From assembly GCA_921293015.1 (NCBI GenBank), contig OV121096.1, positions 21,587,729 through 21,651,728 of the forward strand: DNA of 64,000 nt. Reading direction: 5' to 3'. Each line of letters opens with the position of its first letter. Within the stretch, counting starts at the first letter, position 1. Source of the stretch: Phorcus lineatus (taxonomy: Eukaryota; Mollusca; Gastropoda; Trochida; Trochidae). The position numbers were made by a program, and so were the translations under genes. Shown here in pieces: positions 1 to 64,000 of this stretch. Below the pieces are notes generated by a model that made no database searches, was not told the origin of the DNA, and saw only the letters and a program-made list of their open reading frames with translations.

Positions 1-1211
1 GTAAACAGCGATTCAACTGATTCACACAAAACGATACGCGCAATGATTGCAAACCAGTTTGGTAATCATCACAGCAGCGCGTGCGACACTTTCCGATGTG
101 CGGAGCAATTGTTTACATTCCATATATGGCAAATGTAGGCGTATTCCGAGCAATCCGCTACGATGATTTCATTAACGAATTCAGGTTCATTCTAACGAAT
201 AATAAGTATTTTATTTCATCAATAGGAAGCTTAAGTGACTATATATACCCTCGTAGGCCTTAAATTAGCTAGTTTGAGCCCGAAAAACGTGCACTAGTGC
301 CTTTAAGTTGTAATGGTTCTGGAGTGATAATCACTAGGTGTCTGATATCAAAAACAACATTTGGGTTACCAGGGTGACGCTCACATAGTAAAATATTTTT
401 AAAAATTAGGATAGTAACTGATTGTTGAAATGTTATCCATTTTTCAACAAACATTGATGATATTTCGTAATACGAATTGGAATTCTTTCGGAATCTTTTA
501 TGTTCAACCCGTTATCAAATGCTTACTTTTGTTCACTCAAAACGTGTTCATTACAGTCAACTCTGAAAAGATTTTTTTTATTAGGCCTCTTTTGTTGAAT
601 TTATGTTTTTTCCTGGAATTTTCGATTTTGATATTTCATAGTGCTGTAACTAATGACTTTTGACTAGAAGTCAGACACTAAAGTATGTCCAGTTGGCTAG
701 AAAGAATGGAGTTACTCACATTACAACTACCAATATTCACTTTCATTTCTCTGTATAGCGTAACATGGTTTTGAGACTAAATACCAACATTTTATAAATG
801 CGAATATCCAAAAGAAGAAACCGTAATTGTGAAATTTACTTTCCCCTAGTAGACCCATACACCAGGGGAAGTTTACCCAGGGCAGTTATTAATACATACA
901 TGTACTCAAGACCTGGTGGGCTAATTGATAAGCTGTCGGTACGGTCAGAGCTTACGGGTTCCGGCAGATTCTGAGCGTACAGAGAAGTTGACTATCAATT
1001 CCTAATAAACTAAGCTTAGCTGATATGATGGAGATTAGAACACTAAATTTTCAAAGCTTTCATTAGGGGCACTGCAAAACGTTTTATCTCGAAATTTCAT
1101 TTCTTCAAACCTATCCCAATCGATAACAGACAGTGCCTCGTTACCTCCAGTAGGACAAACGCTTATCCGTAACTATAAAAAGTTGTAACAAATCAATTGC
1201 AAGCAGCATCT

Positions 1212-1343
1212 GCATAGATCCATTTTATTGTGAAAACCTCTTAATAATTTGAGTTGGGGAAAAGATGCCAAATCAAGCAACCATTGCATGGGTCCATTTT
1301 ATTGTAAACATCTTTTGATAATTTGACTTGGGGGGAAAAAGAT
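1212..1343. repeat. Imperfect tandem duplication, about 75-bp period
   Basis: A segment with 'TCCATTTTATTGT' followed by 'TAATTTGA' and a 'TTGGGG' run with a GAAAA tail occurs at 1212-1266 and again at 1286-1343 with several substitutions. It is seen directly. No coding role is apparent. Confidence 0.6.
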
Positions 1344-1510
1344 AAGCATAGCTTATCCAAACGTCTTACGTTCTTCAAAAACACTTCTTTTATTGATGTA
1401 TAAAATGAAATATAAATACTTTTTTATATAAAATTTCTTTTCCTTTTAATATCTCTCGATTTCCCTTATACGATGTGCTACACACTGCCTTAAAGTACTC
1501 CAGATCTCGA

Positions 1511-1594
1511 TTTCGATCACGATACGTGTTTCATATAAAGATACATGTACAGTTTCGATTATGATACGTGTTTCATATAAAGATACATGTACGC
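1511..1594. repeat. Two-copy 42-bp tandem duplication
   Basis: Bases 1511-1552 and 1553-1594 are near-identical 42-bp units sharing 'GATACGTGTTTCATATAAAG' and then 'ATACATGTAC'. They differ at only a few positions, which points to a recent duplication. A short minus-strand reading frame across it is a by-product of the repeat. Confidence 0.85.
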
Positions 1595-1715
1595 AAGTAT
1601 ACAACAATGGAAGAAATGTTACACAATTTGACATTTCCACTCGTGCTCAGACAATGCATTTGATGTAAACCAAATTACGATGATTTAGTTACAGCCAGCA
1701 GACAAGAATACGTAC

Positions 1716-1850
1716 CTAATGAAGACGTAGGAGAGGAGAGACGTATTAAGGTAGAGAACCTCTCTTTGTCGTCCAGAGCCACTTGTCTTGAAACCCAACC
1801 AAATATAGGAATATCCATGTAAGAGGCGAGGTCAGCTGCACTCGCCATTG
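1716..1850 (-). CDS. Receptor exon 3: 'IPIFGWVS' segment
   Basis: The acceptor is 'TTTGTTTCAG' and the donor GTACGT. The frame continues from exon 2 in phase 1: 'AMASAADLASYMDIPIFGWV', then a Ser and 'RQVALDDKERFSTLIRL' ending 'SSPTSSL'. In the family this is the helix and strand that follow the GPxCSA loop. The exon ends in phase 1 (after TTA G), so the gene must continue below base 1716. Confidence 0.87.
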
Positions 1851-4800
1851 CTGAAACAAATATGACGTCATCGGAAATGTGTTATTAATGTTTTAATATA
1901 TTAAATGGCAACCTAAATGAATTAAGGCTGTCATTTTTGGTCGCACGGATTGCATGCAAAACTTGAATATTGCTGATATCGTAGTTCATGGGGATTTATT
2001 GCAACGTTCATTGCATGAGTTAGTGCCTTTGACTGTGCTGCCAAAAAATCTGCGTGATTCAGCTAAAATGTGAACTTGTTTTAATGAGATTGATGGAAAT
2101 TTGAAGATTCTTATGTCCACTACACACATAAATATCATTCAATACCAGTGAGTCATGTTGTAAAGATTCAATACACGTGTGCATTCATACCTTTTCACGG
2201 ATCATTGCCTAACATTAACAAATTGAATCCGGACTAATGAGGTTCCTTTATTATGCACTCCAGATGAAATGAACTCTTAATGTTCAACAACAAAAGAAAA
2301 ATAGCGATTTAATCAAACGCTTATTGCGTATTATTATCTACGGACAATGATGGAAACAATCTGACCTTGTTTAATGTGAGTGTCATTGATCGGTTTATCT
2401 TAAAGTCACTAAAACAATCATTTTCGCCCTAAGATTGACTTTTTCAGGGCATTAGAGGGCCTATAAACACTCCCTTCATCTTTATATTGATTCAATAAAA
2501 TCCTTTTATTTTTTTTACATTTAACCTGAAATCAATAATGAAATTTTTAGGTGAGGTTGTGTGATTTGGGGTTTAACACCGCTTTCAAGACTATTTCATC
2601 GATATCAGGGTTGCAACTATATTTTCAGGGGGAAAGCTCGCAAAGTTATTGTGACTATGCATTGCGGTGGAACCAGCTAGAATCGGCTGGAACTAGTGAG
2701 CCATGGACGGTACTGAACTGCAATTGAGTTTAACATTGCACCGTAGCCCTACTGCATGGAGAATAATTTTATACTGCAGACAAAGTTTCCGAGCCCCTGG
2801 TGGGATTCGAACCCCTAAAAAAGTCATAAAAGGATTTTAAAACATCACCAGTATCGGTTGAGCGCTAATCGGATAGATTGTTGAAGCGACAGAAATAGGA
2901 ATTTGTTCAGCTTTGAATTTATATCTGAATCTATTAACTAGTAGTAGTAGGTAGTAGGATATTTATATAGCGCTAGCTCAACAACACACCGTAACTGAGG
3001 AAAAAAGAATAAAATATTACACAATAACGACACATGTATGCAAATGTTACATTGGGCCATGTTGAATTTCATGTCCTTTTGCAAAATAGGTGGTGAGAAA
3101 TCATATGAAAGTGGATACGGGTCTTGTTGTTTGAAAAATGCTCTTTGAAGGCTAGATTGTTTTTATAAACTAATTGCACACTTTATATGAACGATTAATA
3201 AAGTTTTGAACAGTTTGCCTAATTTTCTTTCACTCGGACCAAGGGAGTTATTTATGACTTTGTTTTCAGTAATGTATCGGACAAATTTGTCTGTGTGGTC
3301 GTGGTCGGCCGTTAGCCCTCATAAACAAAGTGGGTTTGTATTTCTGTATTTCTCTATACACCAGCTAGTGTGGTTTTTGGGTGAGAATAGGAGATAATTT
3401 AGATAACTAACCTCAGAGAAATATCTCGTTTCGATACGGTCGACATGTCTAAGCCTTGAAATGCGCGACATAACGAACCTCGGAAAACGTTACCTGCAGC
3501 TAAAGGATCGAAATCACCCTACGTCCTTATTTGAGATCTTTAAAATTCTTTAGAATTTCTGTCGCAGAATCAATTTATAGTTATGAAAAAGATTACTTTA
3601 TAGTCTTTTTTGGCTCTCAAGACTCCAATTACCTTTTTAACCATATTACCCTACTGGCTAAGAAATACATACATAACATGAGTATAAGAAGGGAAATTTC
3701 TACATTTCAAAATTTTTACAAATCTCTAAAAGAGATAATAAAAGTAGAAAAATATATTGCAACAAAAAACAACAAATACTTTATATTTGAAAAAAAATTA
3801 AGACCATTGGTTAAAGATTTGCTTAGGTAGCACCTGTATCTTTATATTATCATAGACCATAAATAATAAGAATGAGAAAGATCTGTAATACCAGTCTATG
3901 TGTACATTATGAATGACAAGTAGTAATATGCCATGTAGAAATGATACAAAGTAAGGTTTAGTTGCATGTATGTAACGACATGATGACAATGATGTTTGAA
4001 CTGAATAAAAATATACAAAAAAAAAAGATTACTAACGAAGTGGTTTTTATATTACATATTCACAATAATTACATTTGAGGTTATTCTTGCCACTTTCAAC
4101 ATTTGTTTTTAACACAAAGACACACGTCCAAGTTGTTAAATTGTAGCACATCGTATCCATGTGAGTCTGTTTCCAGTTCTAAGCAAAATATTAGATATAA
4201 GGAAATGTCCCTCTAAAACAACCCATTTGTTGACAAACTTTAATGTAAGTATATTTTGTCGAATGTTCGGCTTAATGTCATTGATAGTTCCTGAAAAAAG
4301 GCAAACGTGCATCACAGACAAAACCTTGGCAAACAGTCTTATGTCAAATTCTGATATGAAAGTGTAAAAGAGTGTTCTAGATGACTTTGACATCTATTAG
4401 TATTCTTATTTTTCTGTAACATGATTTGCATATCGGGTTGTTGTAGAAGTACTTTCTTGATTTTATAACCTATGAATTAACTACACTCATATTTCATGAG
4501 CAACATGAACTTTAGCTGTTCTCAAAATTATTACTATGATATGAAACATTCCCCATAAAACACGCATGTTGATTGATAATTCGTTTGATTCTAATTCCTT
4601 GTAAATGTTCAAAACATATTGTGTTATAAATACAACTGATGATATAAAAACGTAAAATAATTGAACACTGTTTAAATAACAACTTGAAACAAGGAAATAT
4701 TTTGTTTTAGGAAGGGAATATTTCCATTTTCCAAACTACCTCAAAACCATGCGCTATGATAATAATGACATTCAGAAGTCCGTGCATCGCGAGCTGAAAT

Positions 4801-7800
4801 TAACAACGCTCGTGCAGCCATGCGTTTTAATGCTAATAGATAGAATTCATGAACTAAATAGTGATTTAAACTTTAGAACATCAAACAAAATTTCTGTGAT
4901 GTTTTTTTTACAAATCGTTTCAAAATGACTTAGAACTAGTTTAAAATGAATAGTATGTGGTTAATGAAGTAGAAATTGACAACTTCGCCGGTATATGCTC
5001 AATGCTAGTGAAATGCGAATAGTTTTTAAACATAAAATTAAAGCAATGTTTGGGAAATTAATTCACTCAAGCATATCAGTTTTATAAAAACTATTCAATA
5101 TTCAAAAAAATAAACATCTGGATGACATTACATATTTTTATCAATAATGCTAAACAGTAACAACTATAGGCCTGTAGTAGTTTGAAATATTGTCCATGAC
5201 CTCGTGAATATCTGTGACAACCATTTCGCTGATCACTCGATTGTAATCATATTCACTCAGTCAGCTGGCATTATTCAACCATACAACTCGGATACTACTG
5301 TAGTTACTTTAACGCTACAAATTAGGTCGCTTATTCGTAGATTTCCAGAACTGCGGGCGCAGTGGTTAGCCCTTTCGGCTTTAGACGGGTTCTAATCCCG
5401 CCAGTGGCTTGGCAACCTTATCTGCAGTAGAGAACTTTTCTACATGCAGTAAGGGTTGAGTGCAATGCTACACTGAATTTCAGTACAGTACAACCCATGG
5501 TTCGCTAGTTCCAGCCGATACTCGCGGGTTTCACCGCAATACCTTTCTCCCTGCAATAATACTAGCAGCCGCGATATAAGTGAAATAATCTTGAAAGCGG
5601 CATTAAACCCCAACTCACTCACCTTATTTCATTTCTCATAATTTACTACACTGCAGCTTAAAGTTGTAACAAATCAATGTTACCTATCTGAAAACATAAC
5701 GACGTTTGGGGCATGTATGTATCGTTTAAAAAAATGAATTATTCTGATTAATTCTGCCTGCAGTAATACCAGCAATCGTGATATAAGTGAAATACTTTTG
5801 AAACTTTTTAAACCCAATTCACCTCACCTCCAGTAGAACGGACTTGATCTAAGACTTAAACTTAGTTTAAACGCGTAATTGAATCCGCTTATTGAGCTCC
5901 TTCCATATCTCCTTTAGGGCAAAAGCCTCGTATCGCTAGCTATCTAACCAGCCAATGAGACGTCTCGCATCCAGCGACAGCGGCACAACCCGGATAGAAA
6001 ATTCCGTTGAGTTCAAGATAGTAGCTTCAAGCTCCTTGCATAACGACATTTCATTGGCTGAAAAAATAACAGGTGAGCATAGCCACGTATATCAAGCCGC
6101 GCCAGCCGTAAAAGGTATTTGGCCCGAATGATATCAGGGTAGATGGAAGGAGCTCGATCAGCGGATTCAATTACGCTGATGTAGCAGGATGGTTATGATA
6201 TGATATTATCTCGCGACGAAATGGCATTTGATATGGTTCATGCTTAAAACTACCAGATATCTACATCTTAAATATCATATTCACGCGTGTTAAGTTTCTT
6301 TCATTACTGCATGTTACCTCTTTATAGCACTAACTCGTTTCAACTGTACCACGAAAAGCTGTATGTTCGGGTCACCTTTAATCCAGGTGCTCTGCTGAAT
6401 AATATTTGGCGAGCGTGGGTGATGACATTTACAATATAAAGGTATATGAATAAAATGCTGAGAGTGATCCGAACATTGAAATTTACTTCCAATTTACATC
6501 TTCAATGGCATTTTCTTAAAAATGTTTAATGTTCATATATCTATCATTAAAAATCCTAAATGACAAACAGCCATTTCTCTCATTTGATTAGAACATTATA
6601 GTTATTTTCTTAATTAGAATAATAGAACCACGACACCGCTCTATATAGCACGGAGATATACGAGCAATGTGCTAATTCCGTAGTTAATCAGAAATGTTCA
6701 TGCTGTTATCAAACACGAATAAAACGTTAATTTTGATGTATCTCAGTTTCATCTAAGGCATACAATCGATATGGAATATTCATTTACAATATCAGTCAAT
6801 ACACTCTTCAAACAAAGAAACGCAAATTTTTGACATTTGAGAATGTTGGGACTAGTGTCAACGCGGTACTTGTATGAACAAAACAAACAACGACATCGTT
6901 GTATGAGTATTAACAGATTCAACACAAAACACGCGACAGTTTCAGTCGAATACAAGGACAGCTGTCCAAACCGGCACCTGTCTAATCAGGCATCATGGCG
7001 ATTAAGGCATTACCTTTGGTCCCAACATTTTACTACAGTATCATGATTATTCAAAACCTGCGTAATTTGGATCCTGTCTATATAATATTCAAGCAATATT
7101 TTACAGTCCCAACAACCAGTTTACATTGTAATCAACAACTGACACAGGTGTCATCAGCTCAAGATAAATTTCCAATGTTCATTACGTAAAATGCATGTAA
7201 AGCAAAATACACAAAGCAGTAAGCGTAAAGAAACGTGGTTCCAATTACCATAGAAAGATAAGATTTGTTTCAAATTTTGTTATAAGTTTGTTGTATCATG
7301 TCGGGAGTGAGCAGAGAAAATCGAAAATCCAAACATTGCCATAGCTAGAATCGAAACTGTGAAGTCGTAATCTGCGGTTTCCAGACATGAAATCAGATAA
7401 ACAGATATCGCCTGTAGTGTACGAAAAGGATTTATGACCCATGCAAAAGACCGTTACATCCGGGTCAGTCACTATCACGTCACAGTTACGTGTCAACGTC
7501 CTATCATTGAAAACAACATAACATTTTCCTGTTTTGAAAAAAACGACCAAAATCTCAGGAATCCTCTGCGTGAAATCGATATTTTATCAAGATGATCCCT
7601 GTTTTGAGAGATATCAAACTGCACAATCGTCTGCAGTGGAATAGGTGAGTTCGGAACAGGAACTTTAGATATTTTTAGGATAGTCTGCTTTCTGTGTTGC
7701 ATCACGATTTCGACTGCAAAGGGGAAATGGAATGTAACATCATCAGTAATGTTTACCTTTCAATGAACATTTTCTCCCTAGTGGATATCGACAGGTTCAG

Positions 7801-10800
7801 CGATTGGGTCGAGACAGTGAGATGGAATGAAGTGCGATATGCAGCACACAAAGATCTGCTTAAGTGCTGGTTAAGAGGAATTAGACAACAAGATGGTACA
7901 TCAACGACGTCCTCGGACGTCACTTGCTTCCGATTATCGACCAACTTGGGTGTAGTTCCATCATGATTAGGGTAATTTACAGACAACACGTGTAATGGTC
8001 CACTATAAATCCAATTCCAATGTCTAAATCTAAATCCAATGGCCCCATAACGATCCATAGAATTTTATGCTAGCAGAGAAATAAAATGAATTCGAGTTGT
8101 ATCAGCACTATGATCTCAGCTATTAATTGACTAGTAAACCATTGGAATACAACTTTTCATTCTCATCTTTTGATATTATTATGAGAGTCAATATTATCTT
8201 ATAATCATGATTTATTTCATAATCATGGAACAACATTTTACATATATATGCAGCTGTACACAAATCCAATTAGCCTTTGAAAGATAATCTCAAGTGTAGT
8301 CCTCAATATTAACGCATATTATTCATTTTACATTCACAGTTCCGTATCATTTACAACAATCTAAGCAAATATCAAATACTCTCACTGTAGCGGTGCCGCC
8401 GTTTCGATACTAGGATCTCAACCTGCGCTATCTTATGTTGTTGTTGTTGAGTTTGTGTTTAACTCTGATTTCAGTTATTGGTGATTTTGCCAACGAGGAT
8501 GTTATAGTTTTTGCACTTGTCTTGTATTTGGTGACACAATTTGCTTTGAATAATGAACACCCATACAATTGTTTTTCTACAGACGGGGGTAAACATTGGT
8601 ACATTTCCCCCGCATGGCTTTAAATTGCACCAGTCTCTATCACTGGCTGATGTAAACCTTGCTGCAAAACAGTCAAATTTTTTGTTTTGAGTGCTGCACC
8701 GTCTCTGGCGAAAAGTCGCAATTCTCATATGATCCCTTATTGAACTATCGCCTTCCGTCGACGTAGGGGAATAGCGTCAAGGCATACTGAGCAAGGTTGG
8801 CGTAAGAATAGGCCATGCATGGGAAGCTGAGTTGGTAAAGCGTCCGCTCAACTTGGGGATCATGGTTTGATTTTCACGTCATACCAAAAGACTTTAAGAG
8901 ATGAATTTTTTTGCTGTTCCACACTGTAACAAGAATTGGGAATCATTTCTCAATACTACTTTGTTGGCTATCATTTTCGAAAGATTTCCAATTATTTGGA
9001 GTCATTACAAGCTAGATAGTCCTGACGAAACCTTTGGACCAAAAGAAACATGACACAAGAGAAGGTACGTTACATGTAAAACGTCGTTCGAATGACATAA
9101 CTTAAAACCGCACTGGCTAATTCAAATCTTGCAAGCACTTCTTGCAAACAAACTTTCCAGTGCCTGCTCTGAAGACTGCTACAAAGGATCTCTAAAGTAC
9201 AGTGTGAAACCTTATGAGAATTGCAACATTTTGCCAAAGTGGGCGCTACCAACTTACACATTTTCATCTCCCTCGTATTAACTGAATTTCCGGAAATCTT
9301 ATTACAGACATGATAAATGACACATAGGCAAGAAATAAACGCGCCAAGGATTAAATATGACAGATGAAACGTCAAGATAATGATGTCTGCTACTAATCAA
9401 AAGAATCATATGTCCCGTAACCACATATGGCAGGAGTTAACATTCTCTTCATGGTGCTAGTTGAAAGAAGGCACAAATGCCCCTCTGAGATATGATGAGC
9501 CCCTTGTTTCTTGTGATCATCTTTGACAGCATCATATCTGTCAAAATGATTATTTTTTATGATTAATATTATCTTTATCACCAAAAGAAGTAGCAAAGCT
9601 TACCTGCGGAACATGGCGGACCTATAATGACGTCAATCTTCTTTTGAAAGAGTAGTTCTGTTATCCTACCGATGGTCTTCTTGCTGCTACACTCAGAGTC
9701 GACCCATGTCACACTAAAACGGAAGGAAATATGATAATTTCAAACTCAATCAAGAGCTGAAGAGTATTGTTAGGTATTGAAAAACCTAAGAATATCGAGG
9801 TTCGATACAAGATGATCAAAATTACCATCAGCTCCCGGACCCTGAGTCTACCCATGTCACACTAAAGAAAGGGAAATATGATGAATTATTATTAACTTAA
9901 TGAAGAAATAACGAGTAGGGTTAAAAATTTAAAAGCTAGAAGTATGTTTATGTGATGCACTGTGATGTCCCCCGGCACAACATAGAATCCAACCTTTCGT
10001 CATAAATATATTTGCCACTTATGCAGTAAGTTCCATGGATCCAATTATTGAATAATTAAAAATTTCAGAATAATTTGCTCCGACTTCAAATTGTTTCCAT
10101 GGAATACCAGAAAAAAAAAGTATAGAATAACCGTGGTTGATAAAGGCAACACTCTAATCACTTACCAAATCTAATCAAATAATGCAGAATAGATTTTCAG
10201 ATAGAAGCCAGAAAAGGTCCCAACCATAAGCATTATGTTAAAACTGTCTCTTTCGAAACTAGAGAAAATAAATGAAATCATCATGTAATCAACGTTGCAA
10301 AAGGCACAAGTCCACAACTAGGTCTAACCACATACAAAGTTTCGCAAATAAATGTAAACTGTTTTTGAGGTAACTAAAGAATAAGATGCTTTCCCTCAAA
10401 TAGTTTTCATGGAAACCAGAAAAAATAAAAACCAGAATAACCAAAGCAGCAAGAGGCACCACTACATGTAGGTCTAACCACTTACCAGCTTTCGTTAATA
10501 TTGAAAGTTTCCTCGGCAGGAAAGCATTTCGGAATACGGAATTACGGGCGGAGGCGAACACATTATATCTTCCGCAAAGCCTTGCGGGGGACATAATAAG
10601 GACTATCAAAGTGCGACATATGATGATCAGATTTAGCATTAGCTACTGCACTACGAGTCGACCCATGCAAGACTAAAACTCAATCAAGAAATGAGAGAAA
10701 AGAATTGTGAACAAACAAGAGATGATATTAAGAAATAAAATGATCAAAAGTATACAATCAGCATAATTATCAGAATCATAATAGTTAGATTGTATCAGAT

Positions 10801-12609
10801 TCGGCTTTGCTACAGTTGGCACTGTCCTATATGGAAAAAATAAAGTGCAAATTCCATATTTGGAATCGATAAAGTTGAAATTTAAGATGTGTTATCAATA
10901 AAGTTGGAATTTCAGATTTAGAATCAATAAAGTTGGAATTTCAGATTTAGAATCAATAAAGTTGGAATTTTAGATTTAGAATCAATAAAGTTGGAATTTC
11001 AGATTCGGAACCAATACAGTGTGCTATTGTTTGATTTGCCATACATCAGATTCCATTAGAATGATTGTCAGGTACACTGTCAGTTTATCAAAATCATCTT
11101 CGATACAATGACCGTAAGGTCATTCACTCAGCGCTTGTTGCTAATGGTAAATACTTACACATTGTACAGGCATTGTTCATTGTTCTATGTTTACTACATG
11201 TCTAAGCATTGTTACCGAGGTATCGACAATGGCGAAATTGTTATCATATACGTATAAATATATATCAAAACGATTTTACAAGATCGAGTAATTCAACAAA
11301 GTATATACCTTTTATCGTATCTTTACGACTAGATCATGTAACTCAAATAAATAGAACATACAGTTCCCGTTCTAGAATTGAGAAAAATTAAAGAATCAAG
11401 AATTACCATTGACAAACCAAACAATATCGATGGAAATATTAGTAGAATTTGCAAAATAAAACAATGAATTATTGATGGATCATACAGCAACATCATGATG
11501 TTTACTCGATTTGAAACTTTCAATTAACATCATGCCTGAAAGGAACAGCGAATATGGTAAACAGCTTTTCTTCGTGAAGACACGTGACCTGCGCAGTGTG
11601 TGTTTAATTCTCTATCAGGTACTCAAATTGAGAAAAACAGATATCAATGAGTTTTCTCAATGAGTTTATTTATAATCATTAGTCAATATATATGTTATAT
11701 TTTGTTCGTGATCCCAAAGAAACAACTTCTTATAAAAATTCCGTTTTATGTATGTAACAGGGATACAACTATAATATATTTTTGTGTTCTAGTTGTATTG
11801 ACGTGAACAAAACGGCACAATTAAAGTCTCAGTGAGTCTCTCTTACACAACACTATAATGGAATCCTATGGTGAAATACTGAAAATACTATTAAGTTGAT
11901 TACCCTACCTAATCGATTTTTTAGGACATTTGGATAAACACATTCAAGATGACATGGATCTTAAATGTTCATGATGATAAACAGGATAAAAATTACAATT
12001 AACACTGTATTTAGAATGCCTATTGAACAAATAGCAAAACTAAATTATCAAGGTTGATTAAGAACAAAAATATATGAAGGGTAAACTATTTTTCTCATGT
12101 AAAATGTAAAAGCAAAAATGCGAGTGCCGGTGTTAAAAACGTCAAAAAATGAATTAATATAAAACATGACATGTCAAGTTATTCTAAAACAGAAAACCAT
12201 AATGATTCCTATTAAAAAATAAAGATTAGCTGAAAATTTGAAATAATATGTTCTTTAAACGATGCTCTGAAAATTATTTTACAAATAACTTCAGATGCAA
12301 CTGTAAGTAGGTTAAAACCAAATAAGACATTCTGGGAGGCCATGAAACATAGCATACATATAATCTCAAGAAATATAAATATAAATGGAATATCAAAAAT
12401 ATTTACTTGATGTGGTATCCAGGTAGAATGTTGGTATCACGAATAGTTTTCAGAGCAACTGCTAACGTGCCGACACTTGAGGAACCATTCAGCATAAAAT
12501 AGTGATCTGGTACCATCCAGGCCATGTTTAGTTCCTTACTTCCAAGAACTGCAGACACGACACATAACGTTACTGCCACACGTGCGTTCATCACGGAACT
12601 CATTGCCAT
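1716..12609 (-). CDS. 5' part of a receptor guanylate cyclase-like gene (ANF-receptor ectodomain)
   Basis: Three minus-strand exons (12407-12609, 9604-9713, 1716-1850) join in frame and encode about 149 residues: a signal peptide, then the start of an ANF-receptor (type-1 periplasmic-binding-like) ligand-binding domain. The order is 'MAWMVPDHYFML', 'LPGYHI', 'VTWVDSECSS', 'KIDVIIGPPCSA' and 'YMDIPIFGWVS'. In the family these are the first strand, the Trp-x-Asp-x-x-Cys motif, the GPxCSA loop and the 'IP..GWVS' segment. Receptor guanylate cyclases are single-pass membrane proteins of about 1000-1100 residues that make cGMP on ligand binding. The transmembrane, kinase-homology and cyclase domains would lie beyond base 1. 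Metabotropic glutamate and GABA-B receptors share this fold, so the cyclase assignment rests on the GPPCSA-type motif and is probable, not proven. Junction phases agree (2, then 1), and the last visible exon ends in phase 1. Confidence 0.82.
2551..2873 (-). mobile_element. tRNA-derived SINE, minus strand
   Basis: On the minus strand the element starts with a tRNA-like head containing 'TTAGCGCTCAACCG' (A box-like) and 'GGTTCGAATCCCACC' (B box, near 2805-2820). It runs through a body with 'CTGCAGTATAAAAT' and 'GGTTCCACCGCAATGCATAG', and ends in a tail with 'GGTGTTAAACCCCA'. The same body and tail occur in the copies at 5350 and 25359, which defines a family. SINEs of this kind are RNA polymerase III transcripts mobilised by LINE enzymes. 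Substitutions against the other copies suggest this one is old. Confidence 0.85.
2940..3010. repeat. 'ATATAGCGCT' repeat fragment
   Basis: A short stretch with 'GGATATTTATATAGCGCTAG' resembles the 3' end of the minus-strand LINE near 26035-26110 ('TTTTTATAGCGCATTATTTG'). It may be a small LINE-tail fragment; the assignment is tentative. Confidence 0.35.
3520..4026 (+). mobile_element. 5'-truncated LINE: ORF2 C-terminus, 3' UTR and poly(A)
   Basis: An open frame to the stop at 3828-3830 encodes 'ESIYSYEKDYFIVFFGSQDS', then 'LFNHITLLAKKYIHNMSI', 'STFQNFYKSLKEIIKVEKYI' and 'KNNKYFIFEKKLRPLV'. That order (hydrophobic 'NHITLLAKKYIH', then 'F..F...LK', then 'EKYIA.KNNK...FEKK') matches what I remember of the extreme C-terminus of LINE ORF2 proteins after the reverse transcriptase. 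After the stop comes about 175 bp of 3' UTR, an AATAAA at 4004-4009 and ten As ending at 4026. The copy is cut short at its 5' end, as LINEs often are. The open frame suggests a fairly recent insertion. The clade cannot be set from this fragment. Confidence 0.65.
5350..5627 (+). mobile_element. tRNA-derived SINE, plus strand
   Basis: The head contains 'GCGCAGTGGTTAGCCC' (A box-like) and 'GGGTTCTAATCCCGCCAG' (B box). The body has 'CTGCAGTAGAGAACTTTTCT', 'GCAATGCTACACTGAATTTC' and 'GGTTCGCTAGTTCCAGCCGA', and the tail 'AAAGCGGCATTAAACCCCAA' ends in CTCACTCACC. This is the most complete copy of the family in the window. A second, diverged tail lies at 5757-5832, after an intervening dispersed repeat. 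Confidence 0.9.
5635..5757. repeat. Dispersed repeat also present at 33647-33774
   Basis: About 120 bp containing 'TTTACTACACTGCAGCTTAA', 'AACAAATCAATGTTACCTAT' and 'ACGACGTTTGGGGCATGTAT' recur almost unchanged at 33647-33774. No long inverted terminal repeat is visible. Here the segment sits between a full SINE tail and a second SINE tail. Confidence 0.85.
5757..5832 (+). mobile_element. Second SINE tail fragment
   Basis: Bases with 'CTGCAGTAATACCAGCAATC', 'GATATAAGTGAAATAC' and 'TTAAACCCAATTCACCTCAC' repeat the 3' end of the SINE that finishes at 5627. The fragment could come from a partial tandem duplication or from insertion of the 5635-5757 segment. Confidence 0.75.
5873..6176. mobile_element. 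MITE-like element with about 36-bp terminal inverted repeats
   Basis: The left end reads 'GCGTAATTGAATCCGCT' then 'GAGCTCCTTCCAT'. The right end (6140-6176) is its reverse complement with few mismatches. The interior is about 230 bp with no coding frame and is more GC-rich than its surroundings. No clear target-site duplication is visible. A half copy of one end occurs at 48946-49000. The layout fits a non-autonomous DNA transposon; the superfamily is unknown. Confidence 0.8.
7296..8058 (-). pseudogene. Possible decayed coding patch, unidentified
   Basis: Three minus-strand open segments follow one another: 8058-7753, about 7758-7493 and 7550-7296. The second extends upstream in frame as 'VNITDDVTFHFPFAVEIVMQ' and reads 'ISKVPVPNSPIPLQTIVQF' further on. 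The third contains 'CDVIVTDPDVTVFCMGHKSF'. The overlap of two frames at 7493-7550 would need one frameshift to join them. The stretch is less AT-rich than its flanks and has unusually long open frames. I recognise no domain. It may be an old retroelement, a pseudogene or chance. Confidence 0.25.
8822..8885 (+). mobile_element. tRNA-like SINE remnant
   Basis: 'GCTGAGTTGGTAAAGCGTCC' has the form of a tRNA A-box region, and 'ATGGTTTGATTTTCACGTC' about 28 bases later resembles a degenerate B box. The body does not match the main SINE family. It is unlikely to be an active tRNA gene because the B box is mutated and I find no acceptor stem. Confidence 0.5.
9604..9713 (-). CDS. Receptor exon 2: Cys-containing loop and GPPCSA motif
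   Basis: The exon is bounded by a 'TTTTAG' acceptor and a 'GCAG/GTAAGC' donor. It supplies one base to finish the codon begun in exon 1 (AA+T, Asn) and leaves one base for exon 3 (G+CA, Ala). The translation 'VTWVDSECSSKKTIGRITEL', followed by 'LFQKKIDVIIGPPCSA', is a clear ANF-receptor signature. Decayed partial copies of this exon lie just upstream in the gene, at about 9800-9861 and 10565-10672. Confidence 0.87.
9800..9861 (-). pseudogene. Decayed partial copy of receptor exon 2 (copy A)
   Basis: On the minus strand a 'CCTTTCTTTAG' acceptor is followed by 'TGTGACATGGGTAGACTC', nearly the start of exon 2. The exon-2 frame then reaches a TGA soon after 'WVDSGSGS'. The rest matches copy B better than exon 2 itself ('GATCATCTTGTATCG' against 'GATCATCATATGTCG'). 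It looks like a tandem exon duplicate that has lost coding capacity. Confidence 0.65.
10565..10672 (-). pseudogene. Decayed copy of receptor exon 2 (copy B)
   Basis: After 'GAGTTTTAG' the minus strand gives 'CATGGGTCGACTC', as in exon 2. About 100 bases on comes 'TTATGTCCCCCGCAAG', a mutated form of the exon's 'TTATAGGTCCGCCATG' end. A stop (TAG) appears straight after the conserved start, so it cannot replace exon 2. Spacing over the whole length is kept, which supports a whole-exon duplication. Confidence 0.55.
10863..11012. repeat. 29-bp tandem repeat, about five copies
   Basis: The unit 'AATCAATAAAGTTGGAATTT' plus 'CAGATTTAG' repeats about five times. The inner copies are nearly identical and the outer ones diverged. 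Each contains AATAAAG, an incidental polyadenylation-like hexamer on the plus strand. Confidence 0.92.
12407..12609 (-). CDS. Receptor exon 1: start codon, signal peptide, first ectodomain strand
   Basis: The frame has an in-frame TAG upstream at 12691-12693. The first ATG is at 12607-12609, with further in-frame ATGs at 12601-12603 and 12589-12591. The last of these begins a compact signal peptide, 'MNARVAVTLCVVSAVLG', so the exact start is uncertain by seven residues. The mature part reads 'KELNMAWMVPDHYFML', then a Gly-Ser-Ser-Ser stretch and 'LPGYHI', typical of the beginning of ANF-receptor domains. The exon ends after ATC AA at a GTAAAT donor (phase 2). An upstream untranslated exon may exist; no promoter is recognisable. 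Confidence 0.8.
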
Positions 12610-13512
12610 AGTGAGGTTGAAGCACGGCTTGTATGAGAAACCGAAGCCGACTGTATCTACCAGCCGTACCGCAATCAATTCAGAGCGAAACTATTTCATC
12701 GGCGTTCATCATTAATCCCATAATCACGATGACTATGAGGACAGTTACAGTGTATACCACACGTCCAAACCGATTTCATCCACTTCTATATAGAAGAAGG
12801 CAGCAGTTATCCAACTTTGTGAAGAGTAGCATTTTTCCGAATGAAGTTCGTTAGGATGGAAATATGCACATGCTATCATCATCAACATCATCGTCACAGT
12901 GTGCTTTCAAAAGAGGAAGCGCTAATAACAGGAAGCGTATATCAAATAAAATTCATATCCTTACAAAAAATGTGTAGCTTTGAAGTAAATGAGGAAATGC
13001 TTAACATCGGTTCGCCATGCAGTAGCTCCATCGTCGTAGTATTTCAATAGTGGAGGTGTGATTCACATATATTCTGGATATCCAGTCTTGTCCAGATTGA
13101 ATAGTATTTCACTTCCCACTGTGGCCAGTACCGACTTGAAGGCTCGTTCAACGCAACACCGGCTCTGATGTCACTTGTTTAATATTTATAGTGTCTGTCA
13201 CCTTACGTAACAGACATAAAGCGATTTAATCCAGTTACAAGGGGATGAAACAGGGTTCCCCATCTACATATATTAATCAATAGAACGACGATGACAAGTT
13301 ATACATGTTTCAATAGAAATGAAATGCTACGCTGTGGCCTGAGAATGTTGATACTTATCACAGAAAATGGGGAGGTCAGTTCCCCAAAGTGTGAAATGCT
13401 TTCATCCTTTATTTTGGTCTCGGTACAGCATATTAATACACATGATACATAATGACAAATTATTATTACAATATGAATTTTGACATTTTCTAAGTAAAAA
13501 ACGTGTGACAGT

Positions 13513-13662
13513 GATACAATGGATGGCAACTTCTTTATTATTTCACAGGACGTTTCTGGGCTACTTCTTGCCCCTTCTTCAGGTGGATGAGTGAAGAAGA
13601 GGCCAGAAGTAGCCCAGAAACGTCGTATGAAATTAATAAAGAAATTGTCATCCATAACATTG
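13513..13662. mobile_element. Foldback element with about 65-bp inverted arms
   Basis: Bases 13513-13580 and 13592-13662 are inverted copies: left 'GGACGTTTCTGGGCTACTTC', right 'GAAGTAGCCCAGAAACGTCG'. The outer arms share 'CTTTATTA' and 'GGATG(G/A)CAA' strings. Only a short spacer ('AGGTGGATGAG' region) separates them, so the RNA or single strand would fold into one long hairpin. The 118-residue open frame on the minus strand here is largely a product of this structure. Confidence 0.85.
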
Positions 13663-14619
13663 ATATTGTCTTGTATCTCTACACCAACTTCTCAATGCCT
13701 TTGAAGAATTTCAACTTTTGACCAGGACGACCAAAATGAAACAAAAGAACCATATTTGCATTTTGAGTAAGTGTTTGACTTCGGTTACGGGCCAACGAGC
13801 GTTGTAGCTTGTTCGCAGGTTTCCTAGAGTGAAGGAATTCTTTTAGCAAACAAGAAATTTAGAACATCGTTCCTTTTTTCTTTCTAAGAATAACTGAATT
13901 TCTGATTGTAATGGTTGTCCGTTTTTTGTTTTTTGTTCTCTTCTTTTAATCCCTTCCATCACTCTTGCACACAGCTAAGGCATGATGGGCGCAGATTGAT
14001 AACTTATTTCATCATTGTCGGTTAATGCGTCACATGAGTCCGTTTCCCACAGCGTCAAAGAAGTTAAGATAAATGTGATGTCAGGATGTTTTTATTTAAG
14101 CTTTCTGTCACTACGGCCAAGTTTCCCAAAGGCAGTAGAGCACGCTAATATTTCGTAAATATACACATTGGTAATGTATGTATCTCCCGATATAAATACG
14201 ACCCACACTCAGTCAATCTACCGTATAAGTTATTTGGAAAATATGCTCATATTCAGGCTATTATGTTAACTCTAAATGACCGGAAGTAATTAATGCAACG
14301 CGGCATGCTACGCATGAACTGCGATTTCTGTCATATTGAAATTTTGCATATAGCCTGATAACCAAAGTCGGCAGCCGCTGTGGTTATTCCGATAGCTTTG
14401 TTTATAATGTGTTTAAGAAAGAGATGAAGTTTCAGATCTATAAGGCTAATATTTCATCCTTTGTTCTCAGTTCAGAGCTTCGGGTATAATCATAGTTGAA
14501 CATATTCCTAGTTAAGCCGTTTTCATCAATCCATATTCCTATTTGTGCATAAGCAACACCTAAGATCTTTTACATTCCTTTGTGACTGCGGTCGTCTTAA
14601 CTTTTTCTTTATTGATCAC

Positions 14620-14790
14620 AGGTAAAGTGTAATGAATAACAAGTATTTCACTGCATCAATAGAAAGCTTAAGTGAGTGCATAATATCCCTATATGCCTTT
14701 AGCCAATAAGCAATTTGAGTGCTGAAATGCGTGCTTTGGTGCTTTTAATTTATTCTGATGCAACGATACTACACAGTTATACTTTTCCTT
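14620..14790. repeat. Old dispersed repeat shared with about 150-370
   Basis: 'AATAACAAGTATTTCA', 'TCAATAGAAAGCTTAAGTGA' and a later 'GTGCTTTGGTGCTTTTAA' correspond in order to 'AATAATAAGTATTTTA', 'TCAATAGGAAGCTTAAGTGA' and 'GTGCACTAGTGCCTTTAA' near 200-310. The element type is unknown. Confidence 0.65.
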
Positions 14791-15113
14791 AGAGCCACGA
14801 GAACTTGACAGTTAACTTACAATCAATTGTCTAAAGTCAGGCTATGTTTGTACCGTATGTAGGGTTATTCCGCTCCATATGCGTGTGGCGAAAATGAGTT
14901 GAAATTAAAACCGACTACAGATAATGAGGGTGTCCATTTGTAGTCAGAGTAAGATTGAATGCTTCCTTAAGCTCATGACTCACATCAAGGTCATAGTTAA
15001 GTGACATATCAATCTTCATTTATGATAAACTAGCCTTTTGTCAAGTAAATTAATTGAAATTTATGTGCAAATAGGGAAACCGTCACAGCTGGAAGACAGC
15101 TATACTAATACGC

Positions 15114-15708
15114 ATGTCGAGCTCCAATGAAACAAATAAAACGTACTCGTGAAGAGTACAACTACATACAACGCCGGCAGAAAAATGAGAAAATAGATTA
15201 GGCAGAGAGGGCTAAATTAGATATCTACAGTGGAGACGTTCAGAGTATATGAACAGGCCGTAAGTTGTGAATAATACGCGTGTTGTAGACAAGAAGCATC
15301 GCTGGTATGATAATGAAACCACAACGGAGAACATTAATACACTGGGGGAACACAGTCAATATATGTAAAGAATCATAGGAAGAATAACACTGAGTATATC
15401 GAAATATATGATCATGCACTGCCATCACGTAAAATAATTTCAGAAATTTAATATGTCGAGCTCCAGTGAAACAAATAAAACGTACTCGTGAAGAGTACAA
15501 CTACATACAACGCCGGCAGAAAAATGAGAAAATAGATTAGGCAGAGAGAGGGCTAAATTAGTTATCTACAGTGGAGACGTTCAGAGTAGATGGATAGGCA
15601 GTAAGTTGTGACCACAACCACAACGGAGAACATTAAGAACACTTGAGTACATCGAAACATATGATCATGCACTGCCATCACGTAAAAGAATTTCCGAAAT
15701 TTAATATT
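15114..15708. repeat. Tandem duplication, 339-bp period
   Basis: Bases 15114-15452 and 15453-15708 begin with the same 'ATGTCGAGCTCCA(A/G)TGAAAC' and share 'CGTACTCGTGAAGAGTACAA', 'CAACGCCGGCAGAAAAATGA' and 'CATGCACTGCCATCACGTAA'. The second copy lacks about 80 bp. High identity suggests a recent event. The short minus-strand frames in both copies (each with 'FYVMAVHDH') are repeat by-products. Confidence 0.9.
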
Positions 15709-16828
15709 CTTATAATTTGGCAATGAAATCATAAGCGATCTTATCATCAAATCATCGCTTAGGTGCACTAAGAGTAGCACTGAGATAGAGATATATGCGG
15801 AAACGAAAGGGCTCAATCTTATTTATGCGGTTTTGCCATTTTGTCCATCTGAGACATATTGGTTATGGATGTTATGTTGGTTATTGTTAGAATAATAGCA
15901 CACATGGGGATGTCTGATCGCATTTCATTTCCAAGAAAGAGCCCCGTTAGTGCTTTCCCTTCAATGTTCAACATGTCAATATGGACAACAAGACAAGCAA
16001 AACAGCTATTATGGAAACTATGAGCACTGTCCATCATAATTATTTTTAGACCTCAGGTATAGAGTTGTCTCCCCTTGGGAAATAAAAGGTAATTGCGGCA
16101 CTTCTTAACCGCTGTAGCACGATTATTTTAAGTGACTTAAAACTCTTTTCCCGCAGAATGTCAGAACCTCGAGTGCATTCCAAAATAAGACGACACGATT
16201 CACTATTTCCGGGGAGTGCATTGCCACGGGAAGTCATATCATCAATATCTAAAGTATTATCAGCGAATCTGTGAATGAATATGAGATATTTGTAATGGAG
16301 AATGCACGACGAGAAATGGATTTTTGGAACCTAAACAACCCGCCCCAGGTCTCCTCGTGCATTCTACAACTTAATCCATATTCAACTTAATGAAACTAAA
16401 ATTGTCTTAAATTTACATTTTCTATATATTCTTTCCATATCTAAATGCAAAAATTATTCAAATTCGGCGCGTATTCACTAGATATCACACACGATTTTAA
16501 ATCAAGCTTTGAGGGATTCCACGCGCGAGCATTGCAATTGTTTTACGCACTGTGATGTGAATGACAGCCAATGTTCTAAAAGTGCGCTCCACACTTTAGG
16601 CTGGATTTACAAAATGACCGTCTTTTTTATGGTTGAGTCATCCGATGCGTTTCTTACCAATAAAATAGGCGCGAACAGCTGCGAAATAGCCAGTACGTTT
16701 CGAATTTTGAGATGGCATTAAAGATGGCACTCATCCTTCTGATAGAGGGGGAGGAGTAAGAAGAACAGATGAATGAAGAAAAATGAGCATACCGTATTTC
16801 CTTTTCAATACCCCTCGACCACCCGGGG

Positions 16829-17034
16829 CTTATTAGAGGCCCGGCGCTTTTTGGAGACCCGGCGGTTATTTCTTCAATCTATATTTGATTAAAACTGAAG
16901 TATCAAGCAGCCATATAAAAATTCATGATTGGACGAGAAAATCCTTTTAAATTACTATATTGATACAAGTAAATATGATTTTTTTCATTTGGTTATTAGA
17001 GACCCGGCGCTTTTTAGAGGCCCGGTGCTTATTC
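16829..17034. repeat. GC-rich direct repeats in an AT-rich element
   Basis: 'TTATTAGAGGCCCGGCGCTT' followed by 'TTTGGAGACCCGG' at 16829-16872 recurs as 'TTATTAGAGACCCGGCGCTT' plus 'TTTAGAGGCCCGG' at 16991-17034. About 120 bp of AT-rich sequence lies between. The surrounding 16790-17085 is bracketed by 'CCGTATTTCC' and 'CCGGTATTTT'. It may be a non-autonomous transposon of unknown type. Confidence 0.6.
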
Positions 17035-20000
17035 TATCAACTACCCTTTACCTCCTACTATTACCAAGAATCCGGTATTTTTATCGAAAGATAAAGAAAT
17101 AACCTCACCTGATTGCCCACGTGTTTAGGAAATACCTTATTGAAATGACGTCATCAGGGGAATTCCTCATGCGATTTCATTTGAATTGCGTCATAAAAAG
17201 GAGGCCTTCCTATCTTTTTTGCATCGCAACGCAGTGCATGCAAATTCGTACTTTGTGTATTGTCTAAGTGTGAAAATAATTTTTTGCGTTTTTTCAGACG
17301 CAACGCAGGACGCAACGCATTAAAAAGCAGTTGTAGTGTAAATCCAGCCCAAGTTACCCGTCAAATGAAGGATTCTTACTGACAATCTAAAAATATTTTT
17401 CTAGTAGCCTTCTGGACAAAAGCGCTGATCCAAGAATAGGAATGATGCATGTTCGTATCTTTCCCCAAAAACTCAACAAATTTCATATCATGTCAAAAGT
17501 AATAATTCTGGAGCATATGAGTATACTACGTAAGATTTGTATAGTTAAGAGCGAGCAAACTAAAAACCTTACACCCACATGACTGGGGCAAGGAGTAGTG
17601 GATTCTATGACAATTATCCACTGGTGATACCATTTGAGTGACGTCATCCCCATGGATTAAATACATAAATCCGGTAACTTGATAATCTCGTACGTCGTTT
17701 ATGTGTAATTATTAACGTATCTATTTACCTATAATGATTGTTCACGTAATTGAAAAGTTGAAAATTGTTTTATCGGGTTCGATTTTCCTGAGATGATAAT
17801 TACAATAGCAATAATACAATCACTACTTAATGATAGTTAATGATTTTGTAATATGCATGTACATGACTCAGTAACCATTATGATGAATGGTTCGCGTGAA
17901 ATACACGCATTCAACGACTGCTCAATTTTCAGAAAACATTCCAAATGGCCCATGCTGGGCTCTTTCAGATGACCAGTGAGAGAACTGTGTGATTGATTGA
18001 GATAATAAACGAGGTGACGAGAAGCAGACTGGACACGGGCGGACACGATCCAGATGGGTTAATGACGATGTTTTAATCCATGATATACCGCTTGTATAAT
18101 GTATATCACTTTGTCTAGGTGAAATATGTGACGCGCGATGAAAATCGTGACCATAATGACGTCAGGTGCTGCGTGTGTAGCTATGTGGAAGGCCATTCAA
18201 GTTCAGCAACAATGAAAGCGGCTCGCCTGATGGGTGACCCACTTGATCTTGAGTTGAGTTTGAAGGGTCAGTTTCCTGCACGGAACCTCTTGAATTGGGG
18301 ATTTGTGGTGTCGCCTTTGGCAAGATACTTTACTTAAAAAGTGCAGGGATGGGAATAAAAAAAATGTTTGGCACAGAGTAAATAACAATACAGATTGTAC
18401 TTGCCCGGATTGCACTTTCATTTACACCAATATTTGAAAAATATTATTCAATTATTAATAGATCAGAATCATAGTTTTTAATGATGCAGACTTAAGTATC
18501 ATCATCGTAAACTTGTTACCATTTATTACAGAGCGAGTAAGTGGGTGAGGCGGGATTTAACGTTTTTTATCATTAACGTGCTACTGCCCCTTTAATTACT
18601 ATGTCACTCGAATGTGTTTCTTTGCTGGTGCTGCCGCTGGCTGAAGTGCTCTCTCTCAGGGAGGACGACGGTCTGGACAAGTCCTTATTTAATGCCAATG
18701 AATAACCCATGTCTGCAGATTTTATCTATGTGTACCTACATGTAGGCCTGACAAACCTCAACCTACATCAAATCGTAAAGACCTTGTGATACTTCTGTTT
18801 AAAGTGTTAGGTTACCATCTCTAAGGTCGTGCCCGGTACCTTGCAGTTAAATTTTGAAGTAAAAACACCGTGAATGTTAACCATAACTATAGAAGCCAGC
18901 TAGCTAGTTGTATATTCCCCATGGCTTTGAGAATGAAATAGAATGTCTACTAAGTCTTCTTTGTATTTTCGATTTTGATTGGTTGATTTGAATTTTTTAT
19001 GTTGAATGACAATGAATTCTGTGAATTGATGCTTAAAATTCACTAGATTCGGCCCGACACAAAATTCAATTTTCCTGTTTCTTTAAGAATTCGTGCCGTA
19101 GTCCAATTTGATATTTTTCATGAAAAATAACATAGACTATAAATTCCAGAGGGTTTCTCACCTCGTTTGACATAATGATGAGAGATCCTCCTGTGGGAAC
19201 GTATCTTGACAGAAATATTCCTCTTTTGATATAATAATTTCTCGCGGAAAACAACAGTGTGTGTTAAGATCATTTGTCGCACACACCACTGAAGAATGAT
19301 ATTCTGAAATAAGTTTTCATCCAATGCAATTTATACCTTCGGGGAAAGCATAACGAAATATAGAGAATGTGATATACTGAAACTAACGTTATTGTTACAT
19401 TAACTTGTGCAGCACGCTAACAAACTTAAGTTCAAATGTTAGTTTTTATTCATTTCGGCAGCATTCAAAAAGTTAAAAACCTAAATGCATTCAAGTCTTC
19501 ATAGAAATGTTTTAAGACTCATAATTGAGTTCCCGTTTTTAAAAAGTACGAAAACATCAAGGACTGCATCCCAATACAATTAATGTTATGAATAAGACTA
19601 AAAACTACAACTGAACGTCCATCAATATTTCAAAATGTCCAATCTAGGTAAAAGTAGTTGTAATGACACCGGACCTAGGTAGTATGATATTACAACTAGT
19701 TTTAACTAGATTGCAAAAAGTTAAATCAGTTTAGAAAAAGGAATCTTCCATTAGTGGCAAACAATTAATGGCTTATCAGACATTTACATTATTTTTCTTA
19801 TTCTAACAATTTATTAATTCTCATGTTCTGAAGCAATTGACATAACAGATGTATGACCTGGGCCTCACACTGTGCAACTGGACAAGGCATTCCATCCACA
19901 TAGCACTCATTCAAACTAGCAGGGTACCTGAATACAGGGTGTAATGACCTACTTGGTCGCGCAAAGCGTTCAGTGGCTATTTTGAAACCACAATTCTTCA

Positions 20001-21419
20001 GGCTAATGATCTAGGTGGCGCTGTCAGCAGGTATCAGTACCTGGATATAGTGCCATTAGGACATATTATGTCCGAATTATAATTATAATCATCAAAATGT
20101 GATACTTGATATTTACAGAAAGTTTGTTGTAAATTACTAAATGAATTTAGCCCGTCTTTGGAATAAGATCATTTATATACTTAGACAATCCCACAATGAT
20201 GCACTAGATTCTTATCATGAAACAAAATATTGATAAATAACATATTTTCTGATACAAAAGAAATGCATACCACATTACCTTAATGTATAAGTCTTTTAAA
20301 TACCAGCTCTGTCCGCGAGGTAAAGAATTGTATGGATATAACATTACTCTTACTTAAATGAATATTGGCTTGGATGGACACGAAATTAACTCATTAGACT
20401 GAAATACAACAGACAAGGCTAGGGAAGAGTCATTAGAGGAGAATATATAACAGAGGAAAAAACAATTAGATACACGATTGAAGTGCATTGGACCAGAAAG
20501 ACCAAACGAACTTCTCAATCAAGCTGGTGAAAACCGATTCCGACAGGCATGAAAACAATAAAAAATGCCAACTAAAGAACAATATAAATAGTTATAACTC
20601 TCAACATCATACTGCCGGGTCGATAAGGCTGGCCTTCCCTTGCAACTTTGACATTCTCTCGCTTAGCCAATTCAAAATATATAAGATCACACTTGTTGGG
20701 CCGATAAGGCCGCCCCCCGGTCAACTTTGACATTTCGCCAGTCAGAAAAGATGCCTTAAATCACATGGGCCTTCTTGACACTCAAAACATCGTTAGTCTG
20801 ATTGATGGTGCATGGAGTTTAGCTTCATTCGGAAAGCACCAAACAAGCACGATAAGCACCTCGATGAGTAATCCGATTGCCCGGATATAGAGAATTTTAA
20901 TTTTAATTTTCAAACGACAAAATGTAGTTTCTATGACAATGGCAATTTTAAAATATTGAATAAATATCAAAATAGATTAAAGAAGTTCTTCAAATCACAT
21001 AAGATTAGTTATGTTAGGGCTTGTTTGAGATGCCAAACGTGATTGGTCAATTCGGATTTCTTTCTTTTGCACACGAAGGATGAACGGAACGCCCTCTCAG
21101 TCAGGCCAATATTATAATTAGATCGACTATAATAACATAATTAAAAACTGTCGATAGAAATAAGCTTGGCACCAAAATGTTTGGTTTGAGTGCCGTGCCC
21201 TTTTATATATTGCAACCTTAAAAAGATTTTGACAATCAAGTTCAGCCACAGTAGCGTAGGGAGCTGGCCAGAAAAGCTAGGAATACGGTAATATCAAATG
21301 CTTTGTGGTGACGATCTTGAGATTTTAAAAGCGCTTCAATTTTGTATTAAGAAGAGGCATGTTGGCTCCAGATAGAACTAGATCTTTGTTTAAATTATAC
21401 AGAGAAGCTATAGTCATCA

Positions 21420-21515
21420 GCTAAAACCGCCACAGTCGCAAGTGGTTGATGTGGATTCGAACCCCATCCTTTATATACATTACACTTAACCCAAAGGGCG
21501 AATCTCCCTTTTTAA
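21420..21515 (-). mobile_element. tRNA-like SINE head fragment, minus strand
   Basis: On the minus strand 'GCCCTTTGGGTTAAGTGTAA' is followed by 'TGGGGTTCGAATCCACATC', a good B box. The body of the main SINE family does not follow. It is a tRNA-derived fragment, not a convincing tRNA gene. Confidence 0.5.
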
Positions 21516-23709
21516 CAAGCACTAAACTTGATCTACCACTCGTTAATGTATTTTTCGGTCATTACGCGGCAAAATGAATATTCGGAAAAGATTGGATATT
21601 CATTATCATATTCATCACATATAAAAAAAACCTACTCAAATAACACACAACAATGCTAATCAAGACTTATGTCCCCTAAAAAATATATGGAAATATCGTG
21701 TGACTTGGAAAAACTATATTTCTGGATGACAACTTCTTGATTACGCAAATACCAAATGTTTTGGAGTATGATAAACAAATGTACGTGCTTAGTACTCTTC
21801 TCGTGATATTTCGCAATAAAAACGCTGAAATAAAGAAAACCTTGCTTTTGAGTCGGCAATGTATAGTTGTGAACTACTTTGAAATATTCCTTCATAAATA
21901 TTCTTACAATATAAATGACGCGTCTCCTGAACATCTGTTAGAATTAATATCTGATATCCAGTACACAAATAAATATTCTAGTTGATTCATTGTTCTTTTA
22001 TAATTCCAAATGTTCATGATTTGTTTTCTAACTGAGCAACCAGTTCGGCAGCTTCGGCTCTATACAGTAGAAGGAAAGTTTTTAACTCTTAACAGCGATT
22101 ATTTGAGATGGTCGGGTTTGTTTTATTCTTTATCTGATTACCTCATAACATACGTTATTGCTCGAAAACATGCTAATTGATTGGCATAACCAAGTCTGCT
22201 ACAAACAGTTCGTTTCATGCACGGAAATTTAATCTCATACCTGACAGAAATTCATTTACGATTTCCGATATGTGTTGCATGATGTTGGGACTTTGAGAAA
22301 GAAAGTGATTTTTGGGAAAATTTTGCGATTAGTCGATAAAAAAAAGGATTGATATAAAACGGATGCAGGACAGATCTACCCCGTTCTTTGTTTCCGAAGC
22401 CAAAGTCAACCAAACTTAAGGGCTGGAACGATAACCATTATTTTTTCAACTTTTTGGGATTTATATGTTTCGGGGTTTACATGGAAAGACAGATTTGCTT
22501 GCTGCGTTAATCGTAACGTCAGGCCCAATGAAACTTGAGATGACATGATTAACAATAATTTTGTGTTGGTTGTATTTATTACCAAATGATTTGAATAGAG
22601 AATAAACGTTTTCGACACGCAAAAGTGCATGGGGAAGGATTAGATAAGAATAAAACAAAGATGAATAAAACAATCTTTGTTTTATTTATTTCATGCTAAT
22701 CCATTCAGGGAACATTGCACTGTCTGTCTGTGTATGAGCATACGCACTTCTTACCTAGGCGGGCACAAATATGCCAGATATTTAAGTTGTCATAATGATT
22801 AATTGAATTACAGTTTTCTGAAAATAACTCAAGAGCTGATTGGCTGTCAGAACTACATTTTATTCATCCAGTCAGTCAAGAATGCACGAGTCACCGAAAC
22901 TTCCAACCAAAAATTAAATTCCTCACTAAATCCACAGACAGATAAACCATAACTTCCCATGATTCAAATTTAAATCAACATCAACCAACTGAGCTATGCA
23001 ACCTAGTAGAATTAATAGTAAATGAATATCTCTTCTCATATGGTATATACTCTTATAACACGTATTTATAGAGCAATGTTGTTTTAGTTACCGTTTGTTT
23101 CTCGTTTAATTTCAACAGGAACAAAACTTCAAATAATGCTAAATGAATACAGTCTAAAAAACTGAAGCTATATTTTGTCTCAACAATATCATATCTAACA
23201 AGTCTGAAATGTAGTAATGACAATTTATTCAGATCGCAAAATTTTCAATAAAATTCACAGCTTTCAATGAAGATTTTACGGTTGGTTCTTTCTGTATATG
23301 TACAATTATAACTTAAAGACTGATATAAATGGTATACACAAATCATCATTGACGAAAAAGCATTCACAATTTCATTTACCACAGACATAATGTTGTTGAA
23401 AGGAATTTGATAGTATCAATACGATACAATAATTTCCATTCAATGATATGATATCCTACAAAACAAATGAAGATTCATAATAGTATGATAACATACTTTT
23501 AAAGATGTCATAGCGTCAAAATAGAGATAAAAGAATACCTGTTTATAAGTGTTATAAGCAAAAATCTGCATAATCTTTTTAAGTATATAAGCGAGAAAAA
23601 AACCACAGTTTATCAGAACAACCTTCCCAAATATATTTTAGCAATCGACCACACCGTAGTGCACTATCTAACCTGTAAGATGAACTTCCACTATTCACAT
23701 ACCATCCTT

Positions 23710-24590
23710 GATAAAGCATTTTCTATTATCTAGGAATGGTTTGGCCGATTGAAGAAGGTCAACACCATTCGCGGTTCAGTGGTTTGCTGATGTCTTTTCA
23801 AGAACCAGCGTATGTAGATATCATTAGCAAACACATAATGCCTATTCTCGATTTCACGGTTAAGACAACCAATCCTGGGAATTCTTTAATCTGAAATCTA
23901 TCATGCTACATAGTGAACTTGTGAATAATTGATGTACCGCCGTAAATATCACGGGAGCAACAATGATAAATATTACAAGTATATAAAACAACAACAAAAA
24001 CAACAATAATAATAGTAAAAAAAATAATAATGAAATCGATGCATAATTTCACTTCGGTGCTTTATGCTTACAAGACAGTGTCAATATAGATTGAGTATTA
24101 CGAAAAATAGTTTGGAAGAAAATGATAAAGCATTTTCTATTATCTAGGAATGGTTTGGCCGATTGAAGAAGGTCAACACCATTCGCGGTTCAGTGGATTA
24201 CTGATGTCTTTTCAAGAACCAGCGTATGTAGATATCATTAGCAAACACATAATGCCTTCTCTCGATTTCACGTTTAAGACAACCAATCCTTGGAATTATT
24301 TAATCTGAAATCTATCATGCTACATAGTGAACTTGTGAATAATTGATGTACCGCCGTAAATATCACGGGAGCAACAACGATAAATATTACAAGTATATAA
24401 AACAACAACAAAAACAACAACAACAAAAACAACAACAACAACAATAATAATAGATTTAAAACAAATTAATTAAAATGAAATCGATGCATAATTTCACTTA
24501 GGTGATCTATGCTTACAAGACAGTTACATGTATGATATAAACTTTTCTATAGATTGATTATTACAAAAATAGTTTGGAAGAAAATGATAT
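23710..24590. repeat. Tandem duplication, about 414-bp period
   Basis: The units starting at 23710 and 24124 both open with 'GATAAAGCATTTTCTATTAT' and share 'GGAATGGTTTGGCCGATTGA', 'ACCAGCGTATGTAGATATCA' and 'GTACCGCCGTAAATATCACG'. Each ends in an A/C-rich CAACAA tract of different length. A diverged relative of the first half lies at 29190-29420. Confidence 0.92.
24402..24452. repeat. (CAA)n microsatellite
   Basis: AACAACAAAAACAACAACAA-type sequence sits in the second 414-bp unit. The equivalent tract in the first unit (23988-24015) is shorter and runs into AAT repeats, so the tract has expanded since the duplication. Confidence 0.85.
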
Positions 24591-25346
24591 AGAGTAATTT
24601 ATTGTTCAGAAATACAAAATGAAGTCTCCGATAGAAAGTTTTACAAAATATACAATGCTTTCTTCTCTACTAACATTAAAACATCTTCCTCTTTCAATTG
24701 GAAGTCTACGAAAAGCCAAATACGCACATTTGATTGGAAATCAATAAAACGTAATAAAGGTCAATACCCTAAATATTTTTTCTTTTTTAAGAAAACGGAA
24801 CGTTTGCTTCTGTAGATTATTTGAAAGTCACTGTCTGCCTTATCATATACTTTTTCTTTTTTCAGATTATTCAATAGCATTACTCAATCTGTATCTACGA
24901 GAAGTCTGTTAATGGATCATGTTTTCTAGGCCACAGGCCCACAGTACATACCATTTCGAAATGCAATTACAATACTGTATTGGTGTCATGAATATTACAT
25001 GCAATAAAATTAACTTTTTACTACTAGTGCATGTAGAACTTTCTCGATTGATATTTTCAAATCAGCACCAAGCTTTATAAGAAAATATTTTGCCCTTGAT
25101 TAATTGGTTTATTCTATTGAAGGGTATTTTATCGACTGAACATACTTAAAGCTTTCACAGCCATGATCTTGTGAAAAAGGCTTTTAAAAAAACCCAATGC
25201 ATTACTCCTCTTTGCTCTTTATTTCCCACTTAAAATTTATTAACCTTAATATTGACAACCTCCTGTCTTCATGATCGAATTCTTTTGTGATTGTAATTAA
25301 CTTTCCATGTAAGTTTAAAAATTTCATTATTATGTACACAATGATG

Positions 25347-25643
25347 ACCAAATGACACGCTTCGGATCAAGAGGTCCGTGGATCGAATCCCGCCAGGGGC
25401 TCGGCAATTTTGTCTGCAGCAGAGAACTGTTCTACACGCAGTCAGGTTTGGGTGCAATGCTACACTGAATTTCAGTGCAGTACCACCTATGGTTCGCTAG
25501 TTCCAGTCGATGCTAGCAGGTTTCACCACAATGCATAGCCACAATGGTGTTGCGGTCTTTCTCCCTGCATTAATACTACCAGCCGTGAAATACTCTTGAA
25601 AGCGGCGTTAAACCCCACATCCCCTCACCTCACCAAATGACAC
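25347..25643 (+). mobile_element. 5'-truncated tRNA-derived SINE with 12-bp target-site duplication
   Basis: The flanking direct repeat ACCAAATGACAC is perfect at 25347-25358 and 25632-25643, bracketing 25359-25631. The element begins inside the tRNA-like head, so the A box is gone, but it keeps 'GTGGATCGAATCCCGCCAGG' (B box) and the whole body and tail, with 'GCGGCGTTAAACCCCACATC' and CTCACCTC. A perfect target-site duplication with 5' truncation is the mark of LINE-style target-primed insertion. Confidence 0.93.
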
Positions 25644-25784
25644 AGTGTGTTAATGACGTAACTGCAATGTCCATTTGCTTGTGCTTGAGATCTACATACA
25701 ATAATCATTAGCCTGGATATTGACACTCATAATTATCAACTTAACATGTTACTATAAAAGCCAAGATGAAGTTAACTAATGACT

Positions 25785-25990
25785 TTCTGACATGGTATTT
25801 CAACATCCAGGGATCTGATATCTCAATTATCTCTACCCAAAAGAGAACTAGCACGTAATGGAGAGATAGAGACCAAATGAATACATAAAACTTTCGTTCA
25901 TAATTGCAGATTACTTCTACATAATTTGACGATTCTCACAAACACAACGAAGACCTTAAGTTAATCGTTTGTGTGGGAGTACTTTTTTAT
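25785..25990. repeat. First block of an old duplicated series
   Basis: 'TTTCAACATCCAGGGATCTG', 'AGAACTAGCACGTAATGG' and 'CAAATGAATACAT' occur in the same order at 34300-34400. A shorter piece of the same ('TTTCAACATCAAGGGCTCAG', 'GGGAACTGGCGCGTAATG') is at 43325-43395. Confidence 0.75.
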
Positions 25991-26029
25991 TAAGCTTTTA
26001 AATCCGTGTGTAAAATTAAAAAAAAAAAT

Positions 26030-27540
26030 ACACAACATTTTTATAGCGCATTATTTGCATATCTTGAAACACTCTAGGGCGCTTGACATGGAATATAACA
26101 ATAATTCGTGGTGATTTGCAGATGTGTTACGTTGAATTATAAAATACGAAAAACACATACAAATAGGAATAAACGTGTCCACTGAGATCACATCAAATGC
26201 ACAAATGGAAACAAGCAGATTTAAAAATATGGGTTATAAGATCCTTCTTAAAAATGTCAATTGAGAAAGAGTTTCGTTGATGGATTGGCAAACTGTTCCA
26301 TAGATCGGCAGACATGTTGTCAAAGCATCTGTGGCCATGTTGTATGTGTCTTTGGTTGAGAGTGACGAAATTTAGACTCTGATCTTAGTGACCTTGTTGG
26401 ATAATATGGAACCACATGCTCCTGCAAGTAGGGTGGGGCCATACCATGGTGACATTTGTAACCATATATCAGGAACCTATACTGGCATCTCTGTCTTACT
26501 GGTAGCCAGTTTAAGTCCAGCAGCGCAATTCTAAACCTTTTGGATGCGACTGGTAAGAGTTCAGGTAAACCACAAAGAAGAGCATTTCCAAACTCCAGTC
26601 ACCAGAGCATGTATTAGGATCTTACAACAATCCTCTGTAATGTAGCGGCGAATGGCTGAAGAACTTCTAATCTTGAAGTAGCATGATTTGACCACTGTGT
26701 TCACTTGCTTCTCCAGTGTCAGATTTTGGCTCAAAGTGAACACCTATGTTCCTAACCGATTCAACAGATTTTACAGAACTGTTCCCAACTTTGAGGCTCT
26801 CGCTGCTGATGTCATTTTAAAATCTGGAACTGAAAAAAAGGAAATCAATTTTGTTCTGGTTGATATTCAGAAGATTCGTTCTAGTTCATGTGATGAGATC
26901 TGACACACCGACCTCTTGTGCTCTGTAAGTTGGTGTCAATGAAATCCCTAGAGGGACAACTCTGGCAGTCTGTTAATCATCAATTAGATTTGATTTCATT
27001 TAAACACTTTTTAAAATCATGATGAAACGGATTGGGAAGAAGTTCTCCAACTTAGGAAACACTATCCTTGGTATTTACAATATTATACATTTCAATCGTA
27101 AAATGATGACAATGTAGGAGAGATCATATTGTTGGCGGATGTTACCCATCGGCTTTGAGTACAGACAGTACCGAGTACCGAGCCCCAAAATGAATACCTA
27201 CACTGTCAGACACCGTAGATCTTATTTCAACACTCTGTATCCTGTCAGATATACAGGACTAAGTCCATGATAGCGCTTCTGTAGTCAAACCATAGATGTA
27301 CCGAAGTCTTTGTTATATAGGATGTTGCGATCTATAAGGTCAAAAGCTGCTGATTGATGGATCAGCACCATTTCGACAGGGTTTTTGTTGTCTATGCCTT
27401 TGATGATGTCACGGTGCACTCACAATAGGACAGTTTCCGTCGAATGACCTGATCTGTAGGTAGACTGAAATTTGTCCTGGAAGTTACTGACTTGAAGATG
27501 CTGGCTAAGGCGTTAAAATACGACCTAAGAGACAGCCCGT
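26030..27540 (-). pseudogene. Degraded LINE: reverse-transcriptase ORF fragment, minus strand
   Basis: Read on the minus strand, the order is that of a CR1/L2-like ORF2: 'FQSTYRSGHSTETVLL' and 'SAAFDLIDRN' (RT motif A, 27480-27330), 'LYSKPMGNIRQQYDLSY' (27190-27110), 'LTLEKQVNTVVKSCYFKI' and 'ITEDCCKILIHALVT' (26730-26590), then 'RFLIYGYKCHHGMAPPYL' and 'VVPYYPTRSLRS' (26480-26390), with a 3' tail holding 'TATAGCGC'. Stops and frameshifts interrupt it (a TGA follows 'TETVLL'), and the expected catalytic YADD after 'YDLSY' is gone. It is a dead, 5'-truncated copy. Clade assignment is from motif order only. Confidence 0.88.
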
Positions 27541-27699
27541 TGCATTCACGACATAATATAATGTCTAAATTATGGATAAATTCCTTTTAATTTACAAGAT
27601 CATTCTGTATAGGATATATTTAGGTGTGCATTTCATAGATTTGAAAGATTATACCCTGATGATCACAGTGTGAAACCGGTTGCTAATGAACTGATATGC

Positions 27700-27769
27700 A
27701 AAGATGAATCTTTAGTGTTTTATATATATATATATATATATATAAAACACTAAAGATGAATCTTTAGTG

Positions 27770-27807
<38 letters not shown>

Positions 27808-27832
27808 TTTTATATATATATATATATATAAT
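27700..27832. repeat. TA microsatellites separated by a palindrome
   Basis: Three TA runs are interleaved with 'GAATCTTTAGTGTT', its inverse 'AACACTAAAGATGAATC' and again 'CTTTAGTGTT'. The sequence can form nested hairpins and its length is likely to vary between individuals. Confidence 0.9.
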
Positions 27833-28029
27833 TTTTTTTGCCAATATTAACCCCAAGATAAAAAGCATCAATGTGTGGGATTACTTTTATTCGGTAGTGT
27901 TATTGTTTAACATGAGATTCGTATTGCCAAAATTGTATATGTTGCGCCATGATTCTGTTCTCTTTATAAGCTAACGAGGAAATGTTTACAGGATTTCAAA
28001 GTAAGACTAATATTCTTGATTTGATCAGT

Positions 28030-28810
28030 GTCCCTTTGGGTTACACTCTGATATTGATCTGGTTTGTCCGAAATTAAATAGTACAGGATTTAAAAGGACC
28101 AGTCTATGAGCTGTTATTTAGTGAATGCAACAATTCCAACGTTAACCGTTATCAAGAAAGCAATATAAGAATGCACACATTCCTGGATAATTGTTTTGTT
28201 GTAACTAGGACGGTGTTGAATGAGATAATAAAACTTATGTTCATTTTGATTACAGGTATAGAGTATAGGATACAGAAAAATCAATAATTTGAGTCTATGT
28301 ATGCTTACTGTGTAGATGGTTGAGTACTACTAATTTTAATCTTATCTACCCTAACCGTCTGATTATCCAGATTAACTGTTCACTGGCATTTGTAACATGT
28401 TAAAAAAATAAAAATATTTTATACTCGGAACTTATTGATTTTAAAGTAACATGCAATTTTGAAAAGATGAGGTTTTAGGTTTGCAAGAAATGTTGATGGA
28501 GTCTCTGACAGCTGGATGTGTTCAAGAAGATCATTTCGGACAGACCGTAATGTTTTGGATTAGTTTTATATTTGTTGTACAGTATATACTTAAGGAAGAT
28601 AGTGTTGTATATATTGCTGGAAGAGAGAAGTAAAGGCCACTGAAAGCTGTCACTAAGTATTATATCTTAACTTTGTAGTAAAAATTAATTCGTTACATTA
28701 ATCTTGGATGAAAATCGAAATAGTGAAATAAAATGAATATGTGTTTAAATAGTCAATAAAGCGGTGATGCTTCTTGCTATTAAGTATGGTGATAATTTGA
28801 ATATCCATGA
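28030..28810. repeat. Further blocks of the old duplicated series
   Basis: The block at 28030-28130 ('GTCCCTTTGGGTTACACTCT', then 'AAAAGGACCAG') matches 34585-34680 ('GTCCCTTGGGGGTTACACTC', 'AAGAGGACAAG'). The block at about 28600-28810 ('TATTGCTGGAAGAGAGAAGT', 'AGGCCACTGAAAGCTGTCAC', 'GAATATCCATGAGTATT') matches 37035-37215. Gaps differ because other elements were inserted in each series. Confidence 0.7.
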
Positions 28811-29189
28811 GTATTCACGTACTTCTCAATAACTTTTACAAAATTTTCTATATTCGTGATAATGGATACTCTATTGTTTACTTTATAATAGAAAATTGAA
28901 TACTAGATTGAAATTGGAAATGATTGTCCCCAAGCTTCCATTCTGCGTGTTACGATGTTTTAGAACGAAAGAAAAAACGAAATTTCAAGAATTACATGTA
29001 CGTAAACTGAATTGCAAACACTGATACGCTGCTACCTAAATGAATGAAGAATATTGTACATCAAAGCTAATACAAACAAGACAATTTTTTCTTAAATAGG
29101 ATATCTGAAGTTTATTTAATTAACTATTAGCAGATTCTGCTTACCAATAAACCACAGCTTTGTACACTAAATGACTTGTACGTAAACCT

Positions 29190-29420
29190 GTACTTACCAT
29201 CCTTTATGTGCATTCACTACTATGCAGAAAATTGTTCGGACAGACTGATTAAGTTAGAGGAAAATCTCGGGTAAGTGTTGAAATGATGCTTTTCATGAAC
29301 CAACGTATGCAGATATCATTAACAACTATCTAATGCCAATCATGCAGCTAAATGCTAAACACTCCTCACCTCACGGTCAGGACAACCAATCCTTGGGTAC
29401 TTGTATGAGCTGCAGGACAT
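29190..29420. repeat. Diverged relative of the 23710/24124 unit
   Basis: 'GAACCAACGTATGCAGATAT', 'ATCTAATGCC' and 'GACAACCAATCCTTGGGTAC' parallel 'GAACCAGCGTATGTAGATAT', 'CATAATGCC' and 'GACAACCAATCCTTGGAATT' in the tandem pair. Confidence 0.7.
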
Positions 29421-32112
29421 GATCAAAGTAAGTACATAATCAAATAGCCTTAGTTAATTCTCTGAAAGACAAACATCCATTTTACAGACAAGGCTTTGTC
29501 AGTACTCATCTTCTGTCGTTATAAAACCATTTCTGAATAATATTACGCCTGAAACTATTATCTTGGAAATCTCCGAGTGAAATGTGTGTTTACCAGAAGA
29601 ATTAAGGGACCTTCGTTTGCTGCGAAGATTTTCTAGGTACTCCACCAAATAAGGACATGTAAAAACAAAGATTTTAATCAACCTGTATAAGAATCGTTGT
29701 GTTCTTGTGCTTTGTCAATATTCAAATTGGTTGAAAAGTATCTTTTTGGACACATTATCAAATTTTGATGAAGAAAATGATGATCCATGTATAATTGATA
29801 TGAAAAATTAAAATTCATATCATTTTATTAAAAGCTTAACGTTAAAGAAGGCAAGTTTATGAAATTTTAATGTCTGTTTTGAGTTCTTTGAGCAACATTT
29901 ACTATTTTACTTAGATGTTATCATGAACGTATACGCTTTGCAATGATAAAATTGAGTCCATCTTTTGTTAGCAACTCGTATTGATTTCACTGCTTATCCT
30001 ACAATACCACATGCAGTTGAAAAGCATATTTATTTCCAATACCTAGACAAAAGATGTGTTTTAATCTTGATATCACTGCTACTAAATAATCCATATATGG
30101 AGTTTCAAATTAAATCTGTTGCAAACTTTGTTGGATTGAAAAAAATATATACCTACCATATGAATATGATTTTGAAAATGTAACAAAATTATTCAGCTTG
30201 CCGCGTCTATGATAATGATTTGTAATTTTATTGTAATAAGTATATCATTTGTGTCCAATAGACACGTAACACTTATAGTGTATCATTATATGTATGCTTA
30301 TCAAATGTCTAATTCTTTTATCAATAAGTATCAACGTCTTAAAATCCAAATGGAAAAATTATCTATGCATAGCACTATTGAGTATATTCAAGATAACAAA
30401 TGTTAAAAGACGACCATTCTTTCGATTGCAATGGGGAAACACGTATCAAAAGAAATTCTTAAATTTCAGTAAGATATATTAAACTCTTTTCGAGTTCTGT
30501 GCCGGTAAAGAACCTCTTTTATACAAAATTAATAATCCACCTGAAAATGTTTCCATCAATATACAAAAATGAATTTCTCAGAGAACTAATGGTTCTCAAA
30601 AGGGACCTCTTCAGGCCGAGTTTCAGTAAAATGTAATGAGGGGTTTCTAGTTTAGGAAGTGATCACAAACAGACGGGCATACAGCTGACAGTCAGGGTGA
30701 TGACTATATCCCACAAAGGGATGCAAAATGATTATATCTGATGATTACTTTAAGTATGTGCTCAGCAACGATTTTACAAGTCTTCTCTGTCAGGTGATAG
30801 GAATATTACAGAGTTATTGCCGGAGGTGTCATTACGTGCAGTGCATTTCAGAATTAAGAAAACTAATTGGTGTGTCAAGATTCTTAAACAGATTACATGC
30901 GCTCAAGATTGCAACGTCTGTTCCTAATATCAGCACCTGCTGTTCACAACACCACAGCTTCAGCAAAGTAGGTTTTAAAGCCACATTGCACTCTGTGAGC
31001 CATAAGTTACATCAAGCAAACACCGTTTTGCATGTTGAATAATACTTTTCCAATTCCCTCAGTAGTCAAATAGATTTTATAGAGTAAAGCAAATGAAGGG
31101 ATCAAGGCTATTCAAGTTTATTGTTGAATCGGAGTCCATTGAACATATGCATGGATTTTGTGGATTAAAACCTTTCTCCACTTCATTGTAATTGTAAATT
31201 ACGAGTATGGCATTACATAGTTGTTCATACTTATCACTGAATACGTTCTGCATAACGTCTTGTTTTCTTTTATCATGTTTAACCATTAAACTCAAGAAAG
31301 TTTTGTTCTATAAGCAAAATGAGAAAAAAACAAACAAGGAAAACGTTTTACTAAGCATCGTGATTATGTTATTCTAGAATTTATATAAAAACACTAAAAA
31401 CAACTAATCTTGTTAACAAGGACTTTATTTTCAAGAAACATAACAATTACGCTGTTTCGTTGTGGAAAACTCAAAATGAAGAATGAAACATGTTTTCGTT
31501 CTTACCTCCTAAAATATGTCATTATTAAAAAGTTGTGTAAACACTTTTGTAACCTATCCATGCACATACCATTTGGTCTAACTTTTTGTACCGAATGTAG
31601 CCTTGCTGAAACGAGGTGTCAAGAACATATACGGTCTGACTGCTGCATGTGTTTGAATCCTGACGTTTCATTAAAGATTCTTGATTACAAGATTCAGTGA
31701 ACAAATTGACTTTGTCCATCTACTTGCCTCTACTTTCACTCACTTGATAAACATTTATTAACAATTCTAACGGTTAGTGGCACCCCCATTTATACTTTAA
31801 AAGATATAAAATAAGTACATTTATTATGTTCACGATTTATTCTTTACAATGATTTTGTCAAATCAGAAGTGAAAATAGCTATTGAGGAACAACCCACAAC
31901 ACGACCTTTTGGTCGCAAATAAACTAACGGTTTTAACAATGCTCATTATTTTCATTTTAATTAAGCTTCTTTTTACATTTTCCTCTATTTATTGCTTAAA
32001 CACTCTTTTCAAGACGATTTGGTTTTTCATGATATATTTGCTAAGCACCTAACACCACCACTCATATCCATATTAGGAACACAAATATTGTATTCTAAGA
32101 AGGAATGGTACG

Positions 32113-32113
<1 letters not shown>

Positions 32114-32165
<52 letters not shown>

Positions 32166-32200
32166 GTATATATATATGTATATATGTATATATATATACA
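32114..32200. repeat. (TA)n microsatellite
   Basis: An almost pure TA run with interruptions at its right end (ACGTATATATATATGTATAT-type). The plus-strand frame rich in Tyr-Ile here is an artefact. Confidence 0.95.
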
Positions 32201-33646
32201 GGATATACAATTTAAAGGTTAAAATATAATTTCAAGGATTAAAGGCTGAATTATATGAGCGTACTCATAAAACTTATTCACATTTTACGAAATACAAAAC
32301 TTCAAACAGTTTTATACATTGGTAAATTCAACCAGTAGCATTGATGTGTCCTTTGTAATTTTTCACACCAATCTATTATGTTTCCCTGCCCTGATCTGTA
32401 CAATGGTAATAGTTGGATGGAGACGTTTCTGCTGCATTAGGAGGAAAACAACGAGGGGATACTTAGTGACGTAAAACCATCAAACAATCCTTGTATGAAG
32501 CAATATTTTAGACCTCTATACACATGTTCACCTGGACAAATGTTTAGCAACACTAATTTAACTGAGTTATTATTTCGGAGTTCTGAGGAGAGCATCTGAT
32601 CAGATAGGAGTGGACAGAGACACACACAAGAAGATGACGTCATAGAGATGATGGTTTATTTCATTATGACATCATGAGTTTGAAGGAAAAGGTCACCTGT
32701 GAAGACGGCAAATGGTGGCAAAGTGACTGTCCCATGCCCATACCTCACTTAGCAGCCAACACTAAACTCCACTCTCATTCCCTGCTGTAGATTCCACTGT
32801 CGTTCCTTTTGGAGAGGGCCCTATTTAAGGGGATTCACATGGATGAAAGCTTTTAAGCCCTCAAGCATATACATGTAACATAGAGCATGACTGAGATGAT
32901 ACTTGCTTAGGTATAAATATTATAATTTTTTCATTTCCATTTCATAAGGTGATGGACAATAAACCATTGCTAATTACTGAAGCATACACAAGACTATTCA
33001 TATGGGTAGGTGATTGCCCCATGTGATTGTATAAGAAAATTGACATGATTCTGTTTTTACTCAACAACTTTAAAATTTTGATAAAGATATTCATAGCAAA
33101 ATGTAGGAAAACATTCAGAATATATATATACAGTTATTAGCACTGTTAGCCGATACACTTCTGAATACAAATAATTCTTATTGCTTTTATGTAAAAAATG
33201 ACATAATAAATGATGTTTCTTTGATCAAGTAAGTACAATATTGTTATAATGCATATACCCTTTTGATCAATAACATGAACAATGGCTGAATACAGGCAAA
33301 AACGTATTGGATATGTTTTTGAATCAGTTCTGTTTGATATGGTTTCTTGTTAAAAAGTTTGAAAATGTGAGCTTAACTATTGTTTTGAATTGCTCTCAGG
33401 TGATTTCACCCCTGAAATTGTGAAATGTAACAAATAACTGCTGTTATAATGTTGTTCAAATAGATATGATTACTGGCAGAGTACAGGAAATATAAAGAGA
33501 CATGCATTAGTTTGAATGATTATAAACCACACTTGCCTGTACTACATTTTGTATTCTAAAAGTAACATTGAGGAGAAATATTTCGTTTATCCTGAAATGG
33601 ATATTATATACATAAAGCTGTCCTTGTTATCCAGTAACCTTATAAT

Positions 33647-33774
33647 ATTTCTCATGATTTACTACACTGCAGCTTAAAGTTATAACAAATCAATGTTACC
33701 TATCTGAAAACATAACGACGTTTGGGGCATGTATGTATGGTTTAAAACAATGAATTATTCTTATTAATTGTGCC
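33647..33774. repeat. Second copy of the 5635-5757 dispersed repeat
   Basis: It shares 'ACTACACTGCAGCTTAAAGT', 'AACAAATCAATGTTACCTAT' and 'ACGACGTTTGGGGCATGTAT' with the copy in the receptor intron. Identity is high over about 120 bp. Confidence 0.85.
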
Positions 33775-34280
33775 CTAATGTAATAGTAAGATGTCTTTTT
33801 ACTACAAATGCAGTTTTATCTGATTAATTAAAGGATCTTTATCGTCCAAAACAATTTGTTGTTGGTTTACAATTCTTCCAAAAACATCTGTACTGAATAG
33901 TAGCGATAACTCTATTTAATTGTCATTAAATGCTCTACAGGACAGATTCCTGCAATTTGTAAGTGTTTTTGCATTTGTTTTATTTGAAGCAAGATAAACC
34001 GAGAAGAATTAAAATATAATCTTGAAAAGAATACGTTGTACATATTAATGTTATGTTTCATATTTCATAAAAAACCTACACCTAACTCCCTTCAAATTTA
34101 TTAACGAACAATCTAATATTTAATCCACGACAGTGAGCACATTATACAGATCTTTAAAAATGTTTGTGAAATATCCTTTAACTGTTCTTTGCATTTTGTT
34201 TGCAATATTGACGGGGATGTTGACACCCCTAATCATCAGCTTTTCTTGGTAATTATAGAAGGCATGATGTATGGAAGAAA

Positions 34281-34690
34281 ATGACTTCCAAACATGGCAT
34301 TTCAACATCCAGGGCTTCATATTGCAGCCATATATGTAACTAAACGGGAATTAGCACGTAACACAAAGGTAGAGCGACAGCAAATGAATACATCAAGCTT
34401 ATCTTTATAACTGCAGATGGCTCTTTGGCAATTCCAACACATCACTGACATACTGTATCAATAGAACTAGAGGGCTGTTTCCTAAATAGGTCATTATTTT
34501 ATTGCAAAATAAGGGATCAAATGTGTGTGATATGTTCATGACCTAAACGATTAGTTCGCGCCATATGATTACAGTTAATCTGAGCTTTGTCCCTTGGGGG
34601 TTACACTCAGATATTGAATTTGTTCTGGATGTTATTAGATGGTCGATAGAGACCAGAGTTCAAAGAGGACAAGCTTTATTCACAATGTGT
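34281..34690. repeat. Second copy of the old duplicated series
   Basis: This is the partner of 25785-25990 and 28030-28130. The two blocks are only about 200 bp apart here against about 2 kb in the first series, consistent with LINE and TA insertions in the first. Confidence 0.7.
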
Positions 34691-34938
34691 TTAACGAGGT
34701 GAATGCGGCGTTTTAATGTTGATTCTATATCCAACAAGTCATGCATAACATGCAAACGTTAATGATATACATCAGGATATACGAAATGTTCATACAGATT
34801 ACGAAGTTGGTTTGAAAGAGGTTTGAAAAATTCGCGACTTTAATGTTCAGTGTGATTATAAGATGAGTTTTCAGATTCAGAAAAATGGACTCATTGAGTC
34901 CATTACTTTTTGCCATCCAGTTAATAACTACTTATTAG

Positions 34939-35602
34939 CCTTGATGATGCGATGGTTAGCAGGCGGGCGGTACTGATAACCTTGATGCTGTGATGGTTAG
35001 CAGGCGGGCGGTACTGATAACCATGTTGCGGTGATGTTATCACGCGGGCTGTACTGATAACCATGTTGCGGTGATGTTATCACGCGGGCTGTACTGATAA
35101 CCATGTTGCGGTGATGTTATCACGCGGGCTGTACTGATAACCATGTTGCGGTGATGTTATCACGCGGGCTGTACTGATAACCATGTTGCGGTGATGTTAT
35201 CACGCGGGCTGTACTGATAACCATGTTGCGGTGATGTTATCACGCGGGCTGTACTGATAACCATGTTGCGGTGATGTTATCACGCGGTCTGTATTGGTAC
35301 TCTTGATGATGCAATGGTTAGAAGGAGAGCTGTACTGATAACCTTGATGCTGTGATGGTAGGCAGGAGGGCGGTACTGATAATCCTGATGATGTGGTGTT
35401 TAGCAGGCGAGCTGTACTGATAACCTTGATGCTGTGATGGTAGGCAGGAGGGCTGTACTGATAAACTTGATGATGTTATGTTGTCAGGCGGGCTGTACTG
35501 ATAACCTTGATGTTGTGATGGTTAGCAGGAGAGCTGTACTGACAACCTTGATGCTGTGATGGTTAGCAGGAGAGCTGTGCTGATAACCTTGATGCTGTGA
35601 TG
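34939..35602. repeat. 40-bp minisatellite, about 16 units
   Basis: The consensus unit includes 'GTACTGATAACC', 'TTGATGCTGTGATGG' and 'AGCAGGCGGGC'. Six consecutive 40-bp units at 35021-35260 are identical ('CCATGTTGCGGTGATGTTAT' plus 'CACGCGGGCT' and 'GTACTGATAA'); the flanking units are diverged. Identical inner units with varied outer ones indicate recent expansion of a single variant. Copy number may be underestimated if the assembly collapsed it. Confidence 0.97.
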
Positions 35603-36949
35603 TAAGTTTACATTTAAGTAACATTTTGTATCTGAGTAATTTTGTTTCTTTACAAAGAACATTATTTGCGTTAGGTTAGGCCAATGGTATCTCAATATCT
35701 CAAAGTTTTGAGAATATAAACTAATCTTTTGAGAGTTGAGTTCAACTTCATTCTTTTTCCTAGACGGATCGTTTTAAATAAAATGTTAGTGTGAAAGGCT
35801 CAAAATATCTAAAGGTGAAATCATCTATGTTAAACTTAAGCTCAAAAGCAGTGCAGAGTAAATATAGTAATATTAAATAAAGATATATATAAATAAAGGA
35901 TAAATCCGGTAAAGGAGTGTTATTCATTTGATGTCATGTCCCTTTATCCTTGTAGTCACATACAGGAAACATTCTTCCTTTTATATTTATCCATTTTGAA
36001 TCAATGTATCACTTCAAATTCAATACAATGACAATATGTTCATTAAGACCACACCTTGAGAGAAAGGTGCCTGAAATCTGAAACTTCCATGCGGTCATGT
36101 TTATATCAAAAATGAAAAATGACATAACTTTTAGATGTATCTTGATATACGACTAAAATATTGCTCCGATATCAACACATCGGTAGAATAATGACTTCAC
36201 ATAATGCTAGGTCCATTGTTTATTCTATCTGAATTATTTCTTTGCTGTTATTTTGCTTTAGCAGACGAAGGACTCCATCATATCGGACTAACAGATTAAA
36301 GTATGTAATTATTTGAAGTAAACTTTAACCCTGGGTCACATCATGAAAAGAATTGATAACGGGGATGTTGGACAAATTCCGATTAATAGATGAAACACAC
36401 CAATTGTTTTGTGTGTATCAATCATTCCAAAGTGAAATGATTTCATCTTTTAGTTTTGTATCCACTTAAGGACGCTGTTTGTCTAGCTTTTCGGAAGGAG
36501 TGTATATATTATCTTTTGCTATTTACAATTTGTCTGTGATTTGTGGTTTGTTAAGTATTCGCAGTCATTCGAATTCTTCATACATGGCATGTAAGAAATT
36601 ACACAGATATTGAGAAACAAATCCAAATTCCAAAAGAGACTGCTTTTATTTCTAATCTAGCATAAGCAGTTTAAATCGTTCAAGAAAATAATGTCTTTGT
36701 TTATTTAGCAAAGAATCCAATCTTAAATATTCAATCACTAACTCGTTGGCATTATAATCGCCATATATGGCTATGGCACAATTACTTAAATATCAGCATC
36801 TTCATTGGAATCACTAGCATACATTTATGCACTCATGGTATAAACACTGTATGATTTGAGCTCTCTCATCATTTTGTTTATGATGTACGCTTATAACAAG
36901 AATCATCTTAAACTTACTATTTGCAAAGAAATTCCTCAAGAACATACTG

Positions 36950-37215
36950 ACGACAGAGAGAACAGACAGCCAACTAAGTGATCAGCAAACGATTTATTTA
37001 CAATGTGTACAGAAGTAAGATTGTGCTGTAAGTATTGCTGGATGTGAGAGGCCAAAGGTCACTGAAATCCATCACTCAGCATTACATCTAAACTGGTTAA
37101 TAAACTTTGATGCGTGAGATTGAACCGCAATAGTAAAATAAAATTTTATTCTGATGTAAAATGTGTGCTAATCTATACAGAAGACTTGTGAGCTTCCTTA
37201 ATATCCATTGAGAGT
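36950..37215. repeat. Third block of the second series
   Basis: 'TATTGCTGGATGTGAGAGGC', 'GGTCACTGAAATCCATCACT' and 'TAATATCCATTGAGAGTATT' align in order with 28600-28810. Confidence 0.65.
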
Positions 37216-39828
37216 ATTTCATGCTATAATGCATTGTGTTCATCCGATGAGTAATGATATTCCTTTACAGAATGATAGAACGTCCTTGTATGGAACAACA
37301 GAGACGTGAAAAATTGCATACTACATTGAAATTGCATCTCGAATACCAAAATTACATACAACGAATAAATCATAATTTTCTTCAATGCCTACTCTTTTGC
37401 GTTTTATGATTTATGATTTTTATTGAACAGAAAAGATGAAACAAAAATGAATGCAATCAAAAGCATTTGTTGTATTTTAAACTGACAACGTCTACGAATG
37501 GTCAATTTATTCTAATCAGTGATTGACTCGCCAGATCGAAAGAAATAAGTAAGAATTCGTTAAAACTGCTTCAGTTTATCACTGATAATTTCACATTCTT
37601 TTTCAAATACGCCTTCATTCCAAAATTTGTCAACGGTGCATAAAGCTATATAATATAGTACACATATTCATACATCCTATAGATCTCCTGTATATACAGT
37701 TTGTTTGCAAATGCCAATGTGATAAATATGAATGTGAAATAAGTGCTCGAGGTAACAACAGTAAGATACTCATCTTGTACACAACTCAACTAAATCACAC
37801 ATAAACACGGAAAACAATATAAAAATCAATGTATTGATATTTCAAATCAGCGGCATGGCTTTGTCTCATGGAAATGAAGTCATTTCCGCTAGTCGATTAC
37901 CACAACACACATAATAAATAAGTGTATCTACATTGGTCGCTGTAACCATATTCAAGATCATGTTGATCACTTCAATCAATTCAAGCATATATGACTACTG
38001 TTTATATTGAGTCCTTGAAAGACGAACTGCAAGTAACAAGATGGAAACTCTTGTCTTTAACAAAAGCATAACAAGAAAGTATTCATAAGACACGTTGACA
38101 GGAAATGGACAGTGGTGTGGGTTTTCTAACTTCAGTAAAATACAGCTGCATATTAAAAGTTTGTTCACATACTACTGTATCTTAGTGCAAATATCATATA
38201 ATTTATGTTAAATTAACTTCAGCAGAACTGACAAAGGATCTCCAATTGTCAATGTGTAAAATAGCCTTCCTTTAACACATTGTTGGATTCTCTAGTCTCT
38301 TGCGCAAAAATAGAATTTTGTCATTATTAACTGGACAGAAGACGTCACAGTTTCGAAATTCCGATTTCCTTAAATTTTGATTAAAATATTCCGTTTCGAC
38401 TCTCTGAGAAATAAATCAACAAAATCATATTGAGTTTATACAAACGAACACTCATGACATGTGTTTAAAGATGTTGGTCACTTATTATGATTATTATTAC
38501 TGTTTTCGAAAAACTATTACGGTTAACTGTTTGGTGTGGCATGCGATTGCGTTAAGTTGCAATGGATTTTCACTTCTGGATTGAAAATTCAACAATCATC
38601 CGTTTGCTTTTTGCAATGCTACGATGCCTCAAATACATGCCAAATTACATGATATTTGCACTAGGATACGCAGGTATATGAACAAACTTATGGTATGCAG
38701 CTGTAATAAGGTATGTTTTGATAGCAGATAACCTACAAGGCATGTATCTATGACTTATTTTGAAGTTCCTTCCATGTCTTATATTTTAGCACAGGAAAAC
38801 GAATGTGTACAGGTGTTGAAATAAGCATTTCGTTGTTTGGCTACAAGGCACTTTCTTCAATCTAAGCACTTGTCTTAGCATGTCATCTGCTGCTAACGAC
38901 AGGCCTACCAATTACTGTATCAAGAAGATAATCATATTATAATAAAACTTATATCACTCTTTACTCTAATTGTGTCAGAATATTCTAATTTTCCTTTGTT
39001 TAAAAACTGTTTTAGCATAACATTAATTGTGATCATAACTTATATAAATAAGGTTACAGCGATTAAACTGAATTCTAACATCAAACACTCTGTGGGGCAT
39101 ACAACGTATAGAGTTCCCTCCCTTGTACCAGAGACAAAAATCAGGTGATACGGAATGATTCTTCCACATATTCCATGCTAAAGAACACAACGCGTTCCAA
39201 AAGACCCTAGGACTCGTGGGCTATATACAATTTGCTGAAAGACACATTTCTGCATGGGGGTGCGGTGCACCTGATAGTAATAAACTATTCAAACTTCATC
39301 TAATAAAATGCTTTTTACATATCTTTTGGAACTATATACATTAGGTCAACGAATAATAACAACCAGGTGATACTGTAAACGTTGTGAACACATTAAGTGG
39401 TCATCTTCGTCTTCTCCACATGATTTGTACCCCTACTATCGACCCTGGTTTCTTTCTGAGCGTTCATGGTCCACGACTCTTGATTACGAGTCATATGAAG
39501 GATTTCCACTCAAAAGCTTCCAGTTTTCTCTGATGTCATTCTTCCTTCTAAACGCCCAGTGATCAAACCAGATCCATACTGGTCCTGTCCAATCCGTCTG
39601 GTTTGGAGCCAGTTTATATTTTTGGAGACAAGACAGGGAACTGGAGGTACAAGGATACCCCTATGCGTTATCAGACCTCTTCCAACATGTGTGAAATCTT
39701 TTAACAATTCCCAATACGCATCCAATGTATACAACTGCAGACCCATAGGGAATTAATAAGGAAAAGCTATTGCATTGGTCGAAGGACCATATCTAGTAAA
39801 AGGTCATGCCTATATCACCAGGATATGT

Positions 39829-40100
39829 TCACAGATTGCCTCTGCCGTCACTGGTTCCAATGCCATTCATTTCTATTTGCTTCTTGTCTTTGCATTCTTT
39901 TATTTCATCACAGTCAGACTTGTCTGGGCTTAGCGAGTCTTCTTCTTCGATGGTTGGAACAAGGCTACCGCGCATGCGTGCCTCAGAGAGATTGGAGAAG
40001 GAAGGGCGAGGGGACAACCTTGGAAAGTCCTTCCGGTCATCGAGAAGTATCACAGAAGCATTGTCTATCTTGATCTTGCATTTGCTTTTCCCCGCTTTAT
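39829..40100 (-). CDS. HVCN1-like: Proton channel exon 8: acidic C-terminal tail and stop
   Basis: The acceptor 'CTACTACTTCAG' opens 89 codons ending in TGA at 39829-39831. The tail is hydrophilic: basic 'KAGKSKCKIKIDNA', then 'PRLSPRPSFSNLSEARMRGS', an acidic 'PTIEEEDSLSPDKSDCDE' and 'NGIGTSDGRGNL'. Several Ser-Pro sites could be phosphorylated. Human Hv1 ends soon after the coiled coil, so this tail is extra. The alternative is that the exon belongs to another transcript, but the phase match with exon 7 and the strong acceptor favour this model. Confidence 0.68.
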
Positions 40101-43100
40101 CTGAAGTAGTAGAGATTTCAAACATAATTTGTATGCAAAAACATTTTTCCTTAATTCTGGCTATTGTGATCCAAGATCATATAAATAATTTTTTCGGAGC
40201 CGATCATAATACTGATCGGCTATCTCTTTATTCCCTTATGCGAAAAATATGACTTACTCAAATATTTCATCATACTTGTTAAAAATGTTAATCGATACTT
40301 TATGGACATAGGCGCTTCTGTGATAAAATCTTTTCTAATTCCTGTGAATTTGCTAGCATGTTTTAAACGTGGAGATGCTTGAACTCACTGGCTACATATT
40401 CGTCAATACGCAGGAGTTGTTCAACTCTCCACTCATCCACACCCTCCGAGATGCATAGTTTCCGTAATGCATTACACTGAGCCTACAATAAAAACACAAT
40501 GTCCTGCTTTACAAAGTATAAAGAGAATCACAAGTGAAAGGAATCTGCAATCAATTACTTCTATCTATGATCATGAAGTTGTTACTGTTTAAAGAGCCAC
40601 TCCGTGAGTTGATGGAGTCACATATGCCAAACTTAATCAATGGTATCATTTGATCACGAAGTATCGACTGTTACCAAAAAGATTCATTTTAAAACTAATT
40701 AGTTTTGTACAGTGACAATACGAAGATAGAAAGTCTCAATTATGATCGAAAACCTGGAGAGTTATCTAAAGCCCCCAGGAGGTCAGTTTGGAGTTGATAG
40801 TGTTTGTTATGTCATATAACTAGTATCCATGTACATTGAACGTGTATAATCTCCGCATCTGTGTATTTATAAGGCTGTTTTTAGATTTCCATCGAAAAAC
40901 AGTATTCGTCATATTTTTGTCCTTTGGAGAGGAAAAGTTAAGATGTTTTGAATTTATATCATCACATATGACATTTAGGTTCGTATCAAAGCCAAATAAT
41001 ATGTTATGAAAATCACGGACTGGCTCTTTAAATAAAAGCAATTAGATTGCGGTTTTATTTGGAATATCATTTAAGCTGCTGAAAAAAGTTCTTATTTATA
41101 TCATATTTTTTTTAAATTGTCACCATTTCTTAAGATAATGCTTTACACATAAAACCTTTAGATCAATAGGTTAACACTTCATGTCTACACTACATACACA
41201 AAGTAAAGATATATGAGTGTCCATGACTTACTATGTTCACGACACGAGTGCTTAATATTAGTTTTACCCGAGCGTAAGCGAGGGACATAATGCCGTAAGG
41301 CACGAGTGTCGTTAACATAATAGTAGTATGTCATGGGCACGAGTATGATATTCTGTTTATGACGGAAATCAAAGACACTTATCAAAATCAACATCTATAT
41401 ATATAGGCATAAGCGCATTTGGAACACAACGTTATAGGCGAACTGTGACGTCAAAGCATGGTTTTTGTCACAATAAAAAAGTGATATTTTGCCCTAGGGC
41501 ATCGTATGCAAAATATGATCCCCGATATGATTGCCCTCGTAGGTAATAAGTGATACTCCGTAGACAATACCGAAAAGAGTACAAATTTATAATTTAAGAT
41601 TTAAATAATTTTGCACAGAAATATTAATTAAAACAGTTTCGGCAAAATTTCGACAAAAATAGTTAACATTGGTTAACATTATGACATACATCATGTTATT
41701 TTGAAATACTAAACATTTTATAAGAAAATTAAACGTTTCTATTTTGTTTACATTTTGGACCACACCTTGCCAAATGTAATCTTATACGAATATGAATTTC
41801 ATATCTTTGTATGTGATGAAAAAATAAGATGGCTTATAATGTCAAACGTTAGCCAACACCCTAATATCAGGATATTTGCACCAAACAGTGTGAAAATATT
41901 TTATTCGGCAGGTGTATAGTCCAGTTGGTTCCAAAAATCAACCTTTTATCAGCTTTGAAGGATAATACACACACTTTAAATGATGTAAATAAGTTTTCAA
42001 AATTACGTTTGAGTCACCGGCGCGCGTCATTGTCCGGTTTTCGATCTTAAATCCAAATATAAACTATTTATTGTCACTATATCGAAATGATAAGCATTCT
42101 AATGGCAATTTTCAGAACGATCAGTTTTTCTCGGTGAAATAACGTAACTCATGAGGTTTTAAAGATTTAACTCGAACAACATACCCTTTGTCCCAAAATT
42201 TTAAAGCAAGATGAGCTAGATATTTAAACTTAAAACAAATACAAAAATTGCTTGTGAAAAATATTTTACATGTGGAAAAGTTTAATAAACTTACCTTAAA
42301 TATTTGCAATTTGACCTCTGCATCTCGGAGGCTATTCTGAATTTTTTTCTTTCTGCTATAAACAAGCTTCAGTCGGAAATGTTCGTGGTCTTTCACGGCC
42401 ACAACCAAACCTAGGAACAAGTATAAAGGTCATAGCTAACATCAATACAGTAATCACTTTAGGGCATATTCCGGGGACTCTTTAAAAATCAACATGTAAG
42501 AAGCTGTTTCTAATTAACAGGGCAGAAGACCAATGGATGCAGAACTATTCTTATTTCTATGTGTAACAATTCCTTTTTGAAGAAAAAACAACTTATTTAT
42601 ATTTGATCATAAAATATAGAGTTTGATAAATGTGTGTTCATTGATGTGTATATAAGACCTTAAAACAAACTTTTAAAGATGATTCTGCTACATTTATCCA
42701 TCCTCAATAATCGCTGAATGTCTTCAAGGGACTTTTCTAATATTGTACAGTTGATAAACATCTTATAAATAATTTAAATCTGTTATTCCTTGTTGAAAGA
42801 GAAGTAACTAAATGATACTATTATAAAAAAGAAAAGGGTTTGGTTTTAGTCGATTTGACCGCGTGGAATATAAAACATTTAACAAACATTTAAACATCTT
42901 GTTACATATATCAAGCCTATTTAGTCAATAATTGTCTTCAAAGGACTTTGTCTCATACTGTATATTGGATATAAAGCAATTGAAATGATTTAAAATCAAG
43001 CAATTGTCTTAGTAAAAGAAAAAGAGGACCAATGGAACCTACATACTTTATATAACTATAGCGAGAAGAGGCAAATACTGTGAATGTAATCAGGGGAATC

Positions 43101-45232
43101 AGATTGATATACCCTATATGCACCTACATATACCACACGGTTTGAAAGTATGAAACACTACTTAAACAAATGCAAAGAGGTGATACACTTATGTTAATGC
43201 AATAATCGTTTCTCTCTATGTACTCTTGTCATTTTTATTAACCTGGATATCATTATACCTAATTATCGGCTTCACGTGTAATTACAGCAGTTCACATGGA
43301 GTGAATCAAACGACTTCCTTACATGATATTTCAACATCAAGGGCTCAGATATCTCAATTAACCCCTTCTAAAAGGGAACTGGCGCGTAATGCATGGTATC
43401 CGAGGAATAAATTATGTTTGCATCAGTGAAGCAGATGTTTGTTTTAAAGTGAAATTTTATGCAATATTGCTATTTAAGAGTTGCTACAACATTTGTTGGC
43501 TATTAAATCGTTTTGTTTCATTTAAACAGGAACTAAGTTTCATACGTCCTATATACAACACTGTGTGCAACTCTGACTTATAATGCTTGTTTTATTTCGG
43601 TATGAAAATATAATTACCTGAGCAAGTTTGCTATGTAACTTGTTTTACAAACTAGTGTGATTTAGTGGATTATCCGAGCGAGAGCGAGAACATATAACAA
43701 ATTTGACATCGCTTATAATTCATTATAAGGGTATTGGAATTGAAATTTAAACAAACCATCACAATTTGGTTTGAGTAGAAGTTGAGAGCACGACAATATG
43801 AAAAACATAACATCACCTATAAATCACCATATGGATAATAAAATCTAAAATGAAATGAACTATCGACATGTGTTCTTAATAAAAGTTTAGAGCACGAAAA
43901 TATTAAACATCGTCTATGTTTTACCAAATGGGTAAAACAAAATCAAGAATTAAATAAAATACCAGCATATGGTATTATCATATCTTTAGTTCAATGAATT
44001 GTATTTATATTTTTCATGGACTTACTGTTGACAACTCGTATAACCCTCCAAGGCAACAGGAAGGCCAATATGAAAACAAAGTCCTGTATCTTGTATCGTG
44101 GGAGACGATTCAAGAAAACCAGATCCACCACAAAAGACACGATGACGATGAAGGCATCAAATACCTGCAAATTCAATACCTTTATTGTTGTAATAGGCAA
44201 TCGTTATTATATCATTTATTGGTAAGACACCTTTTTTCTTAGTCCTTTCAGAAGAGATCTGTTTATGTATGGTTGCATCACACACTACTTAATAATTGGC
44301 GCTTTCGCACCTTGTGAACACCTTTTTCAGATCAATCTCATTAAAATGAGATCTGAAAATCCTTCAGTTTATTGATATTCCCCAACTAGATTGCTTCTTC
44401 GCTATCAAACTAACATATTAAAATAGCCTATCTAAAGTTATGTAGAAAAAAACGAAATTTGAGCGAATGGGTATATTTTATTTCAATAAGATTGCTTTTT
44501 AGCTATGACCTGTTTTATTTATTTGATACTTTTGTGACTGAAATATAAACCTCTTAAAGGATTCGGACATACTCAATGAATATGTTCACAATATCGTCCA
44601 CACATCTAATAAATTTAGTTCAAATATGAACTTCTGCATTACACAGAGGAGTTGAAAGGGGTTTCGTGTCAGATATGATCGACGTTGTGTATTTCCTAAT
44701 GATACCGGTAAATACTAAGATGTTGAAAAAGGAAACAAGGTATTGAGCAATATCTGAATTCTAATTTCAATGTATCCGAGTGTTAAGAATAAGGCACTTA
44801 AAAGGAACAGTAGCACGAGCTTTAAAGAAAGATAAAGCGATCTCAAGAAAACAAAAATAAATGTTACCGAATGTAAGGCTGTGTTCGATTAAAAAACGCT
44901 GTTCAAAACGTAGCATGTTCAGTTAAGCTATAGAAATCCATTTCCCTAACTCATACGATTAAAAGGTGTTCACACAAAAATGGCCGCCAGCTGTTTTTTA
45001 AATTTTTTTAAATATATACTTTCTGGGATGACTACAGAGGGCAAGGTTGAATAATGATATGTTTGACCCTCGGAAGATAATGCATTTGTCATAAAATAAT
45101 GTTTACCGTGAACAATTGGAAAAAAATAAAATTTTCACAAAAGTACTACTATCCCTCTGAAATTGAAGTTGATCAGTTAAAAAACGCAGGAATCTGGTTA
45201 TGTCTTTATCTAATTTGTGTTACTTTGAGGAA

Positions 45233-45292
<60 letters not shown>

Positions 45293-48200
45293 ACAAAATA
45301 TTATATTACCACACTTTTAAATGTTCCCCAAACATATTACATAGAGAAAACGGGAAGCCATGGTTAATCTGGTTTGGCTATTTCAAAGAGTTCTTATTTA
45401 GTTGTTTATACAATAGGAAATAAATCAATATTCAATTAGTTCCGTTAATATGCACACGGAGAAAGCAACACTAATAATATGATTATGATATTTAATGATG
45501 TTACTGTAACTAATAAATAGCTCATATGTTTCTTCCTTTCGAGAATAAAAATGCGTAATAGGTTTTAGGTAATTCAACTTCCATTGATTAATCCATCAGG
45601 TCCATTTAACAGCTGATATGTCTGTATCTTCAGCTTAGAAATCCCAACTGAAATCAATTTTGCACATTTCGGTTTTTAACGATTTGAATTCGGCATGGGT
45701 TACGTTTTGTTAGAACAATATAACCGGGAATCGCAATTAAGATATAAAAAACACATTTAATCATGGAAATATCAATCAACTGAAAAAGATTGTATTACAT
45801 TTCGAATTTGTGGTACATTTTGACGAAAAGTAAACAGGATTCGAACAGGATCTGACAAATGATTATTTCGTTGGAGGAACTGATAGAGTATACAAGAAAT
45901 ACATTTTATGGGCATAAATGTAAGGAGATAAAACTTAAAGAGTTTATTAGTTAAGAAATCTGTATGGGCATAAATGCAAGTATACAAATGACAAAAGAAA
46001 TGTTCAGCGTCGGTAAATAAATCATGTAAACTTTACATAAAAACGTAAAATATGCACATTGAAGCATTTGACCTTTGAGAGCGAAATAATCAAAGCAGGA
46101 TATGATCGAAGATAACTTTTTGCGATTTTTTTCTGCGAATTTGTCCTTCGATTTGTATTGCTAAAATATATATTGTACAAGAAATAATTTTTTCTTTCTC
46201 TTTGGAACTCAAAATATATTGATGAAAATATGCTTTTGGCAATTGTTATCGCTGCAGTTTATAATGACATTATAAGTGAACGAGAAAAATGCATGTAAAA
46301 TTATAAACCTTATAAAAGTAAGATGATAGTTAAAATAATCCTCTGTGATATTGCGATCTTCTTATCATCAAAGCACGAATCACACTTACTTCAAGTTTAC
46401 GATGGCAGAAAGGTGCCCCGACACATACAGCCTTCAGAACCGTCTGAAACCGAAAATGAAATGAATAATAAATAAATGAATAAATAATAAATAAATAACA
46501 CCCATGATATAAACTTCTTTCGCACAGAATGTCAAATCTCTATTACTATCGTGTTAAAGCTTTGCTGCCTTGTTAAAATTTCTATGCCAGTTCTTTAGGG
46601 AATTGTGCCCTTACTTCATAGTTTTAAACAACGAGGTAATTGGAGGTTACTGACAGTCGTTGATAAGGGCACTGTGGTCAAACAACGAATAGTGACCTGT
46701 CAGCAAGGTTTCGATGAGCCGATAAATCAGACTGGCGCTTTATATGCCTTCCCGGAAACTTTGACATTATAAAAGCTATCAGTAGTTTTGTATTAAGATA
46801 GAACGCGTGTTAAATGTCAGTATGTGAAAAGACTTAGTAATTGTTAGAAAATGGAAATAATAAAATCAATAGTAATTATGATTTAATTGCATGTGTTTGT
46901 ACTAACATATTTAGTTGTAAATGTCAAGTACGTGTACTTTAAAATTTGAATTCTGTATTTTAAATATATAATGATCGATAAACTTGAACTACTTATCATT
47001 AAACCTTAACCTAAAGGACTGATTTTTATTTTAAGTCATGAGGTAAAATGAGGTAAGCAGTGTTCATATCGTACTGTCATATCACTTTACAGTCAAATGT
47101 TTTTTAATTTTGATCATAGCAAATGGCATGTATTTTGAAAATGATGATTCCGCTAGAGGAATATTACAATTACATCTAGAATAAGAACATAATCATTACA
47201 AACTTTTCTAATACTTTGAGATCCAAAACAATTGAAACAGATTCTGAAAATAAACATTTCTTTCCTGTATTTAATATTATTCAGGTCATATACAGACATT
47301 ACAGAAGCAGATGATGGTTTTATCGCTAATGATTGCTTTATCTTTTGTAGCCGAAGATGAAATCCATATTGCATATCATTTCCCGATGTATTATTTGTGA
47401 TGATTTACCATTACTTTTCAGTCACAGCAAAAATATAAATGGTCTCAAGTATTTAATGAAATCTGATGATTACATTTTCATGTTTAAAAGATTCTAATAT
47501 AACCTGTTTCGTTAACTAGAAGAAACCCTTTAATGCACATGATTATTTATTTTCATATATGATATATATTTGATGTATTATAATATGGTTCAAATGTCCT
47601 TGGAACATTAAAGCCCTTGAATTGATTATGTACTTATATAATTTTAGATACATATCCGTGGTTAACATCAACAAATGCTATCAAATGACACCACTTTTCA
47701 AACATAAAAATATCAGAAAAGCTTTCAAATCTTTTTAGTACGAAAGTCTATGGTTACATTTTTTACTTTGATCTGGTAACTTGAAATATATAATATATCA
47801 TTTTCACCATAACCGACATTATCATTATCTAAATTATCATCATGATTATTATCTAAAATCCTTATTCAAAACTCTTGATCGAAATGTCGGGTAAAAACTG
47901 TACCTACAGGAAATCTTATATTCCCTTGATGACGATTGCAGGGGCTAACGGGATGGGTGTATTCCATTACTTTCAACTAAGTCAATATACCTACAGGGGA
48001 TGCGGCGTGCCAAGATTTCTCAATATAACAGCCGAGGTGAAATTGCTTCCGATTAGGAAGCTTAACTAGACTTGACCAGATCCCTTTCTATTCGATCTTC
48101 CATCTCATTCATGGTTCGGAATGTGATTTATCACTTGTTCCTACAGCGCTATAAATGAAGAGTTTGGGCAAATACAACCGCTATTTAGCTACTTCTTGAC

Positions 48201-51200
48201 GTATTGTCTCAACCTTTAAAAGACATGTAACAAATAATGCTCGGGGGAGACGAAAAAGCTTTTTCTTTCAAGTTAAATATTCTGTAGCGAATGATAATTC
48301 AACACTGACAGATTGCGCTTCAACTTTTGATGAATATGTCTAAGTTCACTGATGAGAATTATCTGAACAGTAATGAAAATGCTTGTAAGGCAAAGAAGAC
48401 GTTCTGAAAAATTGATAAGGTTAGAATATGTAGGCTCATTGTAAAAAATAGTTAAAATGGAAAATACCAAGAGAACATTCCATGAAACTGAAATGTAACG
48501 ATATCATCTCCCTTCAGAAGACGCATAAGTCATTTCTGCACTTGTAAACTTTGTGGTTAACATTTTGGTTTACATTTTGGTCTTGAGATGCAAAATGATG
48601 TTTGTTACAATCAAAGTTAGTTGTGCAACAAGCGATGTTATTTAACTATGCATTCTTTTTGATTTTTAACTATTGACAAGACGTAGTTTTATCCACATGT
48701 AAGATGCGCAAAACCTCTTATAAATGGGAGAGGTCAAACAGAGATATTTGACGAAGAAGTGCCCATTAGTGGATTATGAAAGAACAGTGGTAAACACCAT
48801 CTTCTCCCTTCTCATCTTTAAGTTTGCTTTAAGTCTGCTTTAAGTTTGCTTTAAGTCTGCTCATCCGCCAAAATTCATGTTGATTTTGAATGAACAATAA
48901 TTGCAGGTTTTACGGAAATGATAACTGTACATGATTATCTATCCTGCGTACATGAATCCGCTCAGCTCCTTCCTTATACCCTGATCTCTTTCGGGCTGAT
49001 CTCATTCAACTTCAGCAATGAGTCTAACCCTACCTTTCGAAAAGGAGAATTTGCGTTATAAGCTAATCATATGATGATACATTGTTGTCTGAGGTTGTCT
49101 GTCCTTGTTGACTGGTTCTCACACCACCCACTGACTATCTTCCTCCGTAATGATTTATAACCATATGACCATCTGCACAGCAACACCCTATAATCAGCTG
49201 TGAATAATGAATTATCAGATCCAAAATGAGATTGAAGACCTACATGGTTACGTTTATGTCCCACCACATTGATTCATTCTATCCAAATTGTAAAGTAGAC
49301 ATTATGTCTGCGGCTGATTCAAGAACAAGATTAACGGATCATTCGTTGTCTGGTGGACCATCTTAAAATGGACACATTTTTGTTCGGAAGAAACATCCTT
49401 GCGACGGCGTTAAGGCGGTATTACGCTTCGCACCGGACATAATCGTTTCATCATAATTATAGACTATTCATCATCGTCTTTTATTGGCTGCTATTAGTGT
49501 TGTTGTTGTTGACACTAAGGTCTCTAGGTGGTCTAAAGGTAATCTTTAAATAACATCCAAGAATCATCCGAAAGGATTTCTAGAAAATATAAATTTGAAT
49601 GTCGAAAATTATATGATACTTAAAACGGCAGAAATTAATATGTCTATTAAGCACCATAAATTGATGTTAATTGACACAAGACATAAAACTACCTCTCTAA
49701 TCAAACCTTGAATTTATCTCTATTCTCTTTTTGTATGGAACTATATTTTACAAGTTGATTTTTGTATCCATGTTTGTTGTAAATCTTTTTTTTTTTATCA
49801 AATAAAGGGTACTGTGGAGCCTACGTACTCTGTAAAGCATTTGTAATGTGTTTGATATTAGTCAGGCACCGTACTCTGTAAAGCATTTGTAATGTGTTTG
49901 ATATTAGTCAGGCATAAGAAAGATTGATTCAAATAAGCTTCGGTGAAAAATTCCCGACATAGCAAAGGTACCAAAATATCCCCCTCTATACTTGAGGTAA
50001 AGTAAAGAAACTCACATTTCGACTTTGCTGTACTCGAAGTATTACTTTGGTAAGTATATGACATATGTGTTAGGTATGAGATAGGTTTCATACATCTAAT
50101 ACTAATTAAAGCGCCAGTAGCACGTTTATTACCTATCCAAAATTATTCAACGGTTTTCACACAAAAGTGACCTCCAGTGATTTTCGCTTTATACTTGTTT
50201 ATTTCTTCAACGACCACGTATGATCGGCCTGAGTAAAGATGTGTTTTATCCCTCACTTTTGGCATAAACTAGTTTTATTGAGGAACAGCTGAAAAGGTAT
50301 TGTTTAAAAAAAACGGGACTGCACTTTTAAAGAGAGGAAGCATTATATACTTTGTTAGCGTAATCATGAAAACATGAAGGTTAATATCTTATAAGTGTTA
50401 GCTAGCTTAGTCAGGTCATGACGCGGAATATGATAAAACCATAACAAGATCACTGATAATAAATCGAGTAGTGTAACCAATACAGCGTTGATATAGTAAA
50501 CATTGTAAAACAGTATGTAAGTTAAATTGAACATTTTCCCAGCAATATTCATCTATTAATATATAGAATTATCAATAGATACAAAGAATCATATTTGAAG
50601 GGCATATATTGTTTTAAGAAAAAAAGATTGTAATTTTCAATGAAGCTCTTGATTCTTACCTCAAAAACCAGAAGAGCGAGAATAGTTATACTGGCCAGAT
50701 GGAACGCATGCGCGATGTCATCTTCAACTCGATGGTCCATGGAATAATCGTGCATATCCGGTACGTATGCTGTTCCACCTGAAGTGTTTGTGAATATTTT
50801 CACCGTATAGCTCTGATGTCGGGGATATTCCTGTTCACTCACCCTCTTAAAACGTGTAACGTTTCTCCTAATGAACACATTCTCTGTATGCTCGCTGACA
50901 TTGGACGTCCTATCTTTCCATGTTATATTCGATTGTAAAAGTTTCTCAAAAATCGTATGCATATTGGAGTTGTCAAAATCTTTCACATTCTCTGGGTACT
51001 TCCTGGATAGTTCCAGCACGAACTGGTCAATCATTCCCTGAGAATTTTCCAGTGTATCTGAAATGGAAATTTAGATTTAAGATTAACCATAAATTGCTCC
51101 TAGTAGCAGCAAACCCTTTATGATAACATAATCAACATATATTAACAATGAGGTTACAATTGTCATCATTTGCATAAATACAAATTTGTTCTTGATGAAG

Positions 51201-51904
51201 GCTAAATATAAATTTAACACGATATCAGTACGTTCCAAAAATATAACCTAAAGTATATAGCATATCTATAAACGTTCAATATCAATATTCTTATTTAAAG
51301 ATTTCTCACTTTGATATAAATGCAAAATACCAATCATATCTTTAGATTTGTTCATTTACTGTAAAGGTCAATGCTAACAAGAAAATTTCTCTCTACCATC
51401 ACCTGAAAGCAACTTACTTAAAATTATGAAATATTTATATCAGATCACTAATTTCGTTTTAATGCTCAAAGTATAATTAATGATAAACGTCTAATGTGAA
51501 CGAAAATGTGAAATGAATTTCTTATGGAATGATAAACCTGAAATTTCAGATAAATGCTCACATATCCAAACTACTCTGAGTACTGAATGTTTCAAGAATA
51601 GAACTTTCTACCACAGATTTCTACGGCAAAGAAGGCAGGTTGAAGATAAAGTAACAATATCAAGTAAATAAATAATTCAAAAATAAGGAATGAGTAAATA
51701 ATTCTTTAAAAACATAGTCAACAAACTCATTTAATGAAATGAATTCAGGAATTGCTTATATCTAGTTACCAAAACAGTAAATGAAACTACCAACATAACC
51801 TTTGTGTACGATTGATGATGTGTATGAAGGAATGATTAAATAATTCTTTCGGAACTTCAGAACAGTCAAAAAGGCATTTACCAAATGGAACTCAGAATTG
51901 CTTT

Positions 51905-51961
<57 letters not shown>

Positions 51962-54900
51962 GTGTGTGTGTAGGTGTGTGTGTGTGTGTAAAATCTTAGT
52001 ACCTTGCTTCAAAACGCCATGATAAAATTTGAGACAAATATCGTGTGATCAGAACAATTAACGTTTATATTAGTCTTCTACAATCTTTGAAAAACAATAA
52101 AATGCATTCTGCATTTTTTCACATTATCTATAACTCCATGTAATTAATGCATATCATATCTGCATCTATTCATCAATATACGAATAATAATTATTCCCAT
52201 CTATAGAGTAAAAGAATACTAATTCTGTCATGAAAACAAGTCTTAAGGTCTAAGAACTAATTCGGTTATGGTTGGCAAACTTTCTGCGCAACAAGGCATG
52301 TCAAAATGGTTCATGAGAAATGCAAAGATACTTTGTAGGCCTGGATGATGGAAAATCTCCGCGTTCCCGTGAGGGTTTACAATGACACCATACCAAAATC
52401 AAAGCTGATGGGCCTGTCTGACTCCATGCTGTCCACTTACCAAACACAGGCTTAAAATGTCAGGCAGGGATTGTCAGACTTCTTGCGCATGCTGAATGGT
52501 GCCTCGATATATGAAAACCACTGCAAGTCAGTGCCCCTAGTCTTCAGTTGTTTGATCTCCAACATGATACATAATTTAGCTCCTGGTTTAGTTTTTACTG
52601 ACATTTATCAAAATATCAAGTTGCAGATCAAATCGTCGAGTAGATTACGGGTTGTGTATGTAAATATATAACATTATGTTGTTATATTTATAATATTTAT
52701 TATGATACAAAATGTTTTTGTTTTTGATATATCGGTTAGCTTTGCAAAAAGGCTCAGAATATTTCATTTAAAGATATATTGGTTAGAAGAAAATAAGACA
52801 GTGTTCTGCGGAATATATATATGTTCATTGGTGCCTTTTATATCTGTTTTCATTCCTTTATGTAACGTTGGTTTTTAAAATCACAAAATCATACTTGAAT
52901 AACAAGCTTGAACTCTGAAGGTTACCATCCTTATATCCATTATATTTTAGTTTCAGGAAATATCTCCGTAAATAATATTTTGTTATTGTGCTGGAAATAA
53001 ACGGTAGCTCGATGTCATATTTACTAGTCAGCACTATTGGATAACGTATGACGTCAATGCATCGACACCTTTAACTCTCAGTTCCCGATTTAGAGGTAAT
53101 ATTGAAAAACAGAACTATTCGGAGAAATTAAGAAAACCAAAAATAGGCAGAAGGAAACAACCCTACTAGGCTAAAAGTGATCGAATTGATGTAATACATA
53201 TTTGTCAATAATCAAAGGAATTTTTATTTCACAGTTTCACTGAAAAAGGTCAACTTTGTCTCCTCAATGGTCTGTAATAATTGTAGCGTAAAACTAGATA
53301 TTCTAACACTCAAATTTTATCAAAATGCTTACTTATAACGCATAAAATTATTAGAGGTGAATAACACACTCATCAAAGAAAAAAACAAAATACAATTTAC
53401 ATATAAGCAAAATCACAGACGTATTAATCTACAGAAAAATGTGGAGGTTTCAACTTCTCAAATTACCCTTTCTCGCCATTTATTCACGGATATTAATCTC
53501 ATCTTTAAATATCAAACCTAAGCCCCGTCACTTTGATTAACAGTTAGTTAGCTAGTACAGAGACAGTTAGTTAGACAATAAAATTATGCTTGTCAATATT
53601 CAAGTATGAAGGTCTTTAAACTTTACAATAATGATAGAGAAAGCCAGTTCGTCAGAGAGAACAATATTGAACCCCCTATAAAAATAATCCTGAGAAAAAT
53701 TGACATTTGATTTCCAAATTCTAACTTTCAAACTTGCTACTGTGACAATTTTTTGAGAATGCTATCGCCTTCATTCAATTTCCAGATATTGAAGAACGGA
53801 GTTATTTGCGTAAAATCCTTAATTGTTTACCTTATTTATAAAGTATAACATGGAACATGATGGTTGACAAGGTCAATTATAAATAGAGTTTGTTAAACAC
53901 ATTAAACTGAATATCTAATTATTCATTCAGATTCCAGAAGGTCTTCTTGACCTTTGACTTTAATTGACAACTTTAATTTTTATAATATCACTCATTCAGA
54001 CGAGGTGTCAATGAAATTCTGTACCTATGCGGTTTTTCATCTTCGTAACTAGTTTAAACAAAAGGAATTATTTTTCAAATTGAGTTTCACAGATGTGTGA
54101 ACAGTTGTCACATATGCTCGGCCATCCCAGGCATACTTGCAATTTCCTGCACCTCCATAATGGAATTAGCAGTAATGAAGTAATTTTTTACTACAAAGTT
54201 GAATAAAAAGGAAGGGTGGTCTAAATTTGTTTTTAGACCAGTACGAACAGTACCAATTGAGAAGGTATATATGGTCAGTTCTGGCGACTGAAGGTAAGTA
54301 TAATGTAGATATGGTCAGCTCCTTTTTCTGACCAAGTGTAAGCTGCAGTAATTACAAGGCACGAGAAAGTGTCGCCATCTAAATAAGTTATGAAGCAGTT
54401 AACTTGACGATGGATAAGACTTCTTTAAACCTCTGTCGGTTCTGCCGAGAATAGTGTCGACCAATTCACATGCAATTCATGACTTTGACGAAAGAAAGTG
54501 TGATGTATTAAATATTCACAGAAGTAATCAAATTGACAATCCGCCACACGCAATAACATGGACGACAAGAGGCTGTGTGAACTTAGAAGAAAATCTATCA
54601 TATTACCAAATGAAATTATATGGTCGTTTCTCATCGTACGAACCCCTAACTGAATTATGGTAGCACCTTGAAATGTATGCCAATGGTCGACTTGTAAAGA
54701 CGGTTTCAAATCATTGTTCCCTTTTATGAAGAAGTCCACGACAAAGGAATAAAGTAAGCATTTAATTGCTGACAAAAATGAATAATGAAACCAATGATAT
54801 TGATATTTCACAGTCATATAATTGTTGTGAACCATATTAGGAAAAATAACATAATGAATAAATTATTTGCCTCGTTTTTGCGAGTTTTCTTAAGCAAACA

Positions 54901-57900
54901 CGCTTCCAAACGCCACCATTGTGAGTTAATTTATTGTTTCTGTACCAGGTTGTCATAGTGAGATTAACGAAGAAAGGAATAGATTGTATAGCCTTGGTGA
55001 AAGAATGCTAACATCGATATAATCTGCTGCTTTATTTGATAGAAATAAGCCACTGGAAATCAGCGACGTCGGAAGAAAAGCGCGGTTTTAACCGTAACGA
55101 TTGATCCTTTTTTAGAAGTCACGGAAAGAACTTGCCTGCCATCGTAAATCACTTTCTTCACGGCTCAAGCCAAATATATAGTGCATACTTGCGTGGAAAC
55201 GAGCTCTAAGAAATGTTCCTGTTCGACTTTAAGAAATCCATTTGAAATGTATTGTTTTAAGGTGCTTTTAAATAAGCATAGCTAATATGAATGAACAAAA
55301 GGGAATATCTCCTTCAAATGTTTCCAAGCCAAAATATTACAGTATCTTGAAAAACTCTGTAGAAACACTTAATACAACTGCTTGGTTGGAACGACATATT
55401 CAATGAACAATAACATTTATACTCATAAGTGAGAGAAATATTCACACTATAACATAGGATTATCATTCCTTTAACTATGTCTGGGTTACTAGCATACAGC
55501 AGTGTCGTACAGGGGGCAACAATTGCCACAAGTCGGGCAATATCCGGTCAGGCGGAAGGCGATACCAATCGATAAAGAGACAAAACTAATCGATAACTCA
55601 AACCGAATTCCAAGATATGAACTCGAGGGGGGCTACAGATTCGAGAGCATTCATTCATCTAAGAGCATGATAGTGGTTTATTTCGGAAATTTTCAACCCG
55701 TCAATTCCCCAGGGACGGATTTAATTCGGTTGAGCGTCTTTACGGCGAGGTTCCTCCAACGTTGAAACGGAACTCATTCAGGGAAAAGAAACCGCTTCAT
55801 TGTTTATCAATACGAGTAGATAGTATGAAGCCTTAGTGTAACAGTAGTCAACAAAAGACTTATACTGTGCATAAGCAGATGATGTAACGGTGATATACGA
55901 TATCTAGTAACGGTTAGACATAACAAAAATGGATACGATAAAAAATGCACATAGGTAAGGATTTGATTACAAAACATTGATACACCTTTTACCAGCTTCA
56001 GAAAAAAGTACCTGTGGAAACGTCTGCGGCGTGAATATAATTATACCTGTGAATCGATCTTTCAGTTGAATCTACTTGAGAAAATTGTCCACCACTAGAC
56101 CTACATTTCTCATTGTCTTTTGTTATTTGATAACTACTACGCTATGACATTTCATTACAATAACAATTCCCAAACAATAAAAAATCAATGGCGATACCAG
56201 GCTTACAACAATGACACACATAAATCACCCACACGGAACTTTATAAAAGTTGGCTTTTGAACAAGTTTCCTCGATTCACAAATCCATCACTTGATGAAAC
56301 AACTATAGGACCTATAATAATGTCCTGGAAACATCTAACCTGAGTAAAGATTTCTCTTTCATCACCTTCTATTGAGCTGTAGTCATGCATATTGAGGCAA
56401 TATTGATCTTTGAGCACATTAAGGTTTAATTGGCCACTAAACAAACGTAACAATGATCGATGAGTTTATTACGATGGCGTTGCTCGTTTATATCAAGCTA
56501 AGTTAATGTCCGTACGAAAGAAAGGGTTATGCACTTGGGAAACATACTGTGCATAGAAAGTCCTGATTGCTTTTGTACTTACGCCTCAATAAAGTCAGAT
56601 GGGTTTGGAATCGTCGATTGATATATCAAAATAAGGTTTGAGTAGAAGAACTTCATAAGATGTCGTCATTCTTAATTTGAAGGAGGCAAGGAGGTTGCTA
56701 AACGAAATTCAGTGTCATACTGTTTTCATCAACAACATCAGTGATGGATGAGTCAGTTAACTTATATTATGTTATCAAAACATTACATCTTTTTCACGCT
56801 TTTGTTTTAAATGTGTTGTGCTAACCAGCTGCCTAATTTATTATGATAAGGTTGTTAGTTGATACGACTAGAATGTTTCCACAAGGTTTAATTTGCCGCA
56901 AAATTATCCCCTAAATTAGATTCAATTAGAAAAATGGAATATTAATTACAGTGAAGTGTTTTAACTCAAAAATAAATAACTGTTATTTTAAGAAAGTAAT
57001 TTTGATTTTTAGAAACTGATTTCTTCCAAAATAACATTTATAATAAATAATATGTTTATCAAGAAGATTGAAATCGACCCATGAAATGCCCTTTAGATGT
57101 TTACATTACCTCCTACACAGAAAAAAAGCATTACTGACTGGGGGCCATTAAGCCAATGACGTCATTGCCATGATTTAAACGAAACTCATTCCTGATGCTG
57201 ATAAAGCTCAGGGTTGTTCTGCACACAATAATTATGTATTTTCAAACAGTTCGTCAATACCGTCATGACATTACATTGCTAACATAAAGAAGGCTTATAG
57301 ACAAAAACTCGTGAATGATAAAATCTACAATGCATTTCTAACAATAATGACTACGGAGGTGTTCCAAGGCTGGCATTGTGAGACTTGTGCATTTGAGATT
57401 TTGATATATGACTTCTTTCTTCTAAAAAGTATCTTGTGTTTCTTTCAGTTAATGTCTCTCCACTATGTATATACTTTTACTCCTCCCATATCATCACAAT
57501 AATGAATAGTAATGATAACAAAAGTAAATATACCGAATATTAGATGGTCTTTTCATGGATTATTGAATAAGTCATATAAAACAAAATGGTGATTAATGCA
57601 TGAACATGTTTACTGAACATTCGTGTGTCTTTAATTGGATGTTTCATACGTTTGGGAGTGGAAGGTTATAATCTGGACAGTAGGGAACATACTATGAGAA
57701 TTCGATGGTACAAAGGTTGTCTAAAAATGTGAATGAGACAGGGACAGATTTAGACAAACATATTTTTAATGTCACCTTGCCTATAGCACCTAACACAGTT
57801 TGACCAAATGATGTTTGAAATACTTTAACAGCTGAGATAGTCAAATAAATAACATCCAAATAATTATAGATTCAGATTTATAGCTATGCATTTAGACACC

Positions 57901-59641
57901 TGGCTACGGGACGTTCTACTTTCATGCAATTAAAAAAACTACAGACAGAGAAAATAATTAAATAATCTAATTATTTAGTTGAAATGAAAAGCAGATATGG
58001 TTAAAATTCAGACAGAGCCATCTTGTTTGACACCTTGAAAGAGCGCATGTTTGTTGAATCAATGGAAAAATTGCAAAATAATATGTGAAACAACGTAACC
58101 GTTACCTTTAACCTTATGAAGGTCGAGAATTAGTTCGCCTAGAACAAGGGCACAATCTGTCACGCAAAAGAGGACGACTGTCAACAACATGTATTTGCTC
58201 TTAAGGATCTTCTCCCCATCTCTTCGCCACCTGAAAGAAATGAAAATGTTCTTTGTAAATATGAATGATATTATATATTATAGAACAAAGAGTTATCATT
58301 TAAAGGATCCCATGATGAAGGAACACTGAGCATCTTCACAGGCAGATAATGAGATTTTCATTAACATGAGTGGACATAAAAACCTATTGATGATTACCTT
58401 TGTACATATAGTTTATTTGATATATCATCAAGGCACATAATATAAAATGATATGATATATCGATGGATAGTTATCATGATTATGTACATCGAGCAATGAA
58501 TTAATATCACATAATTGCAATTAAAACAATGAAAAAAGTATGTCGGAAGAAACTTTTGATGAATAATGACTACAATATGAAAATAACAAAGGAACATGTC
58601 CAGTTGTAAATTTAGATTATATGAAGGACAACTTTGTACATTAGATTTATACCATATTATACAATATCTGAAATTCATGCTATAGTGTTGTAGACAGGAG
58701 AAAAGGGATATATACGATTTGACAAGCCACTCGTGTGAAAGGATTTTCAAAATGTAAGTATGACATGTTAAGACAGCTTAATATCTCAATATAGAAATTG
58801 ATCATGAGAGGGGAACATAACTCATTCATATGTCAGATATTGTACTTAGTATAAGCGTTAAAAGTGAATATCACTTGAACACAAGTTGAAATTCAATTTT
58901 CTCAACGTCATAATTTTTATCAGACAATTGGCTTGCACAATCTTATCACTGAGCATTTTTAAAACCAAAACATTTTAGAACACATCCTTGGTAAACTGTG
59001 AAAAAAGGCATGACATTAATTCATCGTTTCTTAATGAGCAGAGTTTAAAAGAGGCGGACAGATCAGATATAAATCTATTCTAGTTTGAAAAGCACTGTTC
59101 TAGGTGCACAAGAGCATTTTAATTTCATGGAAGAATCTGGGAACATTATTCAGAATAATAAACGGACGAAACAAAAATCAATTGAGCAAGAAGCTGGCAT
59201 CCTTTTTACCCTTCCACACCTGATCAATAGTTGGTTGCATCAGTTGCTAGTCCTTCGTGTTTCAAAATCACAACTACACTGAAAAAGGAGCATTCGTAGT
59301 CCAAATAGTCGCACATAATGCCTGGTTAATGGAATACAACATTAAGTGCTATGTAATCTGAATTTCAGCACAGTGCAGAGGTTTCAATTTCAATGTAAAA
59401 TATTCATAATCCCAAAGAACAAAATGTCGACACTATGAGCTCTGCAGGCTCCGAGCTATAGAACAAAACCAAATGAATCTATAACCTTGAAAAGATCTCA
59501 GATAATTGACATTGCCAAAGACAGAACTAACTACCAACTTGGCTCTACGTCTAGAAAATGAGATGACTTAACGTACTCCTCATCGTCATACTGGCATCGG
59601 CTTGCTTCAAGTTCCAGACTTATCGTGTCCCAGTCCTTCAT
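39829..59641 (-). CDS. HVCN1-like: Voltage-gated proton channel (Hv1/HVCN1 family), eight exons, 420 aa
   Basis: Eight minus-strand exons (59577-59641, 58106-58230, 50660-51057, 46390-46443, 44026-44164, 42295-42410, 40389-40482, 39829-40100) join with GT-AG sites and matching phases (2,1,0,0,1,0,1) into 420 codons plus stop. Hv channels are two-subunit voltage-sensor proteins that let protons leave cells. S1 has 'CVTDCALVLGELILDL' (residues 44-59; D47, E54 and D58 equal human D112, E119 and D123). S2 has 'AFHLASITILALLVFE' (181-196; H183 and E196 equal H140 and E153). S3 has 'FDAFIVIVSFVVDL' (D217, D228). S4 has 'LLPWRVIRVVN' (R254 and R257 equal R208 and R211). Changes: human R205 is L251, F150 is L193, H168 is R211 and H193 has no His. 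The S1-S2 loop is about 120 residues (usually around ten), and human Hv1 is 273 aa. Human numbering is from memory. Confidence 0.92.
40363..40388 (-). other. Read-through alternative end of exon 7
   Basis: If the GTGAGT donor after exon 7 is skipped, the frame adds 'SEFKHLHV' and stops at 40363-40365. That would give a protein of about 338 residues without the acidic tail. Whether this isoform exists cannot be told from DNA. Confidence 0.4.
40389..40482 (-). CDS. HVCN1-like: Proton channel exon 7: C-terminal helix
   Basis: After 'TTTTTATTGTAG' the exon reads 'AQCNALRKLCISEGVDEWRV' and 'EQLLRIDEYVA', leaving one base before a consensus GTGAGT donor. The phase fits exon 8 (A+AT, Asn). If the donor is not used, translation continues 'SEFKHLHV' to a TAA at 40363-40365, a short alternative end. 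The exon has no strong sequence match and rests on splice sites, phase and helix-like composition. Confidence 0.72.
40593..41027. mobile_element. TTAA-flanked MITE, copy 1 (channel intron 6)
   Basis: The ends are inverted repeats, 'AGAGCCACTCCGTGA' and 'TCACGGACTGGCTCT', and both flanks are TTAA (40589-40592 and 41028-41031). A second copy is at 63490-63955. The interior has no transposase. TTAA target duplication is typical of piggyBac-like transposons, so this may be a non-autonomous relative. The element ends only about 110 bp from exon 7's acceptor. Confidence 0.88.
41940..42115 (-). repeat. Inverted fragment related to the TTAA MITE
   Basis: 'TTACGTTTGAGTCACCGGCG' and 'GTCCGGTTTTCGATC' are the reverse complement, with changes, of the internal 'GATCGAAAACCGGACAGTGG' and 'AGTCAAACGTAA' part of the copy at 63490. 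That internal part is missing from copy 1 at 40593. The terminal repeats are not seen here. Confidence 0.55.
42295..42410 (-). CDS. HVCN1-like: Proton channel exon 6: post-S4 coiled-coil region
   Basis: The acceptor is 'CTTGTTCCTAG' and the donor AAG/GTAAGT. The frame continues from exon 5 (A+GT, Ser): 'SLVVAVKDHEHFRLKLVYSR', then 'KKKIQNSLRDAEVKLQIFK'. The pattern of a short hydrophobic end of S4, a Lys/Arg-rich helix and heptad-like hydrophobics corresponds to the start of the cytoplasmic coiled coil that pairs two subunits in known Hv channels. Confidence 0.88.
44026..44164 (-). CDS. HVCN1-like: Proton channel exon 5: S3 and S4
   Basis: The exon encodes 'VFDAFIVIVSFVVDLVFLNR' (S3), a short loop and 'FILAFLLPWRVIRVVN' (S4), ending AAC A/GTAAGT in phase 1. 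W253 and N260 match human W207 and N214. Two of the three S4 arginines are kept; the first is Leu followed by Pro. A second in-frame acceptor 15 bases upstream (after 'AATAAAG') would add 'VLNLQ'. The shorter form fits family spacing better. Confidence 0.92.
44165..46389 (-). other. Channel intron 4
   Basis: AT-rich sequence with a TA microsatellite at 45231-45290. I see no exon or recognised element in the rest. Confidence 0.6.
45231..45290. repeat. (TA)n microsatellite
   Basis: Near-pure TA run in the channel's intron 4. Confidence 0.95.
46390..46443 (-). CDS. HVCN1-like: Proton channel exon 4: S2-S3 linker, 18 codons
   Basis: A 54-bp exon between 'TCGGTTTCAG' and 'GTAAGTG' encodes 'TVLKAVCVGAPFCHRKLE'. 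It aligns without gaps to the human S2-S3 linker: K200 is K157 and E214 is E171. The pair corresponding to human H167-H168 is H210-R211, so the His reported to matter for pH-gradient sensing is replaced. It is phase 0 at both ends and too short for standard ORF listing. Confidence 0.9.
46455..46500. repeat. AAT/AAAT simple repeat next to exon 4
   Basis: 'AATGAATAATAAATAAATGA' and similar sequence lies about 12 bp upstream (on the gene's strand) of the exon 4 acceptor, within the region where the branch point would be expected. Confidence 0.8.
48820..48862. repeat. 12-bp tandem repeat, about four copies
   Basis: 'TTAAGTTTGCTT' and 'TAAGTCTGCTTT' alternate, giving a higher-order 24-bp period with a T/C difference. 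Confidence 0.85.
48946..49000. mobile_element. Half copy of the 5873-6176 MITE end
   Basis: 'TGAATCCGCTCAGCTCCTTC' and 'ATACCCTGATCTCTTTCGGG' match the right terminal region of the element at 5873-6176 (read on the other strand there, 'GAATCCGCTGATCGAGCTCC', 'TACCCTGATATCATTCGGG'). No opposite end is seen. Confidence 0.7.
49825..49916. repeat. Two-copy 46-bp tandem duplication
   Basis: 'GTACTCTGTAAAGCATTTGT' plus 'AATGTGTTTGATATTAGTCA' and 'GGCA' occur at 49825 and again at 49871 without visible differences over most of the unit, a recent event. Confidence 0.93.
50660..51057 (-). CDS. HVCN1-like: Proton channel exon 3: long S1-S2 loop and S2
   Basis: This 398-bp exon follows a 'CCATTTCAG' acceptor and ends GAG/GTAAGA. 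It encodes residues 64 (shared) to 196. The first roughly 115 residues are an unusually long, hydrophilic outside loop with four N-glycosylation sequons (N107 'NIT', N116 'NVS', N129 'NVT', N154 'NTS') and an 'RFKR' basic site at 132-135 of the furin type. The exon ends in S2, 'AFHLASITILALLVFE'. Typical animal Hv loops here are short, so the exon seems to have gained a domain. I do not recognise that domain. Confidence 0.92.
51058..58105 (-). other. Channel intron 2, about 7 kb
   Basis: This long AT-rich intron contains a TA/TG microsatellite at 51903-51990. Around 52330-52540 a GC-richer patch reads on the minus strand as fragments such as 'WFSYIEAPFSMRKKSDNPCL', perhaps a decayed transposon protein. 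Open frames at 54425-54835 (minus, 136 codons) and 55502-55765 (plus) have no recognised domain and no convincing splice context. Confidence 0.55.
51903..51990. repeat. (TA)n followed by (TG)n microsatellite
   Basis: TA dinucleotides run to about 51960 and then change to TGTGTG with one AGG interruption. Confidence 0.95.
58106..58230 (-). CDS. HVCN1-like: Proton channel exon 2: S1 with selectivity Asp
   Basis: The acceptor is 'TTTCTTTCAG' and the donor GTAACG. The exon encodes 'EWRRDGEKILKSKYMLLT' and then S1, 'VVLFCVTDCALVLGELILDL', very close to human S1. D47 aligns with D112, the residue known to set proton selectivity. The downstream 'HKVK' begins the extracellular loop. It ends in phase 1. 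Confidence 0.92.
59577..59641 (-). CDS. HVCN1-like: Proton channel exon 1: start and short N-terminus
   Basis: The ATG at 59639-59641 has an in-frame TAA upstream at 59660-59662, so the frame cannot extend further within this exon. It encodes the acidic 'MKDWDTISLELEASRCQYDD', then Glu and two bases before a GTACGT donor (phase 2). The N-terminus is much shorter than in human Hv1. This exon was placed by splice phase and the start codon rather than by similarity, so it is less certain than the membrane exons. Confidence 0.7.
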
Positions 59642-62600
59642 AATGGCACTGTGTGGAGCTTATAGTCACTAAGGAAGCTGCAATCGTACACTTGTCCCGA
59701 AACTTAAACTCCGCTCATGACTTGTGCTGATATATTAACTCCCTTTGGGTCAGATCACGGTAGCATGGAAAAGTGATGGGTAATGATCAGACACTGTACT
59801 GAGAAACAGAATCAATACACCAAGACTTGATACGGCTTGTAATAAGATTTATATCTTGTCGGCACCTCTTGGATGGTGTTCCACTAACACCCAACTCACT
59901 GGCTTATTCCACACGGCAGCGACGTATAAATAACTCAATGTTATTTCATGAGTATTTCAAGATAAAGTTTACAGCCTGCTTAATCCTGGAGCGGGTAGGC
60001 TGTGAATTGATTAGCGCCGTTGCATCGCTTGATGAGTGGACCGGACTCTGGAATGCGTGAAGACTATTAACCATTGCAATATGTCCCGGTGCAATATTTA
60101 TGAGTTTGTCAAATGCAAATCGAAAAGTTAGAACGCTGGATTTTACATTAGAGACCTCGATACAGCGTTGCGTTCCACCACTTGCCACCTCAAACTTCCT
60201 GGGTGCGCCGGGAAGTTAGAGCAGCTTGAGAGACCTTTCTCACAATGTGTCTGTCAATAGTGAAACAAACCTACCTAATCTTACATGGCTGCCGGAAATT
60301 AAATTTCTGAGAAGGGAAAGGCTCAGCGACTCTCTTCGGGAAAGACTTAACGGGACATAACATTAAATGTAATTTCGGATGTAATCACATTTTTGACACT
60401 TATGCATTTTCTGGTTCAAAGGATTATTGATTTGGTACCTCGCAAAACTGACTTCAATGAAATATTCATTTGGAAAATGTGCATGTCAGTTGTTTTAGAT
60501 GAATGGCGTTCCAAAGTATTAAAAGTTTTTTCATCATATATTACCATGCGTTCCGAAAGAGTGTGAATAAACGTATAAGTTTTCTGATGAAAGGGCCCAA
60601 TGATCGTTAACGACCCACAGTAATGCCAGTATGTAACGACAAGGGTTTGTAAGGTTATCGGATCGCGTTTCCAAAGACTAAGATTAATTTGATAACAAAT
60701 CCACTTCACGAAACACGCCCATGATATATTGCTTTCCAGAAAGTTCTTAACGATCGTGTCTTCATTTCAGCACGTAGCTTTGTAATAATTGTTCATTATG
60801 TAAAAAACCCTAGGAAACTTAACAGTGATGCTGTGGTTAACCTACGCCCAACCAACACATCTTAATTGAAGCTACTTTTATAAATTATGAAGAAATTCAT
60901 TCATTCAAATTCTATTCAAAATGTTTATATCTGTATGTAAAACGATATTTAGGTGAACGACCGTTTTTCTCAATCAAACGTATATAGTGTTAACTAAATG
61001 TGTTTTGCGTTGAATTTTCAATCAAGTCAGTGCTTTCACTTTCCCTCATTTGCATAATTTGATTGATAGAAAAGATATGAAAATGCGCTTTACATGCAAC
61101 TAGTATATTTGATATATTAAAGGTCATAACATGAGAATTTAAAACGCATTACATAACTAATAATGAACTTTTTTTATTAAACTAAATATTTATAACATTT
61201 TGTGATAACAAATTACACCTTTAAAGTATGATGCTTCGAGAAAATAATTAAAGAGACAAATAAGAGCTTCAAATCAACAAGCTCGTATACATGCATGTGT
61301 ACTGCAAAGAAAGAAAATTGTGTCTTATGACTTAATATTCCGAATTACGAATATTTGGTTTTCTTAAAATTAATTTTCATTCAGAAGTTACGAAATAATT
61401 TGCGTTCCTTCAATGATAAATCTTTGATTAAAATTGTGCGCTGATTTAACGCTTTTTGAGAAGTTTACCACAAAGAACTTAAAGAATAAAGTTCTACTAA
61501 GCGCGAAATATCAATGGTTCTCAAACCCCCGTGTACCATCTGCAGTTATTCCCAAAGGAATAGAAAAGTTGGTCGGAGACAGACGCGAATCTTGAAGTTC
61601 CTGCAACAAGAACCTCAGACGATCGTAAAGACTGCCCCTGAGAGAGACACCATTGATGGGAAATTATCAGAACCATTGAAAGAAGATGGCCCTCTGGGAA
61701 TTGTTCGTCTTTACTTCCGGTCATGTGACTGTAAAACAAAGTGCCAAGGAAAACGTATATGCAGTTCAGACATTGCACGATTATCGATTATCTGAGGATG
61801 AATCATACTGTTAAGTTCGCTTAACTTTTATCACAAACAGTGGTTTCGGTAATTACATTTCAGTTTTTAAAGATTTTTGGAGATAAGGTATTCACTAGTT
61901 AAAATAAGTATGTATTGAACTGACAACTATAATTCTAACAGAGAAAAGGTCTATTGGTATTGCTTATCTTCCAAAATTCCAAGGGTTGATATGTGAACTA
62001 AACGAATATTTAACTTAGGATGATGTGTAGGATCTCAGCAAGATAATGACATAGCGTATTTTATTAAGGCATTATTGGCATTAATTGATCGCATCTTCGA
62101 CATCGTCATGCAACGAACATCAACAATTATTTATTCTCCATAGAGTGCCAATGTTTAATCTCGCCAATCCATACATACGACTGCATTAACATGATTTCTG
62201 AAGACATTTATGAACAAGAACACGTCGTTGTGTTATCTCGAAGACAACCAATGCGCCTCCTGGTACATCAGCTTTTTTTGCATCCGAAGATATCTAACAA
62301 TACACGCATATCTATCACAACCTCATGCTTAAACCATAATAGTTAAAAACCTGAACATGGTTGCAAGAGACATGGTATAGGTTACTCGTATTTTTCAAAG
62401 AAAAGCGGCGGCTTTCATATTTGCCGAAACAATGCTAGAATCAGCAATTACGTACAGTTATTGAATCAATTGCTTACGGAGTCAACAACAATATTATGAT
62501 GACGTCACTACCAGTGGTTCTTACACAATAACAACTTGAGGCAAAACTATAATTTATTTCCAAAACACATACGGATAACGGCTACTCAATTTCTTAATTA

Positions 62601-63489
62601 CAGAAAAGAAAAGAAATTTACAAGACATTTAATCATATAAACGTAAGACAGCTAAAACCTATCTCAAAGAACCTATTTCCGAGAGTTTTCAAGCTAGAGT
62701 AATTTAATTGATACAGAAGCATGAAGAACAGAATAAGCCACTTATTCAAGGCTTATACTATATTTGGGTATCTAATGCTCGAACAGAAGGGATTCCAAAA
62801 TACAATTTAGCCACACTTCAAATGACACATTCTATGGAGCACTGAATATTCTCTGTCGTGGGTCTCAGTTCTGTTTCGTCGACGCTAAATCATTTTGGCA
62901 CGAGAAGAAAATGAGATATGTATCATCACACACCCCTTTGTATTTAAAGAGTTTTCACCTACGCTGTAAGTGCAAACCCATTCTTTGAAGAATTATGAAG
63001 AGAATGCAAGGTTGTATATGGAAAAACTAAGCTCGTTATATAATGTGCAAGTATGCTTGGGTACTGTTAAGCCCCTGATTTAATTACTTTACATAACCTA
63101 CGTGAAGGGCACATATTAAATCTTGCTGTCTTCGCTGATCAGATGTGAATGTTTCACATTTGGTGTTTCATACTTGTGAAACTCAACAACCCTTTAGAAA
63201 TGGTGTTTAGCGAATTAACTGATGTTTAAAAGAAAATACACACCACAGTTGGTTTCGATCTTTCAAATATCTAATATATAGATATGTGATGTATCTAGTA
63301 ATGGCACGATTGCAATAACTCGTATAGTTTGAATGCTTATATTTGTTCCTGGTTAATATTTTAAAAATTAGGTTTGTTCAATATAAACAGGGGTGAGGAA
63401 TTAAGTTTACATTAACATGGCACCTAACATGTTTAAATTGTTGTTACTGTATGACGAAAGAGGTACATTTAATGATTTTCACATCTTAA
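59642..63489. other. Upstream flank of the proton channel
   Basis: The first kilobase (59642-60700) is somewhat more GC-rich than the introns and would include the channel's promoter and 5' UTR, but I see no definable TATA or initiator element. A plus-strand frame at 61514-61795 contains 'SCDCKTKCQGKRICSSD', faintly like cysteine-rich motifs in some transposon-encoded proteins. The rest shows nothing. Confidence 0.4.
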
Positions 63490-63955
63490 AGAGCCACTCC
63501 GTGAGTTGTTGGAGTCACGTATGGCAAACTTAATCAATGGGGTCATTTTATCGCGAAGTATTGACTGTTACCAAAAAGTAACATTTTAAAGCTTGTTGGT
63601 TTTTTACAGTGACGATATGAAGGTAGAACGTCGCAATTATGATCGAAAACCGGACAGTGGCGCGCGTCGAATAGTCAAACGTAATTTTTTAATCTTATCT
63701 AAAACAGCCAGGAGTGCAGTTAGGGGTTGATAGTGTTTGTTAGGTTATATAACTAGTATCCATGTATATTGAACGTGATATCTACACCTCTGTGCATTTA
63801 TAAGACTGTTTTTATATTTTCATGGAAAACCAATATTTGTCATTATGTCTTTTGGACATGAAAAGTTAAGATATTTTGATTTTATATCACCACATATGAC
63901 ATTTAGATTCGTATCAAAGAAAAATAATATGTTATGAAAATCACGGAGTGGCTCT
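63490..63955. mobile_element. TTAA-flanked MITE, copy 2
   Basis: The terminal inverted repeats 'AGAGCCACTCCGTGA' and 'TCACGGAGTGGCTCT' are perfect, with TTAA on both sides (63486-63489 and 63956-63959). It is in the same orientation as the copy at 40593, about 30 bp longer because it retains the 'CCGGACAGTGGCGCGCGTCG' segment. The perfect ends suggest it is the better-preserved copy. Confidence 0.92.
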
Positions 63956-64000
63956 TTAAATGTTGATGATTCTTGTTTTATCCAAATTAATTTAGGAAAG

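Follow-up and report, generated by a model that had tools for sequence, protein, structure and literature searches.

A probable HV3-type voltage-gated proton channel gene and its sister genes in the gastropod Phorcus lineatus

Among the voltage-gated proton channels (Hv) of molluscs, conventional proteins are 200-250 amino acids (aa) long, and the available text of a review (PMC10377628) describes an LPWRxxR motif in S4 combined with a large S1-S2 loop as the signature of the "unconventional" HV3 channels. The review includes LPWRxxR channels in the Hv family and regards them as able to conduct protons, and therefore the missing first S4 arginine (R1) marks the HV3 type and does not exclude a protein from the family. 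AcHV3 of Aplysia californica carries LPWRxxR (Leu at R1, then Pro), a large extracellular S1-S2 loop and enlarged intracellular parts; it leaks protons in the closed state (PMC10377628, PMC11853527), and its voltage dependence is less steep, at about 60 mV per e-fold, with proton selectivity kept (PMC10377628). The accessible passages attribute the AcHV3 leak to the S4 motif. In PMC11853527 the human Hv1 mutant R205W is reported to show closed-state leak, faster opening and less voltage dependence and is likened by its authors to AcHV3, and raised polarity of the hydrophobic gasket is reported to cause leak too. In the same accessible literature we found no statement linking a gasket change to HV3-type leak.

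The window analysed here is a 64,000-nucleotide stretch of the Phorcus lineatus genome (contig OV121096.1), and it contains an Hv gene, termed gene A, on the minus strand at 59641-39829. The gene was assembled from sequence without RNA as eight exons encoding 434 residues, with a coding sequence (CDS) of 1305 nt that has no internal stop and is in frame at all junctions, as the preliminary description had stated. The GC content of the CDS is 0.44, compared with 0.306-0.373 across the window in 4-kb bins. The exons are as follows.

Exon 1, 59535..59641, minus strand: start ATG and cytosolic N-terminus (MKDWDT...VEPS); in-frame stops upstream of the ATG, donor TTG/gtagtt.
Exon 2, 58106..58230, minus strand: S1, with the selectivity Asp D61 (= human D112), the E119 and D123 equivalents and Cys at V109; 125 nt, also in genes B, C and E.
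Exon 3, 50660..51057, minus strand: extended extracellular loop between S1 and S2 bearing four N-glycosylation sequons, followed by S2, where H140 and E153 have equivalents and F150 is Leu.
Exon 4, 46390..46443, minus strand: 54 nt, S2-S3 linker TVLKAVCVGAPFCHRKLE with Arg at H168; best of 61 candidates.
Exon 5, 44026..44164, minus strand: S3 (D174, D185) and S4 LLPWRVIRVVN, in which Leu replaces R205, Pro replaces L206, and R208 and R211 are retained.
Exon 6, 42295..42410, minus strand: end of S4 and start of the C-terminal helix; donor score 7/7; 116 nt, a length shared by B and C.
Exon 7, 40389..40482, minus strand: end of the C-terminal helix (LRKLCISEGVDEWRVEQLL); a similar peptide occurs in paralogue B.
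Exon 8, 39829..40100, minus strand: putative cytosolic tail and stop codon, placed by phase and splice-site fit, without homology support.

Exon 4 carries the position on which the claim of Arg at H168 depends; against the human linker it scored 21, the top of 61 splice-compatible candidates, with 12 for its own extended form and 9 for the next independent candidate, and a 54-nt exon of equal phase flanked by AG and GT is also found in genes B, C, D, E, G and H. A scan for C-terminal exons by similarity to the human coil did not rank the correct exon first, and this part of the model was settled by splice scores, phase and exon 7. The start in exon 1 and the whole of exon 8, both lacking homology support, are the least certain parts of the model. 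The window gave no Rfam match and no match in a tRNA scan; the Pfam scan of the remainder of the window covered 139 of 175 listed open reading frames.

When the 434-aa protein was searched with phmmer, the human Hv1 structure 5OQK was matched at E = 1.8e-11, which excludes chance as the source of the likeness and bears out the earlier assignment to the Hv family, and 3WKV was matched at E = 1.6e-7. A lower value (E = 2.6e-22) was set aside because that query contained 18 human residues, and Pfam gave no match to the gene A protein at E <= 1. The protein shares the S1-S4 voltage-sensor core with human Hv1 (HVCN1; 45 of 130 aligned residues identical), and its reading frame stops after the C-terminal helix and tail, leaving a four-helix voltage-sensor domain without a pore domain. 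D112, E119, D123, H140, E153, K157, D174, D185, W207, R208, R211 and N214 of human Hv1 are all kept, among them the S3 Asp pair and the S4 segment WRVIRVVN noted previously. The selectivity Asp of S1 is kept as claimed, although it is D61 in the present model and not D47. Human Hv1 differs in having R205, L206, F150, V109, H168 and H193 and an S1-S2 loop about 100 residues shorter; the corresponding residues of gene A are Leu, Pro, Leu, Cys and Arg at the first five positions, and H193 is absent. The preliminary description had thus listed its altered residues correctly (R205, F150, H168 and H193), but Pro206, the gasket change at 109 and the long loop were missing from its list.

In place of RxWRxxR, the S4 of gene A reads LPWRVIR, with R1 missing and the tryptophan, R2 and R3 kept, and so contains the xPWRxxR/LPWRxxR motif of HV3. 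The placement of Leu opposite R1 does not follow a MAFFT alignment with the human fragment, in which a 3-residue length difference beside W207 brought Ala opposite R205. That gap placement was rejected because all seven genes of this intron pattern found in the genome (A, B, C, D, E, G and H) share an ungapped exon of 46 codons with one extra base, in which the Leu of gene A stands opposite the R1 of genes G and H. The zinc site of Hv1 (H140, H193 and acidic residues close by) is incomplete, as H193 is absent and the S3-S4 linker of gene A contains no His; H140, E119 and D123 have equivalents and there is extra His in the loop. With these three kept, a claim of zinc insensitivity was rejected, and the low zinc sensitivity suggested earlier is no more than a possibility. 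A simple score for the heptad a/d pattern of the C-terminus was reached by 71 of 2000 shuffles for A, 4 for B and 544 for C, which is incomplete.

A search for other Hv genes in the genome, proposed in the preliminary description, revealed at least four further genes with LPWR in S4 (B to E) and at least three with RLWR. These counts are minima because some search rows were left uninspected (C39 and C32 of 8; C7 and C19 of 4); one of 6 rows (C12, 8 stops) was not taken further, and two of 14 were dropped for lack of a W(R/K)xx(R/K) motif (C11 and C5). The five LPWR and three RLWR genes split cleanly at 205/206 and at 150: Leu205-Pro206 is present in 5/5 LPWR genes, and Phe150 is found in none of them (L, L, L, M and L in A-E) compared with all three RLWR genes. 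At the S1 gasket position 109, the four LPWR genes that were read have C, T, N and A (A, B, C and E), and both RLWR genes that were read have Val. No one residue is fixed at 168 (R, R, S, K and H in A-E). Because the pattern at 205/206, 150 and 109 recurs in the sister genes, we take these features as those of a clade and not as errors; the altered residues of the preliminary description are therefore real but largely not peculiar to gene A. S2 of D and E and S1 of E were assigned to their genes by position and strand, and no S1 of paralogue D was detected in the 4.8 kb upstream of its S2. In trees of nine rows each, built before gene H was found, the grouping of the LPWR genes of this genome received 100/99 with S4 included and a weak 64/68 without S4. 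The RLWR gene G (C1, 50198740 region) shares with gene A the 54-nt exon 4, the 46-codon exon 5 and a long sequon-rich stretch before S2, yet unlike gene A it keeps R205, L206, F150, V109 and H168. Judged by its sequence, gene G combines an HV3-like architecture with a sensor of the conventional kind, and it is a candidate for the state that preceded the loss of R1.

We consider it likely that gene A belongs to the HV3 type, the comparison with AcHV3 being one of described motif and architecture and not of sequence; its length of 434 aa (398-nt exon 3, four sequons), with a tail that depends on the putative exon 8, departs from the conventional size. The proposal that this gene is a conventional Hv1 whose odd residues stem from assembly error or from a wrong or missing exon is highly improbable. 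The model was built without RNA and exon 4 has merely 54 nt, but the LPWR exon occurs at five sites on two large contigs (four copies on C37, one on C17), always as the 46-codon S3-S4 exon of a separate gene, six further genes also carry the 54-nt exon, and RLWR genes exist separately. Assembly error and an alternative S4 exon, the outcome that the preliminary description had set against itself, were rejected on the five loci. A decaying or non-conducting paralogue, whether a pseudogene or a voltage sensor that has ceased to conduct, is quite unlikely, even though several conserved gating residues are gone and sister genes have lost others (E153 is Ile in C, E119 is Gln in E). Frame and splice sites are intact in all eight exons, D112, R208 and R211 are kept, and A, B and C maintain exon lengths and phases, exon 3 apart, which is 398, 416 and 326 nt long, respectively, with identical phases. 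Gene A is under constraint, as A-B identity by codon position is 0.589, 0.816 and 0.350 (163 codons), the second position far above the third. The pseudogene reading was rejected on the intact model, the shared exon structure and this codon-position constraint; furthermore AcHV3, with the same motif, is described as conducting.

An HV3-type protein might instead have its main site of action in an intracellular compartment, or might serve in sensing or binding by means of its large loop and tail, with the leak incidental. The four sequons in the long loop and the long tail speak for such a role, and the available text of PMC10377628 considers that molluscan Hv channels may be located inside the cell; the loop, however, has diverged far more than the voltage-sensor core (A-B identity about 21% in exon 3 and 67% in the S3-S4 exon), and we regard this role as unlikely.

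Gene A is thus, with good probability, a functional HV3-type proton channel gene, and its product is most likely proton-selective, weakly voltage-gated and partly conducting when closed. Protons would cross the voltage-sensor domain selectively, using D112 and R2 (R208). The loss of R1 would remove one gating charge as well as the barrier that R1 and D112 form in the closed state, and the altered gasket may allow water wires to form more easily. Closed conduction is predicted because R1 is lost and the hydrophobic gasket is loosened; the closed channel would then leak protons and gating would be shallow and shifted. On the other hand, the gasket of gene A may hold, since C109 and L150 are still fairly hydrophobic. 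The altered, possibly leak-like gating and the kinship in type with a leaky Aplysia paralogue, both proposed previously, gain support from the likeness to AcHV3 in LPWRxxR and the large S1-S2 loop, as far as AcHV3 is described in the available sources. Such a channel would probably serve as a steady acid-base leak or for acid loading in particular membranes, and not purely for acid extrusion on depolarisation.

The S4 change co-occurs with the change at Phe150, the charge-transfer site, and with the 109 change where S1 is readable, in five paralogues, while the three RLWR genes keep Phe150. We tentatively suggest, as a possibility we would not bet on, that the HV3 leak is built-in and selected and arises from two linked changes (loss of R1; a gasket that lacks Phe150 and has at 109 a residue that is small or polar), neither of which suffices alone, and that a graded set of leak channels is kept beside the conventional ones. 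If this is true, the genome would contain five or more tuned leak channels, with gene A among them. Genes A-E provide a natural series at positions 109 (A, B, C and E), 150 and 168 for asking what holds a proton channel shut.

The window (C37:21587729-21651728) contains on its minus strand, at 59641-39829, an Hv gene (gene A) that was rebuilt from the raw exons as eight exons (1305 nt, 434 residues), with all junctions in frame and GT-AG boundaries at 7/7 introns. Three exons (4, 6 and 7) were found by search: exon 4, 54 nt between S2 and S3, ranked top of 61 splice-compatible candidates scored against the human linker, and exons 6 and 7 were picked up by scanning 3' of S4; exon 8 is placed solely by its phase and splice site. 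In homology searches the protein hits human Hv1 (5OQK) with E = 1.8e-11 and 3WKV, a mouse Hv1 chimera, with E = 1.6e-7. The preliminary description of an Hv gene with altered gating residues is borne out. The crystal structure of a chimera of this type has been described (PMC13095418; this and the other papers are cited from partial texts).

Elsewhere in the window, exon-like ORFs at 1678-1881 and 12406-12690 (minus strand) were picked by eye as resembling the ligand-binding (ANF_receptor) region found in receptor guanylate cyclases. A Pfam scan of 139 window ORFs detected ANF_receptor in one (1/139, 2.9e-5; the match is not assigned to a particular ORF) and, weakly, Fry_C (Furry C-terminal) in 1/139 (E = 0.0011). 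The same scan gave no Pfam match for a remnant at 26323-26598 (minus strand), which, judged by eye from its motif, resembles a piece of reverse transcriptase from a non-LTR retrotransposon. Near-identical ORF copies (SIFYYLGMVWPIEEGQHHSRFSG...) lie 414 bp apart on the plus strand (23715-23891 and 24129-24305), and at 34939-35603 a 40-bp unit is repeated about 16 times as a minisatellite.

The check for further Hv genes in the same genome, proposed in the preliminary description, was carried out by exon-by-exon protein searches of 957.8 Mb in 74 contigs and yielded at least eight Hv genes including gene A, five with LPWRxxR (A-E) and three with RLWR (C15, G and H).

Hv genes of the genome, with location, strand where noted, and S4 motif
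A: window, C37, minus strand; LPWRxxR
B: C37, about 21.94-21.96 Mb, same strand as A and ~0.3 Mb from it; LPWRxxR
C: C17, 19.78 Mb (C17:19784001-19794000); LPWRxxR
D: C37, 3.557 Mb; LPWRxxR
E: C37, 3.690 Mb; LPWRxxR
C15: Hv1 on C15; RLWRVTR, S1 to S4 within one open frame
G: C1:50198740-50204240, minus strand; RLWRITR
H: C1:50160868 region, near G, minus strand; RLWRVPS, R3 replaced by Ser

A, B and C share exon lengths of 125, 54, 139 and 116 nt as well as their exon phases, while exon 3 differs in length (398, 416 and 326 nt, respectively); exons 4 and 5 of D, E and H, and also of G, are of matching length and again flanked by AG/GT. Identity between A and B at codon positions 1, 2 and 3 is 0.589, 0.816 and 0.350 over 163 aligned codons, the A-C and B-C pairs rank likewise, and no stop codon occurs in the aligned codon blocks of the three genes, as is typical of constrained protein-coding genes. 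G combines small exons of HV3-like type with a long stretch ahead of S2 that is rich in sequons and His, yet has a conventional RLWRITR sensor, Phe150 and His168, and possibly represents a pre-HV3 state. In H, S4 reads RLWRVPSVCN (R1 and R2 present, R3 = Ser), S2 has Phe150 and D185 is Glu; the natural R3 variants named for Hv channels are Lys and Gln (PMC10377628).

Compared with human Hv1, gene A retains D112, E119, D123, H140, E153, K157, D174, D185, W207, R208, R211 and N214, and carries R205 to Leu, L206 to Pro, F150 to Leu, V109 to Cys and H168 to Arg. There is no His in its S3-S4 linker. Among the zinc-site positions H193 is absent while H140, E119 and D123 are present, and the S1-S2 loop has additional His, a combination that speaks neither for nor against zinc sensitivity. 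All four substitutions listed earlier (Leu at R205, Leu at F150, Arg at H168, no His at H193) are real; the selectivity Asp is indeed retained, but its number is D61 in the rebuilt model, not D47. In 7/7 own-genome genes with that intron pattern, the S3-S4 exon comprises precisely 46 codons and one further base, and since this length is constant with two R1 genes included, the Leu of gene A stands opposite R1 without gaps. An Ala opposite R205, produced by MAFFT gap placement with human, B and C, was ruled out by the ungapped exon.

Conventional molluscan Hv channels have 200-250 residues and RxWRxxR/K, and "unconventional" HV3 channels have a greatly enlarged S1-S2 loop, far bigger intracellular domains and xPWRxxR; the unconventional family has up to eight members per bivalve species, Aplysia has seven putative Hv channels, and outside molluscs S4-proline Hv channels are reported from only a small number of brachiopods and phoronids (PMC10377628). 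Judged by this distribution, the genome is most likely that of a mollusc. AcHV3, which shares LPWRxxR with gene A, is proton selective with a closed-state leak and a shallow conductance curve (PMC10377628). Gene A most likely belongs to the HV3 leak-type proton channels, a known kind.

The gene A channel would most likely be proton selective through D112 and R2, respond weakly to voltage owing to the loss of one of three S4 charges, and leak in the closed state. In the simulated human closed state there is an R1-D112 barrier and a water-wire break at the gasket, formed by V109, F150, V178 and V179; more polar gaskets are cited as leaky, and human R205W, likened to AcHV3, leaks when closed (PMC11853527), as do channels with His at R1 (PMC13095418). 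The AcHV3 leak has been attributed to the S4 motif in the published account; R1 in AcHV2 is disputed, one paper giving both AcHV2 and AcHV3 as lacking it (PMC10657467) and another giving AcHV2 as RxWRxxR (PMC10377628).

R1 is missing in 5/5 LPWR genes (LP at 205/206), the gasket Phe in 5/5 (L, L, L, M, L in A-E) and the S1 Val in 4/4 readable (C, T, N, A in A, B, C, E), counts that are not independent since the set may stem from a single evolutionary event. G, H and C15 have RL at 205/206 and Phe150 (3/3), and C15 and G have Val109; position 109 covers six genes, S1 of D and H being left out (that of D was looked for and not found). In trees of nine rows (the five LPWR genes, C15, G, human and 3WKV; H left out), the LPWR genes cluster as a single group, supported at 100/99 with S4 but at only 64/68 without it. 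Exceptions to the tidy pattern are E153 to Ile in C, E119 to Gln in E, and H, without R3 but with R1. In paralogue C, the S2 charge-transfer Glu (E153) is Ile, Phe150 is lost and Asn is at V109; by eye its gasket is the most altered of the set.

His168 is critical for internal-pH sensing, and natural Gln or Ser there is linked to faster channels (PMC10377628); Arg at 168 in gene A may alter such sensing. The residue varies among LPWR genes (R, R, S, K, H in A-E) and RLWR genes (H, H, K in C15, G, H), so the site is not tied to the S4 motif.

Phe150 has been described as conserved in Hv channels (PMC10377628). Our literature search, whose scope did not extend to the primary HV3 paper and its supplements, found no statement on HV3 without Phe150 or Val109 in the partial texts, which is not a claim that such loss is unpublished. 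The useful new point, as read from the residues, is that R1 loss accompanies a rebuilt gasket across the paralogue set; the two changes would act together, and their joint occurrence lets the cause of the leak be tested directly.
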